DNA of 64,000 bases from NCBI GenBank assembly GCA_000296795.1, contig BAFH01000004.1:620001-684000 (forward strand). Reading direction: 5' to 3'. The position numbers were made by a program, and so were the translations under genes. Each line of letters begins with the position of its first letter. Positions within the stretch are counted from its first letter, which is position 1. The stretch comes from Candidatus Jettenia caeni. Its GTDB lineage: Bacteria; Planctomycetota; Brocadiia; Brocadiales; Brocadiaceae. Of this stretch, positions 1 through 64,000 are shown piece after piece. The notes beneath the pieces were generated by a model, which made no database searches, was not told the DNA's origin, and saw only the letters and a program-made list of their open reading frames with translations.

Positions 1-470
1 GCAGGATTACGCCGGCGGAGACCTTCTAATGCCGCACGAAATGTATAACCCGTTGCAATACCATCGTCAACGACAACAATTTTCCTTCCGGTAATTTCCG
101 GAGACGGCCGACCGGCCCGATACAACTGCAGCCGCCGTTCAATCTCTTCCCGCTGATAGGCTATCTCGCTTCTGAGATATTCTTGCGAGGCGCCTACAGC
201 GCGAACCAGCTCTTCATTAATAATACTGATATTGTCACCGTCCACTACAGCGCCAATACCCAATTCAGGCTGATAGGGAGCCCGGATTTTACGGACAATA
301 ACTACATCAAGAGGAGCGGACAGTGCTTCGGCAATTTCGTCAGCAACGACAATTCCCCCGCGTGGAATACCCAATACCATGAACGGTTGATTGCGGTATC
401 CACGTTTTGTAAGTTCATCAGCAAGCCTGCTCCCTGCATCACGCCGATCTTTAAAAATAATATTTTTCAT
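1..470 (-). CDS. Phosphoribosyltransferase-domain protein, 3' end outside window
   Basis: Reading the minus strand from an ATG at 470 gives an open frame that runs off the left edge after about 156 residues. It begins MKNIIFKDRRDAGSRLADEL, has an LGIPRGGIVVADEIA segment, and carries the PRPP-binding motif VVVDDGIATGYT near residue 130, which is the signature of type I phosphoribosyltransferases. A GGAGG ribosome site lies 6 bases upstream of the ATG. Stand-alone proteins of this type are common and their substrate is often unknown; some are fused to dienelactone hydrolase-like domains, and that cannot be judged here because the C-terminus is missing. It is divergent from the tetR-exporter operon, with about 150 bases between them. 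Confidence 0.85.
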   Translation of the reverse strand, partial: MKNIIFKDRRDAGSRLADELTKRGYRNQPFMVLGIPRGGIVVADEIAEALSAPLDVVIVRKIRAPYQPELGIGAVVDGDNISIINEELVRAVGASQEYLRSEIAYQREEIERRLQLYRAGRPSPEITGRKIVVVDDGIATGYTFRAALEGLRRRNP

Positions 471-618
471 AATAACCTCCTTTCAATTAGAAGATATACC
501 TTATCTGTTATATGTCAATACAAATTTCTACAAAAATATCTCAAACAGACTATCGATATTGTTCAAGAAGCCCTATCCCGTTCAGGCGCCATTTACTGTT
601 TACTGCACATTTTTCATA

Positions 619-646
619 TTGACATTTAAAACATATGTTTTATACT
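619..646 (+). promoter_or_regulatory. tetR-operon promoter with embedded palindromic operator
   Basis: TTGACA (619-624), a 16-base spacer and TATACT (641-646) form a near-consensus sigma-70 promoter. The spacer and the first bases of the -10 box contain the perfect 16-base palindrome TAAAACATATGTTTTA (627-642), a plausible autoregulatory TetR operator. The expected transcription start, about 653-655, falls within a few bases of the ATG at 657, so the message would be leaderless or nearly so. This agrees with the absence of a ribosome site before tetR. The sequence match is seen directly; repressor binding is inferred. Confidence 0.7.
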
Positions 647-656
647 TATGTTTTAA

Positions 657-1334
657 ATGAGTATTTTAAATTCTGATCATACTATGATTGATGCGCTTAA
701 TCTCAAGACGCGACAACGACTTTTGGAAGCAGCGGGTGAAGTATTCGCAACCGTTGGGTTTCGGAACGCTACCATCCGTGAGATTTGCAAGCGGGCACAC
801 GCAAACGTAGCGGCAGTTAACTACTATTTCCATGATAAAGAGGCCCTTTACTCGGCAGTTCTGCAGTACACTCACCAATGTGCAGTCGAAAAATATCCTC
901 CCAATCTTGGCTTGGGTGATAACGCAACTGCCGTACAGCGGCTACGGGCATTTATACGGTCGTTTCTTCTCCGCTTCTTCGATGAAGGCCGTCCTGCATG
1001 GCATGGTAAGCTTATGGCACGGGAGATGATTGAACCGACGCACGCTCTTGATGTGCTGGTAGAAAATGAGATCCGCCCCAATTCACAGCTCTTAGAGTTG
1101 ATTGTGCGCGAACTGCTTGATTTCAGAGCAAATAATGAATTCATTCAACTATGCGTCAGAAGTATTGTTTCCCAATGCGTTTTTTACCATCATGCACGAC
1201 CCGTAATCAACCGTCTCTATCCTGACCAGAAATACCGTCGTGAGGATATTGAACGATTAACGGATCACATTACCCGTTTCTCGCTTGGAGCTTTAAAAGA
1301 ATTCAAAAAGCAATTACGGATCAAGAAAAAATGA
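657..1334 (+). CDS. TetR/AcrR-family repressor of the adjacent exporter operon (CecR/YbiH-like)
   Basis: This is a 225-residue regulator with an N-terminal TetR helix-turn-helix at about residues 15-60 (RLLEAAGEVFATVGFRNATI, then VAAVNYYFHDKEALY). The C-terminal half resembles the CecR/YbiH ligand domain. Relatives typically control ABC exporter operons, which fits the three exporter genes immediately downstream; the first overlaps it by 4 bases (ATGA). The start at 657 was chosen because the promoter ends just before it; the in-frame ATG at 684 also lacks a ribosome site. Autoregulation through the palindrome at 627-642 is likely. The inducer is unknown. Confidence 0.85.
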   Translation: MSILNSDHTMIDALNLKTRQRLLEAAGEVFATVGFRNATIREICKRAHANVAAVNYYFHDKEALYSAVLQYTHQCAVEKYPPNLGLGDNATAVQRLRAFIRSFLLRFFDEGRPAWHGKLMAREMIEPTHALDVLVENEIRPNSQLLELIVRELLDFRANNEFIQLCVRSIVSQCVFYHHARPVINRLYPDQKYRREDIERLTDHITRFSLGALKEFKKQLRIKKK

Positions 1335-2485
1335 ATTTTATTGCATTAAAAATGCTTGTCGGAAATCGGGCTAAATATCTGGGCATTATTATCGGATTAA
1401 CCTTTGCATCCCTGCTCATTACCCAACAAGCAGCAATCTTTCTGGGATTGATGACACGGACGTACAGCTTCCTGACGGATACGTCACTTCCCGACATATG
1501 GGTGGTAGACCCAAAAATACAATTCGTTGACGATCTCAAACCGTTAAAAGAAACGGAATCACTTCGCGTTCGAAGCGTGGAAGGCGTTGCATGGGCGGTC
1601 CCGATGTATAAAGGGCTGCTGAAGGCCCGACTTCCCAACGGAACTTTCCAGACATGTAATTTTATTGGTCTTGATGATGAGACGTTAATCGGTGGTCCGC
1701 CGGAAATGCTGCAGGGACGGTTAGCAGACCTCCGCCGCAGTGACGCCGTTATTGTTGATATTGTCGGCGCTGCCGGCAAGCTGGCAACCGTTTTACCGGA
1801 TGGGAGGCGTATACCCCTGAAAATTGGCGATACTATGGAGCTGAACGACCATCGCGCTGTCGTTGTTGGTATTTGCCGGGTACAGAGAACTTTTCAGTCG
1901 CAGCCGGTTGTTTATACAACCTTCTCACGGGCGACTATCTTTGCGCCCCGTGAGCGCAAACTGATGTCATTCATACTGGTGAAAGCAAAACCAGGGCAAG
2001 ATTTTCATGAACTATGCCAGCGTATCCGGCGGATAACCGGCCTGGCTGCATATACGCGGGAAGATTTCATAACGCTTACCGTCCGGTATTACATGAAATA
2101 CACCGGTATCCCTATTAATTTTGGGATTACGGTTGTGCTCGGTTTCATAGTCGGTATTGCTATCGCAGGACAGACATTTCACAACTTTACCCTTGATAAC
2201 CTTCGTTATTTTGGAACACTAAAGGCAATGGGCGCCTCGGATGGTATGCTGTTGCGAATGATCATGCTACAGGCAACTATGGTTGGCTGTATCGGATATG
2301 GGCTTGGGGTCGGAGCCGCTTCGGCTCTAGGTCTCATGTCAGGCAGCACAGAACTCTCTTTCCAACTGCCGTGGCAGCTCCTGCTTTTTAGCGCGATTGC
2401 CGTTACTTTGATTTGCGTTGCTTCAGCAGCACTGAGCATGCTGAAAGTAATACGATTGGAACCGGCAATTGTCTTTAAGAGCTAA
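1331..2485 (+). CDS. devC: DevC-like ABC exporter permease (FtsX/MacB fold)
   Basis: This 384-residue inner-membrane permease has one N-terminal helix (about 15-36), a large extracytoplasmic domain (about 40-260) and three C-terminal helices (about 263-285, 310-340, 348-372). That topology is characteristic of the FtsX/MacB/DevC group. The segment LRYFGTLKAMGASDGMLLRM is the usual FtsX coupling region, and the protein ends with the typical RLEPAIVFKS. Translation is coupled to tetR by a 4-base overlap, and the ATPase and membrane-fusion genes follow. DevBCA-type systems export glycolipids or other amphiphiles with an outer-membrane channel; the substrate here is unknown. Confidence 0.88.
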   Translation: MNFIALKMLVGNRAKYLGIIIGLTFASLLITQQAAIFLGLMTRTYSFLTDTSLPDIWVVDPKIQFVDDLKPLKETESLRVRSVEGVAWAVPMYKGLLKARLPNGTFQTCNFIGLDDETLIGGPPEMLQGRLADLRRSDAVIVDIVGAAGKLATVLPDGRRIPLKIGDTMELNDHRAVVVGICRVQRTFQSQPVVYTTFSRATIFAPRERKLMSFILVKAKPGQDFHELCQRIRRITGLAAYTREDFITLTVRYYMKYTGIPINFGITVVLGFIVGIAIAGQTFHNFTLDNLRYFGTLKAMGASDGMLLRMIMLQATMVGCIGYGLGVGAASALGLMSGSTELSFQLPWQLLLFSAIAVTLICVASAALSMLKVIRLEPAIVFKS

Positions 2486-2591
2486 TGAGGTATTTTTAGA
2501 TTACCATAGGTATAATTACCGATTACGCAGACAAGAGAATAGAAATTTAGCACAACATCTTCCTGAATATAAGGATAAAGATTTTAACCGT

Positions 2592-3338
2592 ATGAAAAAT
2601 AAGGATACTATTGCAGTCCGTTGTAAAGGCATTACGAAAACCTACGGGACCGGAGACACACAGGTGCATGCCCTGAGCGGTGTGGATCTGGAAGTCCGCA
2701 CGGGTGAACATATGATGCTCGTTGGTCCTTCAGGCAGTGGCAAGACCACATTGATCTCTATTATTGCAGGTGTCCTCGATCGGGACGGTGGCGAATGCGT
2801 GGTATTTGACCATGATTTTGCCCATATGAACCGTTATGAGAAAACGAGGTACCGTGGACAAAATATCGGGTTTGTCTTCCAATTGTTCAATCTCATCCCG
2901 TCTCTGTCGGCAGCTGAAAACGTTGCCGTGCCCCTGTTAATCAACGGAGTCAGGAGGCGCGAGGCAATTGACAGGGCGCGGGAAATTCTTGGCCGCGTTG
3001 GGCTGGGAAACCGTACGTTCTCCCTGCCGGAAGAACTATCAGGCGGCCAGCAGCAGAGGGTCGCCATTGCACGGGCAATTGTGCATAATCCAAGGCTTAT
3101 CGTTTGTGACGAGCCTACCAGCGCGCTTGATCACGAAACCGGACACAAGGTCATGGAGCTTTTATGTCAGGTAGCAGTTGGCACTGATCGCGTGTTAATC
3201 GTTGTTACCCATGATGCGCGTATTTTCGAATTCGCCAGCCGTATTGCTAAAATGGATGACGGCCACATTATTTCGGTAACAAATACACCCCGTTATATAT
3301 CGGATGAAAAAAAAGAATTAGGAGTTTCCCATGATTAG
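2592..3338 (+). CDS. devA: DevA/MacB-like ABC exporter ATPase
   Basis: The ATPase has Walker A GPSGSGKTT, a Q-loop (FQLFNLIPSLSAAENV), ABC signature LSGGQQQRVAIARA, Walker B LIVCDEPTSALD and the H-loop VTHD. This places it in the LolD/MacB/DevA group that pairs with FtsX-type permeases. The open frame extends back to 2469, inside devC, but those residues do not resemble the family; the ATG at 2592 (MKNKDTIAVRCKGITKTYG) gives the usual N-terminus and about 248 residues. It overlaps the hlyD gene by 8 bases, so the operon is tightly coupled. Confidence 0.88.
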   Translation: MKNKDTIAVRCKGITKTYGTGDTQVHALSGVDLEVRTGEHMMLVGPSGSGKTTLISIIAGVLDRDGGECVVFDHDFAHMNRYEKTRYRGQNIGFVFQLFNLIPSLSAAENVAVPLLINGVRRREAIDRAREILGRVGLGNRTFSLPEELSGGQQQRVAIARAIVHNPRLIVCDEPTSALDHETGHKVMELLCQVAVGTDRVLIVVTHDARIFEFASRIAKMDDGHIISVTNTPRYISDEKKELGVSHD

Positions 3339-4302
3339 AAAATACCTGCTTCCCATCCTTGCCGTATTCGGCATAGGATTCGCCATTCTAACGGTTATCA
3401 ATGGCAACAGAGCCATTCCTGCCGCTCCGCCTGTTGTTGAACCTGCTGCCCCGCCTTTTACCTCATCTGTAGCAGGCGCCGGTATCGTTGAGGCAAATAC
3501 TGAAAACATTGCTATCGGCACACTCATAGATGGTGTTGTCTCAGAGATTTATGTTTCTGTTGGTACCAGGGTTAAAGACGGAGATCCATTGTTCAAGATT
3601 GATGACAGGGAGCTGAAGGCGCAACTAACGGTACGAACCATGGCATTGCATGTGGCAGAAGCAGGCGTTAAGGTAGCAAAGGCCTCGCTGGCAGATGAGC
3701 AGAACCAACTAAGCAGAGCAGAAATTTTAGCAAGCAGACAAGTCATCAGCGTTGATGAACTTGACAGGCACCGTTATGCTGTGCAGATTGCCGATTCAAA
3801 ATTAGCTCAGGCACGGGCCGAAGTCACATCAGCAAAGGCGCAGATAAAAGAGACGAAGGTGAATCTTGACAGGATCATTGTGCGCGCACCTGTCGACGGA
3901 GAAATCCTGCAGATAAAAATTCACCCCGGAGAATTTGCTCCCGCGGGAGTCACCCAAACACCGCTTATCCTTATGGGCAATACCGATCCCTTGCACGTTC
4001 GCGTTGATGTGGATGAAAACGATGCATGGCGGGTTCGCCCTCTATCGCCTGCAGTGGCTTTTTTACGAGGTAACCGGGAGGTAAAAACACCTTTAAAATT
4101 TGTACGTTTTGAGCCTTATGTCATCCCGAAAAAGTCCCTCACCGGAGATAGCACCGAGCGGGTAGATACGCGTGTCCTTCAGGTCATTTACCGCTTTGAG
4201 CACACCGATTTGCCTGTTTTTGTTGGTCAGCAGATGGATGTGTTCATTGAAGCGCCTGATCAATTGAGTTTAAAAAGTAATAACGACCGGATAGTAAAAT
4301 AG
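3331..4302 (+). CDS. devB: DevB/HlyD-family membrane fusion protein
   Basis: A 323-residue periplasmic adaptor with an N-terminal signal anchor (about residues 5-24), a barrel-sandwich segment (IGTLIDGVVSEIYVSVGTRV), a central coiled-coil hairpin (about 95-185) and the returning half-motif (IIVRAPVDGEILQIKIHPGE). That order is typical of HlyD/DevB adaptors linking an inner-membrane ABC exporter to an outer-membrane channel. No TolC-like gene is present nearby, so the channel must be encoded elsewhere. It is the last gene of the operon. Ribosome site AGGAG lies 8 bases before the ATG. Confidence 0.85.
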   Translation: MIRKYLLPILAVFGIGFAILTVINGNRAIPAAPPVVEPAAPPFTSSVAGAGIVEANTENIAIGTLIDGVVSEIYVSVGTRVKDGDPLFKIDDRELKAQLTVRTMALHVAEAGVKVAKASLADEQNQLSRAEILASRQVISVDELDRHRYAVQIADSKLAQARAEVTSAKAQIKETKVNLDRIIVRAPVDGEILQIKIHPGEFAPAGVTQTPLILMGNTDPLHVRVDVDENDAWRVRPLSPAVAFLRGNREVKTPLKFVRFEPYVIPKKSLTGDSTERVDTRVLQVIYRFEHTDLPVFVGQQMDVFIEAPDQLSLKSNNDRIVK

Positions 4303-4445
4303 GCCTTCGGCGACTTTTTAGATACACGGCATATGGCGCTTAAAGACAACCCCCTTGCCCCATATGCATCAAGCTAAGAATAATGTTCCATGAAAAAGGA
4401 GGCTATCCCCTTGGAGAAAGAGCAATGTGTGTCCATATTTCCCTC

Positions 4446-4551
4446 TAATCCCCCCTAACCCCCCTTTAAAAAGAGGGGAAAGAGGGATTTCCTCCTTTTC
4501 TAAAACATCCATATATTTCCCCCTTTTTTAAAGGGGGATCAGGAGGGATTA
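4446..4551. repeat. Long imperfect inverted repeat, C-tract/AT/G-tract type
   Basis: The arm at 4446-4478 (taatcccccctaaccccc...) is matched in inverse by 4519-4551 (...gatcaggagggatta). Each arm is itself palindromic at its inner end (CCCCCTTTTTTAAAGGGGG-like). Similar short C/T/A/G palindromes are dispersed in many bacterial genomes and behave like REP or MITE elements. It lies just downstream of the exporter operon and may also end its transcript, though no clear U-tract follows. Confidence 0.75.
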
Positions 4552-4625
4552 CAGGTGGTTTGTTATTCTTCACCGTTTACCTACCTACTTTAGCTTGATG
4601 CATATGCCCTTCACCCCCGCCAGCA

Positions 4626-4644
4626 GGGGACAACGCTTGTCCCC
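4626..4644. repeat. Perfect hairpin GGGGACAA-CGC-TTGTCCCC
   Basis: An 8-base perfect stem with a 3-base loop lies in the same repeat-rich intergenic stretch. A G/C-rich partial repeat (gaggggacttttttattcccctg) follows. It may be part of a composite repetitive element with the inverted repeats at 4446-4551 and 4677-4705. The whole gap 4303-4782 contains no convincing gene. Confidence 0.6.
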
Positions 4645-4676
4645 TTCCGTGAGGGGACTTTTTTATTCCCCTGCAA

Positions 4677-4705
4677 GAGACGTAAAATCTTGCGTTTTAC
4701 GTCTC
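4677..4705. repeat. Hairpin repeat of the GAGACGYAA...TTRCGTCTC family
   Basis: GAGACGTAAAA and TTTTACGTCTC are perfect 11-base arms around a 7-base loop containing the core word TCTTGCG. Related words occur at 9672-9697 and 31831-31913, so this is one of at least three copies of a dispersed intergenic repeat in the window. Confidence 0.7.
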
Positions 4706-4782
4706 ATTTGCACACAATGACCATGAATCGTTAACCTTTTTATATAATCTAAAATTAGGAAGTAATCATCAAAGGCGCAAAC

Positions 4783-5760
4783 CTAATGTTTCGTTTCTTC
4801 CTTTGGAGACTTTGGCGTCTCTTCTGGCGCTTTACCCGTTGAGCGAACGGAAACAAATTTATTAAGGATGTCGAACCAAAACGGAGCGCCAAGGGAGGCA
4901 GCGCCTGCCGTCAACAGTAACCCTAATATCTTTGTAAGCCATCCCCATCCTGCCGGTTTACTGCCGGGAATATTCCAGCCTAACGGTATTCCGAGTTGCT
5001 GTAGTTCGGCAATTTCCTTCTTGAATTCCTTAAAAGCTGCGCCAGTATTCGCTTTATTACCATCTGCCGGAGGAAAAGATTTCCGGTTAGACTTTTCAGC
5101 TATTGTAACAAGCGCGGCGCGCAATGTAGAATCATTTGAGAGACTCCTGGTAATCGATACGGTATCAACATTTAGTACACACGTAAACAAGAGCGCCAAT
5201 CCAAAAGTTAGTACTTGTATTTTTCGCTTATACCAGCCAGATACCCGTTCCATTGAGTTATTGAACCAAATCTCAATATTTTCCCGCAGCTTATTCAGGG
5301 CGGTTTCTGTTTTTTTGATATCAAGCCCTGATTCTATAAGATTGCTCTCTGTCTCATTCATCAGAACAAGAAGCACTTCTTTCAAGTCCTTGCTGATCCT
5401 ATCATCCGTTAATCTGCCGACCACATCACGAATTTTATCCAATGTTCTTGAACGATCAGGATTTTCAGGATCGTGATGAGGAATAACAATATCCATCAAG
5501 GCAATAGCAAAAGTTCGTGATGGTATGTATGATGGCATTTTCCCTTTGCGGTACAATCCTCTCACGAGAGGATGATTATATAACTGATGCTCCATCCCTT
5601 TGTCGTACTGCAAAAGATTTCGTATTCCTTCTGCAAGGGTTTTTGCACGCCATTTTGTTAATGAAGCGATCAATTCATTGGCAGCAGTGCATACCAGACT
5701 CAACGATAGGTATATAAAAATTACACCAATTGCAACTTCGATCATCGATGAACCGAACAT
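4783..5760 (-). CDS. Unknown membrane protein, 325 aa
   Basis: I do not recognise a named family. Seen: an N-terminal hydrophobic helix (IEVAIGVIFIYLSLSLVCTA, about residues 7-26), a long charged soluble stretch, a second hydrophobic segment at about 185-203, a Lys/Asp-rich region, and a C-terminal hydrophobic stretch (LTKILGLLLTAGAASLGAPF) followed by WFDILNKFVSVRS and a Pro/Glu/Lys tail. Similar uncharacterised proteins with a Ser-Leu-Val-Cys-Ala/Asn-Glu N-terminus are widespread in my recollection. A good AAGGAG ribosome site precedes the ATG at 5760. It is monocistronic, facing the IS element. Confidence 0.7.
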   Translation of the reverse strand: MFGSSMIEVAIGVIFIYLSLSLVCTAANELIASLTKWRAKTLAEGIRNLLQYDKGMEHQLYNHPLVRGLYRKGKMPSYIPSRTFAIALMDIVIPHHDPENPDRSRTLDKIRDVVGRLTDDRISKDLKEVLLVLMNETESNLIESGLDIKKTETALNKLRENIEIWFNNSMERVSGWYKRKIQVLTFGLALLFTCVLNVDTVSITRSLSNDSTLRAALVTIAEKSNRKSFPPADGNKANTGAAFKEFKKEIAELQQLGIPLGWNIPGSKPAGWGWLTKILGLLLTAGAASLGAPFWFDILNKFVSVRSTGKAPEETPKSPKEETKH

Positions 5761-5896
5761 TTTGATCTCCTTTCAGATACTAAAGTACCAGGGAAACCTA
5801 GCCTCAGAGCACATAAAGAAATCATTACATTTCAGAACATAAAGAAAATGGAAATTCAATAACGCAGGAATAGTGTAGACAAAAGTCACGTATCTC

Positions 5897-7292
5897 CACA
5901 TAAGTTGCGCAGAAATAGGATAAATTTGTCCAAGAGTAGCCAAATACCAGGAAATTAAGGACCGTATGGCTGAAAAAGCCTGAAAAATAAGGGTTGAGAA
6001 CAGTCCCAACGTATGGCATTCTTTATGAAAGAATAGTTCAAGTATTTTTCATAAGGAGAAGCCACCATGAAGAAACCATTCTCAATCCCTTTGCTTTCAC
6101 AGATGCTGTTTCACCGTACCCCTAAATCCGTTCAGGAAAAACTTATTGCTGTTTATCTGTGGACACTAATGACTTATTGGGGTCATTTCAGTATCAGCTT
6201 AGTTGCCCAATATCTCAAACGACATAAAGCACAAGTATCCAGACACATGAAGAACAATCTATTCTTAGATAATCTCTCTCAGAAAATGCTTCCCAAAGAA
6301 CTCTCCGGAAGAATTGGGAAAAAGGCACATCTGATTATCGATTCTACAATGAAGGCCAAAAGAGGGAAAAAGCTCTGCAATCTTCAGAAGTTCAAGACTT
6401 CCCGTGGATTCATTATTGGCCACTGTTTTGTCTTTGCCCTGCTTATCTGTGAAGACAATTCATCATGGATTATAGCCGTAAAACCCTATCTTACCAAAGC
6501 ATTTTGTAGAAGAACCAACCAAGAGTTTAAGACCCAAAACCAATTAGCCGTAGAGATCTTACAGGAGGTCTCTCTTCCGTTAGAAACCCATGTCATCGTG
6601 GTTGCCGACTCTGCCTTTGTAGCGCACTTTATCGTATCAGAAATTACCACTCATCCCCAATGGTCATTTGTCAGTTCTTTAGACTCCAATCGAAAGATTA
6701 CCATCAAGGGATACACCCGGCATACTGCTGATTTTAAGAAAGAATACTTACCAGCCCTTAAAAAAATATCCATTTCTTGTAATGGACGAAAAAATACTTT
6801 AAAAGTTATGTCAATCAGCGCTGAAGTATCAAAGGTTGGCCCTGCCACCGTAGTGCTCTCTCAGCGTGATCGTCAAACCCTTGCCCTTATAGGTGTTGGT
6901 AAAAGACTTTCTCTCAGAGCAATCTGTTATGCCTATCTCTTGCGATGGAGAATAGAGATTCTCTTTAAGGAACTCAAACAGTATCTGCATTTTGGCTCGT
7001 ATCATTGCAGAGATTTTGAAGCTTATATGAACCATATTCTTTTGGTGATTCTGGCATATAACATTCTGAAGTCTCTGTATCCAAAATTTTCAATTGCTGA
7101 AGCGAAAAAACAGGTAAGTCAGTCTTCCCAAGCAGTATTTTTGTACGAACTGAAGCATGACTTAACAAAATTTCACGGCAATAGAATCGTTAAGAACAAG
7201 ATTTTTCAGGCTCTCTCAGCCATGACTGCCATCTTTCCCTTATCTATGGCTGGTTAGCACAATTTTTGTCTAGTTTATGCGCAACTTATGTG
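5897..7292 (+). mobile_element. IS4-family insertion sequence with terminal inverted repeats
   Basis: The 15-base word CACATAAGTTGCGCA (5897-5911) recurs in inverse at 7278-7292. Looser similarity extends about 9 bases inward (GAAATAGGA against TAAACTAGA). Between them lies one complete transposase gene, so the element is about 1.4 kb and probably intact. The pentamer TATCT lies just outside both ends (5891-5895 and 7293-7297) and may be a short target duplication, although one extra base separates it from the left end. The right end abuts the archease stop codon. Confidence 0.8.
6067..7257 (+). CDS. IS4-family transposase (DDE, YREK motif)
   Basis: A 396-residue DDE transposase. Catalytic aspartates fit LIIDSTMKAKRGKKL and VIVVADSAFVAHF. 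The C-terminal signature YLLRWRIEILFKELK matches the IS4 YREK motif Y-x2-R-x3-E-x6-K exactly, supplying the catalytic Glu. A Lys/Arg-rich N-terminus precedes the RNase H-like core. A GGAG ribosome site lies 9 bases before the ATG. The gene is full length without internal stops, so the element could be active. Confidence 0.93.
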   Translation: MKKPFSIPLLSQMLFHRTPKSVQEKLIAVYLWTLMTYWGHFSISLVAQYLKRHKAQVSRHMKNNLFLDNLSQKMLPKELSGRIGKKAHLIIDSTMKAKRGKKLCNLQKFKTSRGFIIGHCFVFALLICEDNSSWIIAVKPYLTKAFCRRTNQEFKTQNQLAVEILQEVSLPLETHVIVVADSAFVAHFIVSEITTHPQWSFVSSLDSNRKITIKGYTRHTADFKKEYLPALKKISISCNGRKNTLKVMSISAEVSKVGPATVVLSQRDRQTLALIGVGKRLSLRAICYAYLLRWRIEILFKELKQYLHFGSYHCRDFEAYMNHILLVILAYNILKSLYPKFSIAEAKKQVSQSSQAVFLYELKHDLTKFHGNRIVKNKIFQALSAMTAIFPLSMAG

Positions 7293-7295
7293 TAT

Positions 7296-7727
7296 CTATA
7301 CGTCTAATATTACCAGTGTTTCCCATCCACTGTCGGTTCTTTCCAGCCGGAAATGATGGAGGGTTACGGCTTTGACATCGACCTTAAGATGGTGGCGTTT
7401 CGGATTGAGTTTTTCACCCATAGCGGTCGCTTCCAGCACATAGGTATGATCTTTCCCTTTAATTTGTATCTGTTGAGTGCGCACTATCAACTGTTCAGCA
7501 TCTTTGTAGTAAATGAACTCCTGCAGAAAATTGAAAAGGAGCATGTCCAGCTCTTCGTTTTCGAGCTGTATTTCACGCTTTTCCTGAAGCTGAATTGAAT
7601 CAAGATCTTCTACCATCACATGCATCGTAGCATTGGCTGCTGATATAAACGTCTCCTCTAAATCCTTACCCCAGGCTTTAAAAGCTGTATCAGCAATGGC
7701 AATATCTTCCAGATATTCGTATGGCAT
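7296..7727 (-). CDS. Archease, RtcB co-factor protein
   Basis: The protein has the archease pattern: YEYLEDIAIADTAFKAWGKDLEETF at the start, FISAANATMHVMVEDLDSI, then KVDVKAVTLHHF and a C-terminal VILDV. Archease lets the RNA ligase RtcB undergo multiple turnovers and guanylylation. rtcB lies upstream on the same strand, so the pair is functionally linked, although about 330 bases separate them. The open frame extends to a TTG at 7757; ATG at 7727 (MPYEYLE) gives the normal N-terminus, with ATG 7733 as an alternative. The IS element begins 4 bases beyond the stop codon. Confidence 0.82.
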   Translation of the reverse strand: MPYEYLEDIAIADTAFKAWGKDLEETFISAANATMHVMVEDLDSIQLQEKREIQLENEELDMLLFNFLQEFIYYKDAEQLIVRTQQIQIKGKDHTYVLEATAMGEKLNPKRHHLKVDVKAVTLHHFRLERTDSGWETLVILDV

Positions 7728-7883
7728 TATCATACTGCGGTACAACCGCACCTGCAATAAAAAAAATCAATAACACAATATCGATATAATTTTTGCATCA
7801 TGAGGACATATAGTATCAAATAGATGAAACCGGACGGAACATAATGAAACCAAATACAATGAGCCATGATTTGATTGCGCCAT

Positions 7884-7907
7884 CACGGACAAACGAGTTT
7901 GTCCGTG
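7884..7907. repeat. Perfect hairpin between rtcB and archease
   Basis: CACGGACAAA (7884-7893) and TTTGTCCGTG (7898-7907) form a 10-base perfect stem with a CGAG loop. It lies in the roughly 330-base gap between rtcB and archease, which otherwise shows only a fragment of a common intergenic repeat near 7988-8018 (CACAAGGTTTGCCCCTGC). It could be a processing or attenuation element in an rtcB-archease transcript, or a repeat remnant. There is no U-tract. Confidence 0.55.
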
Positions 7908-8056
7908 CCACCCTATCAAAAATACGTTCGGCTTCATATCTTGAGTACTATAATACCGCAGGAAAACTCATTTGGGATTATTACCTTTCCAGAGCAAGCA
8001 CAAGGTTTGCCCCTGCAAGATTATGATCTTTCCCTGTATTGACTATTCCGTGTGCG

Positions 8057-9514
8057 TTATCCCTTTACATTACCAATGGGTATAAAGAGTGCCACACGTT
8101 TGCTGATTCCTGATAGTTCGGCTGCCTCGATGACATCGTTGATATCCTTATAGGCGCCTCCGGCTTCTTCAGCCAGTCCCGACCATGATGCACTCCGGAC
8201 ATAGATACCCCGCGCCTCCATTTCATGCTGTAATGTCTCCCCTCTCCATGTCTTCTTTGCTTTACTTCGGCTCATAGTTCTGCCACTTCCGTGCGCCGTG
8301 CTAAAGAAGGTTTGGCTACCTCCGGAAGTACCCACTAATAAATAAGAGCCGGTTTCCATACTGCCTCCAATAATAACCGGTTGACCTATTTCCTTATAGC
8401 GTTTCGGCACTCCCTCCATTCCCGGTCCAAATGCGCGGGTAGCCCCCTTTCGATGTACCAGCAGTTTTTTTGTCTGACCATTAATACTGTGATTCTCAAC
8501 CTTAGCTGTATTGTGTGCAACATCGTATACCATATACATCCCCATGTCCTGAGGAGAACGACCAAATACATCTGAGAAAACTTCGCGTATTCGATGTAAA
8601 ATAAGCTGGCGATTTGCAAATGACATATTGATTCCGCATTTCATGGCAGCATAGTAATCTTTCCCTTCGGGTGAATTGAAAGGGGCAGAAGCTAACTCGC
8701 GATCCAGAACGCTGATTCCATATTTACTTTGCATCACCTTCAGAAAAACCTGCAGATAGTCAGTTGCCACCTGATGGCCAAATCCACGGCTGCCAGTATG
8801 AAACATGACAGCGATCTGATCAGGAACGGTAATCCCGAATACCCTGGCTAACTTCTCATCCATTATATATTCACGGCGTGCTACCTGTATTTCCAGATAA
8901 TGATTGCCAGAACCTAATGTACCAATTTGATTGTATCCCCGATCGATAGCTTTTTCGCTAATTTTCTTTGAATCAGCCCCTTCAATACAACCAGACTCTT
9001 CGGTCATCTCCAGGTCTTCTTCCCATCCATAGCCATGTTTGACACACCAGTGTGCCCCCTGTTCAACAATCTGCCGAAATTCGTCTCTTGATACCTTCAG
9101 AAAGCCTGTACTCCCTACACCTGCCGGGATTTTCTTATACAGTTTATCAACCAGTTCCTTAAGATGAGGTTTCACTTCGTTATAGGTAAGATTCGTCATC
9201 ACCAGGCGCATACCGCAATTGATATCAAAGCCAATACCACCCGGAGAAATTATCCCTTCTTCCGTGTCCATAGCAGCTACACCCCCAATAGGGAAACCGT
9301 AGCCAGAATGACCATCAGGCATGCAAAGCGCATACTTGGTAATGCCTGGTAATGTAGCCACATTGGTAATCTGGTCATAGACGGCTTCATCCATTGCCTG
9401 AATCAACTTTTCCGTTCCATAGATCCTTGCTGGTACGCGCATGCCGGGTTTATAAGAGACAGGTAATTCCCAAACAGTATCGGATATTCGTTCAATGATA
9501 TTGGGCAGAGGCAT
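8057..9514 (-). CDS. rtcB: RNA-splicing ligase RtcB
   Basis: The 485-residue protein joins 2',3'-cyclic-phosphate and 5'-OH RNA ends using GTP and Mn2+. Seen: MPDGHSGYGFPIGG, GGIGFDINCGMR with metal-binding Asp97 and Cys100, GSGNHYLEIQ, MFHTGSRGFGHQ and the guanylylated-His motif STAHGSGR near the C-terminus. Length matches bacterial RtcB. Archease is encoded downstream on the same strand. In some bacteria rtcB is controlled by a sigma-54 activator RtcR; no such gene is in the window. Confidence 0.95.
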   Translation of the reverse strand: MPLPNIIERISDTVWELPVSYKPGMRVPARIYGTEKLIQAMDEAVYDQITNVATLPGITKYALCMPDGHSGYGFPIGGVAAMDTEEGIISPGGIGFDINCGMRLVMTNLTYNEVKPHLKELVDKLYKKIPAGVGSTGFLKVSRDEFRQIVEQGAHWCVKHGYGWEEDLEMTEESGCIEGADSKKISEKAIDRGYNQIGTLGSGNHYLEIQVARREYIMDEKLARVFGITVPDQIAVMFHTGSRGFGHQVATDYLQVFLKVMQSKYGISVLDRELASAPFNSPEGKDYYAAMKCGINMSFANRQLILHRIREVFSDVFGRSPQDMGMYMVYDVAHNTAKVENHSINGQTKKLLVHRKGATRAFGPGMEGVPKRYKEIGQPVIIGGSMETGSYLLVGTSGGSQTFFSTAHGSGRTMSRSKAKKTWRGETLQHEMEARGIYVRSASWSGLAEEAGGAYKDINDVIEAAELSGISKRVALFIPIGNVKG

Positions 9515-9884
9515 AAGTTCTTGTATTCCTTTTCTTACCTATGGTAACCTTCAAGAACAGAAAAATAAAATTTTGCTACATATCATTATTAGCATCTTTT
9601 ATACCAACTTGCAAGTCTATCCATTAATTAAGCCCTCGATACCCTTTCAATGCCGGATAAATATAAACCTGTAGAGGCACAAGATTTTGCGTCTCTCCAT
9701 AGCTATTTCGAAATTCCAGAATATACAATAAATACATGATTATAAACAATTGCCCTTACAAGATTGCAATATATGATCTTATCGAGTATAGTAAGCAGCA
9801 ATGAGGTAGTGCTATGATTTTTATTGTACAGGTAGATAAGTCAACACATACCATAGATGTAAGAGAAAAGATAGAGAGACCGGC
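9515..9884. other. Intergenic gap with one repeat copy (9672-9697)
   Basis: No convincing gene lies here. The repeat copy at 9672-9697 (agaggcacaagatttt followed by gcgtctctcc) is an imperfect member of the GAGACG...CGTCTC hairpin family also present at 4677-4705 and 31831-31913. The region must hold the divergent promoters for rtcB and the FAD oxidase, but I see no clear consensus pair. A short open frame at 9813-9911 overlapping the FAD-oxidase start looks accidental. Confidence 0.5.
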
Positions 9885-11384
9885 ATGCTCCGCAGCACTG
9901 ATCCAGGTATAATACACCCTTACCTTAAAGATGCTTCAAACCTTAACGGTGGTTATGCGCAGGAGGTCGTCTTCCCCGAAAATGAAACAGAGGTTGTTCA
10001 GATACTGGAAGAGGCATCATGTACCAGGACGCCAGTAACGATCTCAGGAAACGGGACAGGCCTTGTGGGGGCGAGAATACCGTTCGGAGGGATTGTTCTT
10101 TCAACTGAAAAATTAGGTGGATTAAGAGGAGTTTATCAAACAGATAGTAAATCGGGTTATATCATAACAGGACCTGCCCTCACCTTGAAAGGGCTTCAGG
10201 AAGCAGCTTCAGCGAATGGGCTTCTTTACCCGCCAGATCCCACGGAGCAGAACGCATTTATTGGCGCCAGTGTAGCGACCAATGCCTCCGGGGCCAGAAC
10301 CTTCAAATATGGAGCTACCCGCAAGTGGGTGAGAAGATTAAGAATCGTTCTTGCGACAGGTGACATCCTGGACTTGCACCGTGGAGAATTCCTTGCCGAT
10401 TCAGAAGATCATATTTTTCTGAATGGTTCCAGAAATACCTTTGAACTAAAGTTACCCCACTATCGTTCACCACGCATAAAACATTCGGCCGGTTATTACA
10501 TCACACCAGGGATGAGCGCCCTGGATCTCTTTATCGGGTCAGAGGGAACTTTAGGCGTATTCACTGAAGTTGAGGTTGAGCTTATTCTCAAACCTTACGG
10601 ATTCTTTAGTGGAATCGTTTTTCTCAATCAGGAGGAAGATGCCTGGCATCTGGTAGATCAGGCCAGAGATGAGTCGTTAAAGAACCGTGTTTCTCAGACA
10701 AAAGATCAATTCGATGCCAGTGTTCTGGAATATTTTGATTCCCATGCTCTTCACATCCTGCGTACTGCCTATCCTCAAATCCCGCCACAAGCCCAATCGG
10801 CTGTTTTCTTTGAACAGGAAATTCTCCCTCATTCAAAAAAAAAGCTTACAGAACAATGGTTTCGGTTATTCCAAAACCATCAGGTCCTGTTAGACCAGAG
10901 TTGGTTCAGCGAAAGTTCTCAAGAACATACTGAATTTCGCGTGTTTCGCCACGCTATCCCCGCTCTCGTTAACAAACTCTTACGGCAACACCACCAAATG
11001 AAGATTGGCACTGATTTTACCGTTCCAAAAGAACACTTTTTTGATCTCTTGAGACTGTACCGGCAAATCCTGAAGGATTCAGGCCTTCGATACTGTACCT
11101 TCGGACACATTGCGGACAATCACCTTCACGTAAACATTCTTCCACAGAACGATAGCGAGGCACAAAGAGGATGGCAACTCTACGGCCAAATTGCCGATAT
11201 AATTATTCGTTGGGGAGGTTCTATCTCTGCAGAGCATGGAGTGGGCAAGATCAAAAGGAATTATCTGCTCAATATGGTTGGACGCTCAGGTATTAAGGAG
11301 ATGGCCTGCATTAAGAAAAAGCTCGATCCTTATGGAATTTTAGGAAGAGGAAATATTATTCCGGAAGAGTTTGTGGATACCTGA
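9885..11384 (+). CDS. FAD-linked oxidase, GlcD/D-lactate dehydrogenase type
   Basis: A 499-residue flavoprotein of the vanillyl-alcohol-oxidase fold. The N-terminal FAD-binding half carries ISGNGTGLVGARIPFGG and PPDPTEQNAFIGASVATNASG. The C-terminal half carries the metal/substrate motifs FGHIADNHLHVN and SAEHGVGKIKR seen in glycolate oxidase GlcD and D-2-hydroxyacid dehydrogenases. No GlcE/GlcF or Fe-S partner gene adjoins it, so the electron acceptor is unknown. The ATG at 9885 is the first start after an in-frame stop. Substrate is probably a D-2-hydroxy acid. Confidence 0.87.
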   Translation: MLRSTDPGIIHPYLKDASNLNGGYAQEVVFPENETEVVQILEEASCTRTPVTISGNGTGLVGARIPFGGIVLSTEKLGGLRGVYQTDSKSGYIITGPALTLKGLQEAASANGLLYPPDPTEQNAFIGASVATNASGARTFKYGATRKWVRRLRIVLATGDILDLHRGEFLADSEDHIFLNGSRNTFELKLPHYRSPRIKHSAGYYITPGMSALDLFIGSEGTLGVFTEVEVELILKPYGFFSGIVFLNQEEDAWHLVDQARDESLKNRVSQTKDQFDASVLEYFDSHALHILRTAYPQIPPQAQSAVFFEQEILPHSKKKLTEQWFRLFQNHQVLLDQSWFSESSQEHTEFRVFRHAIPALVNKLLRQHHQMKIGTDFTVPKEHFFDLLRLYRQILKDSGLRYCTFGHIADNHLHVNILPQNDSEAQRGWQLYGQIADIIIRWGGSISAEHGVGKIKRNYLLNMVGRSGIKEMACIKKKLDPYGILGRGNIIPEEFVDT

Positions 11385-11423
11385 GAAGATTGTCTCAGAC
11401 TTTGGATATTATAACTCCAGGAA

Positions 11424-11477
11424 GGGTGTGAACTGTCACACTTTTGTAGCAACACATTTCTGTGACATGTCACACCC
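11424..11477. promoter_or_regulatory. Pair of TGTGA-N4-TCACA palindromes, candidate operators
   Basis: TGTGAACTGTCACA (11427-11440) and the perfect palindrome TGTGACATGTCACA (11461-11474) are 20 bases apart. Together they form a 17-base inverted repeat with two mismatches (11424-11440 against 11461-11477). The spacing of two identical 14-base dyads suggests a two-site operator, or a strong stem-loop after the FAD-oxidase gene. They lie about 310 bases before the Slp genes. The half-site resembles CRP/FNR-type TGTGA but the centre is N4, not N6. Confidence 0.45.
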
Positions 11478-11656
11478 TCATACAAAAATTCCTCTCTTAT
11501 CACTGATTGGATACAGAAAGAGTTTTCTCAAACCTGCAGGCTTAAATTGCCTTAGTGAGGTTAAATATTTTATTTGTATTCTGTTTAGTTTCCCTTCACG
11601 GTATATTTTTTGTTGCTTAATTTTGATTCTCAAGCTAAGCTAAAGCAGAAACAATC

Positions 11657-11705
11657 TCTATTAAAATTCCTGTGCATAGAACTTTATTGCTTCTATTAAA
11701 ATTCC
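11657..11705. repeat. Direct repeat TCTATTAAAATTCC
   Basis: The 14-base word TCTATTAAAATTCC occurs at 11657-11670 and again at 11692-11705, 35 bases apart, that is about 3.3 helical turns, upstream of the first slp gene. It could be a pair of regulator half-sites on one DNA face. The rest of the 11385-11786 gap contains no gene that I can support. Confidence 0.4.
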
Positions 11706-11786
11706 ACCGTGTCATGCAGGCTTTGATGAAGCCACATGATATTTTAATTCATACGACATCTCTTTGAAGGGAGGGTAAATTAATCC

Positions 11787-12308
11787 ATGGTAAAAGGCAA
11801 CAGGCGCTTTATTTTCCCCAGATTCATGCCGATTGTATTATTGCTATCAATGCTTGGCTGTGCCCCTGTTATATCAAAACAAATCAGAGAACAGGTAAAA
11901 CCAGATATCACTCCTGAAGCTGTATTAAGCGATCCTGAACATTATAAAGGTGAAATGATTGTGATAAGCGGGATTATCATTGAGGCTGAAAACACGAAAG
12001 AGGAAACTTTGTTAAAGATATTACAGCGCCCTGCCGGTTCTCGCGGAAAACCGAAAGATGTAGATGTATCCGGCGGAAGATTTTTAGCCATCGTTGATCA
12101 CTATCTCGATCCGGTTCTCTATTCCAAGGATCGCGCTGTTACCATTGGCGGAGAAGTTCAGGGAACGAGGATACTACCTTTGGGAGAAATACAGTATACC
12201 TATCCGGTTGTTAACGTTAAAGAGATATACCTTTGGCCAGTTGAAAAGCAGTACTATTCTCCTTCCCCTTCATTCCACATCGGCTTTGGTCTTGGGTATT
12301 TCCATTAA
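11787..12308 (+). CDS. slp: Slp-family outer-membrane lipoprotein, copy 1
   Basis: A 173-residue lipoprotein with a type II signal peptide ending LLSMLGC (lipobox Cys at about residue 25). The body matches the Slp/YeaY pattern: CAPVISKQIREQV, then VLSDPEHYKGEMIVISGIII, a PRD/SGGRFLAI region and QGTRILPLGEIQYTYPVV. Slp proteins are stress- or starvation-induced outer-membrane lipoproteins of unclear function. A second, clearly homologous copy follows 15 bases downstream. Ribosome site GGGAGGG lies 11 bases upstream. Confidence 0.85.
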   Translation: MVKGNRRFIFPRFMPIVLLLSMLGCAPVISKQIREQVKPDITPEAVLSDPEHYKGEMIVISGIIIEAENTKEETLLKILQRPAGSRGKPKDVDVSGGRFLAIVDHYLDPVLYSKDRAVTIGGEVQGTRILPLGEIQYTYPVVNVKEIYLWPVEKQYYSPSPSFHIGFGLGYFH

Positions 12309-12323
12309 TAAGGAGGAATGCAT

Positions 12324-12854
12324 ATGATAAAAGGCATTACATATTCCAGCTCATATCAATGTATATCATTGATGACATTGTTATTGATAACCGGTTGCGC
12401 ACCGGTTATATCAAAACAAGTAAGAGAACAAGTTAATCCAAATATCACAGTTGAAGAGGTATTTAAGGATCCTGAACGTTACCAGGGTGAAATGATTATC
12501 GTAAGTGGGAATATTATCGAGACCGAAAATACCAAAGAAGGCACTTTTATAAAGATATTACAACATCCTGCGGGTTCCCGGGGAAGGCCTAAAGATGTGG
12601 ATACAAGTGAAGGAAGATTTCTGGCGGCTTTCGACCACTATCTGGATCCGGTTATCTATGCTAAAGGACGAGCCATCACTATCGCAGGAGAAGTACAGGG
12701 AAAACAAACATTACCTGTGGGCGAAGTGCAATATACCTATCCAGTTATCCAGGCTAAGGAGATGCACCTTTGGCCAGTTGAAAAGCGATATTATTCACCT
12801 GATTACTACTATCATGATCATTTCTGGTGGCGAAGAGGTTTCTGGTATTACTAA
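12324..12854 (+). CDS. slp: Slp-family outer-membrane lipoprotein, copy 2
   Basis: This is a tandem paralogue of the preceding gene: lipobox LLLITGC, CAPVISKQVREQV, VFKDPERYQGEMIIVSG, GRFLAAFDHYLDP and QGKQTLPVGEVQYTYPV all align to copy 1. It ends with a Tyr/Trp/His-rich tail. The open frame allows ATG at 12318, but the AAGGAGG site ends one base before it; ATG 12324 has the proper 7-base spacing and was chosen. The two genes probably share a transcript. Confidence 0.85.
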   Translation: MIKGITYSSSYQCISLMTLLLITGCAPVISKQVREQVNPNITVEEVFKDPERYQGEMIIVSGNIIETENTKEGTFIKILQHPAGSRGRPKDVDTSEGRFLAAFDHYLDPVIYAKGRAITIAGEVQGKQTLPVGEVQYTYPVIQAKEMHLWPVEKRYYSPDYYYHDHFWWRRGFWYY

Positions 12855-12865
12855 ATTTTTATATC

Positions 12866-13249
12866 TTACTCCTCAATAAAAGGTTTTATCGTTCGTGAGA
12901 TAATGTACCTATTATTGGCAATCCAGTGATAGATAGCATACAAGAGTGCTTTTATTATGGGTATCTTAAACAATACATACGACCATCTGAGACCCTTTAA
13001 TCGGACAACTATCTCTGGTAATGCCATATCGCCAGCTAAAATCCGGTTATCTGAAAGTACGAGCTGAAGGGATTTTCGACATGTCTCATCAGTCATCTCA
13101 GGGAATCGGATTCTTCGTTCCTCTGATTGGCATGGAATACATTCAAAGGCATCTCTTCGGATTGCATGTAGCTGAATCCATTTCATACTGGCGCGACATA
13201 AACAACAGGTATTATCATACATGAGAACGACACGCCCTTTATTTTTCAC
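12866..13249 (-). CDS. DCC-family thiol-disulfide oxidoreductase-like protein (DUF393)
   Basis: A 127-residue protein starting with VLMYDNTCCLCRASMKW, a thioredoxin-like CxxC in the DUF393/YuxK context (usually Asp-x-x-Cys-x-x-Cys). It then has a PCQSEERR region, and ends with a hydrophobic segment (FKIPIIKALLYAIYHWIA) and an RYIISR tail typical of the family. The start is GTG at 13249, with AAAGG seven bases upstream. It converges with the slp pair and is the distal gene of a minus-strand group with nadD. Confidence 0.85.
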   Translation of the reverse strand: MKNKGRVVLMYDNTCCLCRASMKWIQLHAIRRDAFECIPCQSEERRIRFPEMTDETCRKSLQLVLSDNRILAGDMALPEIVVRLKGLRWSYVLFKIPIIKALLYAIYHWIANNRYIISRTIKPFIEE

Positions 13250-13291
13250 GTATATCCTTTTATCCGTACAATCTGTGGCTATAATTATTTT

Positions 13292-14014
13292 CTACCAATT
13301 TGAATGAACCTCTATCTCACAAAGCTCAATGCCTGATAAATTAGAGATATCTCTAACTGGCAAACTACCATCGTATATACTTTCCAGGATAGCATTCCCA
13401 TTATAATAAATCGTAACAGGTTCGCTATTGACATTCCTTTGAAGTACGAATTTATAGTGAAATCTTGTACGATCTCCGGAATTTCTGGTAATAACGGATA
13501 CAACCCTATTCTTACCCGGTAATAGTTTATCTTCTCCATTACAGAAACCTTTATATTTTAATCTTTCGGCCTTTTGGGATTCTATAAAAACCAGGGCTAC
13601 TTCATCCCCTTCCGTTAACTCTGCAAGGTTAAATCCCAATCCCTTTAATCCGTCTGCAACGACAATTTTTGTCGGTTCCTTATGGATAATCCTCTTTGTG
13701 TCTTCCCAGGCGCTCGGGTTCTTTAAAAAATAATCCACGATATTCCCCTGGGCAAGACTGACATTCTCCATGGAAAAGAGAGTGAATACTACAAGTAACG
13801 TACACCATAAGTACAGGCAGGGTATCCTTTTTTGCAAATATAACAACGATTGAGAGACAAAAGAATTCCACCGGAAAAATTTCCTGTTACGATACAGTAG
13901 TACTCCACAAGATTCTTTGTTCTCTTCAGTATGATGATTACCCTCATGCTGAAGAATAAAACGATGAAGAATCTCTCTTGTGAAATCTCTGAGAGCATGC
14001 TTGGTATTTTTCAC
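13292..14014 (-). CDS. Unknown signal-anchored protein downstream of nadD
   Basis: Not recognised. The open frame starts at TTG 14035, but GTG 14014 has AGAAGG nine bases upstream and is preferred. The N-terminal about 65 residues are basic and His-rich. A hydrophobic helix follows (CLYLWCTLLVVFTLFSM), then Ala-Gln-Gly like a cleavage site, then a soluble domain of about 150 residues with alternating beta-like segments. The domain is probably exported. It follows nadD closely and may be translationally coupled to it. An upstream start would make an unusually long signal region, so the true start could lie further in. Confidence 0.6.
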   Translation of the reverse strand: MKNTKHALRDFTREILHRFILQHEGNHHTEENKESCGVLLYRNRKFFRWNSFVSQSLLYLQKRIPCLYLWCTLLVVFTLFSMENVSLAQGNIVDYFLKNPSAWEDTKRIIHKEPTKIVVADGLKGLGFNLAELTEGDEVALVFIESQKAERLKYKGFCNGEDKLLPGKNRVVSVITRNSGDRTRFHYKFVLQRNVNSEPVTIYYNGNAILESIYDGSLPVRDISNLSGIELCEIEVHSNW

Positions 14015-14041
14015 GTTTATTACCCTTCTACGCAACTATCT

Positions 14042-14734
14042 TTATTTATATTCAATAAACCCGGCGGGATTTTTTCTATATAAATTATGTGCTTTAATAT
14101 ACTCTTCCACGCATCGGGGAACCAAATATCGTATACTACGCCCGTCCCGTAATCGTTCCCTGATTTCGGTAGAGGATATCCCAATGGATGGGATCATGAC
14201 TTTTAGTCTTTCGATTTCTTTTTTCTCTTTATTTTTGAACTCCGCCTCATCCCTCATAAGGGAAAAGTTGTAAGATTTCTCTTTGGTAAGGGGTACATGG
14301 GATTTATGGGAATCTTCGTTTATTGGTACCGGGAAACGATTAACCACGACAAAACGGCACAAGCTGGAAAGTATATCAATGTCTTTCCAGGTATTTATCT
14401 CATGCAGCATATCTGATCCAATAATCAGATATAAGTTCTGTTTCTCCCCATATATCCCTTTAAGAGTTTTTACGGTATCTATCGTATAGGATTTTCCTGA
14501 CCGTTTAATTTCCAAATCAGAAATCTCAAAATGATCGTTATCGCTTATAGCCTGTTTTACCATGTGATATCTATGAGAAGAATGTATTAAATCGATTGAT
14601 TCTTTATGCGGAGATATACCGGTAGGGATAAATACCACTTTCGATAATCTTTGCTGCTGAAATACTTCTTCTGCAACAATTAAATGACCTATATGGATTG
14701 GGTTAAACGATCCACCAAATATACCGATATCCAT
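14042..14734 (-). CDS. nadD: Nicotinate-nucleotide adenylyltransferase
   Basis: The enzyme converts nicotinate mononucleotide and ATP to deamido-NAD in NAD synthesis. The N-terminal nucleotidyltransferase motif GIFGGSFNPIHIGHL (residues 4-18), VFIPTGISPHK, the central LIIGSDML, and ISSTEIRERLRDGRSIRYLV near the C-terminus (the ISxTxxR signature) are all present. Length 230 is normal. It heads a minus-strand group with the unknown exported protein and DUF393. Confidence 0.95.
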   Translation of the reverse strand: MDIGIFGGSFNPIHIGHLIVAEEVFQQQRLSKVVFIPTGISPHKESIDLIHSSHRYHMVKQAISDNDHFEISDLEIKRSGKSYTIDTVKTLKGIYGEKQNLYLIIGSDMLHEINTWKDIDILSSLCRFVVVNRFPVPINEDSHKSHVPLTKEKSYNFSLMRDEAEFKNKEKKEIERLKVMIPSIGISSTEIRERLRDGRSIRYLVPRCVEEYIKAHNLYRKNPAGFIEYK

Positions 14735-14977
14735 CGTATGTAATAATCATTCAGCCCCTGGGAGCTTAAGCATAAAGATACAATATGAGAGAAGAATTTC
14801 TATTCTAAAACCAAAAATCTGAATTTTACCAGCAGTCATATTATATACCATGATATAAAGGGATGTAAATAAGTTAATAAAAACGGGACTTGTTTTTCAT
14901 TGACTCGTAAAAAAAGGTGTGTTAGCATCTGGCAATTGTAATGAATCAGAAAGGTTTGGCATTTTTGAGGAAATCTC

Positions 14978-16189
14978 TTGAAAATTGCATATTTTGACTG
15001 TTTTTCCGGTATAAGCGGTGATATGACATTAGGGGCTTTTGTAGATGCAGGATTAGACCTCGCTGTTTTAAAAGAGCGCCTGGGGCAACTTCCCATTCAT
15101 GGTTATGAGCTATCTGCAGAAAAGGTAAAGCGAGCAGGTATCTGCGGTACAAAAGTTCATGTAATAATATCTCAAAAAGATGAACATAGACATAAACACC
15201 ACAACCATCACCATTCACAGTATAATTTTTCTGATATACAGACAATTATAGAAAAAAGCAACCTCCACCACGATATCAAGAAAGATAGTATCAGGATTTT
15301 CCATAGATTGGCAACGGTTGAGGCAAAAGTCCATAATACCTCAATAGAGGAAGTCCATTTTCACGAGGTAGGGGCAATAGACTCAATCGTTGATATTGTA
15401 GGGTCAGTAATTGCTCTAAAACACACAGGAATAGAAAAGATATATTTCTCACCTATTCCCACCGGTCATGGATATACGATGTGTGAACATGGCACATTCC
15501 CTGTTCCTCCACCTGCAGTGGCAGAACTCCTTAAGGGACACCTATTAAAATCTGTCGATATAGCAAAAGAATTAACAACCCCTACTGGCGCTGCAATAGT
15601 AACGACGTTGGGAGAAGGCATACACACTATTCCAGAAATGAGGATCCTTCAGGTCGGTTATGGGGCAGGTAGTTACCATGATTCTACGATACCGAATTTA
15701 TTACGTGTCATCATAGGAGAAATAACTCCGGGTAAGGAAACCGATGAAATGTGGGTTGTTGAGACCAACATTGATAATATGTCCGGAGAAATAATAGGTT
15801 ATGTCATGGATAAATTATTTGAAGCAGGCGCGGTGGACGTGTATTTTACACCGATTCAGATGAAAAAGGAGCGTCCCGGAATAATTATTAGCGCTCTTGT
15901 ACCGGAACGAAATCTATCTTCTGTTGAATCGGTTTTGTTTGACCAGACAGCCACCTTTGGCATAAGGAAATATAAAGTAATTCGTACAATACTTACCCGT
16001 GAGTTCAAAGAATTTGACACCCGGCTTGGTAAAATAAAGGTTAAAATTGGGAAATTTCATGAGGATATTAAAAGTTTTTCTCCTGAATATGAGGATTGTA
16101 AAAGGATTGCTGAGGAAAAAGGCATCCCCCTAAAGCATGTCTATCGTATCATTTCAAAAGATCTGGAAAATCATGAGTTTTTGAAATAA
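14978..16189 (+). CDS. larC: LarC, nickel-pincer cofactor (NPN) insertion protein
   Basis: A 403-residue LarC homologue beginning with the typical KIAYFDCFSGISGDMTLGAF. A His-rich patch (HRHKHHNHHHSQ at about residues 68-79) fits metal binding. It has HFHEVGAIDSIVDIVG, PTGAAIVTTL and a C-terminal MKKERPG segment. LarC inserts nickel into the pyridinium-thiocarboxylate cofactor of lactate racemase-type enzymes. LarA, LarB and LarE are not in the window. Some lactobacilli need a programmed frameshift to join two larC frames; here it is a single frame. The start is TTG at 14978 with GAGG seven bases upstream. Confidence 0.9.
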   Translation: MKIAYFDCFSGISGDMTLGAFVDAGLDLAVLKERLGQLPIHGYELSAEKVKRAGICGTKVHVIISQKDEHRHKHHNHHHSQYNFSDIQTIIEKSNLHHDIKKDSIRIFHRLATVEAKVHNTSIEEVHFHEVGAIDSIVDIVGSVIALKHTGIEKIYFSPIPTGHGYTMCEHGTFPVPPPAVAELLKGHLLKSVDIAKELTTPTGAAIVTTLGEGIHTIPEMRILQVGYGAGSYHDSTIPNLLRVIIGEITPGKETDEMWVVETNIDNMSGEIIGYVMDKLFEAGAVDVYFTPIQMKKERPGIIISALVPERNLSSVESVLFDQTATFGIRKYKVIRTILTREFKEFDTRLGKIKVKIGKFHEDIKSFSPEYEDCKRIAEEKGIPLKHVYRIISKDLENHEFLK

Positions 16190-16195
16190 CTATTG

Positions 16196-16690
16196 CTATT
16201 TATAATTTACAAACTGCATAGCAAAATCGTAATTTTGGTCTTTAATTGCCTTCATAACTGACTGGAGATCGTCTATCTTTTGCCCTGTTATACGGACCTT
16301 ATCTTCCTGAATTTGGGCCTGAATTTTCAGTTTCAATCCCTTAATAAATTTTACCAGTTCTTTGGCCTTTTCCATAGGAATGCCTGACTGAAACGTAATA
16401 ACCTGCCGAATAGTACCGCCTAATGCATTTTCTGGCTCGCCAACGTTAAGCGATTTTAAGGGAATGCCCCTCTTTTCAAGCTTGTCTTGTAAAATCTCTG
16501 TTAAACTCCTCATCTTGTAGTCGTCATCGGCAATTAATGTTATAGAATTATCATTGTTTAATGCAACAGAAGATTTACTTCCTTTAAAGTCATATCTTAC
16601 TGCAAGCTGCTTTTTGGCCTGATCAACCGCATTATTTACCTCGTGCATTTCTACCTTACATACAATATCAAACGAATGCATTTCTGCCAT
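16196..16690 (-). CDS. yajQ: YajQ-family nucleotide/c-di-GMP-binding protein
   Basis: At 164 residues the length is typical of YajQ. Characteristic segments are HSFDIVCKVEMHEVNNAVDQ, RYDFKGSKSSV and a C-terminal DLQSVMKAIKDQNYDFAMQF. Family members bind nucleotides, and in Xanthomonas a member binds cyclic di-GMP and affects gene expression; the role here is unknown. AAGGAG lies 10 bases before the ATG. It is the last gene after the metalloprotease on the same strand, and larC converges on it. Confidence 0.92.
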   Translation of the reverse strand: MAEMHSFDIVCKVEMHEVNNAVDQAKKQLAVRYDFKGSKSSVALNNDNSITLIADDDYKMRSLTEILQDKLEKRGIPLKSLNVGEPENALGGTIRQVITFQSGIPMEKAKELVKFIKGLKLKIQAQIQEDKVRITGQKIDDLQSVMKAIKDQNYDFAMQFVNYK

Positions 16691-16744
16691 ACCAGTATCT
16701 CCTTATCTTCGTAATTTTGTGGCTATTTTGAAATTCCTGAACAT

Positions 16745-17470
16745 TCAATAACCTAAATTCCTGACTTCTTCTTCCGTAAATCCGATAAAATGAGCTAATT
16801 CATGGCGTACCACATTCTTTATCCTTTTCTTAATCTCCTCTTCCGAGTGGCAAAGAGACTCGATATTCTTCTGAAATATCGTAATCCTCTCCGGCATTGT
16901 GCCAGAATGCCATACACTTTTCTTGTTAAGCGGTATACCTTCAAATAACCCTAACAAAATTCCGCTAGGTGTTATTTTCAGTTTTTCTAATACATTACTG
17001 GTAGGCCTATCCTCTACAACAATAGACACATTCGATAAACGGTCCTGGATATTTTGTGGCAATTCTTTGATTGCATCAATCACAAGCCGGTCGAAAACTA
17101 TTGTATGCCCTGTGCTTTGAGCTTCCGGAATTATTTCATCCGATCCATACTCAACAATTCCGGTAATTTTATAGGTACCCATAAAGATCTTACCTACAAG
17201 ATAAATAATTCCCCCTAATACAGCAAACGTTACCCAGAAGTTCCATCCCTGCATGAGCATAGCGCCACCTAACGATCCCAAAAGAGCAACAATTGCAAAA
17301 TACCCCAGCAAGACACAAAACCCTTTTGTATCCTTCTCGTGCCTTTTCACAGCTAGGATAGGAACTACCCTTAAACCACAGCCAACACATATCATACTCT
17401 TTTTCTGATTACACTCTTCAATACGATATATCTGACCACAATGAAAGCATCGTAATAGATCTTTTGTCAT
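16745..17470 (-). CDS. Zinc-ribbon, two-helix membrane protein with minimal metalloprotease domain
   Basis: Three parts are visible in 241 residues: an N-terminal zinc ribbon (CFHC near residues 8-11 and CVGC near 28-31), two hydrophobic helices (about 50-72 and 75-93), and a C-terminal zincin-like domain resembling PF06262. The last has ERITIFQKNIE and ends RHELAHFIGFTEEEV, containing HELAH (HExxH). The stand-alone metallopeptidase is normally a soluble protein of about 120 residues, so the membrane and zinc-ribbon fusion is unusual. It lies 15 bases after the DUF481 gene in a minus-strand operon. Peptidase activity is inferred only from HExxH. Confidence 0.72.
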   Translation of the reverse strand: MTKDLLRCFHCGQIYRIEECNQKKSMICVGCGLRVVPILAVKRHEKDTKGFCVLLGYFAIVALLGSLGGAMLMQGWNFWVTFAVLGGIIYLVGKIFMGTYKITGIVEYGSDEIIPEAQSTGHTIVFDRLVIDAIKELPQNIQDRLSNVSIVVEDRPTSNVLEKLKITPSGILLGLFEGIPLNKKSVWHSGTMPERITIFQKNIESLCHSEEEIKKRIKNVVRHELAHFIGFTEEEVRNLGY

Positions 17471-17485
17471 AAAATAAAGGTTCTC

Positions 17486-18595
17486 TTAGAAATTATACCC
17501 AATGGTACTTAATATGGTAGCATCGTTATTTTTTACCCCTTCTGCACTGGGATCACTATCATATTGGTTGATCCAGCTAATGTTCCAGGATATATGGTTA
17601 TTCAATTTTTGCCTTAATCCTACATCAGATTCTAATCGCCATTGTATAAGATTATCTACTGCAGGTATAAAATCTACTTTCGCATACATGAAAGTTGAAT
17701 CAAAAATTTGCCAATCTAAATAATTTCCAATTCTCAAACCAGGACTTGTTCGTACCATACTGTCTTGAAATCTCTCGTAGGTATATGATGGACCTATTTC
17801 AGATTTATACTTCAAATTTTCCCTTTCAATAAACCGATAGCCCATACCTGATGATGTAATAGACCTGAGACTCAACTTCTCGATCTCATCATGCTCTATA
17901 CTCTCCTGATGAAAAGAATACAATCTTTCTTTGTGTTTACGCTCATATTTAAAAGCGCCGTGTTGTTCGTCAGCGCTCTTCGTCCCGGCAGTTGTCTCAA
18001 AAAGAAGAAGGCTGCTGAAATAAAAATTATCTTTCATTCTTTCCAGAGAAAAATTTGTCTTTACGCTCGTAGTCAATGCGTCCCTATTTCCCCTTTGAAG
18101 GGTAAGACCGGCATCAATATTCCCCTTCCACGGTTTACCGCCTTGCTGAAGGGTATCCTGCTGCTGAGGTGCTGCATAAACATCGGGAGTATCGTGAATA
18201 CTCGCTTGCACAGATGGTTCTGCTCCATCCGTAAAAAACGACCGACTGGCTATCATCTCCTTCGGGTAAATTGATGATACAGTATCTGCCGTCGTGAGGC
18301 CTATATCTTTAACGGAAAGCCCCCCCTCAGTCTTAAGGATGGTAAATTTCCTTTTGGTTTCATCGTGGCTTACGATAATAATCTCTTTATCTCTTGAAAT
18401 AAGGCTGATAATGCGCCACTGGATGAAACTAATAGCTCCTCCACCTTCGTCTCTGACCGAGAGACACTCCTCATCAGCATCAACTACTTCTCCTTTTATT
18501 ATATCACCATCAATAGTCTTTATCTCGTCGGTAAATGCCTTATTTATAAGACAGAAATACATCAGGAAAAGAATTAAAAATCTTAATTTAGGCAT
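17486..18595 (-). CDS. DUF481-type outer-membrane beta-barrel protein
   Basis: It has a signal peptide (KLRFLILFLMYFCLINKAFT), a small N-terminal beta domain (IKTIDGDIIKGEVVDADEEC), a linker, and a C-terminal barrel region starting GNIDAGLTLQRGNRDALT, which matches the DUF481/YdiY salt-induced outer-membrane family. It ends in Phe as expected for barrel assembly. The frame reaches 18622, but ATG 18595 has AAAGGAAT before it and overlaps the mscK-like stop (ATGCCTAA), so translation is coupled. Pairing with a mechanosensitive channel suggests an envelope or osmotic role. Confidence 0.8.
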   Translation of the reverse strand: MPKLRFLILFLMYFCLINKAFTDEIKTIDGDIIKGEVVDADEECLSVRDEGGGAISFIQWRIISLISRDKEIIIVSHDETKRKFTILKTEGGLSVKDIGLTTADTVSSIYPKEMIASRSFFTDGAEPSVQASIHDTPDVYAAPQQQDTLQQGGKPWKGNIDAGLTLQRGNRDALTTSVKTNFSLERMKDNFYFSSLLLFETTAGTKSADEQHGAFKYERKHKERLYSFHQESIEHDEIEKLSLRSITSSGMGYRFIERENLKYKSEIGPSYTYERFQDSMVRTSPGLRIGNYLDWQIFDSTFMYAKVDFIPAVDNLIQWRLESDVGLRQKLNNHISWNISWINQYDSDPSAEGVKNNDATILSTIGYNF

Positions 18596-21500
18596 TATTC
18601 CTTTTGTAAACAATATTCTCAATATCTGCTGTCACGATTTCCTTTTTATCTTTGTCAGGAACAGGAAAAGGTACTATTGAACGGATATGAATATCATGCT
18701 GTGGGAAGGCAATCTCAATGTTATTCTGTTTAAACACCTTATCAATAGCAAAATTAAGTTCACTCATGGTAAACCAACGTTTCCCTGGATCATCTGCCCA
18801 AAAATACAATTCGAATCTGAGCGCATTCTCACCGAACTCAGCAAACCTTACGACTGGTTCAGGATATACCTTTACATTTGGATTCTGCTTAGCAATTTCC
18901 AATAAACACTGCTTTACAAGACCGGTATCAGAACCATATGCAACTCCGACCTTCACACACCCTCTCATCAGGGGTGTTGGAAGAGTCCAATTCGTTATTC
19001 TATTTTCGATAAACTTTGCATTCGGTACAGTTATCGTGACTCCATCAGGGGTTGTCAGTGTAGTGCTCCTTGCATTGATACTCTCAATAGTTCCTCCTGT
19101 TCCGTCATCCAGAATAACGACATCTCCCACACGCATAGGCCGCTCAAAGAGCAGGATAATTCCACTGACAAAATTGCTGATGATATTCTGCATTCCAAAG
19201 CCAATACCAATACCAAATGCACCTGCAAAAATTGTCAAACTTTTTAATGGAATGCCGGCCAGGTTGAGACCAATAAGCGCAGCAATGCCTACAATAACAT
19301 ATCGTATGAGAGAAGAGAATGTTTGCCTCGCCCCACGTTCTAAACGGAGTTTATAAAATACCCGTTCCTCCAGTAATTTTTTTATATACCGTGCAATGAA
19401 AAAGAACACGAGGAATATGGCGAATGCAACAATAATCTTTATCGGCGTAGTATATTTACCATCTTCAAAAACAAAACGATAGCTTAATCCGCTCCTGAGA
19501 GTTCCCAGCACTGCACCTATTTGGCCGAATATTTTTTGGACCAGATAGGGAGCTGCAGGAGAGCCTAATGCATCATAAAAGGTCCTCACCCATACCCGAA
19601 TAATAATGATTGCGGCAATAAGAGAAATAGCATACTTGCACGAAACGGAATATACCGATGTAATGGCATGAAATTTCTTCTCCTCAGAAGTGCCCTTTTG
19701 AATCATTTTCTTTCTGAGACGCGCATCTCTTATGTAATCCAAACGGTGCTGTAGGTATTTCCACACCAAAAATACAATAAATGCAACAATAAAACTTTTT
19801 ATACATGTTTTTAAGAGTGCATAGGTTAGTACCGAATACCCAAGACTCCTTATTGCAAACAACGAAATAACAAACGTAATAAAGATTGGGTATATTATCA
19901 CGATAACACGATGAATGAATTTCCCTAATTTACCTTCTCCGCTCGGTAATAGTTTAAGGATAAAGGTTCTCTGCGTAGCAAGCCACAACAGGAGAATCAA
20001 CATGCCTAACCGGTAAACAAACCAGAGTAATTTAATTACATCGTTTCTGTATTCAAAAACTGTTAATACCGTAATTGCAGATAGAGAGATCAAAGAGAAT
20101 AAAAGCATAATATTTAATGAACGGTACAGGTGTGTGGGGGAAACATACGCCAGGGAGGTAACCAGTTTTTTATCCCCCTTTTCAGGACCGAAAGACTCAA
20201 TGAGAAAACTCTTCAGTATCTTATATACTGCAAAATAGGTTAAGATATATACGGTTGCTGTTACCCAGGGGACCCTGATATGAAAAAGAGAAGTCAGGGA
20301 AAAAGAAAGGATAGCAATCCAAAAGGCGCCTATACTCTTTTTCATGATAAGGAGGAGGCTGGGAAGAAGCCTTGATTTATAGTAGGATATATCAGTAACC
20401 TTATAGGATTCTTCGATTTTAGAGGTAATCTCATCTCCGGCTGCCAAAACATCACTTCCATTCTCTGCATGAGTGGCCTCATAAGATTCTTCGATTTTAG
20501 AGGTGCACCACATACACAGAAATCTTTTTGAAAAATAAAGCCCTGCAAGTATTACCAATAGTCCACACAACCGTATCCAAAAACTGACAGTTTTCTTTTC
20601 CGTATCGAGGTATAGAATGAAATTTTTAACAGCATTTTGAGCTGTATTGTAGAACGTATCGAACAAGAGGCGGCTCTGTATCAAATCCTTATATATTGTT
20701 TTAAATGTTTCTGTGGAAATGTTACTTTCAATCCTTGCCCAAATATTTGCTGCCCTCATGGTAATTAATTTTTCTCTCGTTCTATTCGACAGGGCAAGCG
20801 CATTATTCTTAATCTCCAATCGTTCATGGAGTCTATCTAATATTGCAGATAGAAGTTTTGTTAGTTCCTCATGAATTTCTATTTTTTGATGCGCATACTC
20901 CTTAATTTGGCGTGCTAATTCCTTGTTCTCAAAAACAGCAATCTCTTTTTCAATTTTTGATATTTCTTCTTGTGCGTTCTTCAGATTATCTAAAAACAGT
21001 TTTTCCTCTCGTTTTACCGATGTAATAAGGCTTTCAATCACCGTTATCGCATTTGAAAACCGCTGTATGTCTGACTCTGTTTTTCTTAAGAATTCATCTA
21101 TTACACTCGCTGTCATCCTTCGTTCTAAGAAAAATTCAATATCCGCTTCCAATTCTTTGTATTCAGTGGCATCTTTATATCTCTGTTCACCCTCTGTTAT
21201 GAGCTCGTCTTTCTTTCTGGCTACAAGTCCGGTTTGCTTGTGAAGTTCAGCTTCTAATTCCAGTACTCTTTTCTTTTCCGGAGAAGTTGTTACCATTTGC
21301 TTTTGTGCAACCTCTTCAGCCTTCCTGATTGCCTCCTGCAGTGCCTTTTCAGCCTCCGCTCTTCTCATTTCTGCAATTTTTTGATTTACCTCTTCGGCTC
21401 TTTTAGCAGCTTCTAACTCGGCTTGCTTCTTTTTTAGTTCCTCGCTCCTTAACTTTTCCTCCAGACGGTTTGCTTTTTCAGCTAAAAAGGCTATGTTGAG

Positions 21501-22364
21501 TTCTGCATTTTTTAATATCTGTATTATTTGATCATAACGAACCTTAGCCGTTCCAAGCCTCGTCTTGAATATAACAATCCATTGTGCACCTATCGCCTTC
21601 CTCCACACTATAATACTGTCAATTTTCTCTTGTATTTTTTTAAGGAGTTCCTCATCGCTTATATCTTTTTTTTGTAATTCCAAATCTTTAATAAGATCTT
21701 TCTCTCTGTCAGAAACCCTGACTTTGACATCCTCCAGTTCATGAGTAAAAAAAGATACTATCGTATCCCTCTCCTTGAGACTTGCATGAACCGTAGCAAT
21801 GTAACCCTTTGCAATATCTAATTCTTTTTTCACTACAAGGGCTTGATCAAAAGGTGTTACAGCAATTATCTCTTCAAGCTTTGCTATCGTCTCTAATAAT
21901 GCAACTTGATCTGTGTAAGCCTTTAACTGATTTTGAAGGGCTGTAATCTGATCTTCATATGTCTCTATTTGTTCATCGCTTACGTTTAATTTTTCTTTAA
22001 TAATATCTATTTCTTTATCGAGTAGTTGTAAAAATTTCGGATTTTCTCCCTCTGTCTGATAGGTTTTTTTATCCTGCTGTAATTTCTTAAGATAAACTAT
22101 CGTTGTATCTCTGTCTCTTTGTAAATCTGAGATTAAAGACTCATTCTCTTTCACAGATTTATCAACAATAGCTTTTATCTCCTTTGCTTTTAATCTTGCC
22201 TTTTCAACATCTTCTGATTTTACCGTTATACCAATCTCAGCAGATTTTACTTCATCTGATTTTTTCTCTGGAGTTTGAGCCAATACACCAAGAGAGTTGC
22301 CTACTAGGAATAAGAAACATATGCTGAAATACCTTACTAATGGAAATGTATTTTTTTTCGACAT
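18588..22364 (-). CDS. MscK/KefA-like large mechanosensitive channel (MscS superfamily)
   Basis: About 1258 residues: a signal peptide (YFSICFLFLVGNSLGVLA), a periplasmic coiled-coil domain of some 550 residues rich in Glu/Lys, a multi-helix membrane region, and the C-terminal MscS core with pore helix LTIFAGAFGIGIGFGMQNI, FERPMRVGDVV, and a beta/C-terminal cage domain. This is the MscK/MscM architecture that relieves osmotic downshock. A short internal duplication is visible: SKIEESYEAT and SKIEESYKVT about 30 residues apart. Start ATG 22364 was preferred over TTG 22379 because GAAAGG lies 7 bases upstream. It lies between tetR and DUF481. Confidence 0.9.
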   Translation of the reverse strand: MSKKNTFPLVRYFSICFLFLVGNSLGVLAQTPEKKSDEVKSAEIGITVKSEDVEKARLKAKEIKAIVDKSVKENESLISDLQRDRDTTIVYLKKLQQDKKTYQTEGENPKFLQLLDKEIDIIKEKLNVSDEQIETYEDQITALQNQLKAYTDQVALLETIAKLEEIIAVTPFDQALVVKKELDIAKGYIATVHASLKERDTIVSFFTHELEDVKVRVSDREKDLIKDLELQKKDISDEELLKKIQEKIDSIIVWRKAIGAQWIVIFKTRLGTAKVRYDQIIQILKNAELNIAFLAEKANRLEEKLRSEELKKKQAELEAAKRAEEVNQKIAEMRRAEAEKALQEAIRKAEEVAQKQMVTTSPEKKRVLELEAELHKQTGLVARKKDELITEGEQRYKDATEYKELEADIEFFLERRMTASVIDEFLRKTESDIQRFSNAITVIESLITSVKREEKLFLDNLKNAQEEISKIEKEIAVFENKELARQIKEYAHQKIEIHEELTKLLSAILDRLHERLEIKNNALALSNRTREKLITMRAANIWARIESNISTETFKTIYKDLIQSRLLFDTFYNTAQNAVKNFILYLDTEKKTVSFWIRLCGLLVILAGLYFSKRFLCMWCTSKIEESYEATHAENGSDVLAAGDEITSKIEESYKVTDISYYKSRLLPSLLLIMKKSIGAFWIAILSFSLTSLFHIRVPWVTATVYILTYFAVYKILKSFLIESFGPEKGDKKLVTSLAYVSPTHLYRSLNIMLLFSLISLSAITVLTVFEYRNDVIKLLWFVYRLGMLILLLWLATQRTFILKLLPSGEGKLGKFIHRVIVIIYPIFITFVISLFAIRSLGYSVLTYALLKTCIKSFIVAFIVFLVWKYLQHRLDYIRDARLRKKMIQKGTSEEKKFHAITSVYSVSCKYAISLIAAIIIIRVWVRTFYDALGSPAAPYLVQKIFGQIGAVLGTLRSGLSYRFVFEDGKYTTPIKIIVAFAIFLVFFFIARYIKKLLEERVFYKLRLERGARQTFSSLIRYVIVGIAALIGLNLAGIPLKSLTIFAGAFGIGIGFGMQNIISNFVSGIILLFERPMRVGDVVILDDGTGGTIESINARSTTLTTPDGVTITVPNAKFIENRITNWTLPTPLMRGCVKVGVAYGSDTGLVKQCLLEIAKQNPNVKVYPEPVVRFAEFGENALRFELYFWADDPGKRWFTMSELNFAIDKVFKQNNIEIAFPQHDIHIRSIVPFPVPDKDKKEIVTADIENIVYKRNNA

Positions 22365-22379
22365 ATTGAGACCTTTCAA

Positions 22380-22970
22380 TTAAACACCTATCCCTTGTTT
22401 ATAAACATTCCATAGATCCGAATGCATCTTTTGGGGTACAAAATTAAAATTTTTATACGACCATATCGTCACCGTAGATTGTATAAGACCCATAAAGACC
22501 ATGGCGGATGTTTTCGGATTAATATCTTTTTTTATCAATCCTAACTCGATACTGCTCAAAAGAAGCTTCTCTATCTTCCGTAAATATTTCTGGATAAGTT
22601 GTAAAATCTTTTTGCGAATAATCGGATCACTAAACTGCATAGCCCCCATAATAACAACGAAGGATGTCTTACGGCGGTTTTTTGCTAAAATAAGCTGAGC
22701 AAGTAAGATATTTTTCAGATTTTGAACCGGATCTTTCTCTACCATTGCACTATTTATGGATTCCATAAGGGTTTTTTCAATATCATCTATCAACAAACTC
22801 AATATATCTCTTTTGCTCTTAAAATGCCGGTATATGGCGCCTTTCGTAGTCCCTATTTCCTCTGCTATTTCACTGATGGTAACATGTTCAATTCCTTTTG
22901 AAGAAATAATATTGCGAATTATATCTATAATCTGTTGTCTTCTAATCTCTGTAGATTTTCTAACCTGCAT
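22380..22970 (-). CDS. TetR/AcrR-family regulator heading the mscK operon
   Basis: A 196-residue regulator with the TetR helix-turn-helix (IIDIIRNIISSKGIEHVTIS, then EIGTTKGAIYRHFKSK). AAGGAGG precedes the ATG by five bases. Its stop lies 15 bases before the mscK-like start, so it likely regulates the operon tetR-mscK-DUF481-metalloprotease-yajQ. A decayed relative is found at 59343-59520, next to a membrane protein whose paralogue lies at 26218-26952. The ligand is unknown. Confidence 0.88.
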   Translation of the reverse strand: MQVRKSTEIRRQQIIDIIRNIISSKGIEHVTISEIAEEIGTTKGAIYRHFKSKRDILSLLIDDIEKTLMESINSAMVEKDPVQNLKNILLAQLILAKNRRKTSFVVIMGAMQFSDPIIRKKILQLIQKYLRKIEKLLLSSIELGLIKKDINPKTSAMVFMGLIQSTVTIWSYKNFNFVPQKMHSDLWNVYKQGIGV

Positions 22971-23357
22971 GAAACCTCCTTCTGTATTGTGAATTGTTAG
23001 GTATAATCAAGATACAGAGTTATAATCTAATGTCTTATATATAAAAATGAAACCATATTATAAGAAAAAAGAGGCTGGATTTAAATTAAAACTTAAAATT
23101 TGATAAGAAAAAATACCCCGGAATAATGCATAGAATGTTGTAAGTAAGAGGTAACCTGTAATAATTATTACGGAAATCGGCTCTTTGATCACTCATGTAC
23201 TGATATTTCATGAAAAATATTGATTCCAAAAGTAAAGAGAAAGAGGAGAATATTTTATATTTTTGTTAAGGCTATACTGAGTTATAATAGTAATTAAAGG
23301 AAATAGGCGTAGCTATGTTTTGCATTACGGATCAGGAAAAAAACAGGAGAATACTCT
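22971..23357. other. Divergent intergenic region between tetR and sensor gene
   Basis: No gene is visible. The perfect 14-base palindrome GTAATAATTATTAC lies at 23158-23171, roughly midway, and could be a regulator site. The stretch is very AT-rich and should contain the divergent promoters for the tetR operon and the sensor gene at 23358. I could not settle on -35/-10 pairs with confidence. Confidence 0.4.
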
Positions 23358-24416
23358 ATGAAATTAACCGTAGGAAAAAAGATGAGTGGTGGTTTTGCGA
23401 TATCGTTTATTATATCGGCAATTACTGGCGGATTAATCTTATATTGGTTAACGAACCTTACTGCAATGAGTCAAACAGTATTGAATGTTCATACACCATC
23501 TACCATAGAGGCAGAACGGCTTTTACGTTACTGTGGGTTAACAATTGGAGAGGTAAAGGGCTTCCTTGTATCAGGTGATGAAAAGTGTATTCATGACTTA
23601 GAAATTGCAAAGTCTGAGATACTGGAAAGCTATAAGAAACTTGAAGGGTTATCACATGATTGGACTCTGCAAGAAAATAAGGATATCCTGAAGGAGATAG
23701 GAAAGTGTTTAGATACATTTAACGCCTCAGCTCACAAGGTATTTGAGAAAAGATATAACCCGGAAAGCGATACAACACGCTATTATTTTGAAAACACTAT
23801 AACACCCTCATATCAATCAGTACATGGACACATAAATACCCTATTCACAATCCTGGAAGAAATACCATTAACAGATATAATAAAAGAGGCTCTTATTGCA
23901 GGAGCAAATATGAAGGAAGGGATAGCATATTCTGACATGGCAATAAGAGAATTCCTTACAAAGGCAGATGAAAAATATATAAGGAATTATGAGGATGCAG
24001 TAAATTTATATACCCGTGGATTATATACTTTACAAGAGATTTCAAAAGAATTACCCGATAATGCCCAGGCATCCATTGCAGGACTCTTTAATGAAAATGG
24101 ACAATTTATAGACCAGACAAGAAAAATATTTGAGGTAAAAAGTGGAAATAATCGTTCCGATTTGATATTCGTAAACGAAGAGCTTTCCCCCCTCATAGAT
24201 ACCATACAAGGTCACATTGATCAAATGGGAATTAACATGATCAAATTATTAGAGGCTGAAATACAAACCGTATTGAGATTACAGAAATTATTATGGTTTA
24301 TTGCCTTAATCGCTATAGGAATTAGTGTGGCAACAGGTACATTCTTTGCTCTGTTTAGTAGAAAGTATCTTATATTAAGCTGGCCACGAAGATTAGTGCA
24401 ATCCTCACGAGTCTAA
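23358..24416 (+). CDS. Truncated chemoreceptor-like membrane sensor (output domain missing)
   Basis: 352 residues: TM1 (about 12-32, FAISFIISAITGGLILYW), a helical extracytoplasmic ligand domain (about 33-310) and TM2 (LLWFIALIAIGISVATGTFF). This is the N-terminal half of a methyl-accepting chemotaxis protein or sensor kinase. The frame ends about 20 residues after TM2, with no HAMP, methyl-accepting or kinase domain. The tail SRKYLILSWPRRLV does not look like HAMP. DNA just beyond encodes another hydrophobic start in a different frame, so the gene appears rearranged and is probably non-signalling. Confidence 0.7.
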   Translation: MKLTVGKKMSGGFAISFIISAITGGLILYWLTNLTAMSQTVLNVHTPSTIEAERLLRYCGLTIGEVKGFLVSGDEKCIHDLEIAKSEILESYKKLEGLSHDWTLQENKDILKEIGKCLDTFNASAHKVFEKRYNPESDTTRYYFENTITPSYQSVHGHINTLFTILEEIPLTDIIKEALIAGANMKEGIAYSDMAIREFLTKADEKYIRNYEDAVNLYTRGLYTLQEISKELPDNAQASIAGLFNENGQFIDQTRKIFEVKSGNNRSDLIFVNEELSPLIDTIQGHIDQMGINMIKLLEAEIQTVLRLQKLLWFIALIAIGISVATGTFFALFSRKYLILSWPRRLVQSSRV

Positions 24417-24457
24417 TTCTCATAATAGTATTTATAAATTTTTTAATTCTGATTTAA
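24377..24457 (+). pseudogene. Fragment of a second sensor N-terminus fused out of frame
   Basis: Read in another frame, the 3' end of the preceding gene encodes KLATKISAILTSLILIIVFI and then a stop at 24455. Lys-x-Lys-Ile-Ser followed by a hydrophobic helix is the usual N-terminus of membrane sensors. This suggests that a deletion joined the start of one sensor to the middle of another. It lacks its own start codon. Evidence is the hydrophobic pattern only. Confidence 0.35.
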
Positions 24458-24458
24458 A

Positions 24459-24488
24459 AAAAGGCCAGCTTTACAACGCTGGCCTTTT
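24459..24488. terminator. Rho-independent terminator, probably bidirectional
   Basis: AAAAGGCCAGC (24459-24469) pairs perfectly with GCTGGCCTTTT (24478-24488) around an 8-base loop. Its A-tract and T-tract flanks can end transcripts in both directions. It separates the plus-strand sensor remnant from the minus-strand focA gene. Confidence 0.88.
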
Positions 24489-24610
24489 CTGCACTCAGAC
24501 TTTTACTAACGCTACTGCTATGGATGAAAGAGGCGCCAGGAAGCCTTTTGTGCACGGGACTTTTACTACCAATTTTCTGTTATTGCCTTATTTTAGAATG
24601 CATTTCTGAT

Positions 24611-25504
24611 CTATTGCTTCATCTTCACCCTAATATCCTTAATCTCTTCTTCCATTTTCGGTGGCTTTAATGATTCTTGGGTTCCGGTAGTAGCCTTTAA
24701 AGCCTCTAATTTCCTTGCCCCTTTTTCATCCATCGCGGTGGCAAACCAATAGAGGAACGTGACGAAGAAACTACCACCCACGATATTCCCAAGGGTAACC
24801 GCAACGAGGTTCCACCCAAACATCTTACCCCATGAGATCATCGCAGGATCGTGAGGCAGTAAGTTCGCAATCGTCAAAAACGTCATATTCGCTACACTGT
24901 GTTCCATGCCTGTAGTAACAAAGCAGAACAAAACCCACCAACACATCATTATCTTGGCGCTGTCGCTGGTAACTCTAAAGCAGCTCCATATACCTAAACA
25001 TACAAGCCAGTTACAAAAAATACCCCTGAAAAACAATTCCCACCACGGCGCATTGCACTTATAGGTAGCAGCCTTGTTCAAAAATGTGTGCCATGGATCA
25101 GGGGCAAATACGCCAGACATATAAATTAAAAGCGCAAAAATCAGTGACCCACCCAGGTTACCTACATACGTCCAAAACCAGCCCAACATTGAATCGCCAA
25201 GTGATACGGTACCTCTGAAAGTACCTTTCAGTATCAGTAAATTATATCCGGTAAACAACTCAGCTCCAGCAATAACTACTAATATCAAAGCGATAGGAAA
25301 TACAGCTCCTCCAACTATTTTACCGATTCCGGGATTTAACGCTGCAACAGGAGCAGCCGCAACAACCATAAGAAGGACACCAAATCCAATAAAAAAACCA
25401 GCTACTACAGAAAGCGTCAAAAAACCTACCAGACTATGCTTCATTGCCGTAGATTTCTTGAGAGACATCGCTGCAATTGCATCTACATTTCCAGTATATA
25501 ACAT
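24611..25504 (-). CDS. focA: Formate/nitrite channel, FocA/NirC family
   Basis: The 297-residue protein has six hydrophobic segments. The family signatures are GYNLLILKGTFRG in the first half, and GMEHSVANM with the central pore His and NLVAVTLGNIVGGSFF in the second. The C-terminal cytosolic tail is longer and Lys/Glu-rich. In anammox bacteria such channels are thought to import nitrite, the substrate of both nitrite reduction and NxrA oxidation. Formate remains possible. Its upstream region carries three GTAAAC-type dyads like those at the P-II and nxrA promoters, suggesting shared control. Confidence 0.93.
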   Translation of the reverse strand: MLYTGNVDAIAAMSLKKSTAMKHSLVGFLTLSVVAGFFIGFGVLLMVVAAAPVAALNPGIGKIVGGAVFPIALILVVIAGAELFTGYNLLILKGTFRGTVSLGDSMLGWFWTYVGNLGGSLIFALLIYMSGVFAPDPWHTFLNKAATYKCNAPWWELFFRGIFCNWLVCLGIWSCFRVTSDSAKIMMCWWVLFCFVTTGMEHSVANMTFLTIANLLPHDPAMISWGKMFGWNLVAVTLGNIVGGSFFVTFLYWFATAMDEKGARKLEALKATTGTQESLKPPKMEEEIKDIRVKMKQ

Positions 25505-25691
25505 TACTTGTTCTCCTCTAAAATGTTGTATACAGCATCTTAAAACAACACGAATTATCTCCTCCTCTTCTAAAGCTCAATACAACACAACTACTTATCC
25601 CCCTGTAATACTCTTTTTGACACACCCCTCCTTTCTTGGTCGCTCGTTTTTCAACATCCGCACATATTCTGCGTTCATTCTCCACAAACTT

Positions 25692-25927
25692 TATTTAGTA
25701 ACTATTCGTTTACTTAACAAAACATATGCCAACGGCACTTTGCAGTAAAAATACTGTTCATATTTTTATATAAACAGTTTTAAACCAACACACTATATAA
25801 ACGATAGTTTATTTGTCGCATGGATATCGGAACGCTGTTAGAATCACACAGGTCTTTCATTATGCAATACTAGTTTCACCGTCTGAATTTCATTTCCATA
25901 ATAACCTATACGGTAAACGAGTGTTTA
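25692..25927 (-). promoter_or_regulatory. focA upstream region with three GTAAAC/GTTTAC dyads
   Basis: Seen: TAAACGATAGTTTA (25798-25811, perfect TAAAC/GTTTA arms), TAAACGAGTGTTTA (25914-25927) and a looser copy GTAAACGAATAGTTA on the minus strand (25698-25712). The loose copy sits between a possible -35 TTGTTA (25715-25720) and -10 TAAATA (25692-25697), 17 bases apart; this promoter is weak and uncertain. The remaining 25505-26217 sequence holds no supported gene. Confidence 0.55.
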
Positions 25928-26013
25928 TATATAATACGTTCCGGGCATAAGAGACCCTATGGTTACTGACAGATATCTGACATTCAGGAAGTTTTCTCAC
26001 AAGTATCGAGAGA

Positions 26014-26044
26014 TAGGGTAGATTAAACGAAGTGAATCCACTAT
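26014..26044. repeat. Fragment of GGGTGGATTAAGCG-type dispersed palindrome
   Basis: TAGGGTAGATTAAACGAAGT followed by GAATCCACTA matches, with decay, a short inverted sequence (GGTGGATT...AATCCACC) that I recall from intergenic DNA of many bacteria. A second decayed element resembling GGGCGAACACAAGG occurs near 26141-26166. Both are low-confidence repeat relics in the 25505-26217 gap. Confidence 0.35.
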
Positions 26045-26217
26045 TGCATCTTAATGGCATTGGGTGGCTGGATTTTCGATAAAGACAGCGGGGATGACGG
26101 GAGGACTACCGTAGATTATACAATCAAAAACCGGTGTGTTTTTTCATAAGGGCGAACACAAGGTGTATCCCTGACTCGGTTTTGCGCCGTATTATGATTA
26201 ATAAACTGAACACTAAC

Positions 26218-26952
26218 TTATAAGCCGATAAATATACTAATTATAGAATGAATAATAAGAATTGGTGTTAAAAAGTCCAAGACAGAAGCCCCAATGTACA
26301 AATCATATTCCGTAATAAATCCAAACATATTGGTTGCACAAAGAAATCGTATAAAAAAGAATGTATAGAGTGTTAGGGTTATCGTTTTATTCAAAAATAG
26401 ATATTTGCTATAAACATAAACAAAAATAAAAACAGAACTTAGCCTGATCATACAGTTCAAAACATTCAAGATAAACAGAATACGGGATTCTTCTTCATCT
26501 TCCAAAAATGTCTCTATGCCTACAGACAAAAAATATTTTGAAAAAAAATACAAACCAAAACCAATAATACTGAGGGAAAAAAGAGCTTTTGCCCAATCTA
26601 TCAATTGTCTTATAGGCTGTACATCCAGATTCTTCAGCTCAGATGAATTGTTAGCCATTCCCCTTACTACTTTTTTTACAGAATCAGATGTAATGAAAAT
26701 ATATGCAAAGGCAAAAACGATAGCCATTACCACATCACCACACATATCAGGTAAATTTGGCACGTGCACTTCGTACCTATGTTCATGATTTCCTGACTGG
26801 AGAAAGTCAAAATAGATCAGACCATGCATAATATTCCCTATTGCGAACCGCAAATTAACACCGATAAATATTAATAACGCGCCTATTTTTAAGTCCTTTA
26901 TCGCATGTTTTGTTACTTTATTTTGACTCACGCAATTCGCTATACTAAACAT
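26218..26952 (-). CDS. Unknown multi-helix membrane protein, paralogue of 58504-59325
   Basis: A 244-residue protein with about five or six hydrophobic segments and no recognised family. It aligns along its length with the protein at 58504-59325: LRFAIGNIMHGLIYF against LRFITENIMNALIFF, PDMCGDVVMAIVFAFAY against PDMCGETVMVIVFTIAY, and FGFITEYDLYIGASVLDFL against LGFITEYDLHVGAPFLDVL. Conserved Asp, Cys, Glu and Tyr in these blocks suggest a functional site. AAGGGGG lies 8 bases before the ATG. It sits between focA and P-II, so a nitrogen-related role is possible but unproven. Confidence 0.72.
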   Translation of the reverse strand: MFSIANCVSQNKVTKHAIKDLKIGALLIFIGVNLRFAIGNIMHGLIYFDFLQSGNHEHRYEVHVPNLPDMCGDVVMAIVFAFAYIFITSDSVKKVVRGMANNSSELKNLDVQPIRQLIDWAKALFSLSIIGFGLYFFSKYFLSVGIETFLEDEEESRILFILNVLNCMIRLSSVFIFVYVYSKYLFLNKTITLTLYTFFFIRFLCATNMFGFITEYDLYIGASVLDFLTPILIIHSIISIFIGL

Positions 26953-27246
26953 CGATTTTCCCCCTTATTTAATAATCATGAATAGTTTTAGGGTATTACA
27001 TGTCTGATATTCCGTCAGTATAAAAAACTGCACCTCTTCGTTTGTTTCAATTTGTAAGGAGTCTTTAAAATTCATTAGTACTAAATTATACATCATATTT
27101 TAAATATTTCAACCACAATGAATAGTTTATTATTTATAATTATTGCAAATGCGTTTCAAATGCGCAGAACCACCTGTTGATACAATCATAAATTTACCGA
27201 TCACTTCTCTGTCTTCATTGATTTTGGCTGTACATGGTCTTTTATT

Positions 27247-27321
27247 GTAAACTATCATTTACTTGACATAGCATAAACAACGCAGTATAATACCATGTAT
27301 AATATGTAAACGATAGTTTAC
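27247..27321 (+). promoter_or_regulatory. P-II promoter flanked by two operator dyads
   Basis: TTGACA (27263-27268), a 17-base spacer and TATAAT (27286-27291) form a perfect sigma-70 consensus. GTAAACTATCATTTAC (27247-27262) abuts the -35 box, and the perfect-armed dyad GTAAACGATAGTTTAC (27306-27321) lies just past the predicted start near 27298. The spacer itself contains ATAAAC. A site on each side of a full-consensus promoter is the classic layout for repression. The leader to the P-II gene is about 320 bases. Confidence 0.75.
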
Positions 27322-27380
27322 TACTATAACAAGAGAGATAAGTATCTGTCCATAAATATTTGCACACTTTACGAGAGTCG

Positions 27381-27410
27381 GGTAGGTTGAGTTGAGAAAC
27401 GGAGCCCAAC
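27381..27410. repeat. Fragment of GGTTGAG...CCCAAC dispersed palindrome
   Basis: GGTAGGTTGAGTTGAGAAAC followed by GGAGCCCAAC resembles the widespread intergenic word in which GGTTGGGTTGAG pairs with CTCAACCCAACC. It lies in the P-II leader. Only one decayed copy is seen here. Confidence 0.35.
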
Positions 27411-27512
27411 GGGTATTCTAGCTCCTGTCTCCTGAATTTTGTATTCTGCCTTCCCTTGATAAAGAAGTATGTGCAAAAACTTATAGTTAGGTACTTATAT
27501 TGAAGAACGTCT

Positions 27513-27626
27513 ATGAGGAAAAAAGCTGTTCAGAAAAAGATTAACCACGAAATTCCGAAGGAAAGCTGGAGTAATAGTGTTCACCATACAAAAAACAATA
27601 CTCGGTATAGGGAGGAATCTTTATGA
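27513..27626 (+). CDS. Possible 37-residue leader peptide overlapping P-II start
   Basis: An ATG at 27513 opens a short basic, hydrophilic frame (MRKKAVQKKINHEIPKESW...) that stops at 27624-27626, overlapping the P-II start codon as ATGA. The overlap would allow translational coupling. Against it, the ribosome site is weak (GAAGAA) and no homologue is known to me. Listed as a candidate only. Confidence 0.28.
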   Translation: MRKKAVQKKINHEIPKESWSNSVHHTKNNTRYREESL

Positions 27627-27961
27627 AGAAGATAGAAGCAATCGTTAGAACGGAAATGTTTGATAGTATCAAGGATGCATTATCAGAATTGGGTTATCCG
27701 GGAATGACGGTAACGATGGTAAAAGGACACGGGAATCAAAAAGGTATCGTTGAAACGTGGCGTGGAAAAATGTTTCGGATTGACCTCCTGTCCAAGATTA
27801 AAATCGAAATAACGGTCAAAGATACTGATGTTGAAAATATTGTAAACACGATTGTCCAAAAATCCCAAACCGGAAATATGGGTGATGGAAAGATATTTAT
27901 TTCCCATATAGAAAATGTTTATCGTGTTCGAACCAAGGAGTCAGGTGAAATTGCAATCTAA
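27623..27961 (+). CDS. glnK: P-II family nitrogen regulator with altered T-loop
   Basis: A 112-residue P-II trimer subunit sensing ATP/ADP and 2-oxoglutarate. It has the family frame KKIEAIVR, VKGHGNQKG (Gln39 kept), SKIKIEI (Lys58 kept) and B-loop TGNMGDGKIFISHIENVYRVRT. The T-loop is changed at the usual modification sites: Trp46 replaces Tyr46 and Phe51 replaces Tyr51, so uridylylation at 51 is impossible. It lies near focA, not amtB or glnA, and could control a nitrite channel or another partner. GGGAGG lies 8 bases upstream. The symbol indicates family only. Confidence 0.9.
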   Translation: MKKIEAIVRTEMFDSIKDALSELGYPGMTVTMVKGHGNQKGIVETWRGKMFRIDLLSKIKIEITVKDTDVENIVNTIVQKSQTGNMGDGKIFISHIENVYRVRTKESGEIAI

Positions 27962-28076
27962 ACCGAGCAGTATAACCTTATTTTGGTTGTGTTAACAGGG
28001 CAGGAATTTCGATTTGTTCGTAAGATGTCATTTCTCTCTTACACCGTAGGAAAAGACTTCTCGTCTTTATAGGCAC

Positions 28077-28589
28077 TTATTGAGCAGGAATATGCCATCT
28101 ACCGGGTATTTCCGACCGTTCCTCAAGTTGTTTTTTCAGTAATGCCTCTTTTACCATTTTCAATCTATCGGCAAGTTCGTGGAGTTCCCAATCCTTTTCC
28201 CTTATTATGTCTTTCGTTTGAGACAATAAATCTTCTAAAGCCCATACCTCTTTTTGGAACCTAGCTTTTTCCTCTTCACATTTTATCATTGAGTCTTCAA
28301 GTTTTCTGTTCAGCAGTTTTAGTTGCACATCCTGCTCCTTTAACAGGACAGCATTCTTTTCTGCTGCATCTTTGTATCGTACAAAATCATGAATCAACTT
28401 GTTTAACTCTTCTTTGTTACCAAAGGATCTCATTACCCTCTGTTCAAGCTGTTCCTGAAATGCTTCTTCCCTGAGATACCCGGATTTTTTCGTTTTGTGG
28501 TACTGATTCAACATTTTTACTATAAAACCGATATTAACAAATAACACTATGATAATAAAGATAATCGTATTGATAGACAAATCCTTCAT
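28077..28589 (-). CDS. Unknown single-helix coiled-coil protein
   Basis: 170 residues with an N-terminal helix (TIIFIIIVLFVNIGFIVKML) followed by a long Glu/Lys/Leu-rich heptad-like region to about residue 150. It looks like a membrane-anchored cytoplasmic coiled coil. No family is recognised. It is the third gene after the antiporter and USP genes on the same strand (54-base gap), probably in one operon. Confidence 0.62.
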   Translation of the reverse strand: MKDLSINTIIFIIIVLFVNIGFIVKMLNQYHKTKKSGYLREEAFQEQLEQRVMRSFGNKEELNKLIHDFVRYKDAAEKNAVLLKEQDVQLKLLNRKLEDSMIKCEEEKARFQKEVWALEDLLSQTKDIIREKDWELHELADRLKMVKEALLKKQLEERSEIPGRWHIPAQ

Positions 28590-28643
28590 GTTTTTTTCAT
28601 TCCATAATCTTCCAGTCCGGAAAAGACCTATATAAACGAAATG

Positions 28644-29078
28644 CTAGTTGTCCTTTATACAGAGAACCGGGCAAGGAGATGCCCTTATCACCTTCTCTGT
28701 TACACTACCTATAACCATATGGGAAATACCTGCGCGCCCATGAGTACCCATCACTATAACATCTATCCTTTTTCTCCTGGCTACCTTTATAATCTCATCG
28801 GCAGGAATACCTATAGCAATTAAAGTTTCTATACTGATATATTCCCTTACATCTTCAGGAACACTATCCATAAGTTTTTTCTTCATTTTTACAACAGTAT
28901 CTGGGTCAAGAATGCCCTCATAACCAAACTTAAGCCCTCCGTAATCAAATACACACTCAACGTACATAAGATAAAGTCTGGCAGAGTCCTTTATTGCCAT
29001 TTTTACAGCGTATCCGAGCGCATTCATTGAACAATCCGAATAATCAATTGGGCAAAGAATTTTCTTAAAGTAGATCAT
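28644..29078 (-). CDS. Universal stress protein, UspA family
   Basis: 144 residues with KKILCPIDYSDCSMNALGYA at the start and the ATP-binding motif GTHGRAGISHMVIGSVTEKV (G-x2-G-x9-G-S), then SPCPVLCI. This is the ATP-binding UspA subclass. It begins 14 bases after the antiporter gene; USP domains often accompany cation antiporters and modulate them with nucleotide binding. Confidence 0.93.
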   Translation of the reverse strand: MIYFKKILCPIDYSDCSMNALGYAVKMAIKDSARLYLMYVECVFDYGGLKFGYEGILDPDTVVKMKKKLMDSVPEDVREYISIETLIAIGIPADEIIKVARRKRIDVIVMGTHGRAGISHMVIGSVTEKVIRASPCPVLCIKDN

Positions 29079-29092
29079 TTTACCTGTATTAT

Positions 29093-31540
29093 TTAATCTA
29101 TAGTAACCTTTTCCATCTCTTTTCTTTCCGCAATACTATGGGCTCTTTTCCAATAAATATCTTTTTTCCTGAGTAAGGATATTCTCAAAAAAGAAGGGCA
29201 TACCGTGGAAGTAAGTACTATTACCATAATAATAGAGGAAAATAAAACATCATCCAATATTCCTATATCCCTGCTTATTCCGGTCAAAATCAAGGTACCT
29301 TCTAACTTCATCGCCATGCCTATACCTATAGCCAGACGATTTATACCTTTCTCAATTGGACAAACACTGCAAAATAGCTTTCCCAGGATAGCAGCTCCTG
29401 CTATTGCAAGGCCGAGAAGGATTGCATGTATATCCAAAAAACTTTTCAAATCTACCTCAGCTCCAACCCGGACAAAAAGTATAGGTACGAGAATCATATA
29501 ATATGGCCGGATAATTCGTTCTATATTGCTATACTCTTTATCATCCGAATCTTTGAACTTTACATTTCGCAGGAGTAAACCTGCAGCAAAAGCACCTATT
29601 ACACCGTGAAGTCCAATTGACCCGGAAATAAAAGCAAACAAAAGAGATAAAGTTACAACAATCGATATTTTTAAACCTTCGGCAAATTTACTTGTTAGGA
29701 AGTTTCCAAAACTTTCCCCATATTTTAAAACTGATATCAAAACAATAGCGAGAAAGGAAAACGCAATAACAACGGTAACTAATACACCCAATACAGAAAC
29801 TTCACCTCTCACTGCAATTCCGCTTACGATACCGAAGGTTAAAATTACAATAATTTCCGTAAGGATCGTTGCACCCGTTATCACCCTCCCTTCCAAAGTA
29901 TTTATCGCCTTTAGTTCACTCAGAATTGCAAATAATAAGCCTGTACTGGTGTTACAAATAATAATCGCCAAAATTAGATTTGTACCAAAGGTAGCGCCGG
30001 GAAGAAGAAAATGTCCAACAACAAGACCTAAACCAGCCGGAACTATTATACCACCAATACTTACAAGAAAAGAGGAGGCACCTACTCTTAATAACGCCTT
30101 GAGGTCTGTATGAAGGCCTGCAGTTAAAAGAAGCAATAAAGTCCCAAAATAGGAGACCACTTTCAAAAATGGCATTGTCTTGAGAAAATCAAAAAAATTC
30201 CATTCAGTAAAAAAATAAATATTACCCAATACCATTCCTATGATTAAATTTCCTACTACCTCGGGAAGCTTCACCATGTTTGCTATCCAACCGCCAATTT
30301 TGGCAGCTATAAGGGTAATAGCAACTGCAAGAATAATACTGAGGGTTTGATTTGTATGCCATATACTCCATGCAGATGTTACCTCTTTTTTTTCTCTTGT
30401 TATCTCAACAATTTGCTCTTTTTCAGGAATGATTTTTTGCTCATTTTTACTTTCAGGGGGTTTCACTTCTGAATTTTCAGTGCTTCCACTATTGGACGCA
30501 GAAAGAACCTCCTCCTCTTCAACCGTTGTTGCAGGAAGCCCTGATGGAGTTGAAGAACTATTATTCTCTTTCATATCTTGAGAAATTTCTTTTCCGGTAA
30601 CATTTGATTGATAATCAATAGGAGATTTTTCTTCTTCTAAAGAAACAACCTCCTTCTCACCTGAAATATTCCTCTCTTGTTCATTGTTTATCATTGATGT
30701 TTGTGTTCCCTTTTCCTCTTCAACCAAGGCCATTTCTTTACCAAAAGGAGGGGTTAAAAGTTCCGATGGGGATGTGGGAGGGAAAATTTTCTTTTCTATG
30801 GCAATGTTTTGTTCATCTCTCCCGGGAGAAAAATTCTCCTGAGAGCTTTTATCGTTCGCAGTATCAGATGGGGAAGAAATCTTGTTTTCGGCAATGTCCG
30901 GGAAGGATTTTTTATCGGGAGTTAGTATCTGTGTCTCATGTCCCTCTAAAGAAGGTAATTGCACCTCAGAATCTGACGTAACAGAACGTTCTTGTGCCAT
31001 TGTAGTATGAGAAATATTTTCTTCAGTATTACTTGAACCGGTCTTTTCCTCTGTAGTAATTACTTGGTAATCCTTATTGAGAGACAATTCTTTTTGAACA
31101 CCATCATCTCCTTCTTTTATTGGAGAAGTAACAGGATTCTCTTTTTCTGGAATAGTTTGGAGATATCCTGGATCTGTGACAACAGTCTGCGTCCCCCTTT
31201 CTTGTTGGAACCGGAATTGTTCACCCACAGATGTGGTATAAAGTAGTTGTGGAAACAGAGGTGGACGTACATCCTGTTCTGCAATAGTCGGTTGATATCC
31301 TTCATCAGAAGGTTTCTTTTGGAGATTCTTTTCTTTTAGAATTTTCAGGAATTTTCCAAGAAAAAAACTTTTTGCTTCAGCAAGAGACTTTGTATCTTTT
31401 TCATTGTAAGCAGGAATGTGTTGAGAATTCTCCATCGCTGCTACATCTTCTGTCCTTCCCTGGGGTAAATTTATTCCAAAGAAATAGTGCAGAGATATCA
31501 ATAGTATGATAAAAGCTTGTTTTGACTTTACTGTATGCAT
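29093..31540 (-). CDS. Kef/CPA2-type cation:proton antiporter with long acidic N-terminal domain
   Basis: An 815-residue protein. The C-terminal half (from about residue 395) is a 12-13 helix Na_H_Exchanger domain: LPEVVGNLIIGMVLGNIYFF, LLLLTAGLHTDLKALL, HGVIGAFAAGLLL. Before it lies a hydrophobic leader (residues 9-27) and about 360 residues of low-complexity Glu/Ser/Thr/Pro-rich sequence, which is not normal for the family (usually about 400 residues in all). The extension would face the periplasm or anammoxosome side, perhaps binding cations or acting as a spacer. A 5' promoter with GTAAAC in its spacer suggests co-regulation with nxrA. Confidence 0.85.
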   Translation of the reverse strand: MHTVKSKQAFIILLISLHYFFGINLPQGRTEDVAAMENSQHIPAYNEKDTKSLAEAKSFFLGKFLKILKEKNLQKKPSDEGYQPTIAEQDVRPPLFPQLLYTTSVGEQFRFQQERGTQTVVTDPGYLQTIPEKENPVTSPIKEGDDGVQKELSLNKDYQVITTEEKTGSSNTEENISHTTMAQERSVTSDSEVQLPSLEGHETQILTPDKKSFPDIAENKISSPSDTANDKSSQENFSPGRDEQNIAIEKKIFPPTSPSELLTPPFGKEMALVEEEKGTQTSMINNEQERNISGEKEVVSLEEEKSPIDYQSNVTGKEISQDMKENNSSSTPSGLPATTVEEEEVLSASNSGSTENSEVKPPESKNEQKIIPEKEQIVEITREKKEVTSAWSIWHTNQTLSIILAVAITLIAAKIGGWIANMVKLPEVVGNLIIGMVLGNIYFFTEWNFFDFLKTMPFLKVVSYFGTLLLLLTAGLHTDLKALLRVGASSFLVSIGGIIVPAGLGLVVGHFLLPGATFGTNLILAIIICNTSTGLLFAILSELKAINTLEGRVITGATILTEIIVILTFGIVSGIAVRGEVSVLGVLVTVVIAFSFLAIVLISVLKYGESFGNFLTSKFAEGLKISIVVTLSLLFAFISGSIGLHGVIGAFAAGLLLRNVKFKDSDDKEYSNIERIIRPYYMILVPILFVRVGAEVDLKSFLDIHAILLGLAIAGAAILGKLFCSVCPIEKGINRLAIGIGMAMKLEGTLILTGISRDIGILDDVLFSSIIMVIVLTSTVCPSFLRISLLRKKDIYWKRAHSIAERKEMEKVTID

Positions 31541-31607
31541 AGATATAAGAGAAAATTAGAAATTTCTTGAGGAATTTTTCCAGAATAATTTTACGGAACT
31601 GTAACTT

Positions 31608-31677
31608 AGTATAATACCGTTTACATATTTGTCAAGATAATGTGAATATTCGTTTGTTTATAATATATAAACATATG
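31608..31677 (-). promoter_or_regulatory. Antiporter-operon promoter with GTAAAC in spacer
   Basis: On the minus strand TTGACA (31635-31630), a 16-base spacer containing GTAAAC, and TATACT (31613-31608) give a near-consensus promoter about 60 bases before the start codon. TTGACAAAT followed shortly by GTAAAC is shared with the nxrA promoter. Upstream lie arms TGTTTA and TAAACA around 7 bases (about 31655-31673), in the opposite dyad order to the other sites. Confidence 0.65.
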
Positions 31678-31830
31678 ATAGCCATATCCCACATTATCCC
31701 ACATTCCGCACGTAAAAGTCATAAGTTATTGAAATCAGAGAATTTAATCTTTTAACAGAGTTTATCAGAGGATTATTTTGAGAGCCAAAAGCTCTATGGT
31801 ATATTGATAATCTTTACTATGTACATAATA

Positions 31831-31913
31831 GGAGAGACGCAAGATTTTGCAGTGGTACAGACTCAAGATGTTGCGTTTATCGGTTGTAGAGATGCAAAAT
31901 CTTGCGTCTCTCC
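31831..31913. repeat. 83-base element with perfect 21-base inverted arms
   Basis: 31831-31851 (ggagagacgcaagatttt and gca) is repeated exactly in inverse at 31893-31913. The inner 41 bases contain a further degenerate copy (CAAGATGTTGCG). This is the longest member of the GAGACGCAAGATTTTGC family seen also at 4677-4705 and 9672-9697. It lies in the 31541-32328 gap, which has no supported gene. Confidence 0.85.
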
Positions 31914-32225
31914 TTTCGTTTTCCTGCCTAATCCCATTGGGATGCCATAATTATAGCAAAAATCAAAAAAAGCCCTTAAACCCCGAAGGGGTGACAAAAG
32001 AGAAATATGACAAGAAAATTTGAATTTGCTAAAATACCTGCCCCCGGATAATTTGGTGTGTTCTGTGACACATGCGGTATGTTCGATTTCAGAGAAGGGG
32101 GTTACTATAAATTATGACAAGCGCCCGTATAGTTAGGATTAATTACCATTAATCCCTCCAATAAAATAAATGGACTTTATGGATTTCTCATATTGTAATT
32201 GTCGTTTCCTAAATGAATTAGAACT

Positions 32226-32282
32226 TATCCGAAAACCCCTTTTTGAGATTTATTTTCAATGGCTTTTATAGGTTTTCGGATA
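32226..32282. repeat. Small inverted repeat TATCCGAAAACC, possible MITE end pair
   Basis: TATCCGAAAACC (32226-32237) recurs exactly in inverse at 32271-32282 around 33 AT-rich bases. The arms resemble the kind of termini carried by insertion sequences, so this may be a tiny non-autonomous element or a solo remnant. It could also cap the 3' end downstream of the minus-strand gene that follows. Confidence 0.5.
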
Positions 32283-32328
32283 GGCTCTTACCCTTGATAA
32301 AAAAATGAAACTATTTTTTATCCAAATC

Positions 32329-32772
32329 TTAAGGTACTAAAAAAATGTCTGCTTGCCTCACATTATCATCGAGATGCATCTCTCCGGGCACATCTTCTAA
32401 TTCTGCCAGTATTACGTACCTATCCTCCTTTAATTCTTTGGTGTCCCAGCTATAGACAATCTTATGAGAGGACAAGCCGTCTAACGTTTCAGCCTCTCGT
32501 CCAATAATTTGGTCTGTTGTAAGACATGTTACCGTCAATATTGTTGTTACCTTCGTCGTCCTCTCATTACCAACAATTATTTCAACATAAATCTTGTTTC
32601 CAAGAGTAGCGCGCAAAGGTACGTTAAGAGATACAATCATTACTCCACGCGCATCCTTATGCTCAATCTTCTTTTTTTCCTTAGCTAAACAATAGGATAA
32701 TTCACTTAACAAAAAACATCCAAAGAAAAGAGTAAAACCCAATCTCCAGCCATTTACATAATATTTTCTCAT
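32329..32772 (-). CDS. Small exported protein downstream of nxrA
   Basis: 147 residues with a signal peptide (FTLFFGCFLLSELSYCLA) and a compact beta-rich domain. The pattern (VMIVSLNVPLRATLGNKIYV, then TILTVTCLTTD, HKIVYSWDTKEL, RYVILAELEDV) resembles a single Ig-like/CARDB-type domain. It lies 170 bases after nxrA on the same strand, so it could be an exported partner of NxrA. Small extra subunits such as NXR-T are reported for anammox nitrite oxidoreductase, but identity with this protein is untested. Confidence 0.65.
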   Translation of the reverse strand: MRKYYVNGWRLGFTLFFGCFLLSELSYCLAKEKKKIEHKDARGVMIVSLNVPLRATLGNKIYVEIIVGNERTTKVTTILTVTCLTTDQIIGREAETLDGLSSHKIVYSWDTKELKEDRYVILAELEDVPGEMHLDDNVRQADIFLVP

Positions 32773-32942
32773 AATGGCCTCCTTTTTTGTAAATTACTCT
32801 ATTTGAATTAACCTTACCCAACACTTACAATTCGTCATTACGCTCCTTTATTTATAAACCACACAGCGCCAGACATAAGTGAGCTAACATATACTGCTAT
32901 GCTCTTATAGTATCTGTTAGCTCACCCTTAAACCTGTTGTGT

Positions 32943-35900
32943 CTAAGCTTTTTCCACCTTTATTAATTCTCCGTTCAGATATTTTTTCATGAAATCATTC
33001 TCGTTGCCAGCGGTATACCCTGTCTTTGCCGGATCCCATAGCCCCTTACCTCCAATACCACCGTCCTCTGCCTTAGTAATCTTTACCAGGGTCTCCTTTG
33101 GGGTAGTATTAATACCATGGTTATCGGCCTCATAGCCAAAAACAAACTTCATACTCGTTTTTGACTTATGGAATAAGTTATCCAATTGGTGCATGGGCAT
33201 AGACCAATTCCTGGTGATGCTCTGTTGTGATCCATAACGGAAGCTTGATTGATACCCGGTGCCTGCCGATAGCGCCCTTCCATCAGGTCTTGTCTCATGA
33301 GCCTTCACCGACCGCTCTGTTGAAATCCACGCAGAGTGCTTCATCATGGTCACCCCGTACGGATATGCCGGATTGTACTTACACCGTAACATCAGACGCG
33401 CTACCTTATAGAACGGGTCGCTCGGCTTCCACCCCTCATATGGCCTGTCCGCAGGGTTGGCATCCACATACACATAATCACCATCATTGATTCCTAAATC
33501 CTTCGCCGCTTCCGGATTCATATGGATTTGATGTTCCCCCACGCCGGGCATTCTCTTATCCATCCGGTAGGGGTCGCCAAAGTTGTTGTTCCAGATAAAG
33601 TTCCAGTCCGTTACCGCCCACTGGGAATGTACCGTATGGCGGGATTTCGGTGTTACACAATAGAACTTATATCCCTTCTCCCACAAGAAGTTCTTCGTTT
33701 TCTTTGTCTCAGCCCACGACTTCTTGATGTTCCTTACCGTTCTCTCATCCCAATGTTCTGCATCCTCCGGTATTCCATAATCATCGGGACGGATATACGG
33801 ATTGGTGCTGACGATGACATTCGGAAGATACTGGGTTGCCTCCGGTCCTTCACGGTGTACGATAAAGTTCTCACCGTACTCTATAATCTCCGATTCATCA
33901 TTGTACCCCTGTAATCTCCCTGTTGGTGTATAGAAGGGGATGCTTTCATGTACCTGTTCCCAGAATGGATGTCTCGGATAGGTACGGTAGAGCAGCAAGG
34001 CAACTCCTGGCTCGCCATATTTCCCATTAATGATGTCAACAAAACTGTATCCCTTTGTCGTCGTACTGCCATCCAATAATCTCTGGATATAGACCTCTGG
34101 TCTTCCCTCGAGGGCAAACTTCCAAACATCATGGAATCTCATATCTCTGAGGAGCTCTCCAAGCTTGGCTGCCATACCCGCAAGGATCATCACATCATCC
34201 TTAGAGTCGTTCACCGGTTTTATACCGCCCTTCCATATCTGAATGAAGGGATTGGAGCATGAGGTGGTAATCTCATGGGTCTCAAACTCTGCCCAGGAGT
34301 TTGCCGGAAATGCAAAATCGGCATATTCAATAGAGCCGGTCATCTCTATATCGTTCGACATGATTTGTTCGATATTAGGATTAACATTCTTCAGCATCTG
34401 GTACACATGCTTGGCATTGTTTACCAGGTTTACGTTCGTAAACCACATGATTTTCGTTGGCGTCGGCATATGGGTTTTACCCGTAAAGCATTTACGTCCA
34501 TACTTGGGGGTATCCACAATTAACGGCCTGTCATTGTGATTCCAGTACGCCACTTCTTCATCATAGGCGCGCCCCTTTACTTTGAGATCCATTGCAGGCG
34601 CATCAGGATCAAGGTTCGGGTTAAACACATCCTCTGCTACCCATCCATAGAATCCGGGACCACTCCACTTTGATGCCTGGAAATTGCCCGCCTTATAGTT
34701 ACCCGACCAGGTATGAGAGCCTGAACCAGGATAACCGATATTCCCTGTTAACATCAGAGGTAAATAGGTTGATCTGTTAAACAATGTTGCATGGAACCAG
34801 TGGTTGATACCCTCACCATAATGGATTGCTACCGGCTTAATGGTTGCTATATCATGTGCCAGCCTTACGATTAACTCCTTTGGTGAGTTCGTCATTTCAA
34901 CGACACTGTCAATATCGTAATCCTTCAAATGTATTTTATACATCTCAAAGAGCGGCATGACCTCTATTTCTTTGCCATCTACTGTTTTCACCTTGAATGT
35001 TCCATCGAGAGCCGGATCAATACCCTTTGCAACAAGCTTATCACCTACATCATCACGGGTAATCGCTTTTGGGCTCTTTGTCTTTGCATCCCATACCACA
35101 AAGTCCCCGATAATCTCCCTCTGGTCATCATGCAAACCGTGAATCTTATAGCTTGCCCCATGTGAAATATCCTCTAGTTTATAATCCGGGAAGATATCTT
35201 TCGCCTGCAACCTCTTCAGGGTATCCGTCCTTACCAGTAAGGGGAAATCGGTAAACTTCTTCACATAATCTGCATCATACAACTTCTCATCCATGAGGAT
35301 CCTGGTTATCCCCAGGAACAATGCCGTATCGGTATTACACTTGATCGGTATCCAGTAATCTGCCTTTTGAGCAGACGGGCTATACTCAGGGGTAATAACA
35401 ACCAACTTCCCACCTCTCTCGAAAACCTGGGTTAACCAGTGCGCCTCAGGCATTTTATTCTCAATCAGATTCTTTCCGGTCTGGATTACCAACTTTGAGA
35501 ATCGTACATCATTCATGTCTACATCCGATGTCTGTAATCCATGAGAGAACGGATGTCCGGGAGCCTGATCACCATGCCAGGTATAGTTTGACCAGTTTCT
35601 TCCGCCCAATGCCTTGTCTGGCCCAACACCCCTGTTGTGACTATCGACCAGGGCAAGGGAATTGTTAAACCGGTACATCCCATATTTACCAATAACACCG
35701 AGTAGTCCCATACCACCGCGTCCCTTAAAGGTTCGTGTGCCGGCACCCTTCATCGCATCAACCATCTCTTTGGGATAACCCTGATCCAGGAGTTTCCTTG
35801 CACCTTCTTCCCCGCTATACTTTTTGGTAATGTGGATAATGCCCTTTGCTGCATAGGTCCAGGCGTCATCCCAGGAGGCCTTTAAGAGTTCATCCTGACC

Positions 35901-36392
35901 TCTGGCATCAAACATATACTTTGATTTATTTTCCGGTGTTAGTTCCGGGAATCCATCATCAGCCCATTGCTTCCATCCCTTTCGTATCAGAGGATACCGT
36001 AACCGATAGGGACCGTATACCCTGCGATGGAAGGTATATCCTTTCAGGCACATTCTGGGGTTCCAGTTCCTTGTAGCCTTATTTCCATACAGGTCTGCGT
36101 AGTTCTGATGATCATAATTCTGTTCAACCCTCATGAGTACTTCGTTTCTCACAAACGCCCTCACTCTACAGGCATGGGTATCATTGGGAGAGCAACAATA
36201 AGTGAAGGTACGATCGTACCGGTACTGTTCTCGATATACACTTTCCCATGCACGGTCTGGATAAGCATCCAGGGGGTTTCCAACTTCTACGGCGGGCTTT
36301 AACAACCTGAACGCCATTGCCTTATTGGCAAGGGTAAAGGTCGCACCCGTTGCGCCTGTCACCTGTAGGAAAGTCCTCCTCGTAAGTTTCAT
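32943..36392 (-). CDS. nxrA: Nitrite oxidoreductase catalytic subunit NxrA (molybdopterin, DMSO-reductase type II)
   Basis: The 1149-residue protein oxidises nitrite to nitrate in anammox bacteria and is translocated by Tat: MKLTRRTFLQ is a twin-arginine start. The Fe-S motif reads C67-x3-D71-x3-C75 with Cys115, an Asp standing where NarG has Cys. TWHGDQAPGHPFSHGLQTSD supplies the likely Mo-ligand Asp region. The middle and C-terminal molybdopterin-binding segments (VNPNIEQIMSNDIEMTGSIE; GEHQIHMNPEAAKDLGINDG) are typical. No NxrB, NxrC or chaperone gene is adjacent. The promoter about 230 bases upstream is strong. Family assignment is firm; nitrite versus nitrate direction is inferred. Confidence 0.93.
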   Translation of the reverse strand: MKLTRRTFLQVTGATGATFTLANKAMAFRLLKPAVEVGNPLDAYPDRAWESVYREQYRYDRTFTYCCSPNDTHACRVRAFVRNEVLMRVEQNYDHQNYADLYGNKATRNWNPRMCLKGYTFHRRVYGPYRLRYPLIRKGWKQWADDGFPELTPENKSKYMFDARGQDELLKASWDDAWTYAAKGIIHITKKYSGEEGARKLLDQGYPKEMVDAMKGAGTRTFKGRGGMGLLGVIGKYGMYRFNNSLALVDSHNRGVGPDKALGGRNWSNYTWHGDQAPGHPFSHGLQTSDVDMNDVRFSKLVIQTGKNLIENKMPEAHWLTQVFERGGKLVVITPEYSPSAQKADYWIPIKCNTDTALFLGITRILMDEKLYDADYVKKFTDFPLLVRTDTLKRLQAKDIFPDYKLEDISHGASYKIHGLHDDQREIIGDFVVWDAKTKSPKAITRDDVGDKLVAKGIDPALDGTFKVKTVDGKEIEVMPLFEMYKIHLKDYDIDSVVEMTNSPKELIVRLAHDIATIKPVAIHYGEGINHWFHATLFNRSTYLPLMLTGNIGYPGSGSHTWSGNYKAGNFQASKWSGPGFYGWVAEDVFNPNLDPDAPAMDLKVKGRAYDEEVAYWNHNDRPLIVDTPKYGRKCFTGKTHMPTPTKIMWFTNVNLVNNAKHVYQMLKNVNPNIEQIMSNDIEMTGSIEYADFAFPANSWAEFETHEITTSCSNPFIQIWKGGIKPVNDSKDDVMILAGMAAKLGELLRDMRFHDVWKFALEGRPEVYIQRLLDGSTTTKGYSFVDIINGKYGEPGVALLLYRTYPRHPFWEQVHESIPFYTPTGRLQGYNDESEIIEYGENFIVHREGPEATQYLPNVIVSTNPYIRPDDYGIPEDAEHWDERTVRNIKKSWAETKKTKNFLWEKGYKFYCVTPKSRHTVHSQWAVTDWNFIWNNNFGDPYRMDKRMPGVGEHQIHMNPEAAKDLGINDGDYVYVDANPADRPYEGWKPSDPFYKVARLMLRCKYNPAYPYGVTMMKHSAWISTERSVKAHETRPDGRALSAGTGYQSSFRYGSQQSITRNWSMPMHQLDNLFHKSKTSMKFVFGYEADNHGINTTPKETLVKITKAEDGGIGGKGLWDPAKTGYTAGNENDFMKKYLNGELIKVEKA

Positions 36393-36627
36393 ACTTCCTA
36401 CTCCTTTCTTGAATAGATTACATGGTAATATTCAGGGGTCTCTAACAGAGAACTGCCAATACATCTCTTAAATTCTTCTGGATACCTGTAGTAGTATAAT
36501 GTAGGACAAGGCATTAGCCTTGCCTCCCCGTCTGAATACCTGCACGAGGATAGCAACCCGAAAGGGTTCCCTACAAAATGAAAATTCCTATACATCAAGA
36601 GAGCGATGCTGCAAATCAATGTGCTTA

Positions 36628-36677
36628 AGTATACATTTGTTTACTTAATTTGTCAACATAAAATAAACGATTGTTTA
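36628..36677 (-). promoter_or_regulatory. nxrA promoter with adjacent operator dyad
   Basis: On the minus strand TTGACA (36656-36651), a 17-base spacer containing GTAAAC, and TATACT (36633-36628) form a near-perfect sigma-70 promoter. The dyad TAAACAATCGTTTA (36677-36664) lies 7 bases upstream of the -35 box. The 5' leader to the ATG is about 230 bases. The remaining part of the 36393-37073 gap shows no gene. Confidence 0.75.
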
Positions 36678-37073
36678 TATATCACGATACTACGAAATAC
36701 CACAACTCTTTTGTCTTTCGATTTATAATAATGCTACACAATATTTCCTATGAGGTAATCAGATTGGAGAAGTAAGGGCGAGCATGCTCTTATTTTATTT
36801 TTTGACTTGACTTAAAATACTAAAGCATGTTATGTAAATATGAGTAATATCAACGAGTAAAAACTAGCATGAAAAAGGCAAACTTTGAGTAATCAGAGGA
36901 CGCAAAGGAAAGGGTCTTGTAACCGTGGACAGTGTTCGTGAACAGTATCAGCATAAATAGCAGATACTTACACTCATAACTGACACTATAGAAATAAGAT
37001 AGCCTTACTGCCGAAGATTGTTATGGTAAATATCTTTGCAGCAAGGTTTTTTTGTTTTTAAGGAGGTTGCTCT

Positions 37074-37940
37074 ATGACACAACAATTCCAGGAAAAAAAG
37101 TATCCGCCACAACATCAGGAACAGCAACCGGGAAAAGAACATCAAATGCAGCCCAAGCCGAAAAGTCAAATGAAGGAGTACCGTGGCTGCGATAAGTTAC
37201 AGGACAAGGTAGCTCTTATCACGGGCGGGGATAGTGGTATAGGGAGGGCTGCAGCTATCGCCTTTGCCAAGGAAGGGGCACAGGTATCTGTTGTATATCA
37301 TAATGAGCATAAAGATGCAGAAGAAACCCGCAGATTAATAGAAAAAGAAGGACGTCGTTGTTTATTGATTGCGGGTGATGTGGGCGATGGGGTATTCTGC
37401 TCACAAGCAGTCAAGAAGACCGTTAATGAACTAGGTAAACTCGACATCTTAGTCAACAATGCTGCCGTACAGTTTGTTCAGGAAAGCATAGAAAACATTA
37501 CAGAGGAGCAATTGGTAACTACATTCCGTACTAACATTTTCTCATATTTTTTTATGACCCGAGCAGCCTTAAAACATTTAGGGAAAGGTTCTACTATCAT
37601 TAATACCACTTCCGTCACTGCATATCGGGGCAGCCTGCATCTTTTGGATTACTCCTCTACAAAAGGAGCAATTGTTTCCTTTACTCGTTCGCTAGCCTTA
37701 TCCCTCATCAAAAAAGGCATCCGTGTAAATGCTGTTGCGCCTGGACCGGTTTGGACACCGCTTATTCCTGCCAGTTTTCCTGAAGAAAAGGTAGAGAGTT
37801 TCGGCGCCCAGGTTCCTATGGAGAGGGCAGCAGAACCAGATGAAATTGCCCCTTGTTATGTATTTTTAGCCTCTGATGATTCCTCATACATAACAGGACA
37901 AGTTCTTCACCCTAACGGCGGAGAGATGGTCGGCGGGTAA
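37074..37940 (+). CDS. Short-chain dehydrogenase/reductase, general-stress type
   Basis: 288 residues with a hydrophilic Gln/Pro-rich N-terminal extension (residues 1-38), the NAD(P) motif ALITGGDSGIGRAAA at about 47-61, NNAA, a catalytic Ser in STIINTTSVTAY and YSSTKGA, and a C-terminal GQVLHPNGGEMVGG. This matches the YhxC/YdaD-like SDR group, often induced by general stress; substrate unknown. GGAGG lies 8 bases before the ATG. It precedes the trehalose island. Confidence 0.9.
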   Translation: MTQQFQEKKYPPQHQEQQPGKEHQMQPKPKSQMKEYRGCDKLQDKVALITGGDSGIGRAAAIAFAKEGAQVSVVYHNEHKDAEETRRLIEKEGRRCLLIAGDVGDGVFCSQAVKKTVNELGKLDILVNNAAVQFVQESIENITEEQLVTTFRTNIFSYFFMTRAALKHLGKGSTIINTTSVTAYRGSLHLLDYSSTKGAIVSFTRSLALSLIKKGIRVNAVAPGPVWTPLIPASFPEEKVESFGAQVPMERAAEPDEIAPCYVFLASDDSSYITGQVLHPNGGEMVGG

Positions 37941-38129
37941 TTCATTATGGCTCTCTTCGAATATCAATGTCAAAGACTCTTTCATCTGCGGATGTTTAGC
38001 GTTGTAATTTCACCGATCTTTCTGCAAAAGAGAGATTGGGGAATAAGATGATAAAGCTTGTAAGGAGATTTAACTGTGAAAAACCTGAATAACTGAGGAT
38101 ATTTCTACAGAAAAAGGATGGAATTTACG

Positions 38130-38843
38130 ATGAATGCGTTAGGAAAAGCAAAAGAGCCTTTTATATTTTCAACACAAGTCTCTCTTACCGAGCTTACCGG
38201 GTTAAAGGCAACAAATTTGCAGCAGTTACTTGATCTTATCAAGACAGTTCCAGGATCAGTTATTTATCATCATACTCATCATTTTCTCCAGGAACATCAA
38301 TATTTATTACCTGAACCGCCAAATGATTTTTCCTACTGGGTTACTGAATTTTTAGGTGAAGCAAGGCTTGGTGAATATTTGCTGAGCATTGATACCATTC
38401 AGTACGCAACAATTCGTGAACTCCGGGATAAAATAGCCCGTACCATTGAAGATTACGTTAAAGACTACCCAACATCATTAAATAAATTTGCAACCACAGG
38501 GGAAGAGTTCCGTTTTTTAAAATCTGTTAGCTTTATTTTACAAACACCACATAAAGCTTCAGATCTTAAGGAATTCAAAACTGCATTGCAAAAAGTAACA
38601 CCTCGTTCTCTCTATTTTCACATGTTTGAAGCAAGGCTTCGTATAAGACAGGGCATTAATGATTTTTCTAAATGGCTCGAGGATTGTTTATCAGAAAATA
38701 AACTGGCAAATAAAATAGCCGCCCTGGACCCCTATACCTATACTTTAGAAAATTTACGATTTACCATCATAAAGTTAGTCGAAAAAAGAATTGCCGAATC
38801 TTTAAAGGAACATCCGGTTATTCCAGAAGCTCTTCCAAAGTAA
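38130..38843 (+). CDS. DUF5752-type protein paired with trehalose synthase
   Basis: About 237 residues, soluble, helical, with two repeated halves: VPGSVIYHHTHHFLQEHQYL ... FSYWVTEFLG, then TPRSLYFHMFEARLRIRQ ... DFSKWLEDCL. The recurring FxxH(x)F and xFSxWL pattern fits DUF5752, which I recall beside TreT-like glycosyltransferases. ATG 38118 leaves no room for a ribosome site; ATG 38130 was chosen. The GT gene follows 7 bases later, so the two are co-translated. Function unknown. Confidence 0.7.
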   Translation: MNALGKAKEPFIFSTQVSLTELTGLKATNLQQLLDLIKTVPGSVIYHHTHHFLQEHQYLLPEPPNDFSYWVTEFLGEARLGEYLLSIDTIQYATIRELRDKIARTIEDYVKDYPTSLNKFATTGEEFRFLKSVSFILQTPHKASDLKEFKTALQKVTPRSLYFHMFEARLRIRQGINDFSKWLEDCLSENKLANKIAALDPYTYTLENLRFTIIKLVEKRIAESLKEHPVIPEALPK

Positions 38844-38850
38844 AAAAATT

Positions 38851-40074
38851 ATGGCAAAAATTTCAGAATATAGTTCTGTAGTCGGTTCTAGTACCATTGA
38901 AGAGTTACAATTATTAGCAGGCAAACTTCAGGAGAAAATTGTCCAAAATATCAATTCTACTGCAATGGGAGGTGGTGTTGCAGAACTTCTCAGTCGAATT
39001 GTGCCTTTGTTACAGGAATTAGGGGTAAATACCAGGTGGGATGTAATTAAAGGCGGGGAGAGTTTCTTCAATGTTACAAAGAAATTCCACAATGCCTTGC
39101 ACGGAAGGCCTGAAGAGATTAGTCCACAAATGTTTGAAGCATTTATGGAGACAAGCCAGCAAAACATTGAAGAACTTAAGGCATATGGAGATATCATGAT
39201 TATCCATGATCCACAACCTATTGCGCTTATTAAAAAAAAATTGTCTATGCCCGGCAGCAAGTGGGCATGGCGATGTCATATCGATATCTCATCCCCGGAT
39301 ACTCATGTATGGAATTTTCTAAAACCATTTATCCATCAGTATGATAGCGCGATTTTTTCTTCTCCAAATTTCTCACCAGCCTTACCTATCCGGCAATTTC
39401 TTATCCTGCCATCTATCGATCCTTTAAGCGATAAGAATAAAGATCTGCCTCAGGAAACAATCGATACGGTACTGGAAAAATATCAAATAAAGAAAGATAA
39501 ACCTATTATTACCCAGATCTCACGGTTTGACTATCTGAAAGATCCTATTGGCGTTATTGAAGCCTACCGTTTAGTAAAGAAGCGTATCGACTGCCAACTC
39601 ATTCTCGCCGGAGGAACAGCTACAGATGATCCGGAATCAAGCAAGGTTTTTGCAGACACAAAAGAAATAGCAGGAAACGATGCAGATATACATATTCTCC
39701 CTGTTCCATCCGGGAGTGACATAGAAATCAATGCGCTACAAAGGGCGTCCACCGTTATTATACAAAAATCACTGCGTGAAGGGTTTGGACTTACCGTAAC
39801 CGAGGCATTATGGAAGGCAAAACCGGTTGTCGCTTCCAGCACCGGTGGTATCCCATTACAAATCAGACATAAATATAATGGACTTTTATGCCATAGTATT
39901 TTTGGCGCCGCTCTCTCTATAAAACAGTTATTACATAACCCAGAATATGCTAAAAGGCTCGGTGAAAACGGACATGAACACGTTAAGCAGAACTTTATCC
40001 TTACTCGTCATCTCAAGGATTGCTTGCTTTTATTCTTATGCATGTATCATTCTGACGATATCATTCATTTATAA
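38851..40074 (+). CDS. TreT-like trehalose glycosyltransferring synthase (GT4)
   Basis: 407 residues with GT-B fold landmarks: TAMGGGVAELLSRIVPLLQE at the N-terminus (nucleotide-sugar loop), HDPQPIALI, ITQISRFDYLKDPIGVIEAY, and EGFGLTVTEALWKAKPVV (the E-x7-E motif). These fit TreT, which makes trehalose from NDP-glucose and glucose, often reversibly. It stands next to an ABC sugar importer and about 16 kb from otsAB, so trehalose or a related glucoside is the likely common substrate. The last 15 residues look unusual for the family. Confidence 0.8.
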   Translation: MAKISEYSSVVGSSTIEELQLLAGKLQEKIVQNINSTAMGGGVAELLSRIVPLLQELGVNTRWDVIKGGESFFNVTKKFHNALHGRPEEISPQMFEAFMETSQQNIEELKAYGDIMIIHDPQPIALIKKKLSMPGSKWAWRCHIDISSPDTHVWNFLKPFIHQYDSAIFSSPNFSPALPIRQFLILPSIDPLSDKNKDLPQETIDTVLEKYQIKKDKPIITQISRFDYLKDPIGVIEAYRLVKKRIDCQLILAGGTATDDPESSKVFADTKEIAGNDADIHILPVPSGSDIEINALQRASTVIIQKSLREGFGLTVTEALWKAKPVVASSTGGIPLQIRHKYNGLLCHSIFGAALSIKQLLHNPEYAKRLGENGHEHVKQNFILTRHLKDCLLLFLCMYHSDDIIHL

Positions 40075-40155
40075 TTGACCACCAGGGCACAAAGGCGCGA
40101 AAAGAAGTTTTTTGAGATTTAACTTTCTCTATCCTAAACAACGGTTTAAATCACT

Positions 40156-40977
40156 ATGAATTATTACAAAAAAACTTTATTTTACCTGCTCGTAATTATC
40201 ATTACCGTTTGGAGTATATTTCCTTTCCTTTGGATTTTATTAACCTCTATCAAGCCTCCCTTTCAGATTATGCAATTACCACCGGTATTTCCCACTACCA
40301 TTACCCTTGCTGCATATAAGAATGTCCTTCTGAAAAGTTATTTTCCTCATTATTTATTCAATAGTTTTATGGTATCGTTATCAACGGTATTCATTACAAT
40401 ACCAATCGCACTTCTTGCGGCTTACAGTATATCACGCTTCTCATTCCGGAGAAAAACATCCATTCTCTTTATGATTATTATTTTATTTACCCTCCCTTCC
40501 ATAAGCCTTGTAGCTGCCCTTTATAAACTATTTTATACCTTAGGCTGGATTAATCTTCCCATCTCTCTTATCGTTACGTACAGTGCCAATAATTTCCCTT
40601 TGGCCTTTTTTCTTCTGGTAAAATATCTTGATAAGATCCCAACAGATATGGACTGTGCTGCCCTTATTGATGGATGCACCTATTTTCAAGCCTTTCGATA
40701 TATTATTACCCCCCTATCATTACCGGGGGTTATTTCTGCATCGGTTCTTATTTTTATTTTTTGCTGGAATGAATTTCTTTTTGCGCTTACTTTTACCCTT
40801 GATGAATCATCAAGATTAGCATCAGTAGGAATTGCATTATTTCAGGGTACCTTTGAGGTTCCCTGGGGTGATATTGCAGCAGCATCAGTTATAGTAACAC
40901 TTCCTCTTCTTCTGTTTTTGCTGTTTTTTCAAAAATATATTGTACAGGGACTAACAGCAGGGGCGCTTAAAGGATGA
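40156..40977 (+). CDS. Sugar ABC importer permease, MalG-like
   Basis: 273 residues with six hydrophobic segments and the inner-membrane EAA loop (DCAALIDGCTYFQAFRYIITPLSLPG). The C-terminal sequence FFQKYIVQGLTAGALKG is the classic MalG-type ending. It overlaps the ATPase gene by 4 bases (ATGA). With MalF (46123-46983) and MalK (40974-42029) it forms a complete CUT1 importer core. No free solute-binding protein gene is present; that role falls to the fused domain of the next large gene. Confidence 0.92.
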   Translation: MNYYKKTLFYLLVIIITVWSIFPFLWILLTSIKPPFQIMQLPPVFPTTITLAAYKNVLLKSYFPHYLFNSFMVSLSTVFITIPIALLAAYSISRFSFRRKTSILFMIIILFTLPSISLVAALYKLFYTLGWINLPISLIVTYSANNFPLAFFLLVKYLDKIPTDMDCAALIDGCTYFQAFRYIITPLSLPGVISASVLIFIFCWNEFLFALTFTLDESSRLASVGIALFQGTFEVPWGDIAAASVIVTLPLLLFLLFFQKYIVQGLTAGALKG

Positions 40978-42029
40978 AAATAAAATTACAAAATGTTATA
41001 AAACTCTATAACAACCATTACGTTGCTGTAAACAAGCTGAATTTAGATATATCCAGTGGTGAATTTCTTGTTGTGCTCGGCCCTAGCGGAAGCGGAAAAT
41101 CCACAACCTTGAATATGCTTGCTGGTTTGGAAATACCTACCTCCGGACATATATTCTTTAATGAACGTATCGTGAATAATGTCCCGCCCGGAAAAAGAGA
41201 TATCGCTCTGGTCTTCCAGAATTATGCCCTATACCCCCACATGAAGAGTTATGATAATATTGCCTTCCCCCTGAAAATACGGAAAGAAAAGGATTTACAC
41301 CATCGGGTTATAAAAACAGCTGAAATGCTGGGATTAAGCGCCTTACTGCATAAGTACCCAAAGGAACTCTCTGGTGGAGAAAGGCAACGGATAGCATTGG
41401 CACGGGCGCTCGTGAGAAATCCACAAGTCTTTCTCATGGATGAGCCACTCAGTAATTTAGACGCACGGCTTCGGCTCTCAGCGCGAGGGGAGTTAAAGAA
41501 ATTACAAAGACAGCGTAATATCACTACAATATATGTCACTCATGACCAAACAGAAGCACTTACTCTGGGAGATCGCATCGTAATTATGGATAAAGGCAAC
41601 TTACAACAGATAGGCACACCGGATGAAATATATCAGAAACCTCATAATACCTTTGTTGCCAGTTTCATTGGGGCTCCTCCCATGAACATGGTACAGGTGC
41701 AGAAATATGACACCCATTCTTTTATCCTTGGAAATACTACGATTGCATTTCCCACCCCTTTACCTGATCAAACAAATCTTATCCTTGGTATAAGACCTGA
41801 AAATCTGACAATAGTACCAGCAGATACACAAACCATTATACCATGTACCGTGGAACATATAGAATATCTCGGTAATGAATCGATAGGACATGTTACAATC
41901 AACCCTACGACAATATGGTACGCAAAGAATATGGGAGAAAGAATAAAGATAGGTGATGAAGCCGGCCTAAAATTTTCACCCAATGATGCTCACTGGTTCG
42001 ATTCTGTAACCAGAAAAAGGATAGCATAA
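40974..42029 (+). CDS. Sugar ABC importer ATPase, MalK/UgpC-like
   Basis: 351 residues with Walker A GPSGSGKST, Q-loop FQNYALYPHM, signature LSGGERQRIALARALV, Walker B VFLMDEPLSNLD, H-loop YVTHDQ and a C-terminal TOBE domain (about 240-350, with IGAPPMNMV and LGIRPENL). These are diagnostic of CUT1 MalK-type ATPases, which may be shared among importers. It is coupled to malG by ATGA and followed after 138 bases by the ATPase/binding-protein fusion. Confidence 0.94.
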   Translation: MKIKLQNVIKLYNNHYVAVNKLNLDISSGEFLVVLGPSGSGKSTTLNMLAGLEIPTSGHIFFNERIVNNVPPGKRDIALVFQNYALYPHMKSYDNIAFPLKIRKEKDLHHRVIKTAEMLGLSALLHKYPKELSGGERQRIALARALVRNPQVFLMDEPLSNLDARLRLSARGELKKLQRQRNITTIYVTHDQTEALTLGDRIVIMDKGNLQQIGTPDEIYQKPHNTFVASFIGAPPMNMVQVQKYDTHSFILGNTTIAFPTPLPDQTNLILGIRPENLTIVPADTQTIIPCTVEHIEYLGNESIGHVTINPTTIWYAKNMGERIKIGDEAGLKFSPNDAHWFDSVTRKRIA

Positions 42030-42167
42030 TCAAGCTTGTTTCGCCATGAAGATACAAAAAGAATCGAAGCATTGACTGGGTATAACAACCATCTCCTGGC
42101 GGCAATTGATAATCCACAATGCGTAATCAATGTATACGGGTAACCAATTTGTTATGAAAGGCAAAGT

Positions 42168-45100
42168 ATGAACTGGTATCAGCTTCCTGTAAGAGAAATA
42201 GTGCAAAAACTTGGAACATCCGATGAGGGATTGTCTGATGAGGAAGTCAAAGAACGCCTTCAGCACTATGGTCCAAACAGACTTGCAGAAGAGGAAAAGA
42301 TAAGCAAAATAAAGATCCTCCTTCACCAGTTTACCAGTCCCCTCATTTATATCCTTTTCGTAGCAGCATTCGTTACCTTTCTCCTGAAAGAATTTATTGA
42401 TACCAGTGTAATTATGGCAGTAGTATTCCTTAATACAATTATTGGTTATATCCAGGAATTTAAGGCAGAACAGAGTGTCAGGGCACTCAAAAAAATGCTG
42501 ATACCGAAGGCAAAGATTTTACGGAATGGACAAGAAAAAGAAATAAACAGCGAAGAACTGGTACCAGGTGACATCGTTCTTCTTGCATCAGGAGGCAAGG
42601 TACCGGCAGATCTAAGACTTTTTAAGACTCTTGAGTTAAAAATTGATGAATCCATGCTTACCGGTGAATCAATCCCTGGAGAAAAAACTACATCACCAAT
42701 ACAAAAGGATAATCTAACGCCAGGAGACCAGAAAAATATGGCCTTCACAGGAACAATTGTTGTAAGTGGAAGAGGGAGAGGCATTGTTACCGAAACGGGA
42801 AATAAAACGGTTCTTGGTCAAATTGCAAAGAACGTTAGAGAAACGGTGAAAATAAAAACACCTCTTCAGAATAAACTGGAGCGGTTTGCAAAAATCATAG
42901 GAGTTGTTATTGTTGGACTTTCTGGCATTCTCTTTGGTATAGGCTTCTTAGCGCATGGATCAGATATTTCTGAAATGTTTATGGTTGCTGTTGCTACTGC
43001 CGTATCAGCAATACCTGAGGGTCTTCCTGTTGCGGTAACCATTACTATGGCAATCGGTGTATCAAGAATGGTAAGGAGAAATGCTATTATAAGAAAGCTA
43101 CCCGCAGTGGAAACCCTGGGAAGTACTACCGTCATATGCTCTGACAAGACAGGAACACTAACAAAGAATGAAATGACCGTGAAACTCATTTATAATGAAA
43201 ATCATATCTATGAAGTAACCGGAACAGGATATAATCCAAAGGGTGAGATTCTTCGTGATGAGATGCCTGTTCCCCACAAAGACAAGGAAGATCTCCTGCT
43301 TGTTTTACGAATAGGATTACTTTGTAATGAATCTCATATTTATCTTGAAGATAGCCAATACAAAATTGATGGAGACCCTACAGAAGGAGCGCTTATTGTA
43401 TCAGCAATAAAGGGAGATCTTAACCCTGAAGAAGAGAGGAAAAATTATCCACAAATTGCGATTATACCTTTTGAATCGGAACGCGGTTATATGGCTACCC
43501 TTAACAAGCACCGAAACAAAAAATGTATTTTCGTAAAGGGCGCCCCGGAAAAGATAGTAGACATGTGTACCAAATTTAAAACAAATAGCAGCTCTCCGAA
43601 AAAAGAGATCCTTCAGGCTGCAAATACTTTTGCTAAAAAAGGTTTACGAGTACTCGCATTTGCTTATAAAGAAACGCCGAATGACAAGGAAGAACTTATT
43701 CACCGGGATATAGAATCAGGATTAACCTTTGCAGGTCTTCAGGGTATGATCGATCCGCCAAGACAAGAAGTAATAGAAGCAATAGAGGGGTGTAGACAAG
43801 CAGGAATCAGAACCATAATGATAACCGGTGACCATGCAATCACTGCAGTATCTATCGCAAAAGAGCTTGGATTAGGTGGACAGGACGAGAAGGTTTGCAC
43901 AGGAAAAGAGCTTGAAACGATGAGTGATGAAGAACTTTTTCATACGGTAAAAAACGTATCGGTATTTGCAAGGGTAGCGCCTCACCATAAGTTAAGAATA
44001 ACAAATCAATTAATAAAACAGGGTGAGGTTGTAGCGATGACAGGCGACGGAGTTAATGATGCACCTGCCCTCAAGGCTGCTCATATTGGTATTGCCATGG
44101 GCAGAACGGGAACCGATGTTGCGAAAGAGGCCTCCGATGCTGTCCTTACTGATGATAATTTTGCAAGCATTTTTGCAGCGGTTGAAGAGGGAAGGGTGGT
44201 GTATGATAATATCAAGAAGGTCACCCTCTTTCTGATATCATGCGGTTTTGGAGAACTGATTGCCATTATCACCACCGTTGCAATGGGTCTCCCTATACCC
44301 TATATAGCGGTACAGATACTCTGGTTGAACCTCGTAACAAATGGGCTTCAGGATATTGCTCTTGCCTTTGAACCAGGAGAAAAAGGAGTCTTACTGAGAC
44401 CTCCAAGGCATCCGAAAGAACGTATTCTTACAAGCATTATGATACAAAAGACTGTTCTTATGGGGCTTGTTATGGCTGCCGGAACGGTCATTCTCTACCT
44501 ATACCATCTCAATAAAGGGGCATCATTAGAACAGGCTCGTACCGTAGCCCTCACAACCATGGTCTTTTTCCAATTCTACCAAGCGCTTAACTGCCGTTCC
44601 GAATTTCAATCCATTTTCAGGAAGAACCCCCTGAGTAACCCGTTTTTATTCTTCAGCATGATTGCTGCCCTCTTTGCCCATCTTGCAGTGTTATATGTAC
44701 CGGTTCTTCAATGGGTTTTTAGAACAGTTCCTCTTACCAGAGAAGAATGGATTGATATTGGAGTAATAACCGTAGCAATAGTTATTGCAGTTGAGATTGA
44801 GAAATTGATAAGAAGAAGAAAAAGGAAAACAAGAGCAACGATTGCAGGATTTAAAACGGGAAAAGTATTTGCGCCAGCCAAAATACTTCTGATATCTGTT
44901 TGTATTTTCCTTGCATTATGGACTACCTATACATTCTTCAGGCCCAAAAGAGAAGATGAAGTTGTTTTTAGTATCGGGTGTGGCGCCGAAGAAATCGGAA
45001 TAATAAGGAGACTCATAGATACATTTGAAAAGGAAAATCCTGCGATACATGTTAAATTAAACATCCTTCCTGCGCCTACAGATCAGCAGCACCATTACTA

Positions 45101-46142
45101 TCTTACTACCTTTGGGGTAAAGTCTGAAGATATTGACGTGATGAGAATTGATACTATCTGGATTGCAGAATTTGCGTCAGCAAGATGGCTGGAGCCATTA
45201 GAAACATATATCAATCCTGGATATAAAGCATCATTTATTCCCATAATTGATGTAATAAACATATACCAGGATCGTTTATACGCCATTCCCTGGAATGCCG
45301 ATATTGGACTTTTCTATTATCGGGACGATTTATTAAAGAAATACCAGGCGTCTCCGCCGCAAACATGGGAAGAGCTTATTAAAACAGGCGCAAAAATTTC
45401 CTCCATGGAACCTGTATATGGATACCTCTGGCAAGGGAAACAATATGAGGGATTGGTCTGTAATTTTATTGAATTCATTGGCAGTAACAAGGGAGAAATA
45501 TTCGATGCACAGGGAAGAGTAGTTGTTAATTCGATACAAAATCACACAGCTCTCAATCTCATGCATGATTTACTATGGAAGTATCAGATATCACCGCCAA
45601 ATACCTACAGCGAACTTATGGAAGAGCCCACTCGTCATCTATTTCAACAGGGTAGAGGTCTTTTTTTAAGAAATTGGACTTATGTGTGGAGTCTTTTTCA
45701 GACAGACCAGTTTATGAGGAATAAGGTAGGAGTATCTCAACTGCCTAAATTCTCCGGTGGACGCCCTGCTCCTGTATACGGAGGATGGCATCTCGCTATA
45801 AATGCTAACTCAAAAAAGAAGAAGCAGGCATGGCAACTCGTTAAATTCTTAAGCTCACACAGGGTGCAAAGAGAACTATCCAGGAGACTATCCTGGGCGC
45901 CGACACGTACCTCATTATATAAAGACCCGAGACTGCTCCGAAGATTGCCATTTCTTTCAATCGTGCATGCATCATTTCCAAACGTTCAAATACGGCCCAA
46001 CCTTCCTTATTATCAGTGGGTGAGCGACATCATACAAAAACATGTTAACAGGGTATTATCGAACCAGGAGAGCAGCAAACAAGCGTTACAATCTATTCAA
46101 ACAAAACTCGAACGGATGAGAAATGAATTTACCAAAGACTAA
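42168..46142 (+). CDS. Fusion of P-type cation ATPase and family-1 sugar-binding protein, copy A
   Basis: 1324 residues. Residues 1 to about 895 form a complete P2-type ATPase: Thr165-Gly-Glu-Ser, TM4 PEGLP (Glu284), phosphorylation Asp326 in DKTGTLT, hinge TGDGVND (625-631) and TM6 NLVTNGLQD, where Asn725 replaces the Asp of SERCA pumps. After TM10 comes a Lys/Arg-rich cytoplasmic loop, an extra helix at about 906-924, and then a full extracellular solute-binding domain (about 930-1324) including LNILPAPTDQQHHYYLTT, AIPWNADIGLFYY and WEELI. The extra helix puts the binding domain outside, as an importer needs. The gene lies between malK and malF and overlaps malF by 20 bases. The cation is unknown. 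Confidence 0.93.
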   Translation: MNWYQLPVREIVQKLGTSDEGLSDEEVKERLQHYGPNRLAEEEKISKIKILLHQFTSPLIYILFVAAFVTFLLKEFIDTSVIMAVVFLNTIIGYIQEFKAEQSVRALKKMLIPKAKILRNGQEKEINSEELVPGDIVLLASGGKVPADLRLFKTLELKIDESMLTGESIPGEKTTSPIQKDNLTPGDQKNMAFTGTIVVSGRGRGIVTETGNKTVLGQIAKNVRETVKIKTPLQNKLERFAKIIGVVIVGLSGILFGIGFLAHGSDISEMFMVAVATAVSAIPEGLPVAVTITMAIGVSRMVRRNAIIRKLPAVETLGSTTVICSDKTGTLTKNEMTVKLIYNENHIYEVTGTGYNPKGEILRDEMPVPHKDKEDLLLVLRIGLLCNESHIYLEDSQYKIDGDPTEGALIVSAIKGDLNPEEERKNYPQIAIIPFESERGYMATLNKHRNKKCIFVKGAPEKIVDMCTKFKTNSSSPKKEILQAANTFAKKGLRVLAFAYKETPNDKEELIHRDIESGLTFAGLQGMIDPPRQEVIEAIEGCRQAGIRTIMITGDHAITAVSIAKELGLGGQDEKVCTGKELETMSDEELFHTVKNVSVFARVAPHHKLRITNQLIKQGEVVAMTGDGVNDAPALKAAHIGIAMGRTGTDVAKEASDAVLTDDNFASIFAAVEEGRVVYDNIKKVTLFLISCGFGELIAIITTVAMGLPIPYIAVQILWLNLVTNGLQDIALAFEPGEKGVLLRPPRHPKERILTSIMIQKTVLMGLVMAAGTVILYLYHLNKGASLEQARTVALTTMVFFQFYQALNCRSEFQSIFRKNPLSNPFLFFSMIAALFAHLAVLYVPVLQWVFRTVPLTREEWIDIGVITVAIVIAVEIEKLIRRRKRKTRATIAGFKTGKVFAPAKILLISVCIFLALWTTYTFFRPKREDEVVFSIGCGAEEIGIIRRLIDTFEKENPAIHVKLNILPAPTDQQHHYYLTTFGVKSEDIDVMRIDTIWIAEFASARWLEPLETYINPGYKASFIPIIDVINIYQDRLYAIPWNADIGLFYYRDDLLKKYQASPPQTWEELIKTGAKISSMEPVYGYLWQGKQYEGLVCNFIEFIGSNKGEIFDAQGRVVVNSIQNHTALNLMHDLLWKYQISPPNTYSELMEEPTRHLFQQGRGLFLRNWTYVWSLFQTDQFMRNKVGVSQLPKFSGGRPAPVYGGWHLAINANSKKKKQAWQLVKFLSSHRVQRELSRRLSWAPTRTSLYKDPRLLRRLPFLSIVHASFPNVQIRPNLPYYQWVSDIIQKHVNRVLSNQESSKQALQSIQTKLERMRNEFTKD
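45192..45251 (+). repeat. 60-base tract identical between fusion copies A and B
   Basis: 45192-45251 and 51659-51718 are identical (gagccattagaaacatat...cccataattgat), although the two genes differ at many positions on both sides. A further 41-base identical block follows shortly after (from 45282 in copy A). This lies in the sugar-binding domain, within the block encoding WLEPLETYINPGYKASFIPI. It suggests recent gene conversion. Confidence 0.85.
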
Positions 46143-46983
46143 GCTTGCTTACTTATTTTTATTACCTGGAATACTCCTGATACTGGCATTTAGCTTTATT
46201 CCATTCGTAGATACTATTATAACTTCCTTCCAAAGTGCAAAACTTATTTTACCAAAAGAACGATTTGCGGGATTTGATAATTATCAGGATATTGTAATCG
46301 ATACCCGCTTCTGGTACTCACTCTTTCTTACGCTTTTCTATACTTTTGTCTCAATATGCCTGGAAGCTATCCTGGGATTATGTTTTGCTCTTATCATGAA
46401 TCGTCTATCACCCAGAAGCAGCTTTTTAAGAGTCCTAATCCTTATCCCTTGGACAATCCCAACGGTAGTAACAGCGAGAATATGGCAATGGATGTTTGAT
46501 TATAATTTAGGAATTATAAATTATCTTTTTGAAATTTTTGGTTTTTCAAGGGTAAATTGGCTAGGAAAGCCTTTTTTAGCGTTTTTTTCAATTGTCATTG
46601 CAGATGTCTGGAAGACTGCCCCCTTTGTCGCCATAATTGTTTTAGCAGGTCTCTCTGCCATCCCGCAGGAGATATATAAAGCATCTGCTATTGACGGTGC
46701 AAATAGCTGGCAGCGATTCCGTTATATAACATTACCCTTGATATTGCCAATAGTAGGTGTAGCCATTATGTTCAGAGCTATAGATGCCCTGCGAATATTT
46801 GATCTCGTTTATGTACTTACCGGCGGCGGTCCAGGAGGTTCAACGGAAACCTTATCTGTCTATGCTTATAAACTGTTCTTTTATAAGGGGGATTTTGGAC
46901 AAGGAGCAGCTACATCAGTAATAATCTTACTCTTAGTTGCCGGCTTTGGATACTTCTATACAAAAAAATCCTTTGAAAAGTAA
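46123..46983 (+). CDS. Sugar ABC importer permease, MalF-like
   Basis: 286 residues with six hydrophobic segments and the EAA motif EIYKASAIDGANSWQRFRYI, followed by TLPLILP. YVLTGGGPGGSTETLSVYAY is the highly conserved CUT1 MalF/UgpA segment. It pairs with MalG at 40156. Its start codon lies within the 3' end of the fusion gene (20-base overlap), so the fusion and permease are made together. A 14-codon relic homologous to its N-terminus lies at 52590-52631. Confidence 0.92.
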   Translation: MNLPKTKLAYLFLLPGILLILAFSFIPFVDTIITSFQSAKLILPKERFAGFDNYQDIVIDTRFWYSLFLTLFYTFVSICLEAILGLCFALIMNRLSPRSSFLRVLILIPWTIPTVVTARIWQWMFDYNLGIINYLFEIFGFSRVNWLGKPFLAFFSIVIADVWKTAPFVAIIVLAGLSAIPQEIYKASAIDGANSWQRFRYITLPLILPIVGVAIMFRAIDALRIFDLVYVLTGGGPGGSTETLSVYAYKLFFYKGDFGQGAATSVIILLLVAGFGYFYTKKSFEK

Positions 46984-47450
46984 GAGAACCGTATGCTGGC
47001 TGAAATAGAAACAACCATTCAATTTACTCTGTTTATAATTGCATTGTGGTAAGAGCCAACTCCCTGTTGGCGACCGTGGAACTTGCAAATAAGTTATACA
47101 TTGCCAAGCTCGATCAGGGGACGGATTCTACCAAAATATGATTAACAGTATTTATTTGTGTATCTTTATTTACATCCTCTGGCAAGCCTGCTCCCTTGTA
47201 TTCACACAATCTTCGTATGATACTTGCATTCCCTTACGGTATGTGCTAAACTCCTCTTCTTTTGATACTCCTTTCTTATGGACTGGCTACCGAAATAACT
47301 TCAGTACCATCCTAAGAGAGGAGTTGTTTTTTTTAAATACTTCAGCTTAGCTTTTTGCTATTCTTCCCGGCATAGGTTGAGGGTTTAGCATAGAGAATAT
47401 CTCCAGAGAGTAATACGATATGCTAACACATCACGAAAGGTCTCTTAAAA
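46984..47450. other. Intergenic gap before antiporter
   Basis: No supported gene or clear terminator. A short hairpin CCAACTCCCTGTTGG occurs near 47059. The 47138-47350 open frame has no family features. The antiporter promoter presumably lies here. Confidence 0.4.
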
Positions 47451-48647
47451 ATGGAAGTAGCTGAATTTTTTTTAAAATTTTTAATAATTTTGGTATCTGC
47501 AAAATGCTTTGCGGAAATGTTCGCCTTTTTACGCCTGCCCGCTGTATTAGGCGAAGTTATTGCTGGTATTATCATAGGACCAAGCCTTCTCGGGATTATA
47601 CAGGTTGATGCAACTCTTTACCTACTGGCAGAAATAGGTATTTTACTTCTTCTCTTTGAGGTTGGACTTGAAACAGATGTTGGACAAGTTGTAAAGGTTG
47701 GTGTACAATCATTTTTAGTTGCCATCACCGGCGTTGTTGCCCCTGCAGTCGCAGGTTTTTGGATAAGTAAATATATCTTTCATTTACCCCTCCTGGTTTC
47801 TCTCTTTATTGGAGGAACAATTGTCGCAACAAGTATTGGGATAACCATACGGGTACTTGTTGATATTAAAAAACATCAGACAAAGACTGCAAAAATTGTT
47901 CTTGGGGCAGCGGTTCTCGATGATATTATTGGTGTAGTTATTTTAGCAATACTCTATGATTTTGCCGTAAAAGGAGAGGTCCGGGTGATGGATGTAAGCA
48001 AAGTATTGGGGTTTATTGCCGTCTTTTTATTGCTTGCCCCTGTAATCACGAAGCTCCTTGTACCTCTTATTTCCAAATTATCATCGGGCAGTAAAACGAA
48101 TGGGATGATACCGACAATTATTATCTCCTTAATCTTAGTATTAGCTATTATCTCTCATAAAATCGGTGCACCGGGAATCCTCGGTTCTTTTGCTGCTGGT
48201 ATTGCCCTTGCAAGGAGGTTCTTTCTCCCTCTTGGTTCAACGATAGACCATTACAGTCATGGTATGGCTGAAAAGATTGAGAAACACATGAAGCCTATCA
48301 TTGATTTGTTTGTTCCTGTTTTTTTTGTGGTTGTAGGTGCATCCATGAATCTTAAGGTTATTGACTTTACATCCGTAACGTTCTGGCAAATGGCAGGGCT
48401 CTTAACGATCATAGCTATCGTTACAAAGATGATCAGTGGACTATGGGTCAAGGGTGGTCTCAAAACAAAACTTTCTACAGGTCTTGCAATGATCCCCCGG
48501 GGAGAAGTTGGTTTAATATTTGCTGAAGTAGGAAAGAAGAGTGGTATATTCGACGATTTGATTTATGCAATTATTGTCTTTATTGTTGCCTTAACAACAC
48601 TATTCGCACCTATCTTACTGAGATTTTTTATGAAAGGTGAAGAATGA
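47451..48647 (+). CDS. Kef/CPA2-type cation:proton antiporter
   Basis: 398 residues, a normal-length Na_H_Exchanger domain with 12 or 13 helices: LRLPAVLGEVIAGIIIGPSL, LLLFEVGLETDVGQV, GAAVLDDIIGVVILAI, ILGSFAAGIALARRF and MIPRGEVGLIFAEVGKK. VLDDIIG carries the two ion-site aspartates. It lacks the long N-terminal extension of the relative at 29093-31540. It overlaps fusion copy B by 4 bases (ATGA), so antiporter and P-type ATPase are co-translated and may form a cation cycle. Confidence 0.92.
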   Translation: MEVAEFFLKFLIILVSAKCFAEMFAFLRLPAVLGEVIAGIIIGPSLLGIIQVDATLYLLAEIGILLLLFEVGLETDVGQVVKVGVQSFLVAITGVVAPAVAGFWISKYIFHLPLLVSLFIGGTIVATSIGITIRVLVDIKKHQTKTAKIVLGAAVLDDIIGVVILAILYDFAVKGEVRVMDVSKVLGFIAVFLLLAPVITKLLVPLISKLSSGSKTNGMIPTIIISLILVLAIISHKIGAPGILGSFAAGIALARRFFLPLGSTIDHYSHGMAEKIEKHMKPIIDLFVPVFFVVVGASMNLKVIDFTSVTFWQMAGLLTIIAIVTKMISGLWVKGGLKTKLSTGLAMIPRGEVGLIFAEVGKKSGIFDDLIYAIIVFIVALTTLFAPILLRFFMKGEE

Positions 48648-51600
48648 ACTGGTATCAGCTTTCCATAAAAGAAACACTGCAAAGACTTCAAACATCTGAA
48701 GATGGACTGACTGACGAAGAAGCCAAAGAACGCCTTAAGCAGTATGGACAAAATAAACTCGCTGAGGAAGAAAAGATAAGCAAAATTAAAATCTTTTTCC
48801 ATCAGTTCACCAGCCCCCTTGTATATATCCTCCTTGTTACCGCGGTTGTAACATTTCTTTTTAAAGAATACATAGACGCTACGGTAATTATAGCTATCGT
48901 GGTTATTAATGCAATAATTGGTTACATTCAGGAGTTTAAGGCTGAACAAAGTGTAAGGGCGCTCAAGAAGATGGTAGTACCAAAGGCACGGGTACTCAGG
49001 AATGGTAAAGAAAAAGAGATACACAGTGAGGAACTGGTGCCGGGTGATATTGTTCTACTTACATCTGGTGTAAAGGTGCCAGCGGATCTCAGATTAATAA
49101 GAACAGTTGAATTGAGGGTCGAGGAGGCCATGCTTACGGGAGAGTCAGTTCCTGCTGAAAAGGTAGTCGTACCAATAAAAGAGGACAATTTGACTCCAGG
49201 CGATCAGAGGAATATGGCATTCATGGGTACCATTGTTATAAGTGGAAGGGCAAAGGGTGTTATTGTAGAAACGAGTTCAAAGACCGTTCTCGGCAGTATT
49301 GCCCAAGAAGTTAAGCAGGTAGGTGTTACAAAAGCACCCCTCCAGAAAAAGATAGAAAACTTCGCAAAGGTTATCGGACTCATTACCCTGGCAACCTCAG
49401 TTCTGCTTTTCATTATCGGTGTTATTGTCGGCGAAAGCGTTAAAGATATGTTTATGACGGCTGTTGCTGCCACCGTGGCGGCGATACCAGAGGGGCTTCC
49501 CATCGTTGTAACCATAGCAATGGCTATCGCTGTGGCAAGGATGGCAAGGCAAAATGCCATCGTAAGGAAGCTTCCCGCAGCAGAGACCCTCGGAAGTACT
49601 ACGGTCATATGTTCAGACAAAACCGGAACACTCACAAAAAACGAAATGACCGTAAAGCTTGTCTACGATGGAAAACATACCTATGAGGTAACAGGAAGCG
49701 GATATGAGCCAAAAGGTGAAATACTCCATGAGGATATGCCCATCGAAGCAAAGGAAAAAAAGATACTCCTTCAGGTTTTACGCATAGGACTTCTCTGCAA
49801 CGAGTCAAATATTTATGAGGAAGAAGATCAATACAAGGTTGACGGTGACCCTACAGAGGCAGCCCTTATTGTTTCTTCAATGAAGGCAGGTCTTAGCCAG
49901 GAAGAAGAAAAAAGGCACTATCCACAAATTGGAATCATACCCTTTGAGTCTGAACGCGGTTACATGGCAACGCTCCATAAACATGGAGGGAAAAAATTCA
50001 TATTCGTTAAAGGGGCACCCGAAAAGGTACTTGACATGTGTACCGCATGCATGGCGGCTGATAACCTTAACAAGAAAGAGATATCACATATTGCTGCCAA
50101 TTTTGCCAAAGAAGGCTTACGGGTACTTGCTTTTGCCTATAAAGAAGTTCCCCATGATACGGAAGAGATTAGTCACCATGATATAGAATCAGACCTAATC
50201 CTTGCCGGTCTCCAGGGGATGATGGACCCACCAAGACCAGAATCCATCGAAGCCGTTAAAGGGTGTAAAAAAGCAGGGATCAGGGTTGTAATGATTACAG
50301 GAGATCATGCCGTTACCGCAAAGGCCATTGCAAAAAGGCTGGATATCATTGGTGAAAATGCAGACGTTCTCACGGGCAAAGAACTCAATGAAATGAACGA
50401 CTCAACACTTTTTGAAAAGGTCAAAACAGTCTCGATATATGCACGGGTAGCGCCAGAGCATAAACTGAGAATAGTAAAACAGTTAAAAAAACACGGCGAG
50501 ATAGTTGCAGTGACCGGTGACGGCGTTAACGATGCGCCAGCCCTCAAAGAGGCACATATAGGCATCGCCATGGGGAGAACGGGAACTGATGTTGCAAAAG
50601 AGGCATCAGATATGGTTCTTACAGACGATAACTTTGCAACCATGTTTAATGCCGTAAAAGAGGGACGTGTCCTATTCGATAACATTCGCAAGGTTGTCTT
50701 TTTTCTTATACCAACAGGTATAGCAGCGATACTCTCCATTATTGCTACCATAATTCTGGGCGTACCAATGCCCTATGTCCCTACCCAGCTTCTCTGGTTA
50801 AATATTGTTACAAATGGTTTGCAAGATATTGCCCTTGCCTTTGAACCGGGAGAAAAAGGAGTAATAGACAGGCCGCCCCGGAATCCAAAGGAAGGAATAA
50901 TGTCTCGTGTTCTTATTGAAAGAACTATACTTGTAAGCTTCGTAATCTCTCTCGGTGTTATCTTTAATTTCATCTCTGCTTTACATGAAGGGGTACCCAT
51001 AGAAAAGGCAAGGACAACGGCACTAACGACTATGGTATTTTTCCAATTTTTTCAGGCATGGAATTCCCGCTCCGAGACCCAGTCTGTCTTCCGGATGAAC
51101 CCCATAAGTAATCCCTTTCTCTTTTACAGCATGATTGCAGCCATTTTCGCCCAGCTTGCAGTATTATACGTACCCCCCCTTCAGTGGATTTTCAGGACAC
51201 AACCGCTAACATCAAGTGAATGGATACATGTGGGAATAGCAAGTGTTACCATTATCGTTATTATTGAATTTGACAAATGGATAAGAAGAAGGAAAGGAAA
51301 AGCAGCCGTTATAGAAGCCGGAAGAAGAAAAATACTCACACCAGCAAATATACTTCTCTCATTCGTTTGTATTTTCCTTATGCTATGGATTGCTTATACA
51401 TTTTTCAGGCCTAAAAAGGAGGATGAAATTGTTTTTAGCATTGGAGCTGAAAGCAAGGAGATTGATTTCATAAGAAATCTCTTAAACGATTTTGAAGATA
51501 AAAACCCTTCTGTAAAAGTTAAACTAAATATCCTTCCCGCACCTACTGATCAGCAACACCATTATTATCTCACTACTTTAGGAGCCAGATCAACTGACAT

Positions 51601-52609
51601 TGATGTATTGAGAGTTGATACGATTTGGATTGCCGAATTTGCATCAGCAGGATGGTTAGAGCCATTAGAAACATATATCAATCCTGGATATAAAGCATCA
51701 TTTATTCCCATAATTGATAAGACAAACAGATACCGTGATCGTTTATATGCCATTCCCTGGAATGCCGATATTGGACTTTTCTATTATCGACGGGATTTAT
51801 TAAAGAAATATCAGGTATCTCCACCGAAAACATGGGAAGAGCTTATTGAAATAGGTACAAAAATTTCTCCCACTGAGCCTGTGTATGGGTATCTCTGGCA
51901 GGGAAAACAATATGAGGGATTGGTATGTAACTTTATTGAATTTATCGGAAGTAACAATGGAGAGATTATCAACGAAGAAGGAAAGATAGTTGTTAATTCT
52001 CCACAAAATAAAATAGCTTTAGACCTTATGCATGATTTAATATGGAAATATAGGATATCGCCACCCAATACCCCCGGTGAACTTATGGAAGAATCTTCAA
52101 GGCATCTTTTTCAACAAGAAAAAGGCCTTTTTCTCAGAAACTGGACTTACGTATGGGATTTAAGTCAGAGAGACCAATCAACGAAAGGTAAGATAGGCGT
52201 AACCCGGCTGCCAAGATTCCCGGATGGAAAATCAACATCGGTATATGCAGGCTGGCACCTCGCCATAAACACCAATTCAATGAAGAAGGAACAAGCATGG
52301 CAACTTATTAACTTCTTAACCTCGCGCCGGATACAAAAAGAGTTGGCCTTACATTTAGCATGGGCACCGACACGAAACGCATTATACAAAAATCCAAGGT
52401 TGCTTCGAAAATTACCTTTTCTCCCCATAGTAGAAGAATCTTTTCACACTATTCAAATACGACCCAATCTCCCATATTATCAGCGGATCAGCGACGTCAT
52501 ACAAAATGAGGTTAATAAAGTGTTATCGAATCAGTTAGACAGCCAAAAAGCATTGCAAACTATTCAGACAGAATTAGAACGGGTTCAACATGAATTTATC
52601 AAAGACTAA
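48644..52609 (+). CDS. Fusion of P-type cation ATPase and family-1 sugar-binding protein, copy B
   Basis: 1321 residues, same architecture as copy A and by eye about two thirds identical or more over the ATPase. It has TGES, PEGLP, Asp325 in DKTGTLT, TGDGVND, NIVTNGLQDIALAFEP, a basic loop, an extra helix (NILLSFVCIFLMLWIAYTFF), then the sugar-binding domain. Both halves are intact and all catalytic residues are kept, so both copies appear to be under selection. It follows an antiporter instead of malK. Its 3' end retains the first codons of a malF gene, so it derives from a duplication of the malK-side block. Confidence 0.93.
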   Translation: MNWYQLSIKETLQRLQTSEDGLTDEEAKERLKQYGQNKLAEEEKISKIKIFFHQFTSPLVYILLVTAVVTFLFKEYIDATVIIAIVVINAIIGYIQEFKAEQSVRALKKMVVPKARVLRNGKEKEIHSEELVPGDIVLLTSGVKVPADLRLIRTVELRVEEAMLTGESVPAEKVVVPIKEDNLTPGDQRNMAFMGTIVISGRAKGVIVETSSKTVLGSIAQEVKQVGVTKAPLQKKIENFAKVIGLITLATSVLLFIIGVIVGESVKDMFMTAVAATVAAIPEGLPIVVTIAMAIAVARMARQNAIVRKLPAAETLGSTTVICSDKTGTLTKNEMTVKLVYDGKHTYEVTGSGYEPKGEILHEDMPIEAKEKKILLQVLRIGLLCNESNIYEEEDQYKVDGDPTEAALIVSSMKAGLSQEEEKRHYPQIGIIPFESERGYMATLHKHGGKKFIFVKGAPEKVLDMCTACMAADNLNKKEISHIAANFAKEGLRVLAFAYKEVPHDTEEISHHDIESDLILAGLQGMMDPPRPESIEAVKGCKKAGIRVVMITGDHAVTAKAIAKRLDIIGENADVLTGKELNEMNDSTLFEKVKTVSIYARVAPEHKLRIVKQLKKHGEIVAVTGDGVNDAPALKEAHIGIAMGRTGTDVAKEASDMVLTDDNFATMFNAVKEGRVLFDNIRKVVFFLIPTGIAAILSIIATIILGVPMPYVPTQLLWLNIVTNGLQDIALAFEPGEKGVIDRPPRNPKEGIMSRVLIERTILVSFVISLGVIFNFISALHEGVPIEKARTTALTTMVFFQFFQAWNSRSETQSVFRMNPISNPFLFYSMIAAIFAQLAVLYVPPLQWIFRTQPLTSSEWIHVGIASVTIIVIIEFDKWIRRRKGKAAVIEAGRRKILTPANILLSFVCIFLMLWIAYTFFRPKKEDEIVFSIGAESKEIDFIRNLLNDFEDKNPSVKVKLNILPAPTDQQHHYYLTTLGARSTDIDVLRVDTIWIAEFASAGWLEPLETYINPGYKASFIPIIDKTNRYRDRLYAIPWNADIGLFYYRRDLLKKYQVSPPKTWEELIEIGTKISPTEPVYGYLWQGKQYEGLVCNFIEFIGSNNGEIINEEGKIVVNSPQNKIALDLMHDLIWKYRISPPNTPGELMEESSRHLFQQEKGLFLRNWTYVWDLSQRDQSTKGKIGVTRLPRFPDGKSTSVYAGWHLAINTNSMKKEQAWQLINFLTSRRIQKELALHLAWAPTRNALYKNPRLLRKLPFLPIVEESFHTIQIRPNLPYYQRISDVIQNEVNKVLSNQLDSQKALQTIQTELERVQHEFIKD

Positions 52610-52631
52610 ATTGCCTTACCCCTTCTTATTG
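52590..52631 (+). pseudogene. Relic of a malF gene after fusion copy B
   Basis: From ATG 52590 the frame reads MNLSKTKLPYPFLL, which aligns with MNLPKTKLAYLFLL at the intact malF (46123). Similarity stops at 52631, and the frame then runs through unrelated residues to a stop at about 52671. The start overlaps the fusion gene by 20 bases, exactly as in the intact operon. This marks the right edge of the duplicated block. Confidence 0.85.
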
Positions 52632-52653
52632 ACTGCTCTAAGGGAGTACAATT

Positions 52654-54888
52654 TTAGCTTACAGGCAGAATAATTGAAATGCTGGTAAATTTTCCCTCAG
52701 CACTATCAATGGTAAGCTTACCACCATGATCATTTATAATATTATGGCAAATACTTAAACCTAATCCTGTTCCTTCACCAGCAGGTTTCGTCGTAAAAAA
52801 TGGGTTCATTACTTTATCTCTTATATGAGCAGGTATGCCAGTACCGTGATCATAAAAAGTAATCTTTACATAAGAATGACTATTTATAGCTATTTTTTCA
52901 CCTAAAATTTCAAGGATCTTATCATCGTGCCGTCCCGGGTATTTTTGATTGAGGGCATATCGTGCATTATTCGTAAGGTTCAAGAAGACCTGGTGAATTT
53001 CTTGGGAATTCGCAAGTATTTTTGGTAAGTCTTCAGGCATATCTAACTTTATTTTGGTACCTTCTTTTCGTAACTGTGGTCCTGTAAGAATAAGGGCATC
53101 AGATACTATTTCATGTACACTCATTATACTTTGCTCCTTTTTATCCTTAGTCCTAGCAAAAGAAAGGAGTTTACTAACAATATGAGCGATACGATCCCCC
53201 TCTTTTATAATCCTGCGAGTAAGATCTTTTTCTCTACTTCCTTCACTCGCTTTATTAGATAACATCTGAGCACAATTAATAATACCTGTTATGGGATTAT
53301 TGATCTCATGAGCTACGCCTGCTGCTAATTCACCTATTAGCGCAAGATGTCTAGACAGTTGTATCTCCTTTTCCAGATTTACTTTTTCAGTGATATCCAA
53401 GGAAGCGCCTAATATACCAACACACTCACCCTTTTCATTTTTTATAGGAATTTTAATAGTATGAACAATTAATTCTTGTCTATTTATAATATATGTATCT
53501 TCTATATCCTTTCTGTACCCCGATTCTATAACCTCCCTGTCATCTGTTCTATATTTTTCACTAAGTTCTTTAGAGAAAAAATCATAATCTGTTTTTCCTG
53601 TAATTTCTTCAGGCATTATATGTAAATCCCTGGCGTAATTTTCATTACAGGATTGATATACCAGATTTCTATCCTTATAGAATATTCTTAAAGGAAGATT
53701 TTCATAGAGAAACCGGCACTTACTTTCACTCACATGCAGCACTTCTGCAATCTGTTTAAGTTCATTGATTTTATTTGCGAGTTCTTCTGCCATAATATTA
53801 AAACTCTTACTCAAATTGCCAATTTCATCATTACGAATTATATTTATTCTGTAATCTAAGTCCCCTTTTGTAAATTTCTCTGTTACATCCCTTAAATCTA
53901 CAATAGGTCTTGATGTTGAAAGGGCAAAGGTAACACCAACACTGGTAACTACAGCAGCGCAAATTATTCCTAAAGTTAAGACAATAGTATTCGATGTCTT
54001 TAAAGGTGCAAATACCTCTGATTTGTCTATCTTTGCCATAAGTATCCAATTATACTCTGGTATATCCATAGAGACACCAATAACAGGTATACCTCTGTAG
54101 TCCGGGTAAATACCGCCCCATTCTTTATTTTCTTCAATGATCTTACGAATTGGCATTGTATTTATCGTTTGCTTAAGGGGAAGATTTTCTACAAACTTTG
54201 ATTTAGTAATCATTGTTTTATTATCTTTATTTACTAAATATACTTCGCCAGTATTTCCTATTCCTATAAGATTAGCAGTAATCTCATTTAGAAATGAAAG
54301 GTTGTAGGTATTGATAATGGCGCCTAGTGGCTTAGTATCATTGTCTGAAATAATCGGTGCTGAGATACATATGCAATTGATATCATAGTAAGAAGAAAAA
54401 TGAGGCTGACTTACAAAGGTCTCACCATAACGCTTCATTATTCCTTGTATGAATGCTTCATCATGCGATATATCTCTACCAATTAACTTCTCATTCGTCG
54501 ATGAAATAACCTTGCCAAATTTGTCTACAATAGTTACTGCAACAAGATGGGGTTGTGCTGGCACAATCTTTAAGGCATTTGAAAGATAATTATTTAAATT
54601 AGTTACCGTGTTTTGCATGGAAACTTCATTCTGAGTAATTGTTCTGAGTTCTTCTCTTATAAAGTTATCAATACTAAAATCAGATGTATGTATTCGCTCT
54701 GCCTCTATACAGTCCAAAACGTGAAGCCTTTTTGCTTGTACTATCATTTGTAAATCTTGAAAGGTTTTTTGTCTTAAAATACTTCTGGTATGAAAATAGT
54801 ATATTGTAGTAATTATTACGATCGGTATAAGTGAAATAGAAAGACCAAAAGTAAGCATTTTAGATTTAATTGATGAGAATATTTTCAT
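52654..54888 (-). CDS. Membrane sensor histidine kinase (dCache-HAMP-PAS-HisKA-HATPase)
   Basis: 744 residues: TM1 (about 13-31), a double-Cache-like extracytoplasmic domain (about 35-300), TM2 (about 304-328), HAMP (to about 382, with DEIGNLSKSFNIMAEEL), a PAS domain (about 390-510, ending GILGASLDITEK), the H-box GELAAGVAHEINNPITGI, N-box NLTNNARYAL, and G-boxes DHGTGIPAHI and GEGTGLGLSI. All kinase motifs are intact. No response regulator gene is adjacent, so it is an orphan. It converges on fusion copy B and may sense the solute handled there; that is inference. Confidence 0.92.
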   Translation of the reverse strand: MKIFSSIKSKMLTFGLSISLIPIVIITTIYYFHTRSILRQKTFQDLQMIVQAKRLHVLDCIEAERIHTSDFSIDNFIREELRTITQNEVSMQNTVTNLNNYLSNALKIVPAQPHLVAVTIVDKFGKVISSTNEKLIGRDISHDEAFIQGIMKRYGETFVSQPHFSSYYDINCICISAPIISDNDTKPLGAIINTYNLSFLNEITANLIGIGNTGEVYLVNKDNKTMITKSKFVENLPLKQTINTMPIRKIIEENKEWGGIYPDYRGIPVIGVSMDIPEYNWILMAKIDKSEVFAPLKTSNTIVLTLGIICAAVVTSVGVTFALSTSRPIVDLRDVTEKFTKGDLDYRINIIRNDEIGNLSKSFNIMAEELANKINELKQIAEVLHVSESKCRFLYENLPLRIFYKDRNLVYQSCNENYARDLHIMPEEITGKTDYDFFSKELSEKYRTDDREVIESGYRKDIEDTYIINRQELIVHTIKIPIKNEKGECVGILGASLDITEKVNLEKEIQLSRHLALIGELAAGVAHEINNPITGIINCAQMLSNKASEGSREKDLTRRIIKEGDRIAHIVSKLLSFARTKDKKEQSIMSVHEIVSDALILTGPQLRKEGTKIKLDMPEDLPKILANSQEIHQVFLNLTNNARYALNQKYPGRHDDKILEILGEKIAINSHSYVKITFYDHGTGIPAHIRDKVMNPFFTTKPAGEGTGLGLSICHNIINDHGGKLTIDSAEGKFTSISIILPVS

Positions 54889-55359
54889 CTGAACACCTAT
54901 ATATAATGAAATAAAGATTATCTTTGTTATTATAAGACTTAAATCAATGTATAACTATCGTGGAACAAATCAGGTTTTCGAGATTTGAGTACCGATAATT
55001 TGAGAATTTTCTGCCAAAAGGGTATGTAATTTCTCTTGACAGAGACTGATGTCCTGAAGGAAGTTTAAGTACACTATCCTAAACTTTTCGTATGTATCAT
55101 ACTATGTATTATAAAGGGGCTTTTCGTAAAAGAACTTCTATTATTTGCTCACAAGTTTAGCCTAAATCGAGAAGAAGAACGGTATGGTTTTGATTCTGTC
55201 TGCGTTACGTTGAAATTGTTCTTTTTTGTACTCTTTTGAGTTCATTACGTTGCTCTGAATTCGGAAAATCTCCTATAATTAATGTGTAACAAATATTCAT
55301 ATGAATTGTAAGAAAAATTTTCGAAAAATAAATGCTTTTAGTTATAACAAGGAGTATAT
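54889..55359. other. Intergenic gap upstream of kinase and psiE
   Basis: No gene, repeat or hairpin that I can support. It holds the divergent promoters of the histidine kinase and the PsiE-like gene. A fragment reading LTETDVLKEV before a stop near 55064 may be a trace of an old gene, but it is too short to call. Confidence 0.35.
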
Positions 55360-55764
55360 ATGCTTGATTATTTAAAAAAGATCGAGAAGATAATTGTTAT
55401 CTCGCTTATTCTGATGATGATAATTGTGCTGTTTCTCTCCACCTTGGACTTGGGTTTGATTATCGTAAAATCTATTCTTACCCCGCCACAATTTTTACTT
55501 GATATTAATGAGCTATTAGACATTTTTGGACTTTTTTTATTGGTTTTAATAGGCATTGAATTATTGGAGTCTGTCAAAACATACCTTTTGGAAAAAGAGA
55601 TTCATGTTGAAGTGGTATTTACTGTGGCCTTGATTGCGATTGCACGTAAGGTTATCATTCTTGATATTAAAGAGATTCCAAGCAATACTCTCCTTGGCAT
55701 AGCTGCTATCGTCATAGCCCTTTCAATCGGATATTATCTTTTAAAACAGAGTCACCGATGCTAA
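55360..55764 (+). CDS. psiE: PsiE-family membrane protein
   Basis: 134 residues with four hydrophobic helices: IVISLILMMIIVLFLSTLDL, LLDIFGLFLLVLIGIELLES, a segment around VFTVALIAIARKVIIL and a C-terminal helix. The order and the ELLES...EVVFTVALIAIARKVI pattern match the PsiE (phosphate-starvation-inducible E) family, whose molecular role is unknown. AAGGAG precedes the ATG by five bases. Monocistronic by spacing. Confidence 0.8.
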   Translation: MLDYLKKIEKIIVISLILMMIIVLFLSTLDLGLIIVKSILTPPQFLLDINELLDIFGLFLLVLIGIELLESVKTYLLEKEIHVEVVFTVALIAIARKVIILDIKEIPSNTLLGIAAIVIALSIGYYLLKQSHRC

Positions 55765-56116
55765 ACTTCCAGCATGAAAACTCCAAAATGAACTAAATTA
55801 TGCTTCTCCAAGGGTGCTTTAAATAAAAATATTACAGAGAAATTCAAAATAAATCTAGCCATTCAATTATCTTTAATTAAATTTTCCTATAGATGAATCT
55901 CAGGAAAAAATTAAAATTTTTTGCCATAAATTTTACTACTCAAATCTTATTTTTTCCCTAATGTATGGCTATTTATGTTCATTTTTAATGTTGAGACAAT
56001 TTCCTTGCATAGGCTACCTATTCCACCTTATACTATCGTACTTATAAGTTTATAATAGTTAACATACAGGAGAATACAGCAATAAAAGGTCATAAGCAGA
56101 AGATAATAAGTTGAAA
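55765..56116. other. AT-rich intergenic gap before otsA
   Basis: No gene, repeat or terminator that I can support. The sequence is strongly AT-rich and presumably contains the promoter of the otsAB pair. Confidence 0.35.
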
Positions 56117-56218
56117 ATGCATGACATGGTCTTTATAATACCTGCAGTCTCTTTGGTCATTATGATTGGTCATATGATTAAAAAGTTGGTAATTACTCAA
56201 ACTAAGGATTTCTTTTAA
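56117..56218 (+). CDS. Possible 33-residue single-helix peptide upstream of otsA
   Basis: An ATG at 56117 opens MHDMVFIIPAVSLVIMIGHM followed by IKKLVITQTKDFF and a stop, 6 bases before the otsA start. It would be a small membrane peptide with a basic C-terminal side. The ribosome site is weak, so it is a tentative call; a hydrophobic stretch can arise by chance in AT-rich DNA. Confidence 0.33.
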   Translation: MHDMVFIIPAVSLVIMIGHMIKKLVITQTKDFF

Positions 56219-56224
56219 CTGGAT

Positions 56225-57697
56225 ATGATATCTACGCGTGAGTCATTAAAAGAGCTGATTTCGAGCAAGCTGAAAGGTTACAAGCTTATAGTGGTATCGA
56301 ATCGTGAACCTTACATTCACAATTATGTTGGTGATGAGATTCATTATATTGTTCCTGCAAGTGGAATGGTTACGGCTTTGGACCCTATTATTCGTGCAGA
56401 AGGCGGAACATGGGTTGCTTATGGAAGTGGAGACGCCGATAAGGAGGTTGTCGACAGGAACGACCGCATTGCAGTACCACCAGATCATCCACAATATACC
56501 CTTCGAAGGGTTTGGCTTACCCGTGAGGAGGAAGAACGGTTTTATTACGGGTTTTCCAATGAGGCGCTCTGGCCTCTGTGCCATATTGTGTATGTCAAAC
56601 CGAAATTTAATGAGGCAGATTGGTTAGCCTATAAGTCGGTAAATCAAAAGTTTGCCAAGGTTATTCTGGAAGAGGCAGGAAATGAAAAAGCGTTTGTTTT
56701 CATTCAGGACTATCATTTTACCCTGCTTCCGAAGATGCTCAAGGAGATTAGACCTGACTTGCTTGTTGCACAATTCTGGCATATCCCGTGGCCAAATAGA
56801 GAGGCGTTTCGCATATGTCCATGGGGTCAAGAAATTCTTGAGGGACTTTTAGGAAATGATCTTTTAGGATTTCACATACAATACCATTGTAATAATTTCC
56901 TTGATACGGTAGACCGGAATCTGGAGTCAAAGATAGATTATGGAATATTTGCAGCTACAAAGGGTGGAAAGACAACCCATATTCGTCCCTTCCCCATTAG
57001 TATTGATTTTGATGAATTAAACATGCAGGCACAGGGAAAAGAGGTTGAGTCTGAGATGGTCCGTATCAGGAAAGAACTGGGTTTAAAGGGACAGATTATT
57101 GGGATAGGACTGGACCGGGTAGATTATACCAAGGGCATTTCAGAACGATTTATGGCGATTGACCGATTTCTTGAAAAGTATCCTGAGTACCGAAATAAAT
57201 TTACATTTGTTCAGGCTGGCACCTTAAGCCGGATTCATATTGCAGACTACCGGGATTATAACGATACGATCTACGATCAGATGAATGAGATAAATCATAA
57301 ATACCATAGCGGCAGATGGACGCCAATACGGTTAGTAAAATCACATTTTCATCGGGTAAGTATTCAGGCGTTATACCGTTTATCGGACGTTTGTATCGTG
57401 AGTTCCCTGCATGATGGTATGAATCTGGTTGCAAAGGAGTTTGTAGCCTCCCGTTCCGATGAGCTTGGCGTGCTTTTACTCAGCCGGTTTACCGGTGCTG
57501 CTTCAGAACTTACCGGCTGCATTGAAATTAATCCGTATGCCACAGATACCTTTGCAGAGGCGATAAAGATAGCCATAGAAATACCTGAGGAGGAAAAGAG
57601 AAAAAGAATGCAGCGAATGAGAAAATACGTATCTGAACATAACGTGTACCATTGGAGTCAAAATATTGTAAACGAATTGACGAAATTACACCAATGA
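56225..57697 (+). CDS. otsA: Trehalose-6-phosphate synthase-like GT20 enzyme
   Basis: 490 residues, GT20 fold. It would transfer glucose from NDP-glucose to glucose-6-phosphate. Seen: VVSNREPYIHN, FIQDYHFTLLPKML, FWHIPWPNREAFRICPWG, GNDLLGFHIQYHCNNFL, GLDRVDYTKGI and SLHDGMNLVAKEFVASR. The N-terminal loop (VPASGMVTAL) differs from classic OtsA GGL, so a relative such as glucosylglycerol-phosphate synthase is possible. otsB overlaps it by 4 bases (ATGA), supporting a two-step synthesis of trehalose. Confidence 0.85.
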   Translation: MISTRESLKELISSKLKGYKLIVVSNREPYIHNYVGDEIHYIVPASGMVTALDPIIRAEGGTWVAYGSGDADKEVVDRNDRIAVPPDHPQYTLRRVWLTREEEERFYYGFSNEALWPLCHIVYVKPKFNEADWLAYKSVNQKFAKVILEEAGNEKAFVFIQDYHFTLLPKMLKEIRPDLLVAQFWHIPWPNREAFRICPWGQEILEGLLGNDLLGFHIQYHCNNFLDTVDRNLESKIDYGIFAATKGGKTTHIRPFPISIDFDELNMQAQGKEVESEMVRIRKELGLKGQIIGIGLDRVDYTKGISERFMAIDRFLEKYPEYRNKFTFVQAGTLSRIHIADYRDYNDTIYDQMNEINHKYHSGRWTPIRLVKSHFHRVSIQALYRLSDVCIVSSLHDGMNLVAKEFVASRSDELGVLLLSRFTGAASELTGCIEINPYATDTFAEAIKIAIEIPEEEKRKRMQRMRKYVSEHNVYHWSQNIVNELTKLHQ

Positions 57698-58509
57698 GAT
57701 ATCTGTTCGATAATATTCAAACGGTTCATGAACTTCTTCATAGCAAGAAAAGGATACTCCTTTTATCCGATTATGACGGCACCTTAACGCCGATTCAGGA
57801 GCATCCGGATCTCGCTATACCTTCAGAAAAAGTTCGTGAACTTCTCATAAAATTTTCTTCTCACAAAGCATTTCGTTTAGGCATAGTTACAGGACGTTCT
57901 TTACAGCAAATAAAAAAATTAATTAATATACAAAAAGCGCTGTATGTTGCAAACTATGGAGTAGAAATAGAAGGACCTGATATATATTTCATTAGCCCAG
58001 AAGCTAAAAAGGCACGCTATATCCTTTGGAACATTTACCTACAACTCTTGAAGTCTCTAAGACACATTGAAGGAGTATATATAGAAGATAAAGGTCTTTC
58101 CATCAGTTTGCATTACCGTTTAGTAAAAACAACCCATGATATGGAATATATCACGAAAACCTTTCATACTATAACAAAACCTTTTTTAGACAAGGAAATG
58201 CTTTGTCTAAGCACAGGAAAGATGGTTTATGAAATACGGCCTCCCGTGAAGTGGAACAAGGCAACAAGAATTACATGGCTGTTGGCTCATTATTTCCCCC
58301 CAGAATTCAGTAACGATGCACTCATTATATATTTAGGAGATGATAGTGCAGATAAAGAGGTATTTACAGCACTAAACGAAAAAGGATTAAAGATTTTTGT
58401 AGGAGAGCCGCCAAATACATCTTCGGCAGATTACTTTGTTCATTCCCCTGAAGAGGTAGTTGCTTTTTTAGAGTATCTCTATAAACAGAAATCACAAACT
58501 CCTTTATGA
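57694..58509 (+). CDS. otsB: Trehalose-6-phosphate phosphatase
   Basis: About 271 residues of HAD fold: ILLLSDYDGTLTPIQEHPD (nucleophile Asp in DxDGT), GIVTGRSLQQIKKLI, NYGVEIEGPD and YLGDDSADKEVF. The frame extends back to 57652, but ATG 57694 overlaps the otsA stop as ATGA and gives the expected N-terminus. It dephosphorylates trehalose-6-phosphate, or a related sugar phosphate if OtsA is a GgpS type. It converges with the next gene, overlapping by 6 bases. Confidence 0.9.
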   Translation: MRYLFDNIQTVHELLHSKKRILLLSDYDGTLTPIQEHPDLAIPSEKVRELLIKFSSHKAFRLGIVTGRSLQQIKKLINIQKALYVANYGVEIEGPDIYFISPEAKKARYILWNIYLQLLKSLRHIEGVYIEDKGLSISLHYRLVKTTHDMEYITKTFHTITKPFLDKEMLCLSTGKMVYEIRPPVKWNKATRITWLLAHYFPPEFSNDALIIYLGDDSADKEVFTALNEKGLKIFVGEPPNTSSADYFVHSPEEVVAFLEYLYKQKSQTPL

Positions 58510-59325
58510 ATATTCAACAACAACAGGATCGACGTCCAGAGAAAAACAAGTATCAGATACCAATTCAATCCTTGCAATACTGTAAGACAGAGAATAGAAA
58601 ACAATCATCGGTGATAACACGTCTAAAAAAGGAGCACCCACGTGCAAATCATATTCAGTAATGAATCCCAACACATTCGTTGCAAAAAGATTCCGTATAA
58701 TGAAGAATATATACAGCATGAGAGCAACAGCCTTATGTGCGGCTAAATATTGACAATACACATACACAAAAATAAGAGGGGAACAGAGCTTAATTATGTC
58801 ATTCAAAATATTCAATGCAAAGGATGTTATTGTGGTATTCTCAATAAAGATTACCTCTAAAATAGGCGAAAAAAAATATCTTGAGAAAAAATATAATCCA
58901 AAACCTGTAATTGTTGTAAAAAAGAATCTTTTTGATCTCTGAAGACCATCCTCTAAATGCCGGGTGACTCCTCTATCATAGAGATACATCGGTATATCAG
59001 TAACAGTGTTTTTTAAGCGTGCAGATGTATGAAACAAATATGCAATCGTAAACACGATAACCATTACTGTCTCTCCACACATATCGGGTATGCTTGGTGT
59101 ATGTATATCATACCTTTGATTCTGATCCAGAGGCTGCAGGATATTAAAGAAAATAAGGGCATTCATGATATTTTCCGTAATAAATCTTAGATTAATGCCT
59201 ATAAACGTTAGTAAATCGCTTATTCTTAAATTCCTTAAAGCAGCATTGATAGTTGTGCGTTGGCCAGCAGGAGCTGGTATGCCAGGCACTGATTCCTCAG
59301 TTATATATGTCCCATAAGTTTTCAT
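58504..59325 (-). CDS. Unknown multi-helix membrane protein, paralogue of 26218-26952
   Basis: 273 residues with about six hydrophobic segments. It shares LRNLRISDLLTFIGINLRF, IPDMCGETVMVIVF, YLAAHKAVALMLYIFFIIRN and LGFITEYDLHVGAPFLDVLS with the protein near focA. It has about 25 more residues at the N-terminus, including a Pro/Ala-rich stretch. No family is recognised. Upstream on the same strand lies a degraded tetR sequence, so the gene may once have been controlled by a local TetR repressor. Confidence 0.7.
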   Translation of the reverse strand: MKTYGTYITEESVPGIPAPAGQRTTINAALRNLRISDLLTFIGINLRFITENIMNALIFFNILQPLDQNQRYDIHTPSIPDMCGETVMVIVFTIAYLFHTSARLKNTVTDIPMYLYDRGVTRHLEDGLQRSKRFFFTTITGFGLYFFSRYFFSPILEVIFIENTTITSFALNILNDIIKLCSPLIFVYVYCQYLAAHKAVALMLYIFFIIRNLFATNVLGFITEYDLHVGAPFLDVLSPMIVFYSLSYSIARIELVSDTCFSLDVDPVVVEYS

Positions 59326-59342
59326 GTATTTTTTAGATACAA

Positions 59343-59520
59343 AAATTGAATTTTTTATACGATCCTATGGTAATGACAGATTAAGTAACACCTATAAAAG
59401 TAATAGCAGTGATATTGAGATTAATACCTTTTTTTATTAATCCTAACCCTTACCACACAACAGTAATTTTTCTATTTTCTTCAGGTATTATTGGATGAGT
59501 TGCAAAATGTGTAATTACTC
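59343..59520 (-). pseudogene. Decayed tetR-family gene related to 22380-22970
   Basis: The DNA aligns with the C-terminal third of the intact tetR. Minus-strand reading gives ILQLIQ-stop-YLKKIEKLLL, a frame shift, GLGLIKKGIN (compare ELGLIKKDIN), TAITFIG (SAMVFMG), a stop, and ITIGSYKKFNF (VTIWSYKNFNF). Stops and the frame change prove it is not functional. It lies directly upstream of the paralogous membrane protein. The N-terminal DNA-binding part was not found in 59521-59610. Confidence 0.85.
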
Positions 59521-59613
59521 AGGTTTTTTACAAAGATAGATAAACATAACGAGTAAACTTTGCATCAGGATTGTTGTTCTTTGATAATACTACTACCCCC
59601 CATTAACGAAGAT

Positions 59614-59835
59614 TTAATGGAGAGTCAATGAGGGCGTTTTAATACCCTCTGTGGTCTTTCTGGATTGCTTGTGAACTGAGGAGATAAACTTCCGGATTCG
59701 ACAAAAACATTCTGCCATTTCTTTATTGTAAAATGTTTCTGAGATCTTTTGTTTTAACCTGGCCATTCTCATATCGTGTTTGGCCAGTTTATTATTAAAA
59801 GACAGAAGCTGGTAAGTTTTTAAATAAGTTGGCAT
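59614..59835 (-). CDS. Possible small basic protein, 73 aa
   Basis: Not recognised. Lys/Arg-rich, no hydrophobic segment, with LKQKISETFYNKEMAECFCR in the centre. No ribosome site is evident before the ATG. It stands alone in the 59326-60159 gap, which otherwise contains the tetR relic and AT-rich DNA. It may be spurious. Confidence 0.25.
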   Translation of the reverse strand: MPTYLKTYQLLSFNNKLAKHDMRMARLKQKISETFYNKEMAECFCRIRKFISSVHKQSRKTTEGIKTPSLTLH

Positions 59836-60159
59836 AGTTTTCAGATTTGTTCCCTATGGTATTGAAAATGTATATTTTCAACACTTCTTAATGATATTAA
59901 GATTTTTATTTTAATTAAGTTTAAGAGAATTCTCTTTCTGTATCCAGTAAAAAATTTAAAATATTTACTCGCTATTTAGCCTTATATCCAAAAAGGAGAG
60001 GACAGGTTTCATGAGAATGGCATTTACATCTCTGATATATGACGTTATGTATACATTTTGATAATCACTGGCATCTGGCACATCTGTTCATGTCATTACG
60101 ATTGACAGCTTGCAGCTAAAGCAGACATTCTCACATCGTTTAAAAAATGTATCAATTCA

Positions 60160-60738
60160 TCACCAATCTCTTGATTCAAACTCATATGAGCGATGAGAAG
60201 CATCTTTAGACATCCCATGCTCAATGAGTTTCCAATGATCAAACTCTTTTTCATAGGTGATTTTATAAGAATAATCAATCATCCTCCAACGCCAGAAAAA
60301 GAAATGGGATATGCCGGTTACAAATATATCAAGGCGTTTGACCTTTGGATCTATATCCTCAAACATCGCTATACAATGCTTTGTCGTTTTAGGAGCTAAT
60401 TCCCCTTTTGCTATGATAGCACATTGATATTTTTTACCTTCCTGATAATCTTCATCCAGCTTTGCTACATGTTCCATAATGTCTGGATAGTAAGTATCCA
60501 GACATTTCTCTCCGGTATCCGTCATTAAAAATACTTCGATCGGTACTAGTATAGGTTTTTCTAAAGTATTTCCCAAATTATAGAACCATATTATATATCT
60601 GATTTCTCCGCTTGTACCTTCATTATGTACATACGTTTTCGGTGCATTCCATGAAAAATCAAGTGGAGAAGCATCAATTCTATATGATATACTCAGGATA
60701 ATCATCAGAAATCCTACAAGTAGTATTTTTACTTTCAT
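60160..60738 (-). CDS. Unknown exported protein, 192 aa
   Basis: Signal peptide (KVKILLVGFLMIILSISYRI, cleavage after Asp-Ala), then a beta-rich domain: IRYIIWFYNLGNTLEKPILV, VFLMTDTGEKCLDTYYPDI, IIAKGELAPKTTKHCIAMFE, FVTGISHFFFWRWRMIDYSY. The Asn-Leu-Gly-Asn and CIAMFEDIDP blocks look like an Ig-like or CARDB-type fold of a periplasmic protein. It follows the Reeler-like gene by 4 bases. Function unknown. Confidence 0.65.
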   Translation of the reverse strand: MKVKILLVGFLMIILSISYRIDASPLDFSWNAPKTYVHNEGTSGEIRYIIWFYNLGNTLEKPILVPIEVFLMTDTGEKCLDTYYPDIMEHVAKLDEDYQEGKKYQCAIIAKGELAPKTTKHCIAMFEDIDPKVKRLDIFVTGISHFFFWRWRMIDYSYKITYEKEFDHWKLIEHGMSKDASHRSYEFESRDW

Positions 60739-60742
60739 AAAA

Positions 60743-61441
60743 TTACTCCTTCATTAAAGCCCGAACCTGTTTTTTTTGTTCTTTCTTTTGTTCTACAATA
60801 ATAAGCCTTGTTGCCTTGTAAATATAATCACCCATAGCAGTACCATCATTGTCAGCCTCGATTCCCATCGCATAAAACCTTACGGGGTTGGCGATCCAAA
60901 AATCAGCAGGAGGTGCTTGCCATTTTACATGCCAAAATTTTTGTTGTGTTCCTTTCTTTGTATGAGTTGCATAATTTCCTCTCGCTTCCACCTGTGTATC
61001 TTCGTCATCCCCTACGTTAACAAATGTACCCACCAGTCGATTATAATACCGGTCCTGTGCAGTAATTTGAAAGCCATGAAAATCTGTATCTGTTTGTTTA
61101 AAAGAGACAAGGATGTCAACAATTTCTCCCGGCTCGCATTTATCCAGTACAAACAACATAAACTTACCCTTTCCGGAACCAATGGGATATTGATAGTGAC
61201 AACCTAAATTACCACAAGTAAAATTATCCGGAGCATAAAAGTTCCAATTAAATTTATCAACCCCGCTGCCAAGACAGGACAAAGGAGAACCATCAGAATG
61301 TGCATATAAAGAGTTACAAAACATACCCAAGGTAAAGATACATAAGATTACAAAATACATCTTCCTGAATCTCCTTTTTGTAAGCCCCGCGCTATCCCTA
61401 CCTTTATTTTTGATCAAAAAAGACAGATAACTATTTCTCAT
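60743..61441 (-). CDS. Exported Reeler-like protein with CX4CH motif
   Basis: 232 residues. After a signal segment (YFVILCIFTLGMFCNSLYAH) comes a domain like the bacterial Reeler/choice-of-anchor family: GSPLSCLG, FTCGNLGCHYQ, GSGKGKFML, FHGFQITAQDR, FWHVKWQAPPADFWIANPVRFYAMGI. Where many bacterial relatives carry CxxCH, this one has Cys-x4-Cys-His, an unusual spacing for a heme c motif. Two starts have ribosome sites (61441 and 61360); the former is given, and the latter would give a tidier signal peptide. Lies in a four-gene operon with the FHA-protease. Confidence 0.68.
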   Translation of the reverse strand: MRNSYLSFLIKNKGRDSAGLTKRRFRKMYFVILCIFTLGMFCNSLYAHSDGSPLSCLGSGVDKFNWNFYAPDNFTCGNLGCHYQYPIGSGKGKFMLFVLDKCEPGEIVDILVSFKQTDTDFHGFQITAQDRYYNRLVGTFVNVGDDEDTQVEARGNYATHTKKGTQQKFWHVKWQAPPADFWIANPVRFYAMGIEADNDGTAMGDYIYKATRLIIVEQKKEQKKQVRALMKE

Positions 61442-61442
61442 T

Positions 61443-62813
61443 TTAATCCTTCTTACTTAATGATGTTGATGTAATTGATTTAATCAGTTCTATACCGTAG
61501 CTGATCGGAACACCAAAACTTGATCCCCGAAATCCTGGAAAAATTCCGTAACTAATCCCAATAACCTTCCCTTTATTATTAAAGATAGGCCCTCCACTAC
61601 CACCTGCAGTTGTTTGCGCATCATAAACAATCCTGTTTCTCATAACATCACTTAAATGACCCTGTGTTGAAAGTGGCCGTATCAAGCCCCAATTCGAAAG
61701 TTCCTGTACCAGGGGAATAAACGGCAAGTTAAAAAGCTGCTTAACAGTTTCAGGGTCTGCCTTTGCAAAAATGGCATTAACTCCTGCCGGATATCCCAGT
61801 AATACAATAGGCTCACCAACCACTGCGCCACTCCCCGTAGTATCTAATTCTAAAACAGGCATACGAGAACCACGAGGGTCTATACGAAGGAGTGCAACAT
61901 CTACCTCTTCAGAAATCTTTTCAATTTTTAAAGAAAAAGGCTCTTTAACACCAGGAAAAAATGCCCTGAATTCTTCAAGTTTAGGTTTAATCGTAGGCCC
62001 TATATGGATGTAAGGAGACACTTCCATCTCCCACCACGGTTCAACAATATGGCGGTTTGTTAGAATCAGGCCATCTGCACTGACTAAAAATCCACTGCCT
62101 GTGTATTCATTAATACCCCGCGGCCCTCTCCCCATCATCATAAGTGTCTCCCCCGTCTCTTCATCAAAAAAATAAAAAGTTCCCTGGATAAAGCAAACAC
62201 CATTACTATATTTTTTGATGATATTTTCAGCAACCGATTTTTCAATCTCAAAGAGCCGCACCTTTTCTGCTGTCTTTGAGAGTCTTACATATTGCAGGGA
62301 AAAAAATGTTATTACGATGCCAGAGGCGAGAAAGAGAACAATGAAAGCACTTACCTTGAAAAGCCGGGAGGATTGGGTAAACGCCTCCCTTAAAAGCTGC
62401 CTAAAAAATGCGGTTGCAGTAGTGAGTCTTCCCCTGGGAGATGTGCGAGCTATGCCTAAAGAATCCTCCAGCATCTCCATCCATGGTTTACATACATCAG
62501 CATCATCCGGCTTAATACGGAATCGAATTCTGGGGCCGCCAGAACCAAACTCTATCAAATCACCATCTTTCAATACAATTTCACTAACCAGCCTATTGTT
62601 TACTAAGGTGCCTTTTGAACTCCCTTTATCATGTAATACATAATCACAACCTTTTAATTGTATCTCAGCATGATGGTTTGATGTATTCTTATCCATTTCT
62701 GAATTAAAACAAAGATCATTTGAAGTGTCTGTGCCAATAGATATCTTTTCAGAAACAAAAACTTCTGTATTTCCACGGCGGCTACCTGACAAATGAACAA
62801 AAATGGCTTTCAA
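61443..62813 (-). CDS. FHA domain, membrane helix and trypsin-like serine protease
   Basis: 456 residues. An N-terminal FHA domain (about 20-100, with the phosphothreonine-reading SNHHAE and GTLVNNRLV) faces the cytoplasm. A helix at about 153-175 (VSAFIVLFLASGIVITFFSL) follows, then a DegP/HtrA-type protease with His255 (TNRHIV), Asp305 (VDVALLRI) and Ser406 (TAGGSGGPIF). There is no PDZ domain. The architecture couples Ser/Thr phosphorylation to an exported protease and is common in planctomycetes in my recollection. It overlaps the next gene's ribosome site. Confidence 0.9.
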   Translation of the reverse strand: MKAIFVHLSGSRRGNTEVFVSEKISIGTDTSNDLCFNSEMDKNTSNHHAEIQLKGCDYVLHDKGSSKGTLVNNRLVSEIVLKDGDLIEFGSGGPRIRFRIKPDDADVCKPWMEMLEDSLGIARTSPRGRLTTATAFFRQLLREAFTQSSRLFKVSAFIVLFLASGIVITFFSLQYVRLSKTAEKVRLFEIEKSVAENIIKKYSNGVCFIQGTFYFFDEETGETLMMMGRGPRGINEYTGSGFLVSADGLILTNRHIVEPWWEMEVSPYIHIGPTIKPKLEEFRAFFPGVKEPFSLKIEKISEEVDVALLRIDPRGSRMPVLELDTTGSGAVVGEPIVLLGYPAGVNAIFAKADPETVKQLFNLPFIPLVQELSNWGLIRPLSTQGHLSDVMRNRIVYDAQTTAGGSGGPIFNNKGKVIGISYGIFPGFRGSSFGVPISYGIELIKSITSTSLSKKD

Positions 62814-62856
62814 CGAGGCCTTCCTTATATTTTAATTCATCCTGATACGATAAACT

Positions 62857-63396
62857 TTAGCGCCGGTAACATTCATCTTTGAGAACACCAATAAAGGGAA
62901 GATTCCGATATTTATTATTATAGTCTAATCCATATCCGACAACAAAATCATCCCCAATATCAAAACAACAGTACTCTGGATGAATGTGGTGCCGCCGCCT
63001 GCTCAACCGATTTAAGAGAACACAACTCTTGAGAGTTTTGGGATGATAACCCTTAATATCATCAAGAACCCTCTTCAGGGTACTACCCGTATCAATAATA
63101 TCATCAATCACCAATACATGTTTATCTTCTATATCAATTTTAAATTGATGTACGACCTTTGTCTCTCCTTTGGGAAAAGTATATTCACCATACGTAGCGG
63201 CATCAATAGTATCTAATCTGATAGGAAAGGGAATTAACCGAATTAAATCAGCAAGAAATACAAGACTTCCATTGAGGATTGCAATGATCGTCCACTCTTT
63301 ACCCTGATAATCATGAATTAGCGTCTTTGATAATTCGTGAAGTTTATTCCGAATCTGCTCTTCTCTGATTATTACCCTTGCAATATCCTTCTCCAT
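62857..63396 (-). CDS. hpt: Hypoxanthine phosphoribosyltransferase
   Basis: 179 residues with the PRPP motif VLVIDDIIDTGSTLKRV at about 94-110, NGSLVFLADLIR near the N-terminus and a C-terminal DDFVVGYGLDYNNKYRNLPFIGVL typical of bacterial Hpt. It salvages hypoxanthine or guanine to IMP/GMP. GGAGG lies 8 bases before the ATG. Nearby genes are functionally unrelated. Confidence 0.93.
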   Translation of the reverse strand: MEKDIARVIIREEQIRNKLHELSKTLIHDYQGKEWTIIAILNGSLVFLADLIRLIPFPIRLDTIDAATYGEYTFPKGETKVVHQFKIDIEDKHVLVIDDIIDTGSTLKRVLDDIKGYHPKTLKSCVLLNRLSRRRHHIHPEYCCFDIGDDFVVGYGLDYNNKYRNLPFIGVLKDECYRR

Positions 63397-63570
63397 TCCA
63401 CGCCCTCCACCTCATTTTCATATTTTTAGAATTTAACAAGATCAGAAGCATCTTGACACTATCGCATAATAGACCCATTACGATATCATACTGCTCATTG
63501 ATATCGCCTGTTTGCCTTAGTTTCTGGAGCAAGAGATCGCTCAAGTATTTTTAAATCATTCTCTCTATTC

Positions 63571-64000
63571 CTACTTTTTTGAATATCTTTCATCGTTCTC
63601 CCTTTCAAATGAGAGTTGCCTCAGGATACGATTTTGTTCCATAACCTCGTTAACCATTCCAAGCTTATCATAAATTACAGAAAGAACACTATGTGCCTTT
63701 TCTGATTTAGGGTTTAACTGAACGGCTTTTTTAAGCTCTGCTATAGAATCATCAAACATATTCTTTTTAAAATAGCAAACACCCATGAAATAATGTCCAT
63801 CCTCCAGGTTTGGATTAATCTCCAGAGCCCTTTTACATGCAATAAAAGCCTCTTCATTCTTTTCGATTAAACTATACGTAATAGCCAGGTACAAATATCC
63901 CTCCGCCTCTTTTTTGTCCTTTTTTACTGCAAACAGATCTATTGCTTTTTGGTATTCAGAAATTGCATCCTCAAATTTCTTATTGGCTACATAAGCAAAA
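63571..64000 (-). CDS. TPR-repeat protein, 5' end outside window
   Basis: The frame is open to the right edge: residues before 63894 continue as AYVANKKFEDAISEYQKAID. At least three TPR units follow (AYLYLAITYSLIEKNEEAFIA-type, NLEDGHYFMGVCYFKKNMFD, KSEKAHSVLSVIYDKLGMVN). It probably mediates protein contacts. An internal TTG at 63894 is not a real start. The stop is at 63571; the neighbouring 63397-63570 stretch has no supported gene. Confidence 0.8.
   Translation of the reverse strand, partial: FAYVANKKFEDAISEYQKAIDLFAVKKDKKEAEGYLYLAITYSLIEKNEEAFIACKRALEINPNLEDGHYFMGVCYFKKNMFDDSIAELKKAVQLNPKSEKAHSVLSVIYDKLGMVNEVMEQNRILRQLSFERENDERYSKK

Follow-up and report, generated by a model that had tools for sequence, protein, structure and literature searches.

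Can an ion pump and the receptor of an ABC importer be one and the same protein? The question arises in the window, a stretch of 64,000 nucleotides from the genome of Candidatus Jettenia caeni, where an earlier note based on the sequence alone had described a cation ATPase and a sugar-binding domain in a single chain. The gene concerned (copy 1, 42168..46142; forward strand, as are all features of the window given here unless stated otherwise) is open in a single frame from the ATG at 42168 to the stop at 46142, 1324 codons without interruption in the list of open reading frames, and encodes 1324 aa in the order P2-type ATPase, linker, eleventh transmembrane helix (TM11) and solute-binding protein (SBP). 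The ATPase part (aa 1-885, 42168..44822) has the ten-helix P2 layout, with Pfam and PDB matches and the expected motifs, and is complete over aa 3-881, with the Pfam domains Cation_ATPase_N (aa 3-69), E1-E2_ATPase (110-304), Hydrolase (322-639), Cation_ATPase (385-469) and Cation_ATPase_C (709-881). A basic cytosolic linker (aa 886-899, 44823..44864) leads to TM11 (aa ~900-920, 44865..44927) and then to a solute-binding domain of the trehalose/maltose-binding protein (TMBP) type (aa 925-1324 and the stop codon, 44940..46142), matched by SBP_bac_1 at aa 944-1234 (E 4.9e-32). All of these Pfam matches exceed the curated cut-offs, including E1-E2_ATPase, Hydrolase and SBP_bac_1, for which the earlier note had proposed a domain search. 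Hydropathy places M10 at ~862-880 and the additional helix at 900-918, and an AlphaFold2 model covering aa 690-1324 of copy 1 (mean pLDDT 86, pTM 0.67) shows M10 as a long helix, followed by a linker modeled with low confidence, a separate helix at aa ~903-923 and an SBP fold, for which the best Foldseek match is 1eu8 (TMt 0.89). Both results support the proposed topology, in which the extra helix puts the binding domain outside.

The window holds a second gene of the same domain architecture, as judged from the open reading frame list and Pfam (copy 2, 48644..52609; 1321 aa), with an ATPase of a second subtype and a solute-binding domain (aa 922-1321 and the stop codon, 51407..52609) that is 72% identical to that of copy 1. 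We also identified the fusion in another Jettenia genome (G001, 1322 aa), in Ca. Jettenia ecosi (1324 aa) and in a Loosdrechtia genome (G012, 1343 aa) assigned to the genus of Ca. Loosdrechtia aerotolerans. The carriers are thus all three Jettenia genomes, that of the window included, and one of the two Loosdrechtia genomes in a sample of these five, and the SBP of the window genome is 97% identical to that of J. ecosi. Together with the open frame and the Pfam domains, this genome survey bears out the fusion at the gene level. A sequencing or assembly error hiding a stop at the junction, one of the dangers foreseen for that claim, is ruled out because independent genomes agree and the linker differs between species by indels of whole codons. 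Copy 2 of J. ecosi begins at a contig end (L121:12412-12608), and its start contains an in-frame stop and a frame shift, reflecting either decay or a contig-end error.

The surroundings of copy 1 are those of a type I sugar ABC importer (MalFGK), with two permeases, a MalK-type ATPase and an SBP, here as a fusion, in one operon. A malG-like permease gene (40156..40977; BPD_transp_1, MalG-like) is followed by a malK/ugpC-like ATPase gene (40974..42029; profile matches), the fusion gene and a malF-like permease gene (46123..46983), which overlaps the end of the SBP by 20 bases; an overlap is likewise seen in relatives with a free SBP. The order malG-malK-fusion-malF verifies the view that the gene sits in the slot of the binding protein. 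Upstream of the importer genes are a gene for a DUF5752 protein (38118..38843), a partner of treT and a conserved neighbor in many loci, and one for a TreT-like trehalose synthase (38851..40074), which matches TreT_GT1 and scores 366 bits with TreT_Thcocales, under the 775-bit cut-off. In G001, otsA- and otsB-like genes come after malF, and in G012, this place is taken by gpgS-like and mannosyl-3-phosphoglycerate-phosphatase (MPGP)-family genes. TreT, OtsA/OtsB and GpgS produce trehalose or glucosylglycerate, which are known osmolytes. Between the two fusion genes lies a gene for a CPA2-type Na+/H+ antiporter (47451..48647; profile matches), the end of which is overlapped by the ATG of copy 2, and its position beside copy 2 fits a role in ion homeostasis. 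Taken together, the treT, otsAB and gpgS/phosphatase genes and the antiporter point to osmolyte and ion homeostasis. Antiporter-type neighbors of bacterial P-type ATPases have already been described (PMC7016017), and the pairing of treT with a trehalose ABC importer is known from Thermotoga (PMC3750489). Further upstream, on the reverse strand, a 1149-aa open reading frame (32943-36392) resembles, by eye, a NarG/NXR-type molybdoenzyme, as would suit an anammox genome.

The binding-protein half is a family-1 SBP of predicted trehalose/maltose type. The closest solved structure to the copy 1 domain is the trehalose/maltose-binding protein of Thermococcus litoralis (1EU8; E 2e-96, with 40% identity in the Foldseek alignment). 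As in the window, the ABC genes of the 1EU8 system and of the Thermotoga treEFG-treT system adjoin or are co-regulated with treT, whereas their binding proteins are free, with no ATPase attached. To assess the ligand site, we used the residues mutated in the alpha-glycoside-binding-protein PDB entries matched by Foldseek (D118, W287, R356 and R49). The fused SBP keeps the D118, W287 and R356 positions of the Thermus protein, and the position of R49 is occupied by Gln, as it is in the free relatives outside Thermococcus. A search of the window genome with the fused SBP as query found no second TMBP-like SBP, in agreement with the earlier note, which had seen no free binding protein nearby; three other SBP_bac_1 loci in the genome are too dissimilar to be detected with this query. 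Since there is no other such binding protein in the genome, the MalF-MalG-MalK importer probably uses the fused domain as its receptor, as far as sequence comparison can tell.

The pump half is equally conventional in its parts. The motifs TGES (165), PEGLP (283), DKTGTLT (326) and TGDGVND (625) are all intact in copy 1, as had been read from the sequence, and DKTGT, TGES and TGDGVND together with Cation_ATPase_N and Cation_ATPase_C identify a P2-type (type II) P-type ATPase. Over aa 5-887, the closest solved pumps are SPCA1 and LMCA1, P2-type Ca2+ pumps with the same domain order and motifs and no SBP attached. The protein falls outside the PMR1/SERCA-type Ca2+-ATPases, with 756.7 bits against a cut-off of 798.3 and 686 against 703.4 for the NCBIfam equivalogs. 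In addition, the conserved M6 Asp of SPCA1 and LMCA1 is Asn (VTNGLQD) across this ATPase clade, in fused and free members. A Glu in M5 is kept in copy 1 and absent from copy 2. Because of this M6 substitution and the difference in M5 between the copies, the motifs do not point to one particular ion. Two further P2-type ATPases of the genome are unusual in other ways. One (L127:855-4079, forward strand; about 132354-135578 of G000:C3) has an N-terminal PTS EIIA-2 domain (PF00359, E 4e-30), which makes it another unusual fusion; several related genomes have ATPases, known by frame length alone, of comparable size (open frames of about 1030-1100 aa). The other (L124:718-4221, reverse strand; about 1811517-1815020 of G000:C3) is a 1167-aa protein with two Cation_ATPase_C stretches, and its C-terminal extension resembles a second Cation_ATPase_C segment (an M5-M10 repeat).

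Our preferred reading, to which we give a probability of roughly 60%, is that the fusion is a genuine membrane protein with two functions: the receptor of an osmolyte importer is anchored on an ion pump, and together they form one unit for osmolyte uptake and ion extrusion. The N-terminal two thirds would be an ordinary P2-type cation pump with both of its ends in the cytoplasm; after M10, the basic linker would lead into the former SBP anchor helix, now TM11, and the binding domain would lie in the periplasm. There it would capture an osmolyte disaccharide and hand it over to MalFG for import driven by MalK, the ligand being most likely a recaptured osmolyte disaccharide such as trehalose or glucosylglycerate. 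The covalent link would hold the pump beside its own importer and keep the doses of pump and receptor equal. We infer that the SBP serves MalFGK, that its ligand is of this class and that pump and importer receptor are co-localized, the last of which would follow if the chain stays intact.

The fusion probably originated when an ATPase gene came to occupy the position directly upstream of an anchored SBP gene and the intervening stop was lost. A passive fusion is also plausible, in which stop loss merged two operon neighbors, each half functions as it did before and the link means nothing beyond a shared anchor. Relatives with unfused genes lend this idea some weight. In L. aerotolerans (G005), the two genes are adjacent and separate: the C-terminal part of the ATPase ends in KKVRKK and a stop, a free SBP begins with MKLTAKQ a few dozen bases on, and the short spacer contains several more stops in the ATPase frame. 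The sister genera lack the fusion, with Brocadia and Kuenenia encoding a free SBP of ~430 aa before malF. The best 80 SBP relatives in GTDB species genomes include only one fusion, that of J. ecosi (in four of the 80 the SBP frame runs off its contig, and two longer frames have no N-terminal Pfam domain). Likewise, among 392 planctomycete genomes, SBP matches at E <= 1e-30 revealed it only in Jettenia and G012, and ATPase matches at E <= 1e-215 included no further open frame that reaches the length of the fusions. The free SBPs and ATPases of Brocadia, Kuenenia and Loosdrechtia are orthologues of the two halves (SBP 60-68%, ATPase 69-78%) encoded by separate genes, with the ATPase gene ~17-25 kb downstream of the SBP gene in several Brocadia. 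The free SBP already has one N-terminal hydrophobic helix, and in Brocadia, Kuenenia and Loosdrechtia this anchor is homologous to TM11 and aligns with it, which indicates that the extra helix predates the fusion and that the SBP was membrane-tethered beforehand.

Rates of evolution at the junction also favor a passive fusion. Comparisons between Jettenia species give dN/dS values of 0.16-0.27 for the ATPase, 0.09-0.16 for the SBP and, for the linker, which has few sites, ~0.6-0.7 in two of three comparisons and >1 in the third. Judging from these ratios, both halves are under purifying selection; pseudogene halves are ruled out by the ratios and the intact motifs. The junction is less constrained than either half, yet it stays in frame, and a weakly constrained linker argues mildly against a precise mechanical role. 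Against a merely passive link, three Jettenia species and Loosdrechtia G012 have all kept the fusion, which involves two ATPase subtypes, and internal start sites are gone in Jettenia. In G012, an internal ATG at aa 925 stands behind AAGGAAA at the old SBP start, and some free SBP may be made from it. In Jettenia, where no ATG with an AAGGAAA-like site of this kind is present, we judged internal re-initiation unlikely; copy 1 offers only TTG 880, preceded by a weak GAGA, and copy 2 only an ATG that lies within TM11. On balance, a passive fusion strikes us as a tentative possibility, the best placed of the alternatives.

The history of the two copies suggests that the fused state is old. In the ATPase tree, copy 1 groups with the free G005 ATPase at low support (81/62), near the ATPases of G028 and G025, and copy 2 forms a firm group (100/100) with a tandem pair of G012 ATPases of near-equal sequence, the first free (L122:4386-7181) and the second SBP-fused (7244-11275). 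In the SBP tree, both Jettenia copies form one clade with G012 and G005 (97/95). A windowed comparison of the copy 2 SBP finds its N-terminal half nearer to copy 1 and its C-terminal half nearer to G012, and separate trees of the SBP halves agree with this mosaic (100/99 and 95/90). Synonymous divergence between the copies is 2.2 in the ATPase and 1.0 in the SBP, about a twofold difference. A simple recent duplication of one fused gene is ruled out by the two ATPase subtypes and by SBP halves with differing sister groups. The mosaic pattern suggests that gene conversion has acted within the SBP region. We infer that the second ATPase subtype was fused long ago, at least once, and that conversion took place between the copies; the fusion of the first subtype may have arisen either independently or by conversion.

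The earlier note had suggested that pump and importer may share one membrane complex or that uptake may be coupled to ion extrusion; either is a possibility that goes beyond the confirmed fusion. A stronger form of the preferred reading is a coupled machine, in which osmolyte binding or delivery to MalFGK and the pump cycle affect each other, so that an extruded ion is exchanged for an imported osmolyte; we find this doubtful. Slightly less probable still is a ligand-gated pump, in which the binding domain senses external osmolyte and regulates the pump in cis. Its topology would be right, with a single helix after M10 and the ectodomain outside, and copy 2 lacks permease genes of its own immediately beside it, as expected of a sensor. 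There are analogies as well: Venus-flytrap domains regulate glutamate receptors, and the Na,K-ATPase beta subunit, with one helix and an ectodomain, supports its pump. However, copy 1 occupies the receptor slot of an importer operon in a genome that has no other TMBP-like SBP, and the fused SBPs share their site residues with the free importer SBPs. An equally improbable outcome is that the chain is cut near TM11 into an ordinary pump and an ordinary SBP. In its favor, TM11 descends from an N-terminal signal or anchor segment; against it, reading the alignment by eye reveals neither a lipobox cysteine nor an A-x-A motif behind the helix, whether the SBP is fused or free.

A receptor held on a membrane protein is familiar in itself. 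In OpuA/GlnPQ-type ABC importers, an SBP domain is also covalently attached to a membrane transporter, and elsewhere SBPs are fused to channels, kinases and receptors. The present protein differs from the OpuA type in that its binding domain is joined not to the ABC permease itself but to an unrelated P-type ion pump, with MalF and MalG encoded by separate open reading frames. The earlier note knew of no described union of an ion pump with an ABC receptor, and our literature search, mostly of openly readable papers, likewise turned up no report of an SBP joined to a P-type pump. In the paper on the J. ecosi genome, the sole mention is of a maltose/maltodextrin ABC transporter (PMC6828613). Each module belongs to a known family, and it is their joining for which no report was found. 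Within a single bacterial family, the series from a free SBP, through an adjacent ATPase and SBP, to the fused form illustrates how a fusion of this kind comes about, and with its pieces one can test directly whether a primary ion pump and an ABC importer can act as one unit in the osmotic adaptation of anammox bacteria.

Follow-up and report, generated by a model that had tools for sequence, protein, structure and literature searches.

Gene organisation of the locus

The 64,000-nucleotide stretch of DNA analysed here (the window) belongs to a Candidatus Jettenia caeni genome of 4.09 Mb in four contigs, and contains a trehalose locus inside which lie two long genes, A and B. The features of the locus, with the evidence for each, are:

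38851..40074, + strand, TreT-like trehalose synthase (Pfam TreT_GT1, 180 bits)
40156..40977, + strand, MalG-like permease (Pfam BPD_transp_1; synteny in relatives)
40974..42029, + strand, MsmK/UgpC-like ABC ATPase (profile matches)
42168..46142, + strand, gene A, coding for 1324 aa in which a P-type cation ATPase (aa 1-885) precedes a linker plus membrane helix (~aa 900-918) and a C-terminal TMBP-like sugar-binding domain (aa 906-1324) (open reading frame; Pfam; hydropathy; orthologues in two congeners)
46123..46983, + strand, MalF-like permease (open reading frame; Pfam; synteny)
47451..48647, + strand, Na+/H+ exchanger, directly before B (Pfam Na_H_Exchanger)
48644..52609, + strand, gene B, 1321 aa, architecture as in A but with a P-type ATPase of a different lineage (open reading frame; Pfam; P-type ATPase tree)
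56225..58509, + strand, OtsA-like (56225-57697) and OtsB-like (57652-58509) trehalose genes (NCBIfam)

Gene A is a single open reading frame with matches to Cation_ATPase_N, E1-E2_ATPase, Cation_ATPase_C and SBP_bac_1 (Pfam), and its orthologues in two congeners are of 1324 and 1322 aa. The SBP_bac_1 match scored 112.6 bits in A and 125.1 bits in B, both above the cut-off of 26, and both proteins have the P2-type cation ATPase core (Pfam PF00689, PF00690 and PF00122) with its phosphorylation motif; the pump motifs DKTGT, TGES and GDGVND are present. The initial annotation had treated A and B as two receptors and overlooked that the Pfam matches make the whole proteins P-type ATPase fusions. 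At the junction, both proteins have a linker of basic character together with an additional hydrophobic helix (A ~900-918, B ~903-921, by hydropathy). As free-standing relatives of the binding domain start with a helix of the same kind, the junction helix is probably the former membrane anchor of the binding protein and, as an additional helix of the pump, it would put the binding domain outside the membrane.

Over the whole pump part, A and B resemble the SPCA/PMR1-type P2A Ca2+-ATPases (8iww; 610 bits) and Listeria LMCA1 (6zhf; 592 bits). They differ from these in the fused sugar-binding domain, in scores against the PMR1-type Ca2+-ATPase model TIGR01522 (756.7 and 753.9 bits) that lie below its curated cut-off of 798.3, and in one residue of the motif WLNLVTNGLQD (~44313-44370, A aa ~716-734; WLNIVTNGLQD at the same place in B), where Asn is aligned to an Asp of SPCA1. 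We take this Asp to be a Ca2+ ligand in SERCA/PMR1, and so the ion carried by the two pumps may be one other than Ca2+.

The first 20 nt of the MalF-like gene lie within the end of A, and a like overlap with the binding-protein gene is seen in many relatives. Trehalose is the likeliest ligand of the A and B sugar-binding domains, because TreT-, OtsA- and OtsB-like genes and ABC permease genes adjoin them. The closest solved relative of these domains, the trehalose/maltose-type binding protein TMBP of Thermococcus litoralis (1eu8), is presumably encoded in a TreT-linked operon with MalF, MalG and ABC ATPase genes, the same kinds of gene that adjoin A. TMBP is, we assume, a separate protein, whereas in A and B the binding domain forms the C-terminal part of a P-type ATPase fusion. 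A histidine-kinase-like gene accompanies B and the Na+/H+ exchanger in the block from ~46984 to 56110; this block is missing from the congener G017, where (on a single contig) an otsA-like gene comes straight after MalF. In the other congener, G016, the exchanger is present and the contig end falls inside the start of a B-like gene with an early stop and a frameshift; with the contig end so near, this damage may reflect either decay or poor sequence.

Distribution of the fused genes

Fusion of a P-type ATPase to the sugar-binding domain was found in 4 of the 33 family genomes searched. Full-length fused orthologues of A occur in G016 (97%) and G017 (95%); no full-length B was found in either of these congeners, and intact B occurred in one genome only among those searched. 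The fifth fused gene, F, is in G022, where a tandem pair of B-lineage P-type ATPase genes was observed (L040:9886-16775), the second one fused to the binding domain. The remaining family genomes with this binding domain encode it as a free-standing reading frame of ~380-460 aa, and in G021 a P-type ATPase gene ends 36 nt before the free-standing binding-protein gene. A search of the phylum matched 30 of 392 genomes; in just five of these did the match span the junction, with stops in the case of G021, and the fusion was absent from 79 further loci of named genomes (L080-L158).

The P-type ATPase halves of A and B fall into two separate lineages, each with unfused members elsewhere: B with F (supports 100/99) and the A genes with a G021 gene (90/100; tree of 18 rows). 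The binding-protein halves of A and B form one clade together with those of F and G021. The linkers of A and B are too divergent to decide between a single and a double origin of the fusion. A literature search by title and start of abstract, covering few subscription journals, returned no description of a fusion between a P-type ATPase and a solute-binding protein, and a term search of a review of P-type ATPases (PMC10654040) gave no such description either.

A tract of near-identity in the sugar-binding domains

Outside one short tract, A and B are ~69-73% identical. The features of the tract are:

45192..45400, + strand, conversion tract in A, the inferred donor side (codon scan; informative-site segment 45194-45400)
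45192..45251, + strand, 60-nt run identical in A and B (codon alignment; same also in A of G016 and G017)
45282..45322, + strand, 41-nt run identical in A and B (codon alignment)
51659..51867, + strand, conversion tract in B, the inferred recipient (90% identical to the A tract)

The two runs of 60 and 41 bases reported initially were exact at these positions, and the cited peptides ETYINPGYKASF and AIPWNADIGLFYY were found in the tract. These runs are the longest identical ones in 1,324 aligned codons (next 20, 20 and 18 nt), and runs of at least 60 nt arose in 0 of 20,000 codon-column shuffles, whether the shuffling took in the whole gene or was confined to the C-terminal part. Among degenerate codons specifying the same residue, 456/858 (53%) were identical gene-wide, compared with 50/54 in the best segment (45192-45380). 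The windowed maximum was reached in 0/20,000 shuffles for each of the 30-, 40- and 60-codon windows, and in 12/20,000 for the 20-codon window. The sliding-window analysis of synonymous divergence that had been proposed as a check thus gave a sharp dip at the tract, covering ~45192-45400; the interval originally assigned, 45192-45350, was rightly placed but somewhat short, the likelihood segment on informative sites running from 45194 to 45400. When the A tract was compared with the whole genome, only two matches were obtained, A itself and B 51659-51867. Between the two runs (45252-45281), A and B are identical at 22/30 nt (73%), and this lower likeness suggests either that the event was patchy (two patches) or that A changed later.

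Comparison with relatives

Sites counted as informative if the A consensus and F disagree there and B matches either of them. Within 45194-45400, B agreed with A at 70/78 such sites, compared with 104/251 in the rest of the domain, a proportion as high being found in 0/500 shuffles; weaker excesses of B=A sites lie at 44880-44969 (17/25) and 45960-46139 (26/42). Trees of the binding domains (21 rows) changed with the tract. Without it, B grouped with F (86/82) and the A genes fell outside; the tract alone joined B to all three Jettenia A genes (100/100); and the whole domain, tract sites retained, gave A and B as sisters (89/89). In an AU test with the tract excluded, sisterhood of A and B was not rejected (p 0.205, lnL difference 5.63), so the tract itself, more than a secure background tree, carries the discordance of the trees. 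Twelve residues are shared by A and B and absent from all 17 other binding proteins of the family; nine of these residues are clustered in the tract, at aa 1013-1074.

Support for the gene conversion first suggested for this tract comes from the synonymous dip, from trees that change with the tract, from the change points at informative sites and from the clustering of residues private to A and B. We consider it highly probable (about 0.9) that a short interlocus gene conversion between the two diverged paralogues gave rise to the tract, ~200 bp within the sugar-binding domain of B having been replaced by the corresponding A-lineage sequence.

Source, direction and age of the event

The likely route would be repair of RecA type: a break or gap within B would have been mended on A, ~6.5 kb upstream, as the template, and ~200 bp of A-lineage sequence would thereby have passed, in one event or as two patches, into B.

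Two explanations that involve no copying between genes fit poorly. Constraint on the coding sequence, by the ligand cleft together with a codon or RNA element, might be invoked because a portion of the sugar-binding lobe is encoded here and the residues are conserved in places; yet in the same tract silent-site identity is ordinary between relatives (identical same-residue codons: A-F 18/34, A-G006 12/36), and the nine A/B residues there differ from all 17 other family binding proteins. When 63 gene pairs were scanned, as a control, for their best segment of synonymous identity, the three A-B pairs scored 15.4-17.8 at the tract, whereas those of the 60 other pairs with their best segment overlapping it scored 6.2 at most. 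Constraint is thus very improbable as the explanation. An assembly artefact, with reads of A placed in B, might be suspected as intact B is known from a single genome, but B differs from the A of the same genome at 17/189 tract positions. Furthermore, the A of this genome departs from both congeners at 7 sites within 45192-45400, and of these B shares the congeners' state at 5, that of A at 1 and neither at 1. As B mostly does not have the private changes of A, it appears to carry an older A sequence, which argues for an old event and against a simple assembly mix-up; we regard an artefact as the least probable of all the explanations.

The remaining alternatives accept copying and alter its direction or its source. 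B is the likelier recipient because its likeness to its closest relative, F, breaks down inside the tract: nucleotide identity between B and F is 0.73 upstream, 0.62 in the tract and 0.775 downstream. The comparison of F with the G021 protein shows no such fall (0.67, 0.71 and 0.69), and a drop in B-F identity without one in F-G021 is the prediction of an A-to-B transfer. Conversion in the opposite sense, with B as donor to A in the common ancestor of the Jettenia genomes, would account for the tract being in all three A genes and sits well with the Asp at position 1045 of A, which is found in 64/66 more distant homologues. It would, however, leave B-F identity in the tract at ~0.75 rather than the 0.62 observed. 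This argument is weakened as A-F identity also drops in the tract, from ~0.70 to 0.61, so that the stretch may simply evolve faster; the direction is therefore something we infer, with B-to-A transfer the unlikely choice. Similarly unlikely, to about the same degree, is that the donor was not the resident A but DNA of another Jettenia cell, acquired by homologous recombination. The donor could have been the A gene of another strain, as the B tract fits the A genes of all three genomes about equally (172, 173 and 173/189 nt), and a further binding-protein gene of the family appears mosaic: that of G013 is 0.88-0.95 identical to G006 over its first ~75 codons and 0.83-0.97 to G011 over most of the rest. 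Apart from A-B, only the G013-G006 pair reached so high a score in the control scan (18.8), and it did so elsewhere than at the tract, at the gene start (44/45 codons). The two genes of that pair lie at L043:3581-4855 (G013) and L044:5289-6569 (G006). The mosaic is possibly interspecies recombination or a MAG chimera; if it is real, the same gene has recombined between species too, and a foreign donor for B is conceivable. Against this, a resident A 6.5 kb away makes such a transfer unneeded, and the G013 case lies near the end of a MAG contig, where it could be an artefact of binning or assembly.

For conversion of B by the A lineage, dating gave a broad range: the 50/54 identical codons have a 95% interval of 0.82-0.98, to be compared with 0.966 between the A of this genome and that of G016, and 0.902 with that of G017. 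Given the older A sequence that B appears to carry, the event would be about as old as the split between the sampled Jettenia species. With intact B in one genome only, direction and age are both drawn from few sequences.

Putative sugar pocket

The best solved relative of the binding domain by sequence is 1eu8, the top PDB hit for both A (326 bits) and B (326.8 bits). One codon of the tract was of particular relevance to the pocket:

45300..45302, + strand, codon of Asp1045 of A (both A and B have Asp here, matching chain position 122 of 1eu8 in the alignment)

We take this chain position to be Asp123 of TMBP, a sugar contact. The equivalent residue is Asn in 17/17 other binding proteins of the family. 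By the proposed conversion, B would have received Asp1045 of A and neighbouring residues, in a region that aligns with the sugar cleft. In mycobacterial LpqY, Asn134 is a trehalose contact, and replacing it by Ala increases the Kd from 72 to 9061 uM (PMC7949145). Residue spacing suggests that Asn134 may be the equivalent of Asp1045, as LpqY Asp80 and Asn134 are 54 residues apart and the matching pair of Asp residues in 1eu8 53 apart. The transfer may therefore have changed the putative pocket of B to match that of A, and the earlier proposal that conversion keeps both proteins binding the same sugar is plausible. An AlphaFold model of A residues 691-1324 (12 aligned rows) had a mean pLDDT of 47.6, too poor to use, so that the pocket argument is one of sequence alignment.

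Comparison with known conversions and possible function

Domain-limited conversion between diverged bacterial paralogues is already known, and what is less ordinary here is its carrier, a fusion of a P-type ATPase and a sugar-binding domain. The RF1/RF2 release factor genes, old and diverged bacterial paralogues, show partial, domain-limited conversion (PMC4530459), which like that of A and B was detected by sliding windows and trees; RF1/RF2 conversion takes in nearly a whole domain, in both directions, in essential translation genes, whereas that of A and B covers ~200 bp of a transporter-like fusion. The tufA/tufB genes of Salmonella, which differ at 12 positions in 1185 nt and in which mismatch repair shapes the tracts (PMC5485169), are alike in showing non-reciprocal transfer between duplicate genes. 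They are nearly identical, however, and recombination between A and B, at only ~69-73% identity outside the tract, would be much less favoured. The tract is a well-resolved case of short-tract conversion between bacterial paralogues only ~70% identical, and one that would alter amino acids in a probable ligand pocket.

An ion pump/sugar receptor fusion in the trehalose locus of an anammox bacterium could link cation homeostasis to compatible-solute uptake. A fuller scheme, in which two sugar-linked cation pumps of different lineages with tethered trehalose-binding domains serve one trehalose importer, and in which conversion moved the Asp so that both bind the same sugar, is speculative and we think it rather improbable.

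The window also contains another pair of tandem related stretches, at 11840-12676, which are 73% identical over 300 nt.
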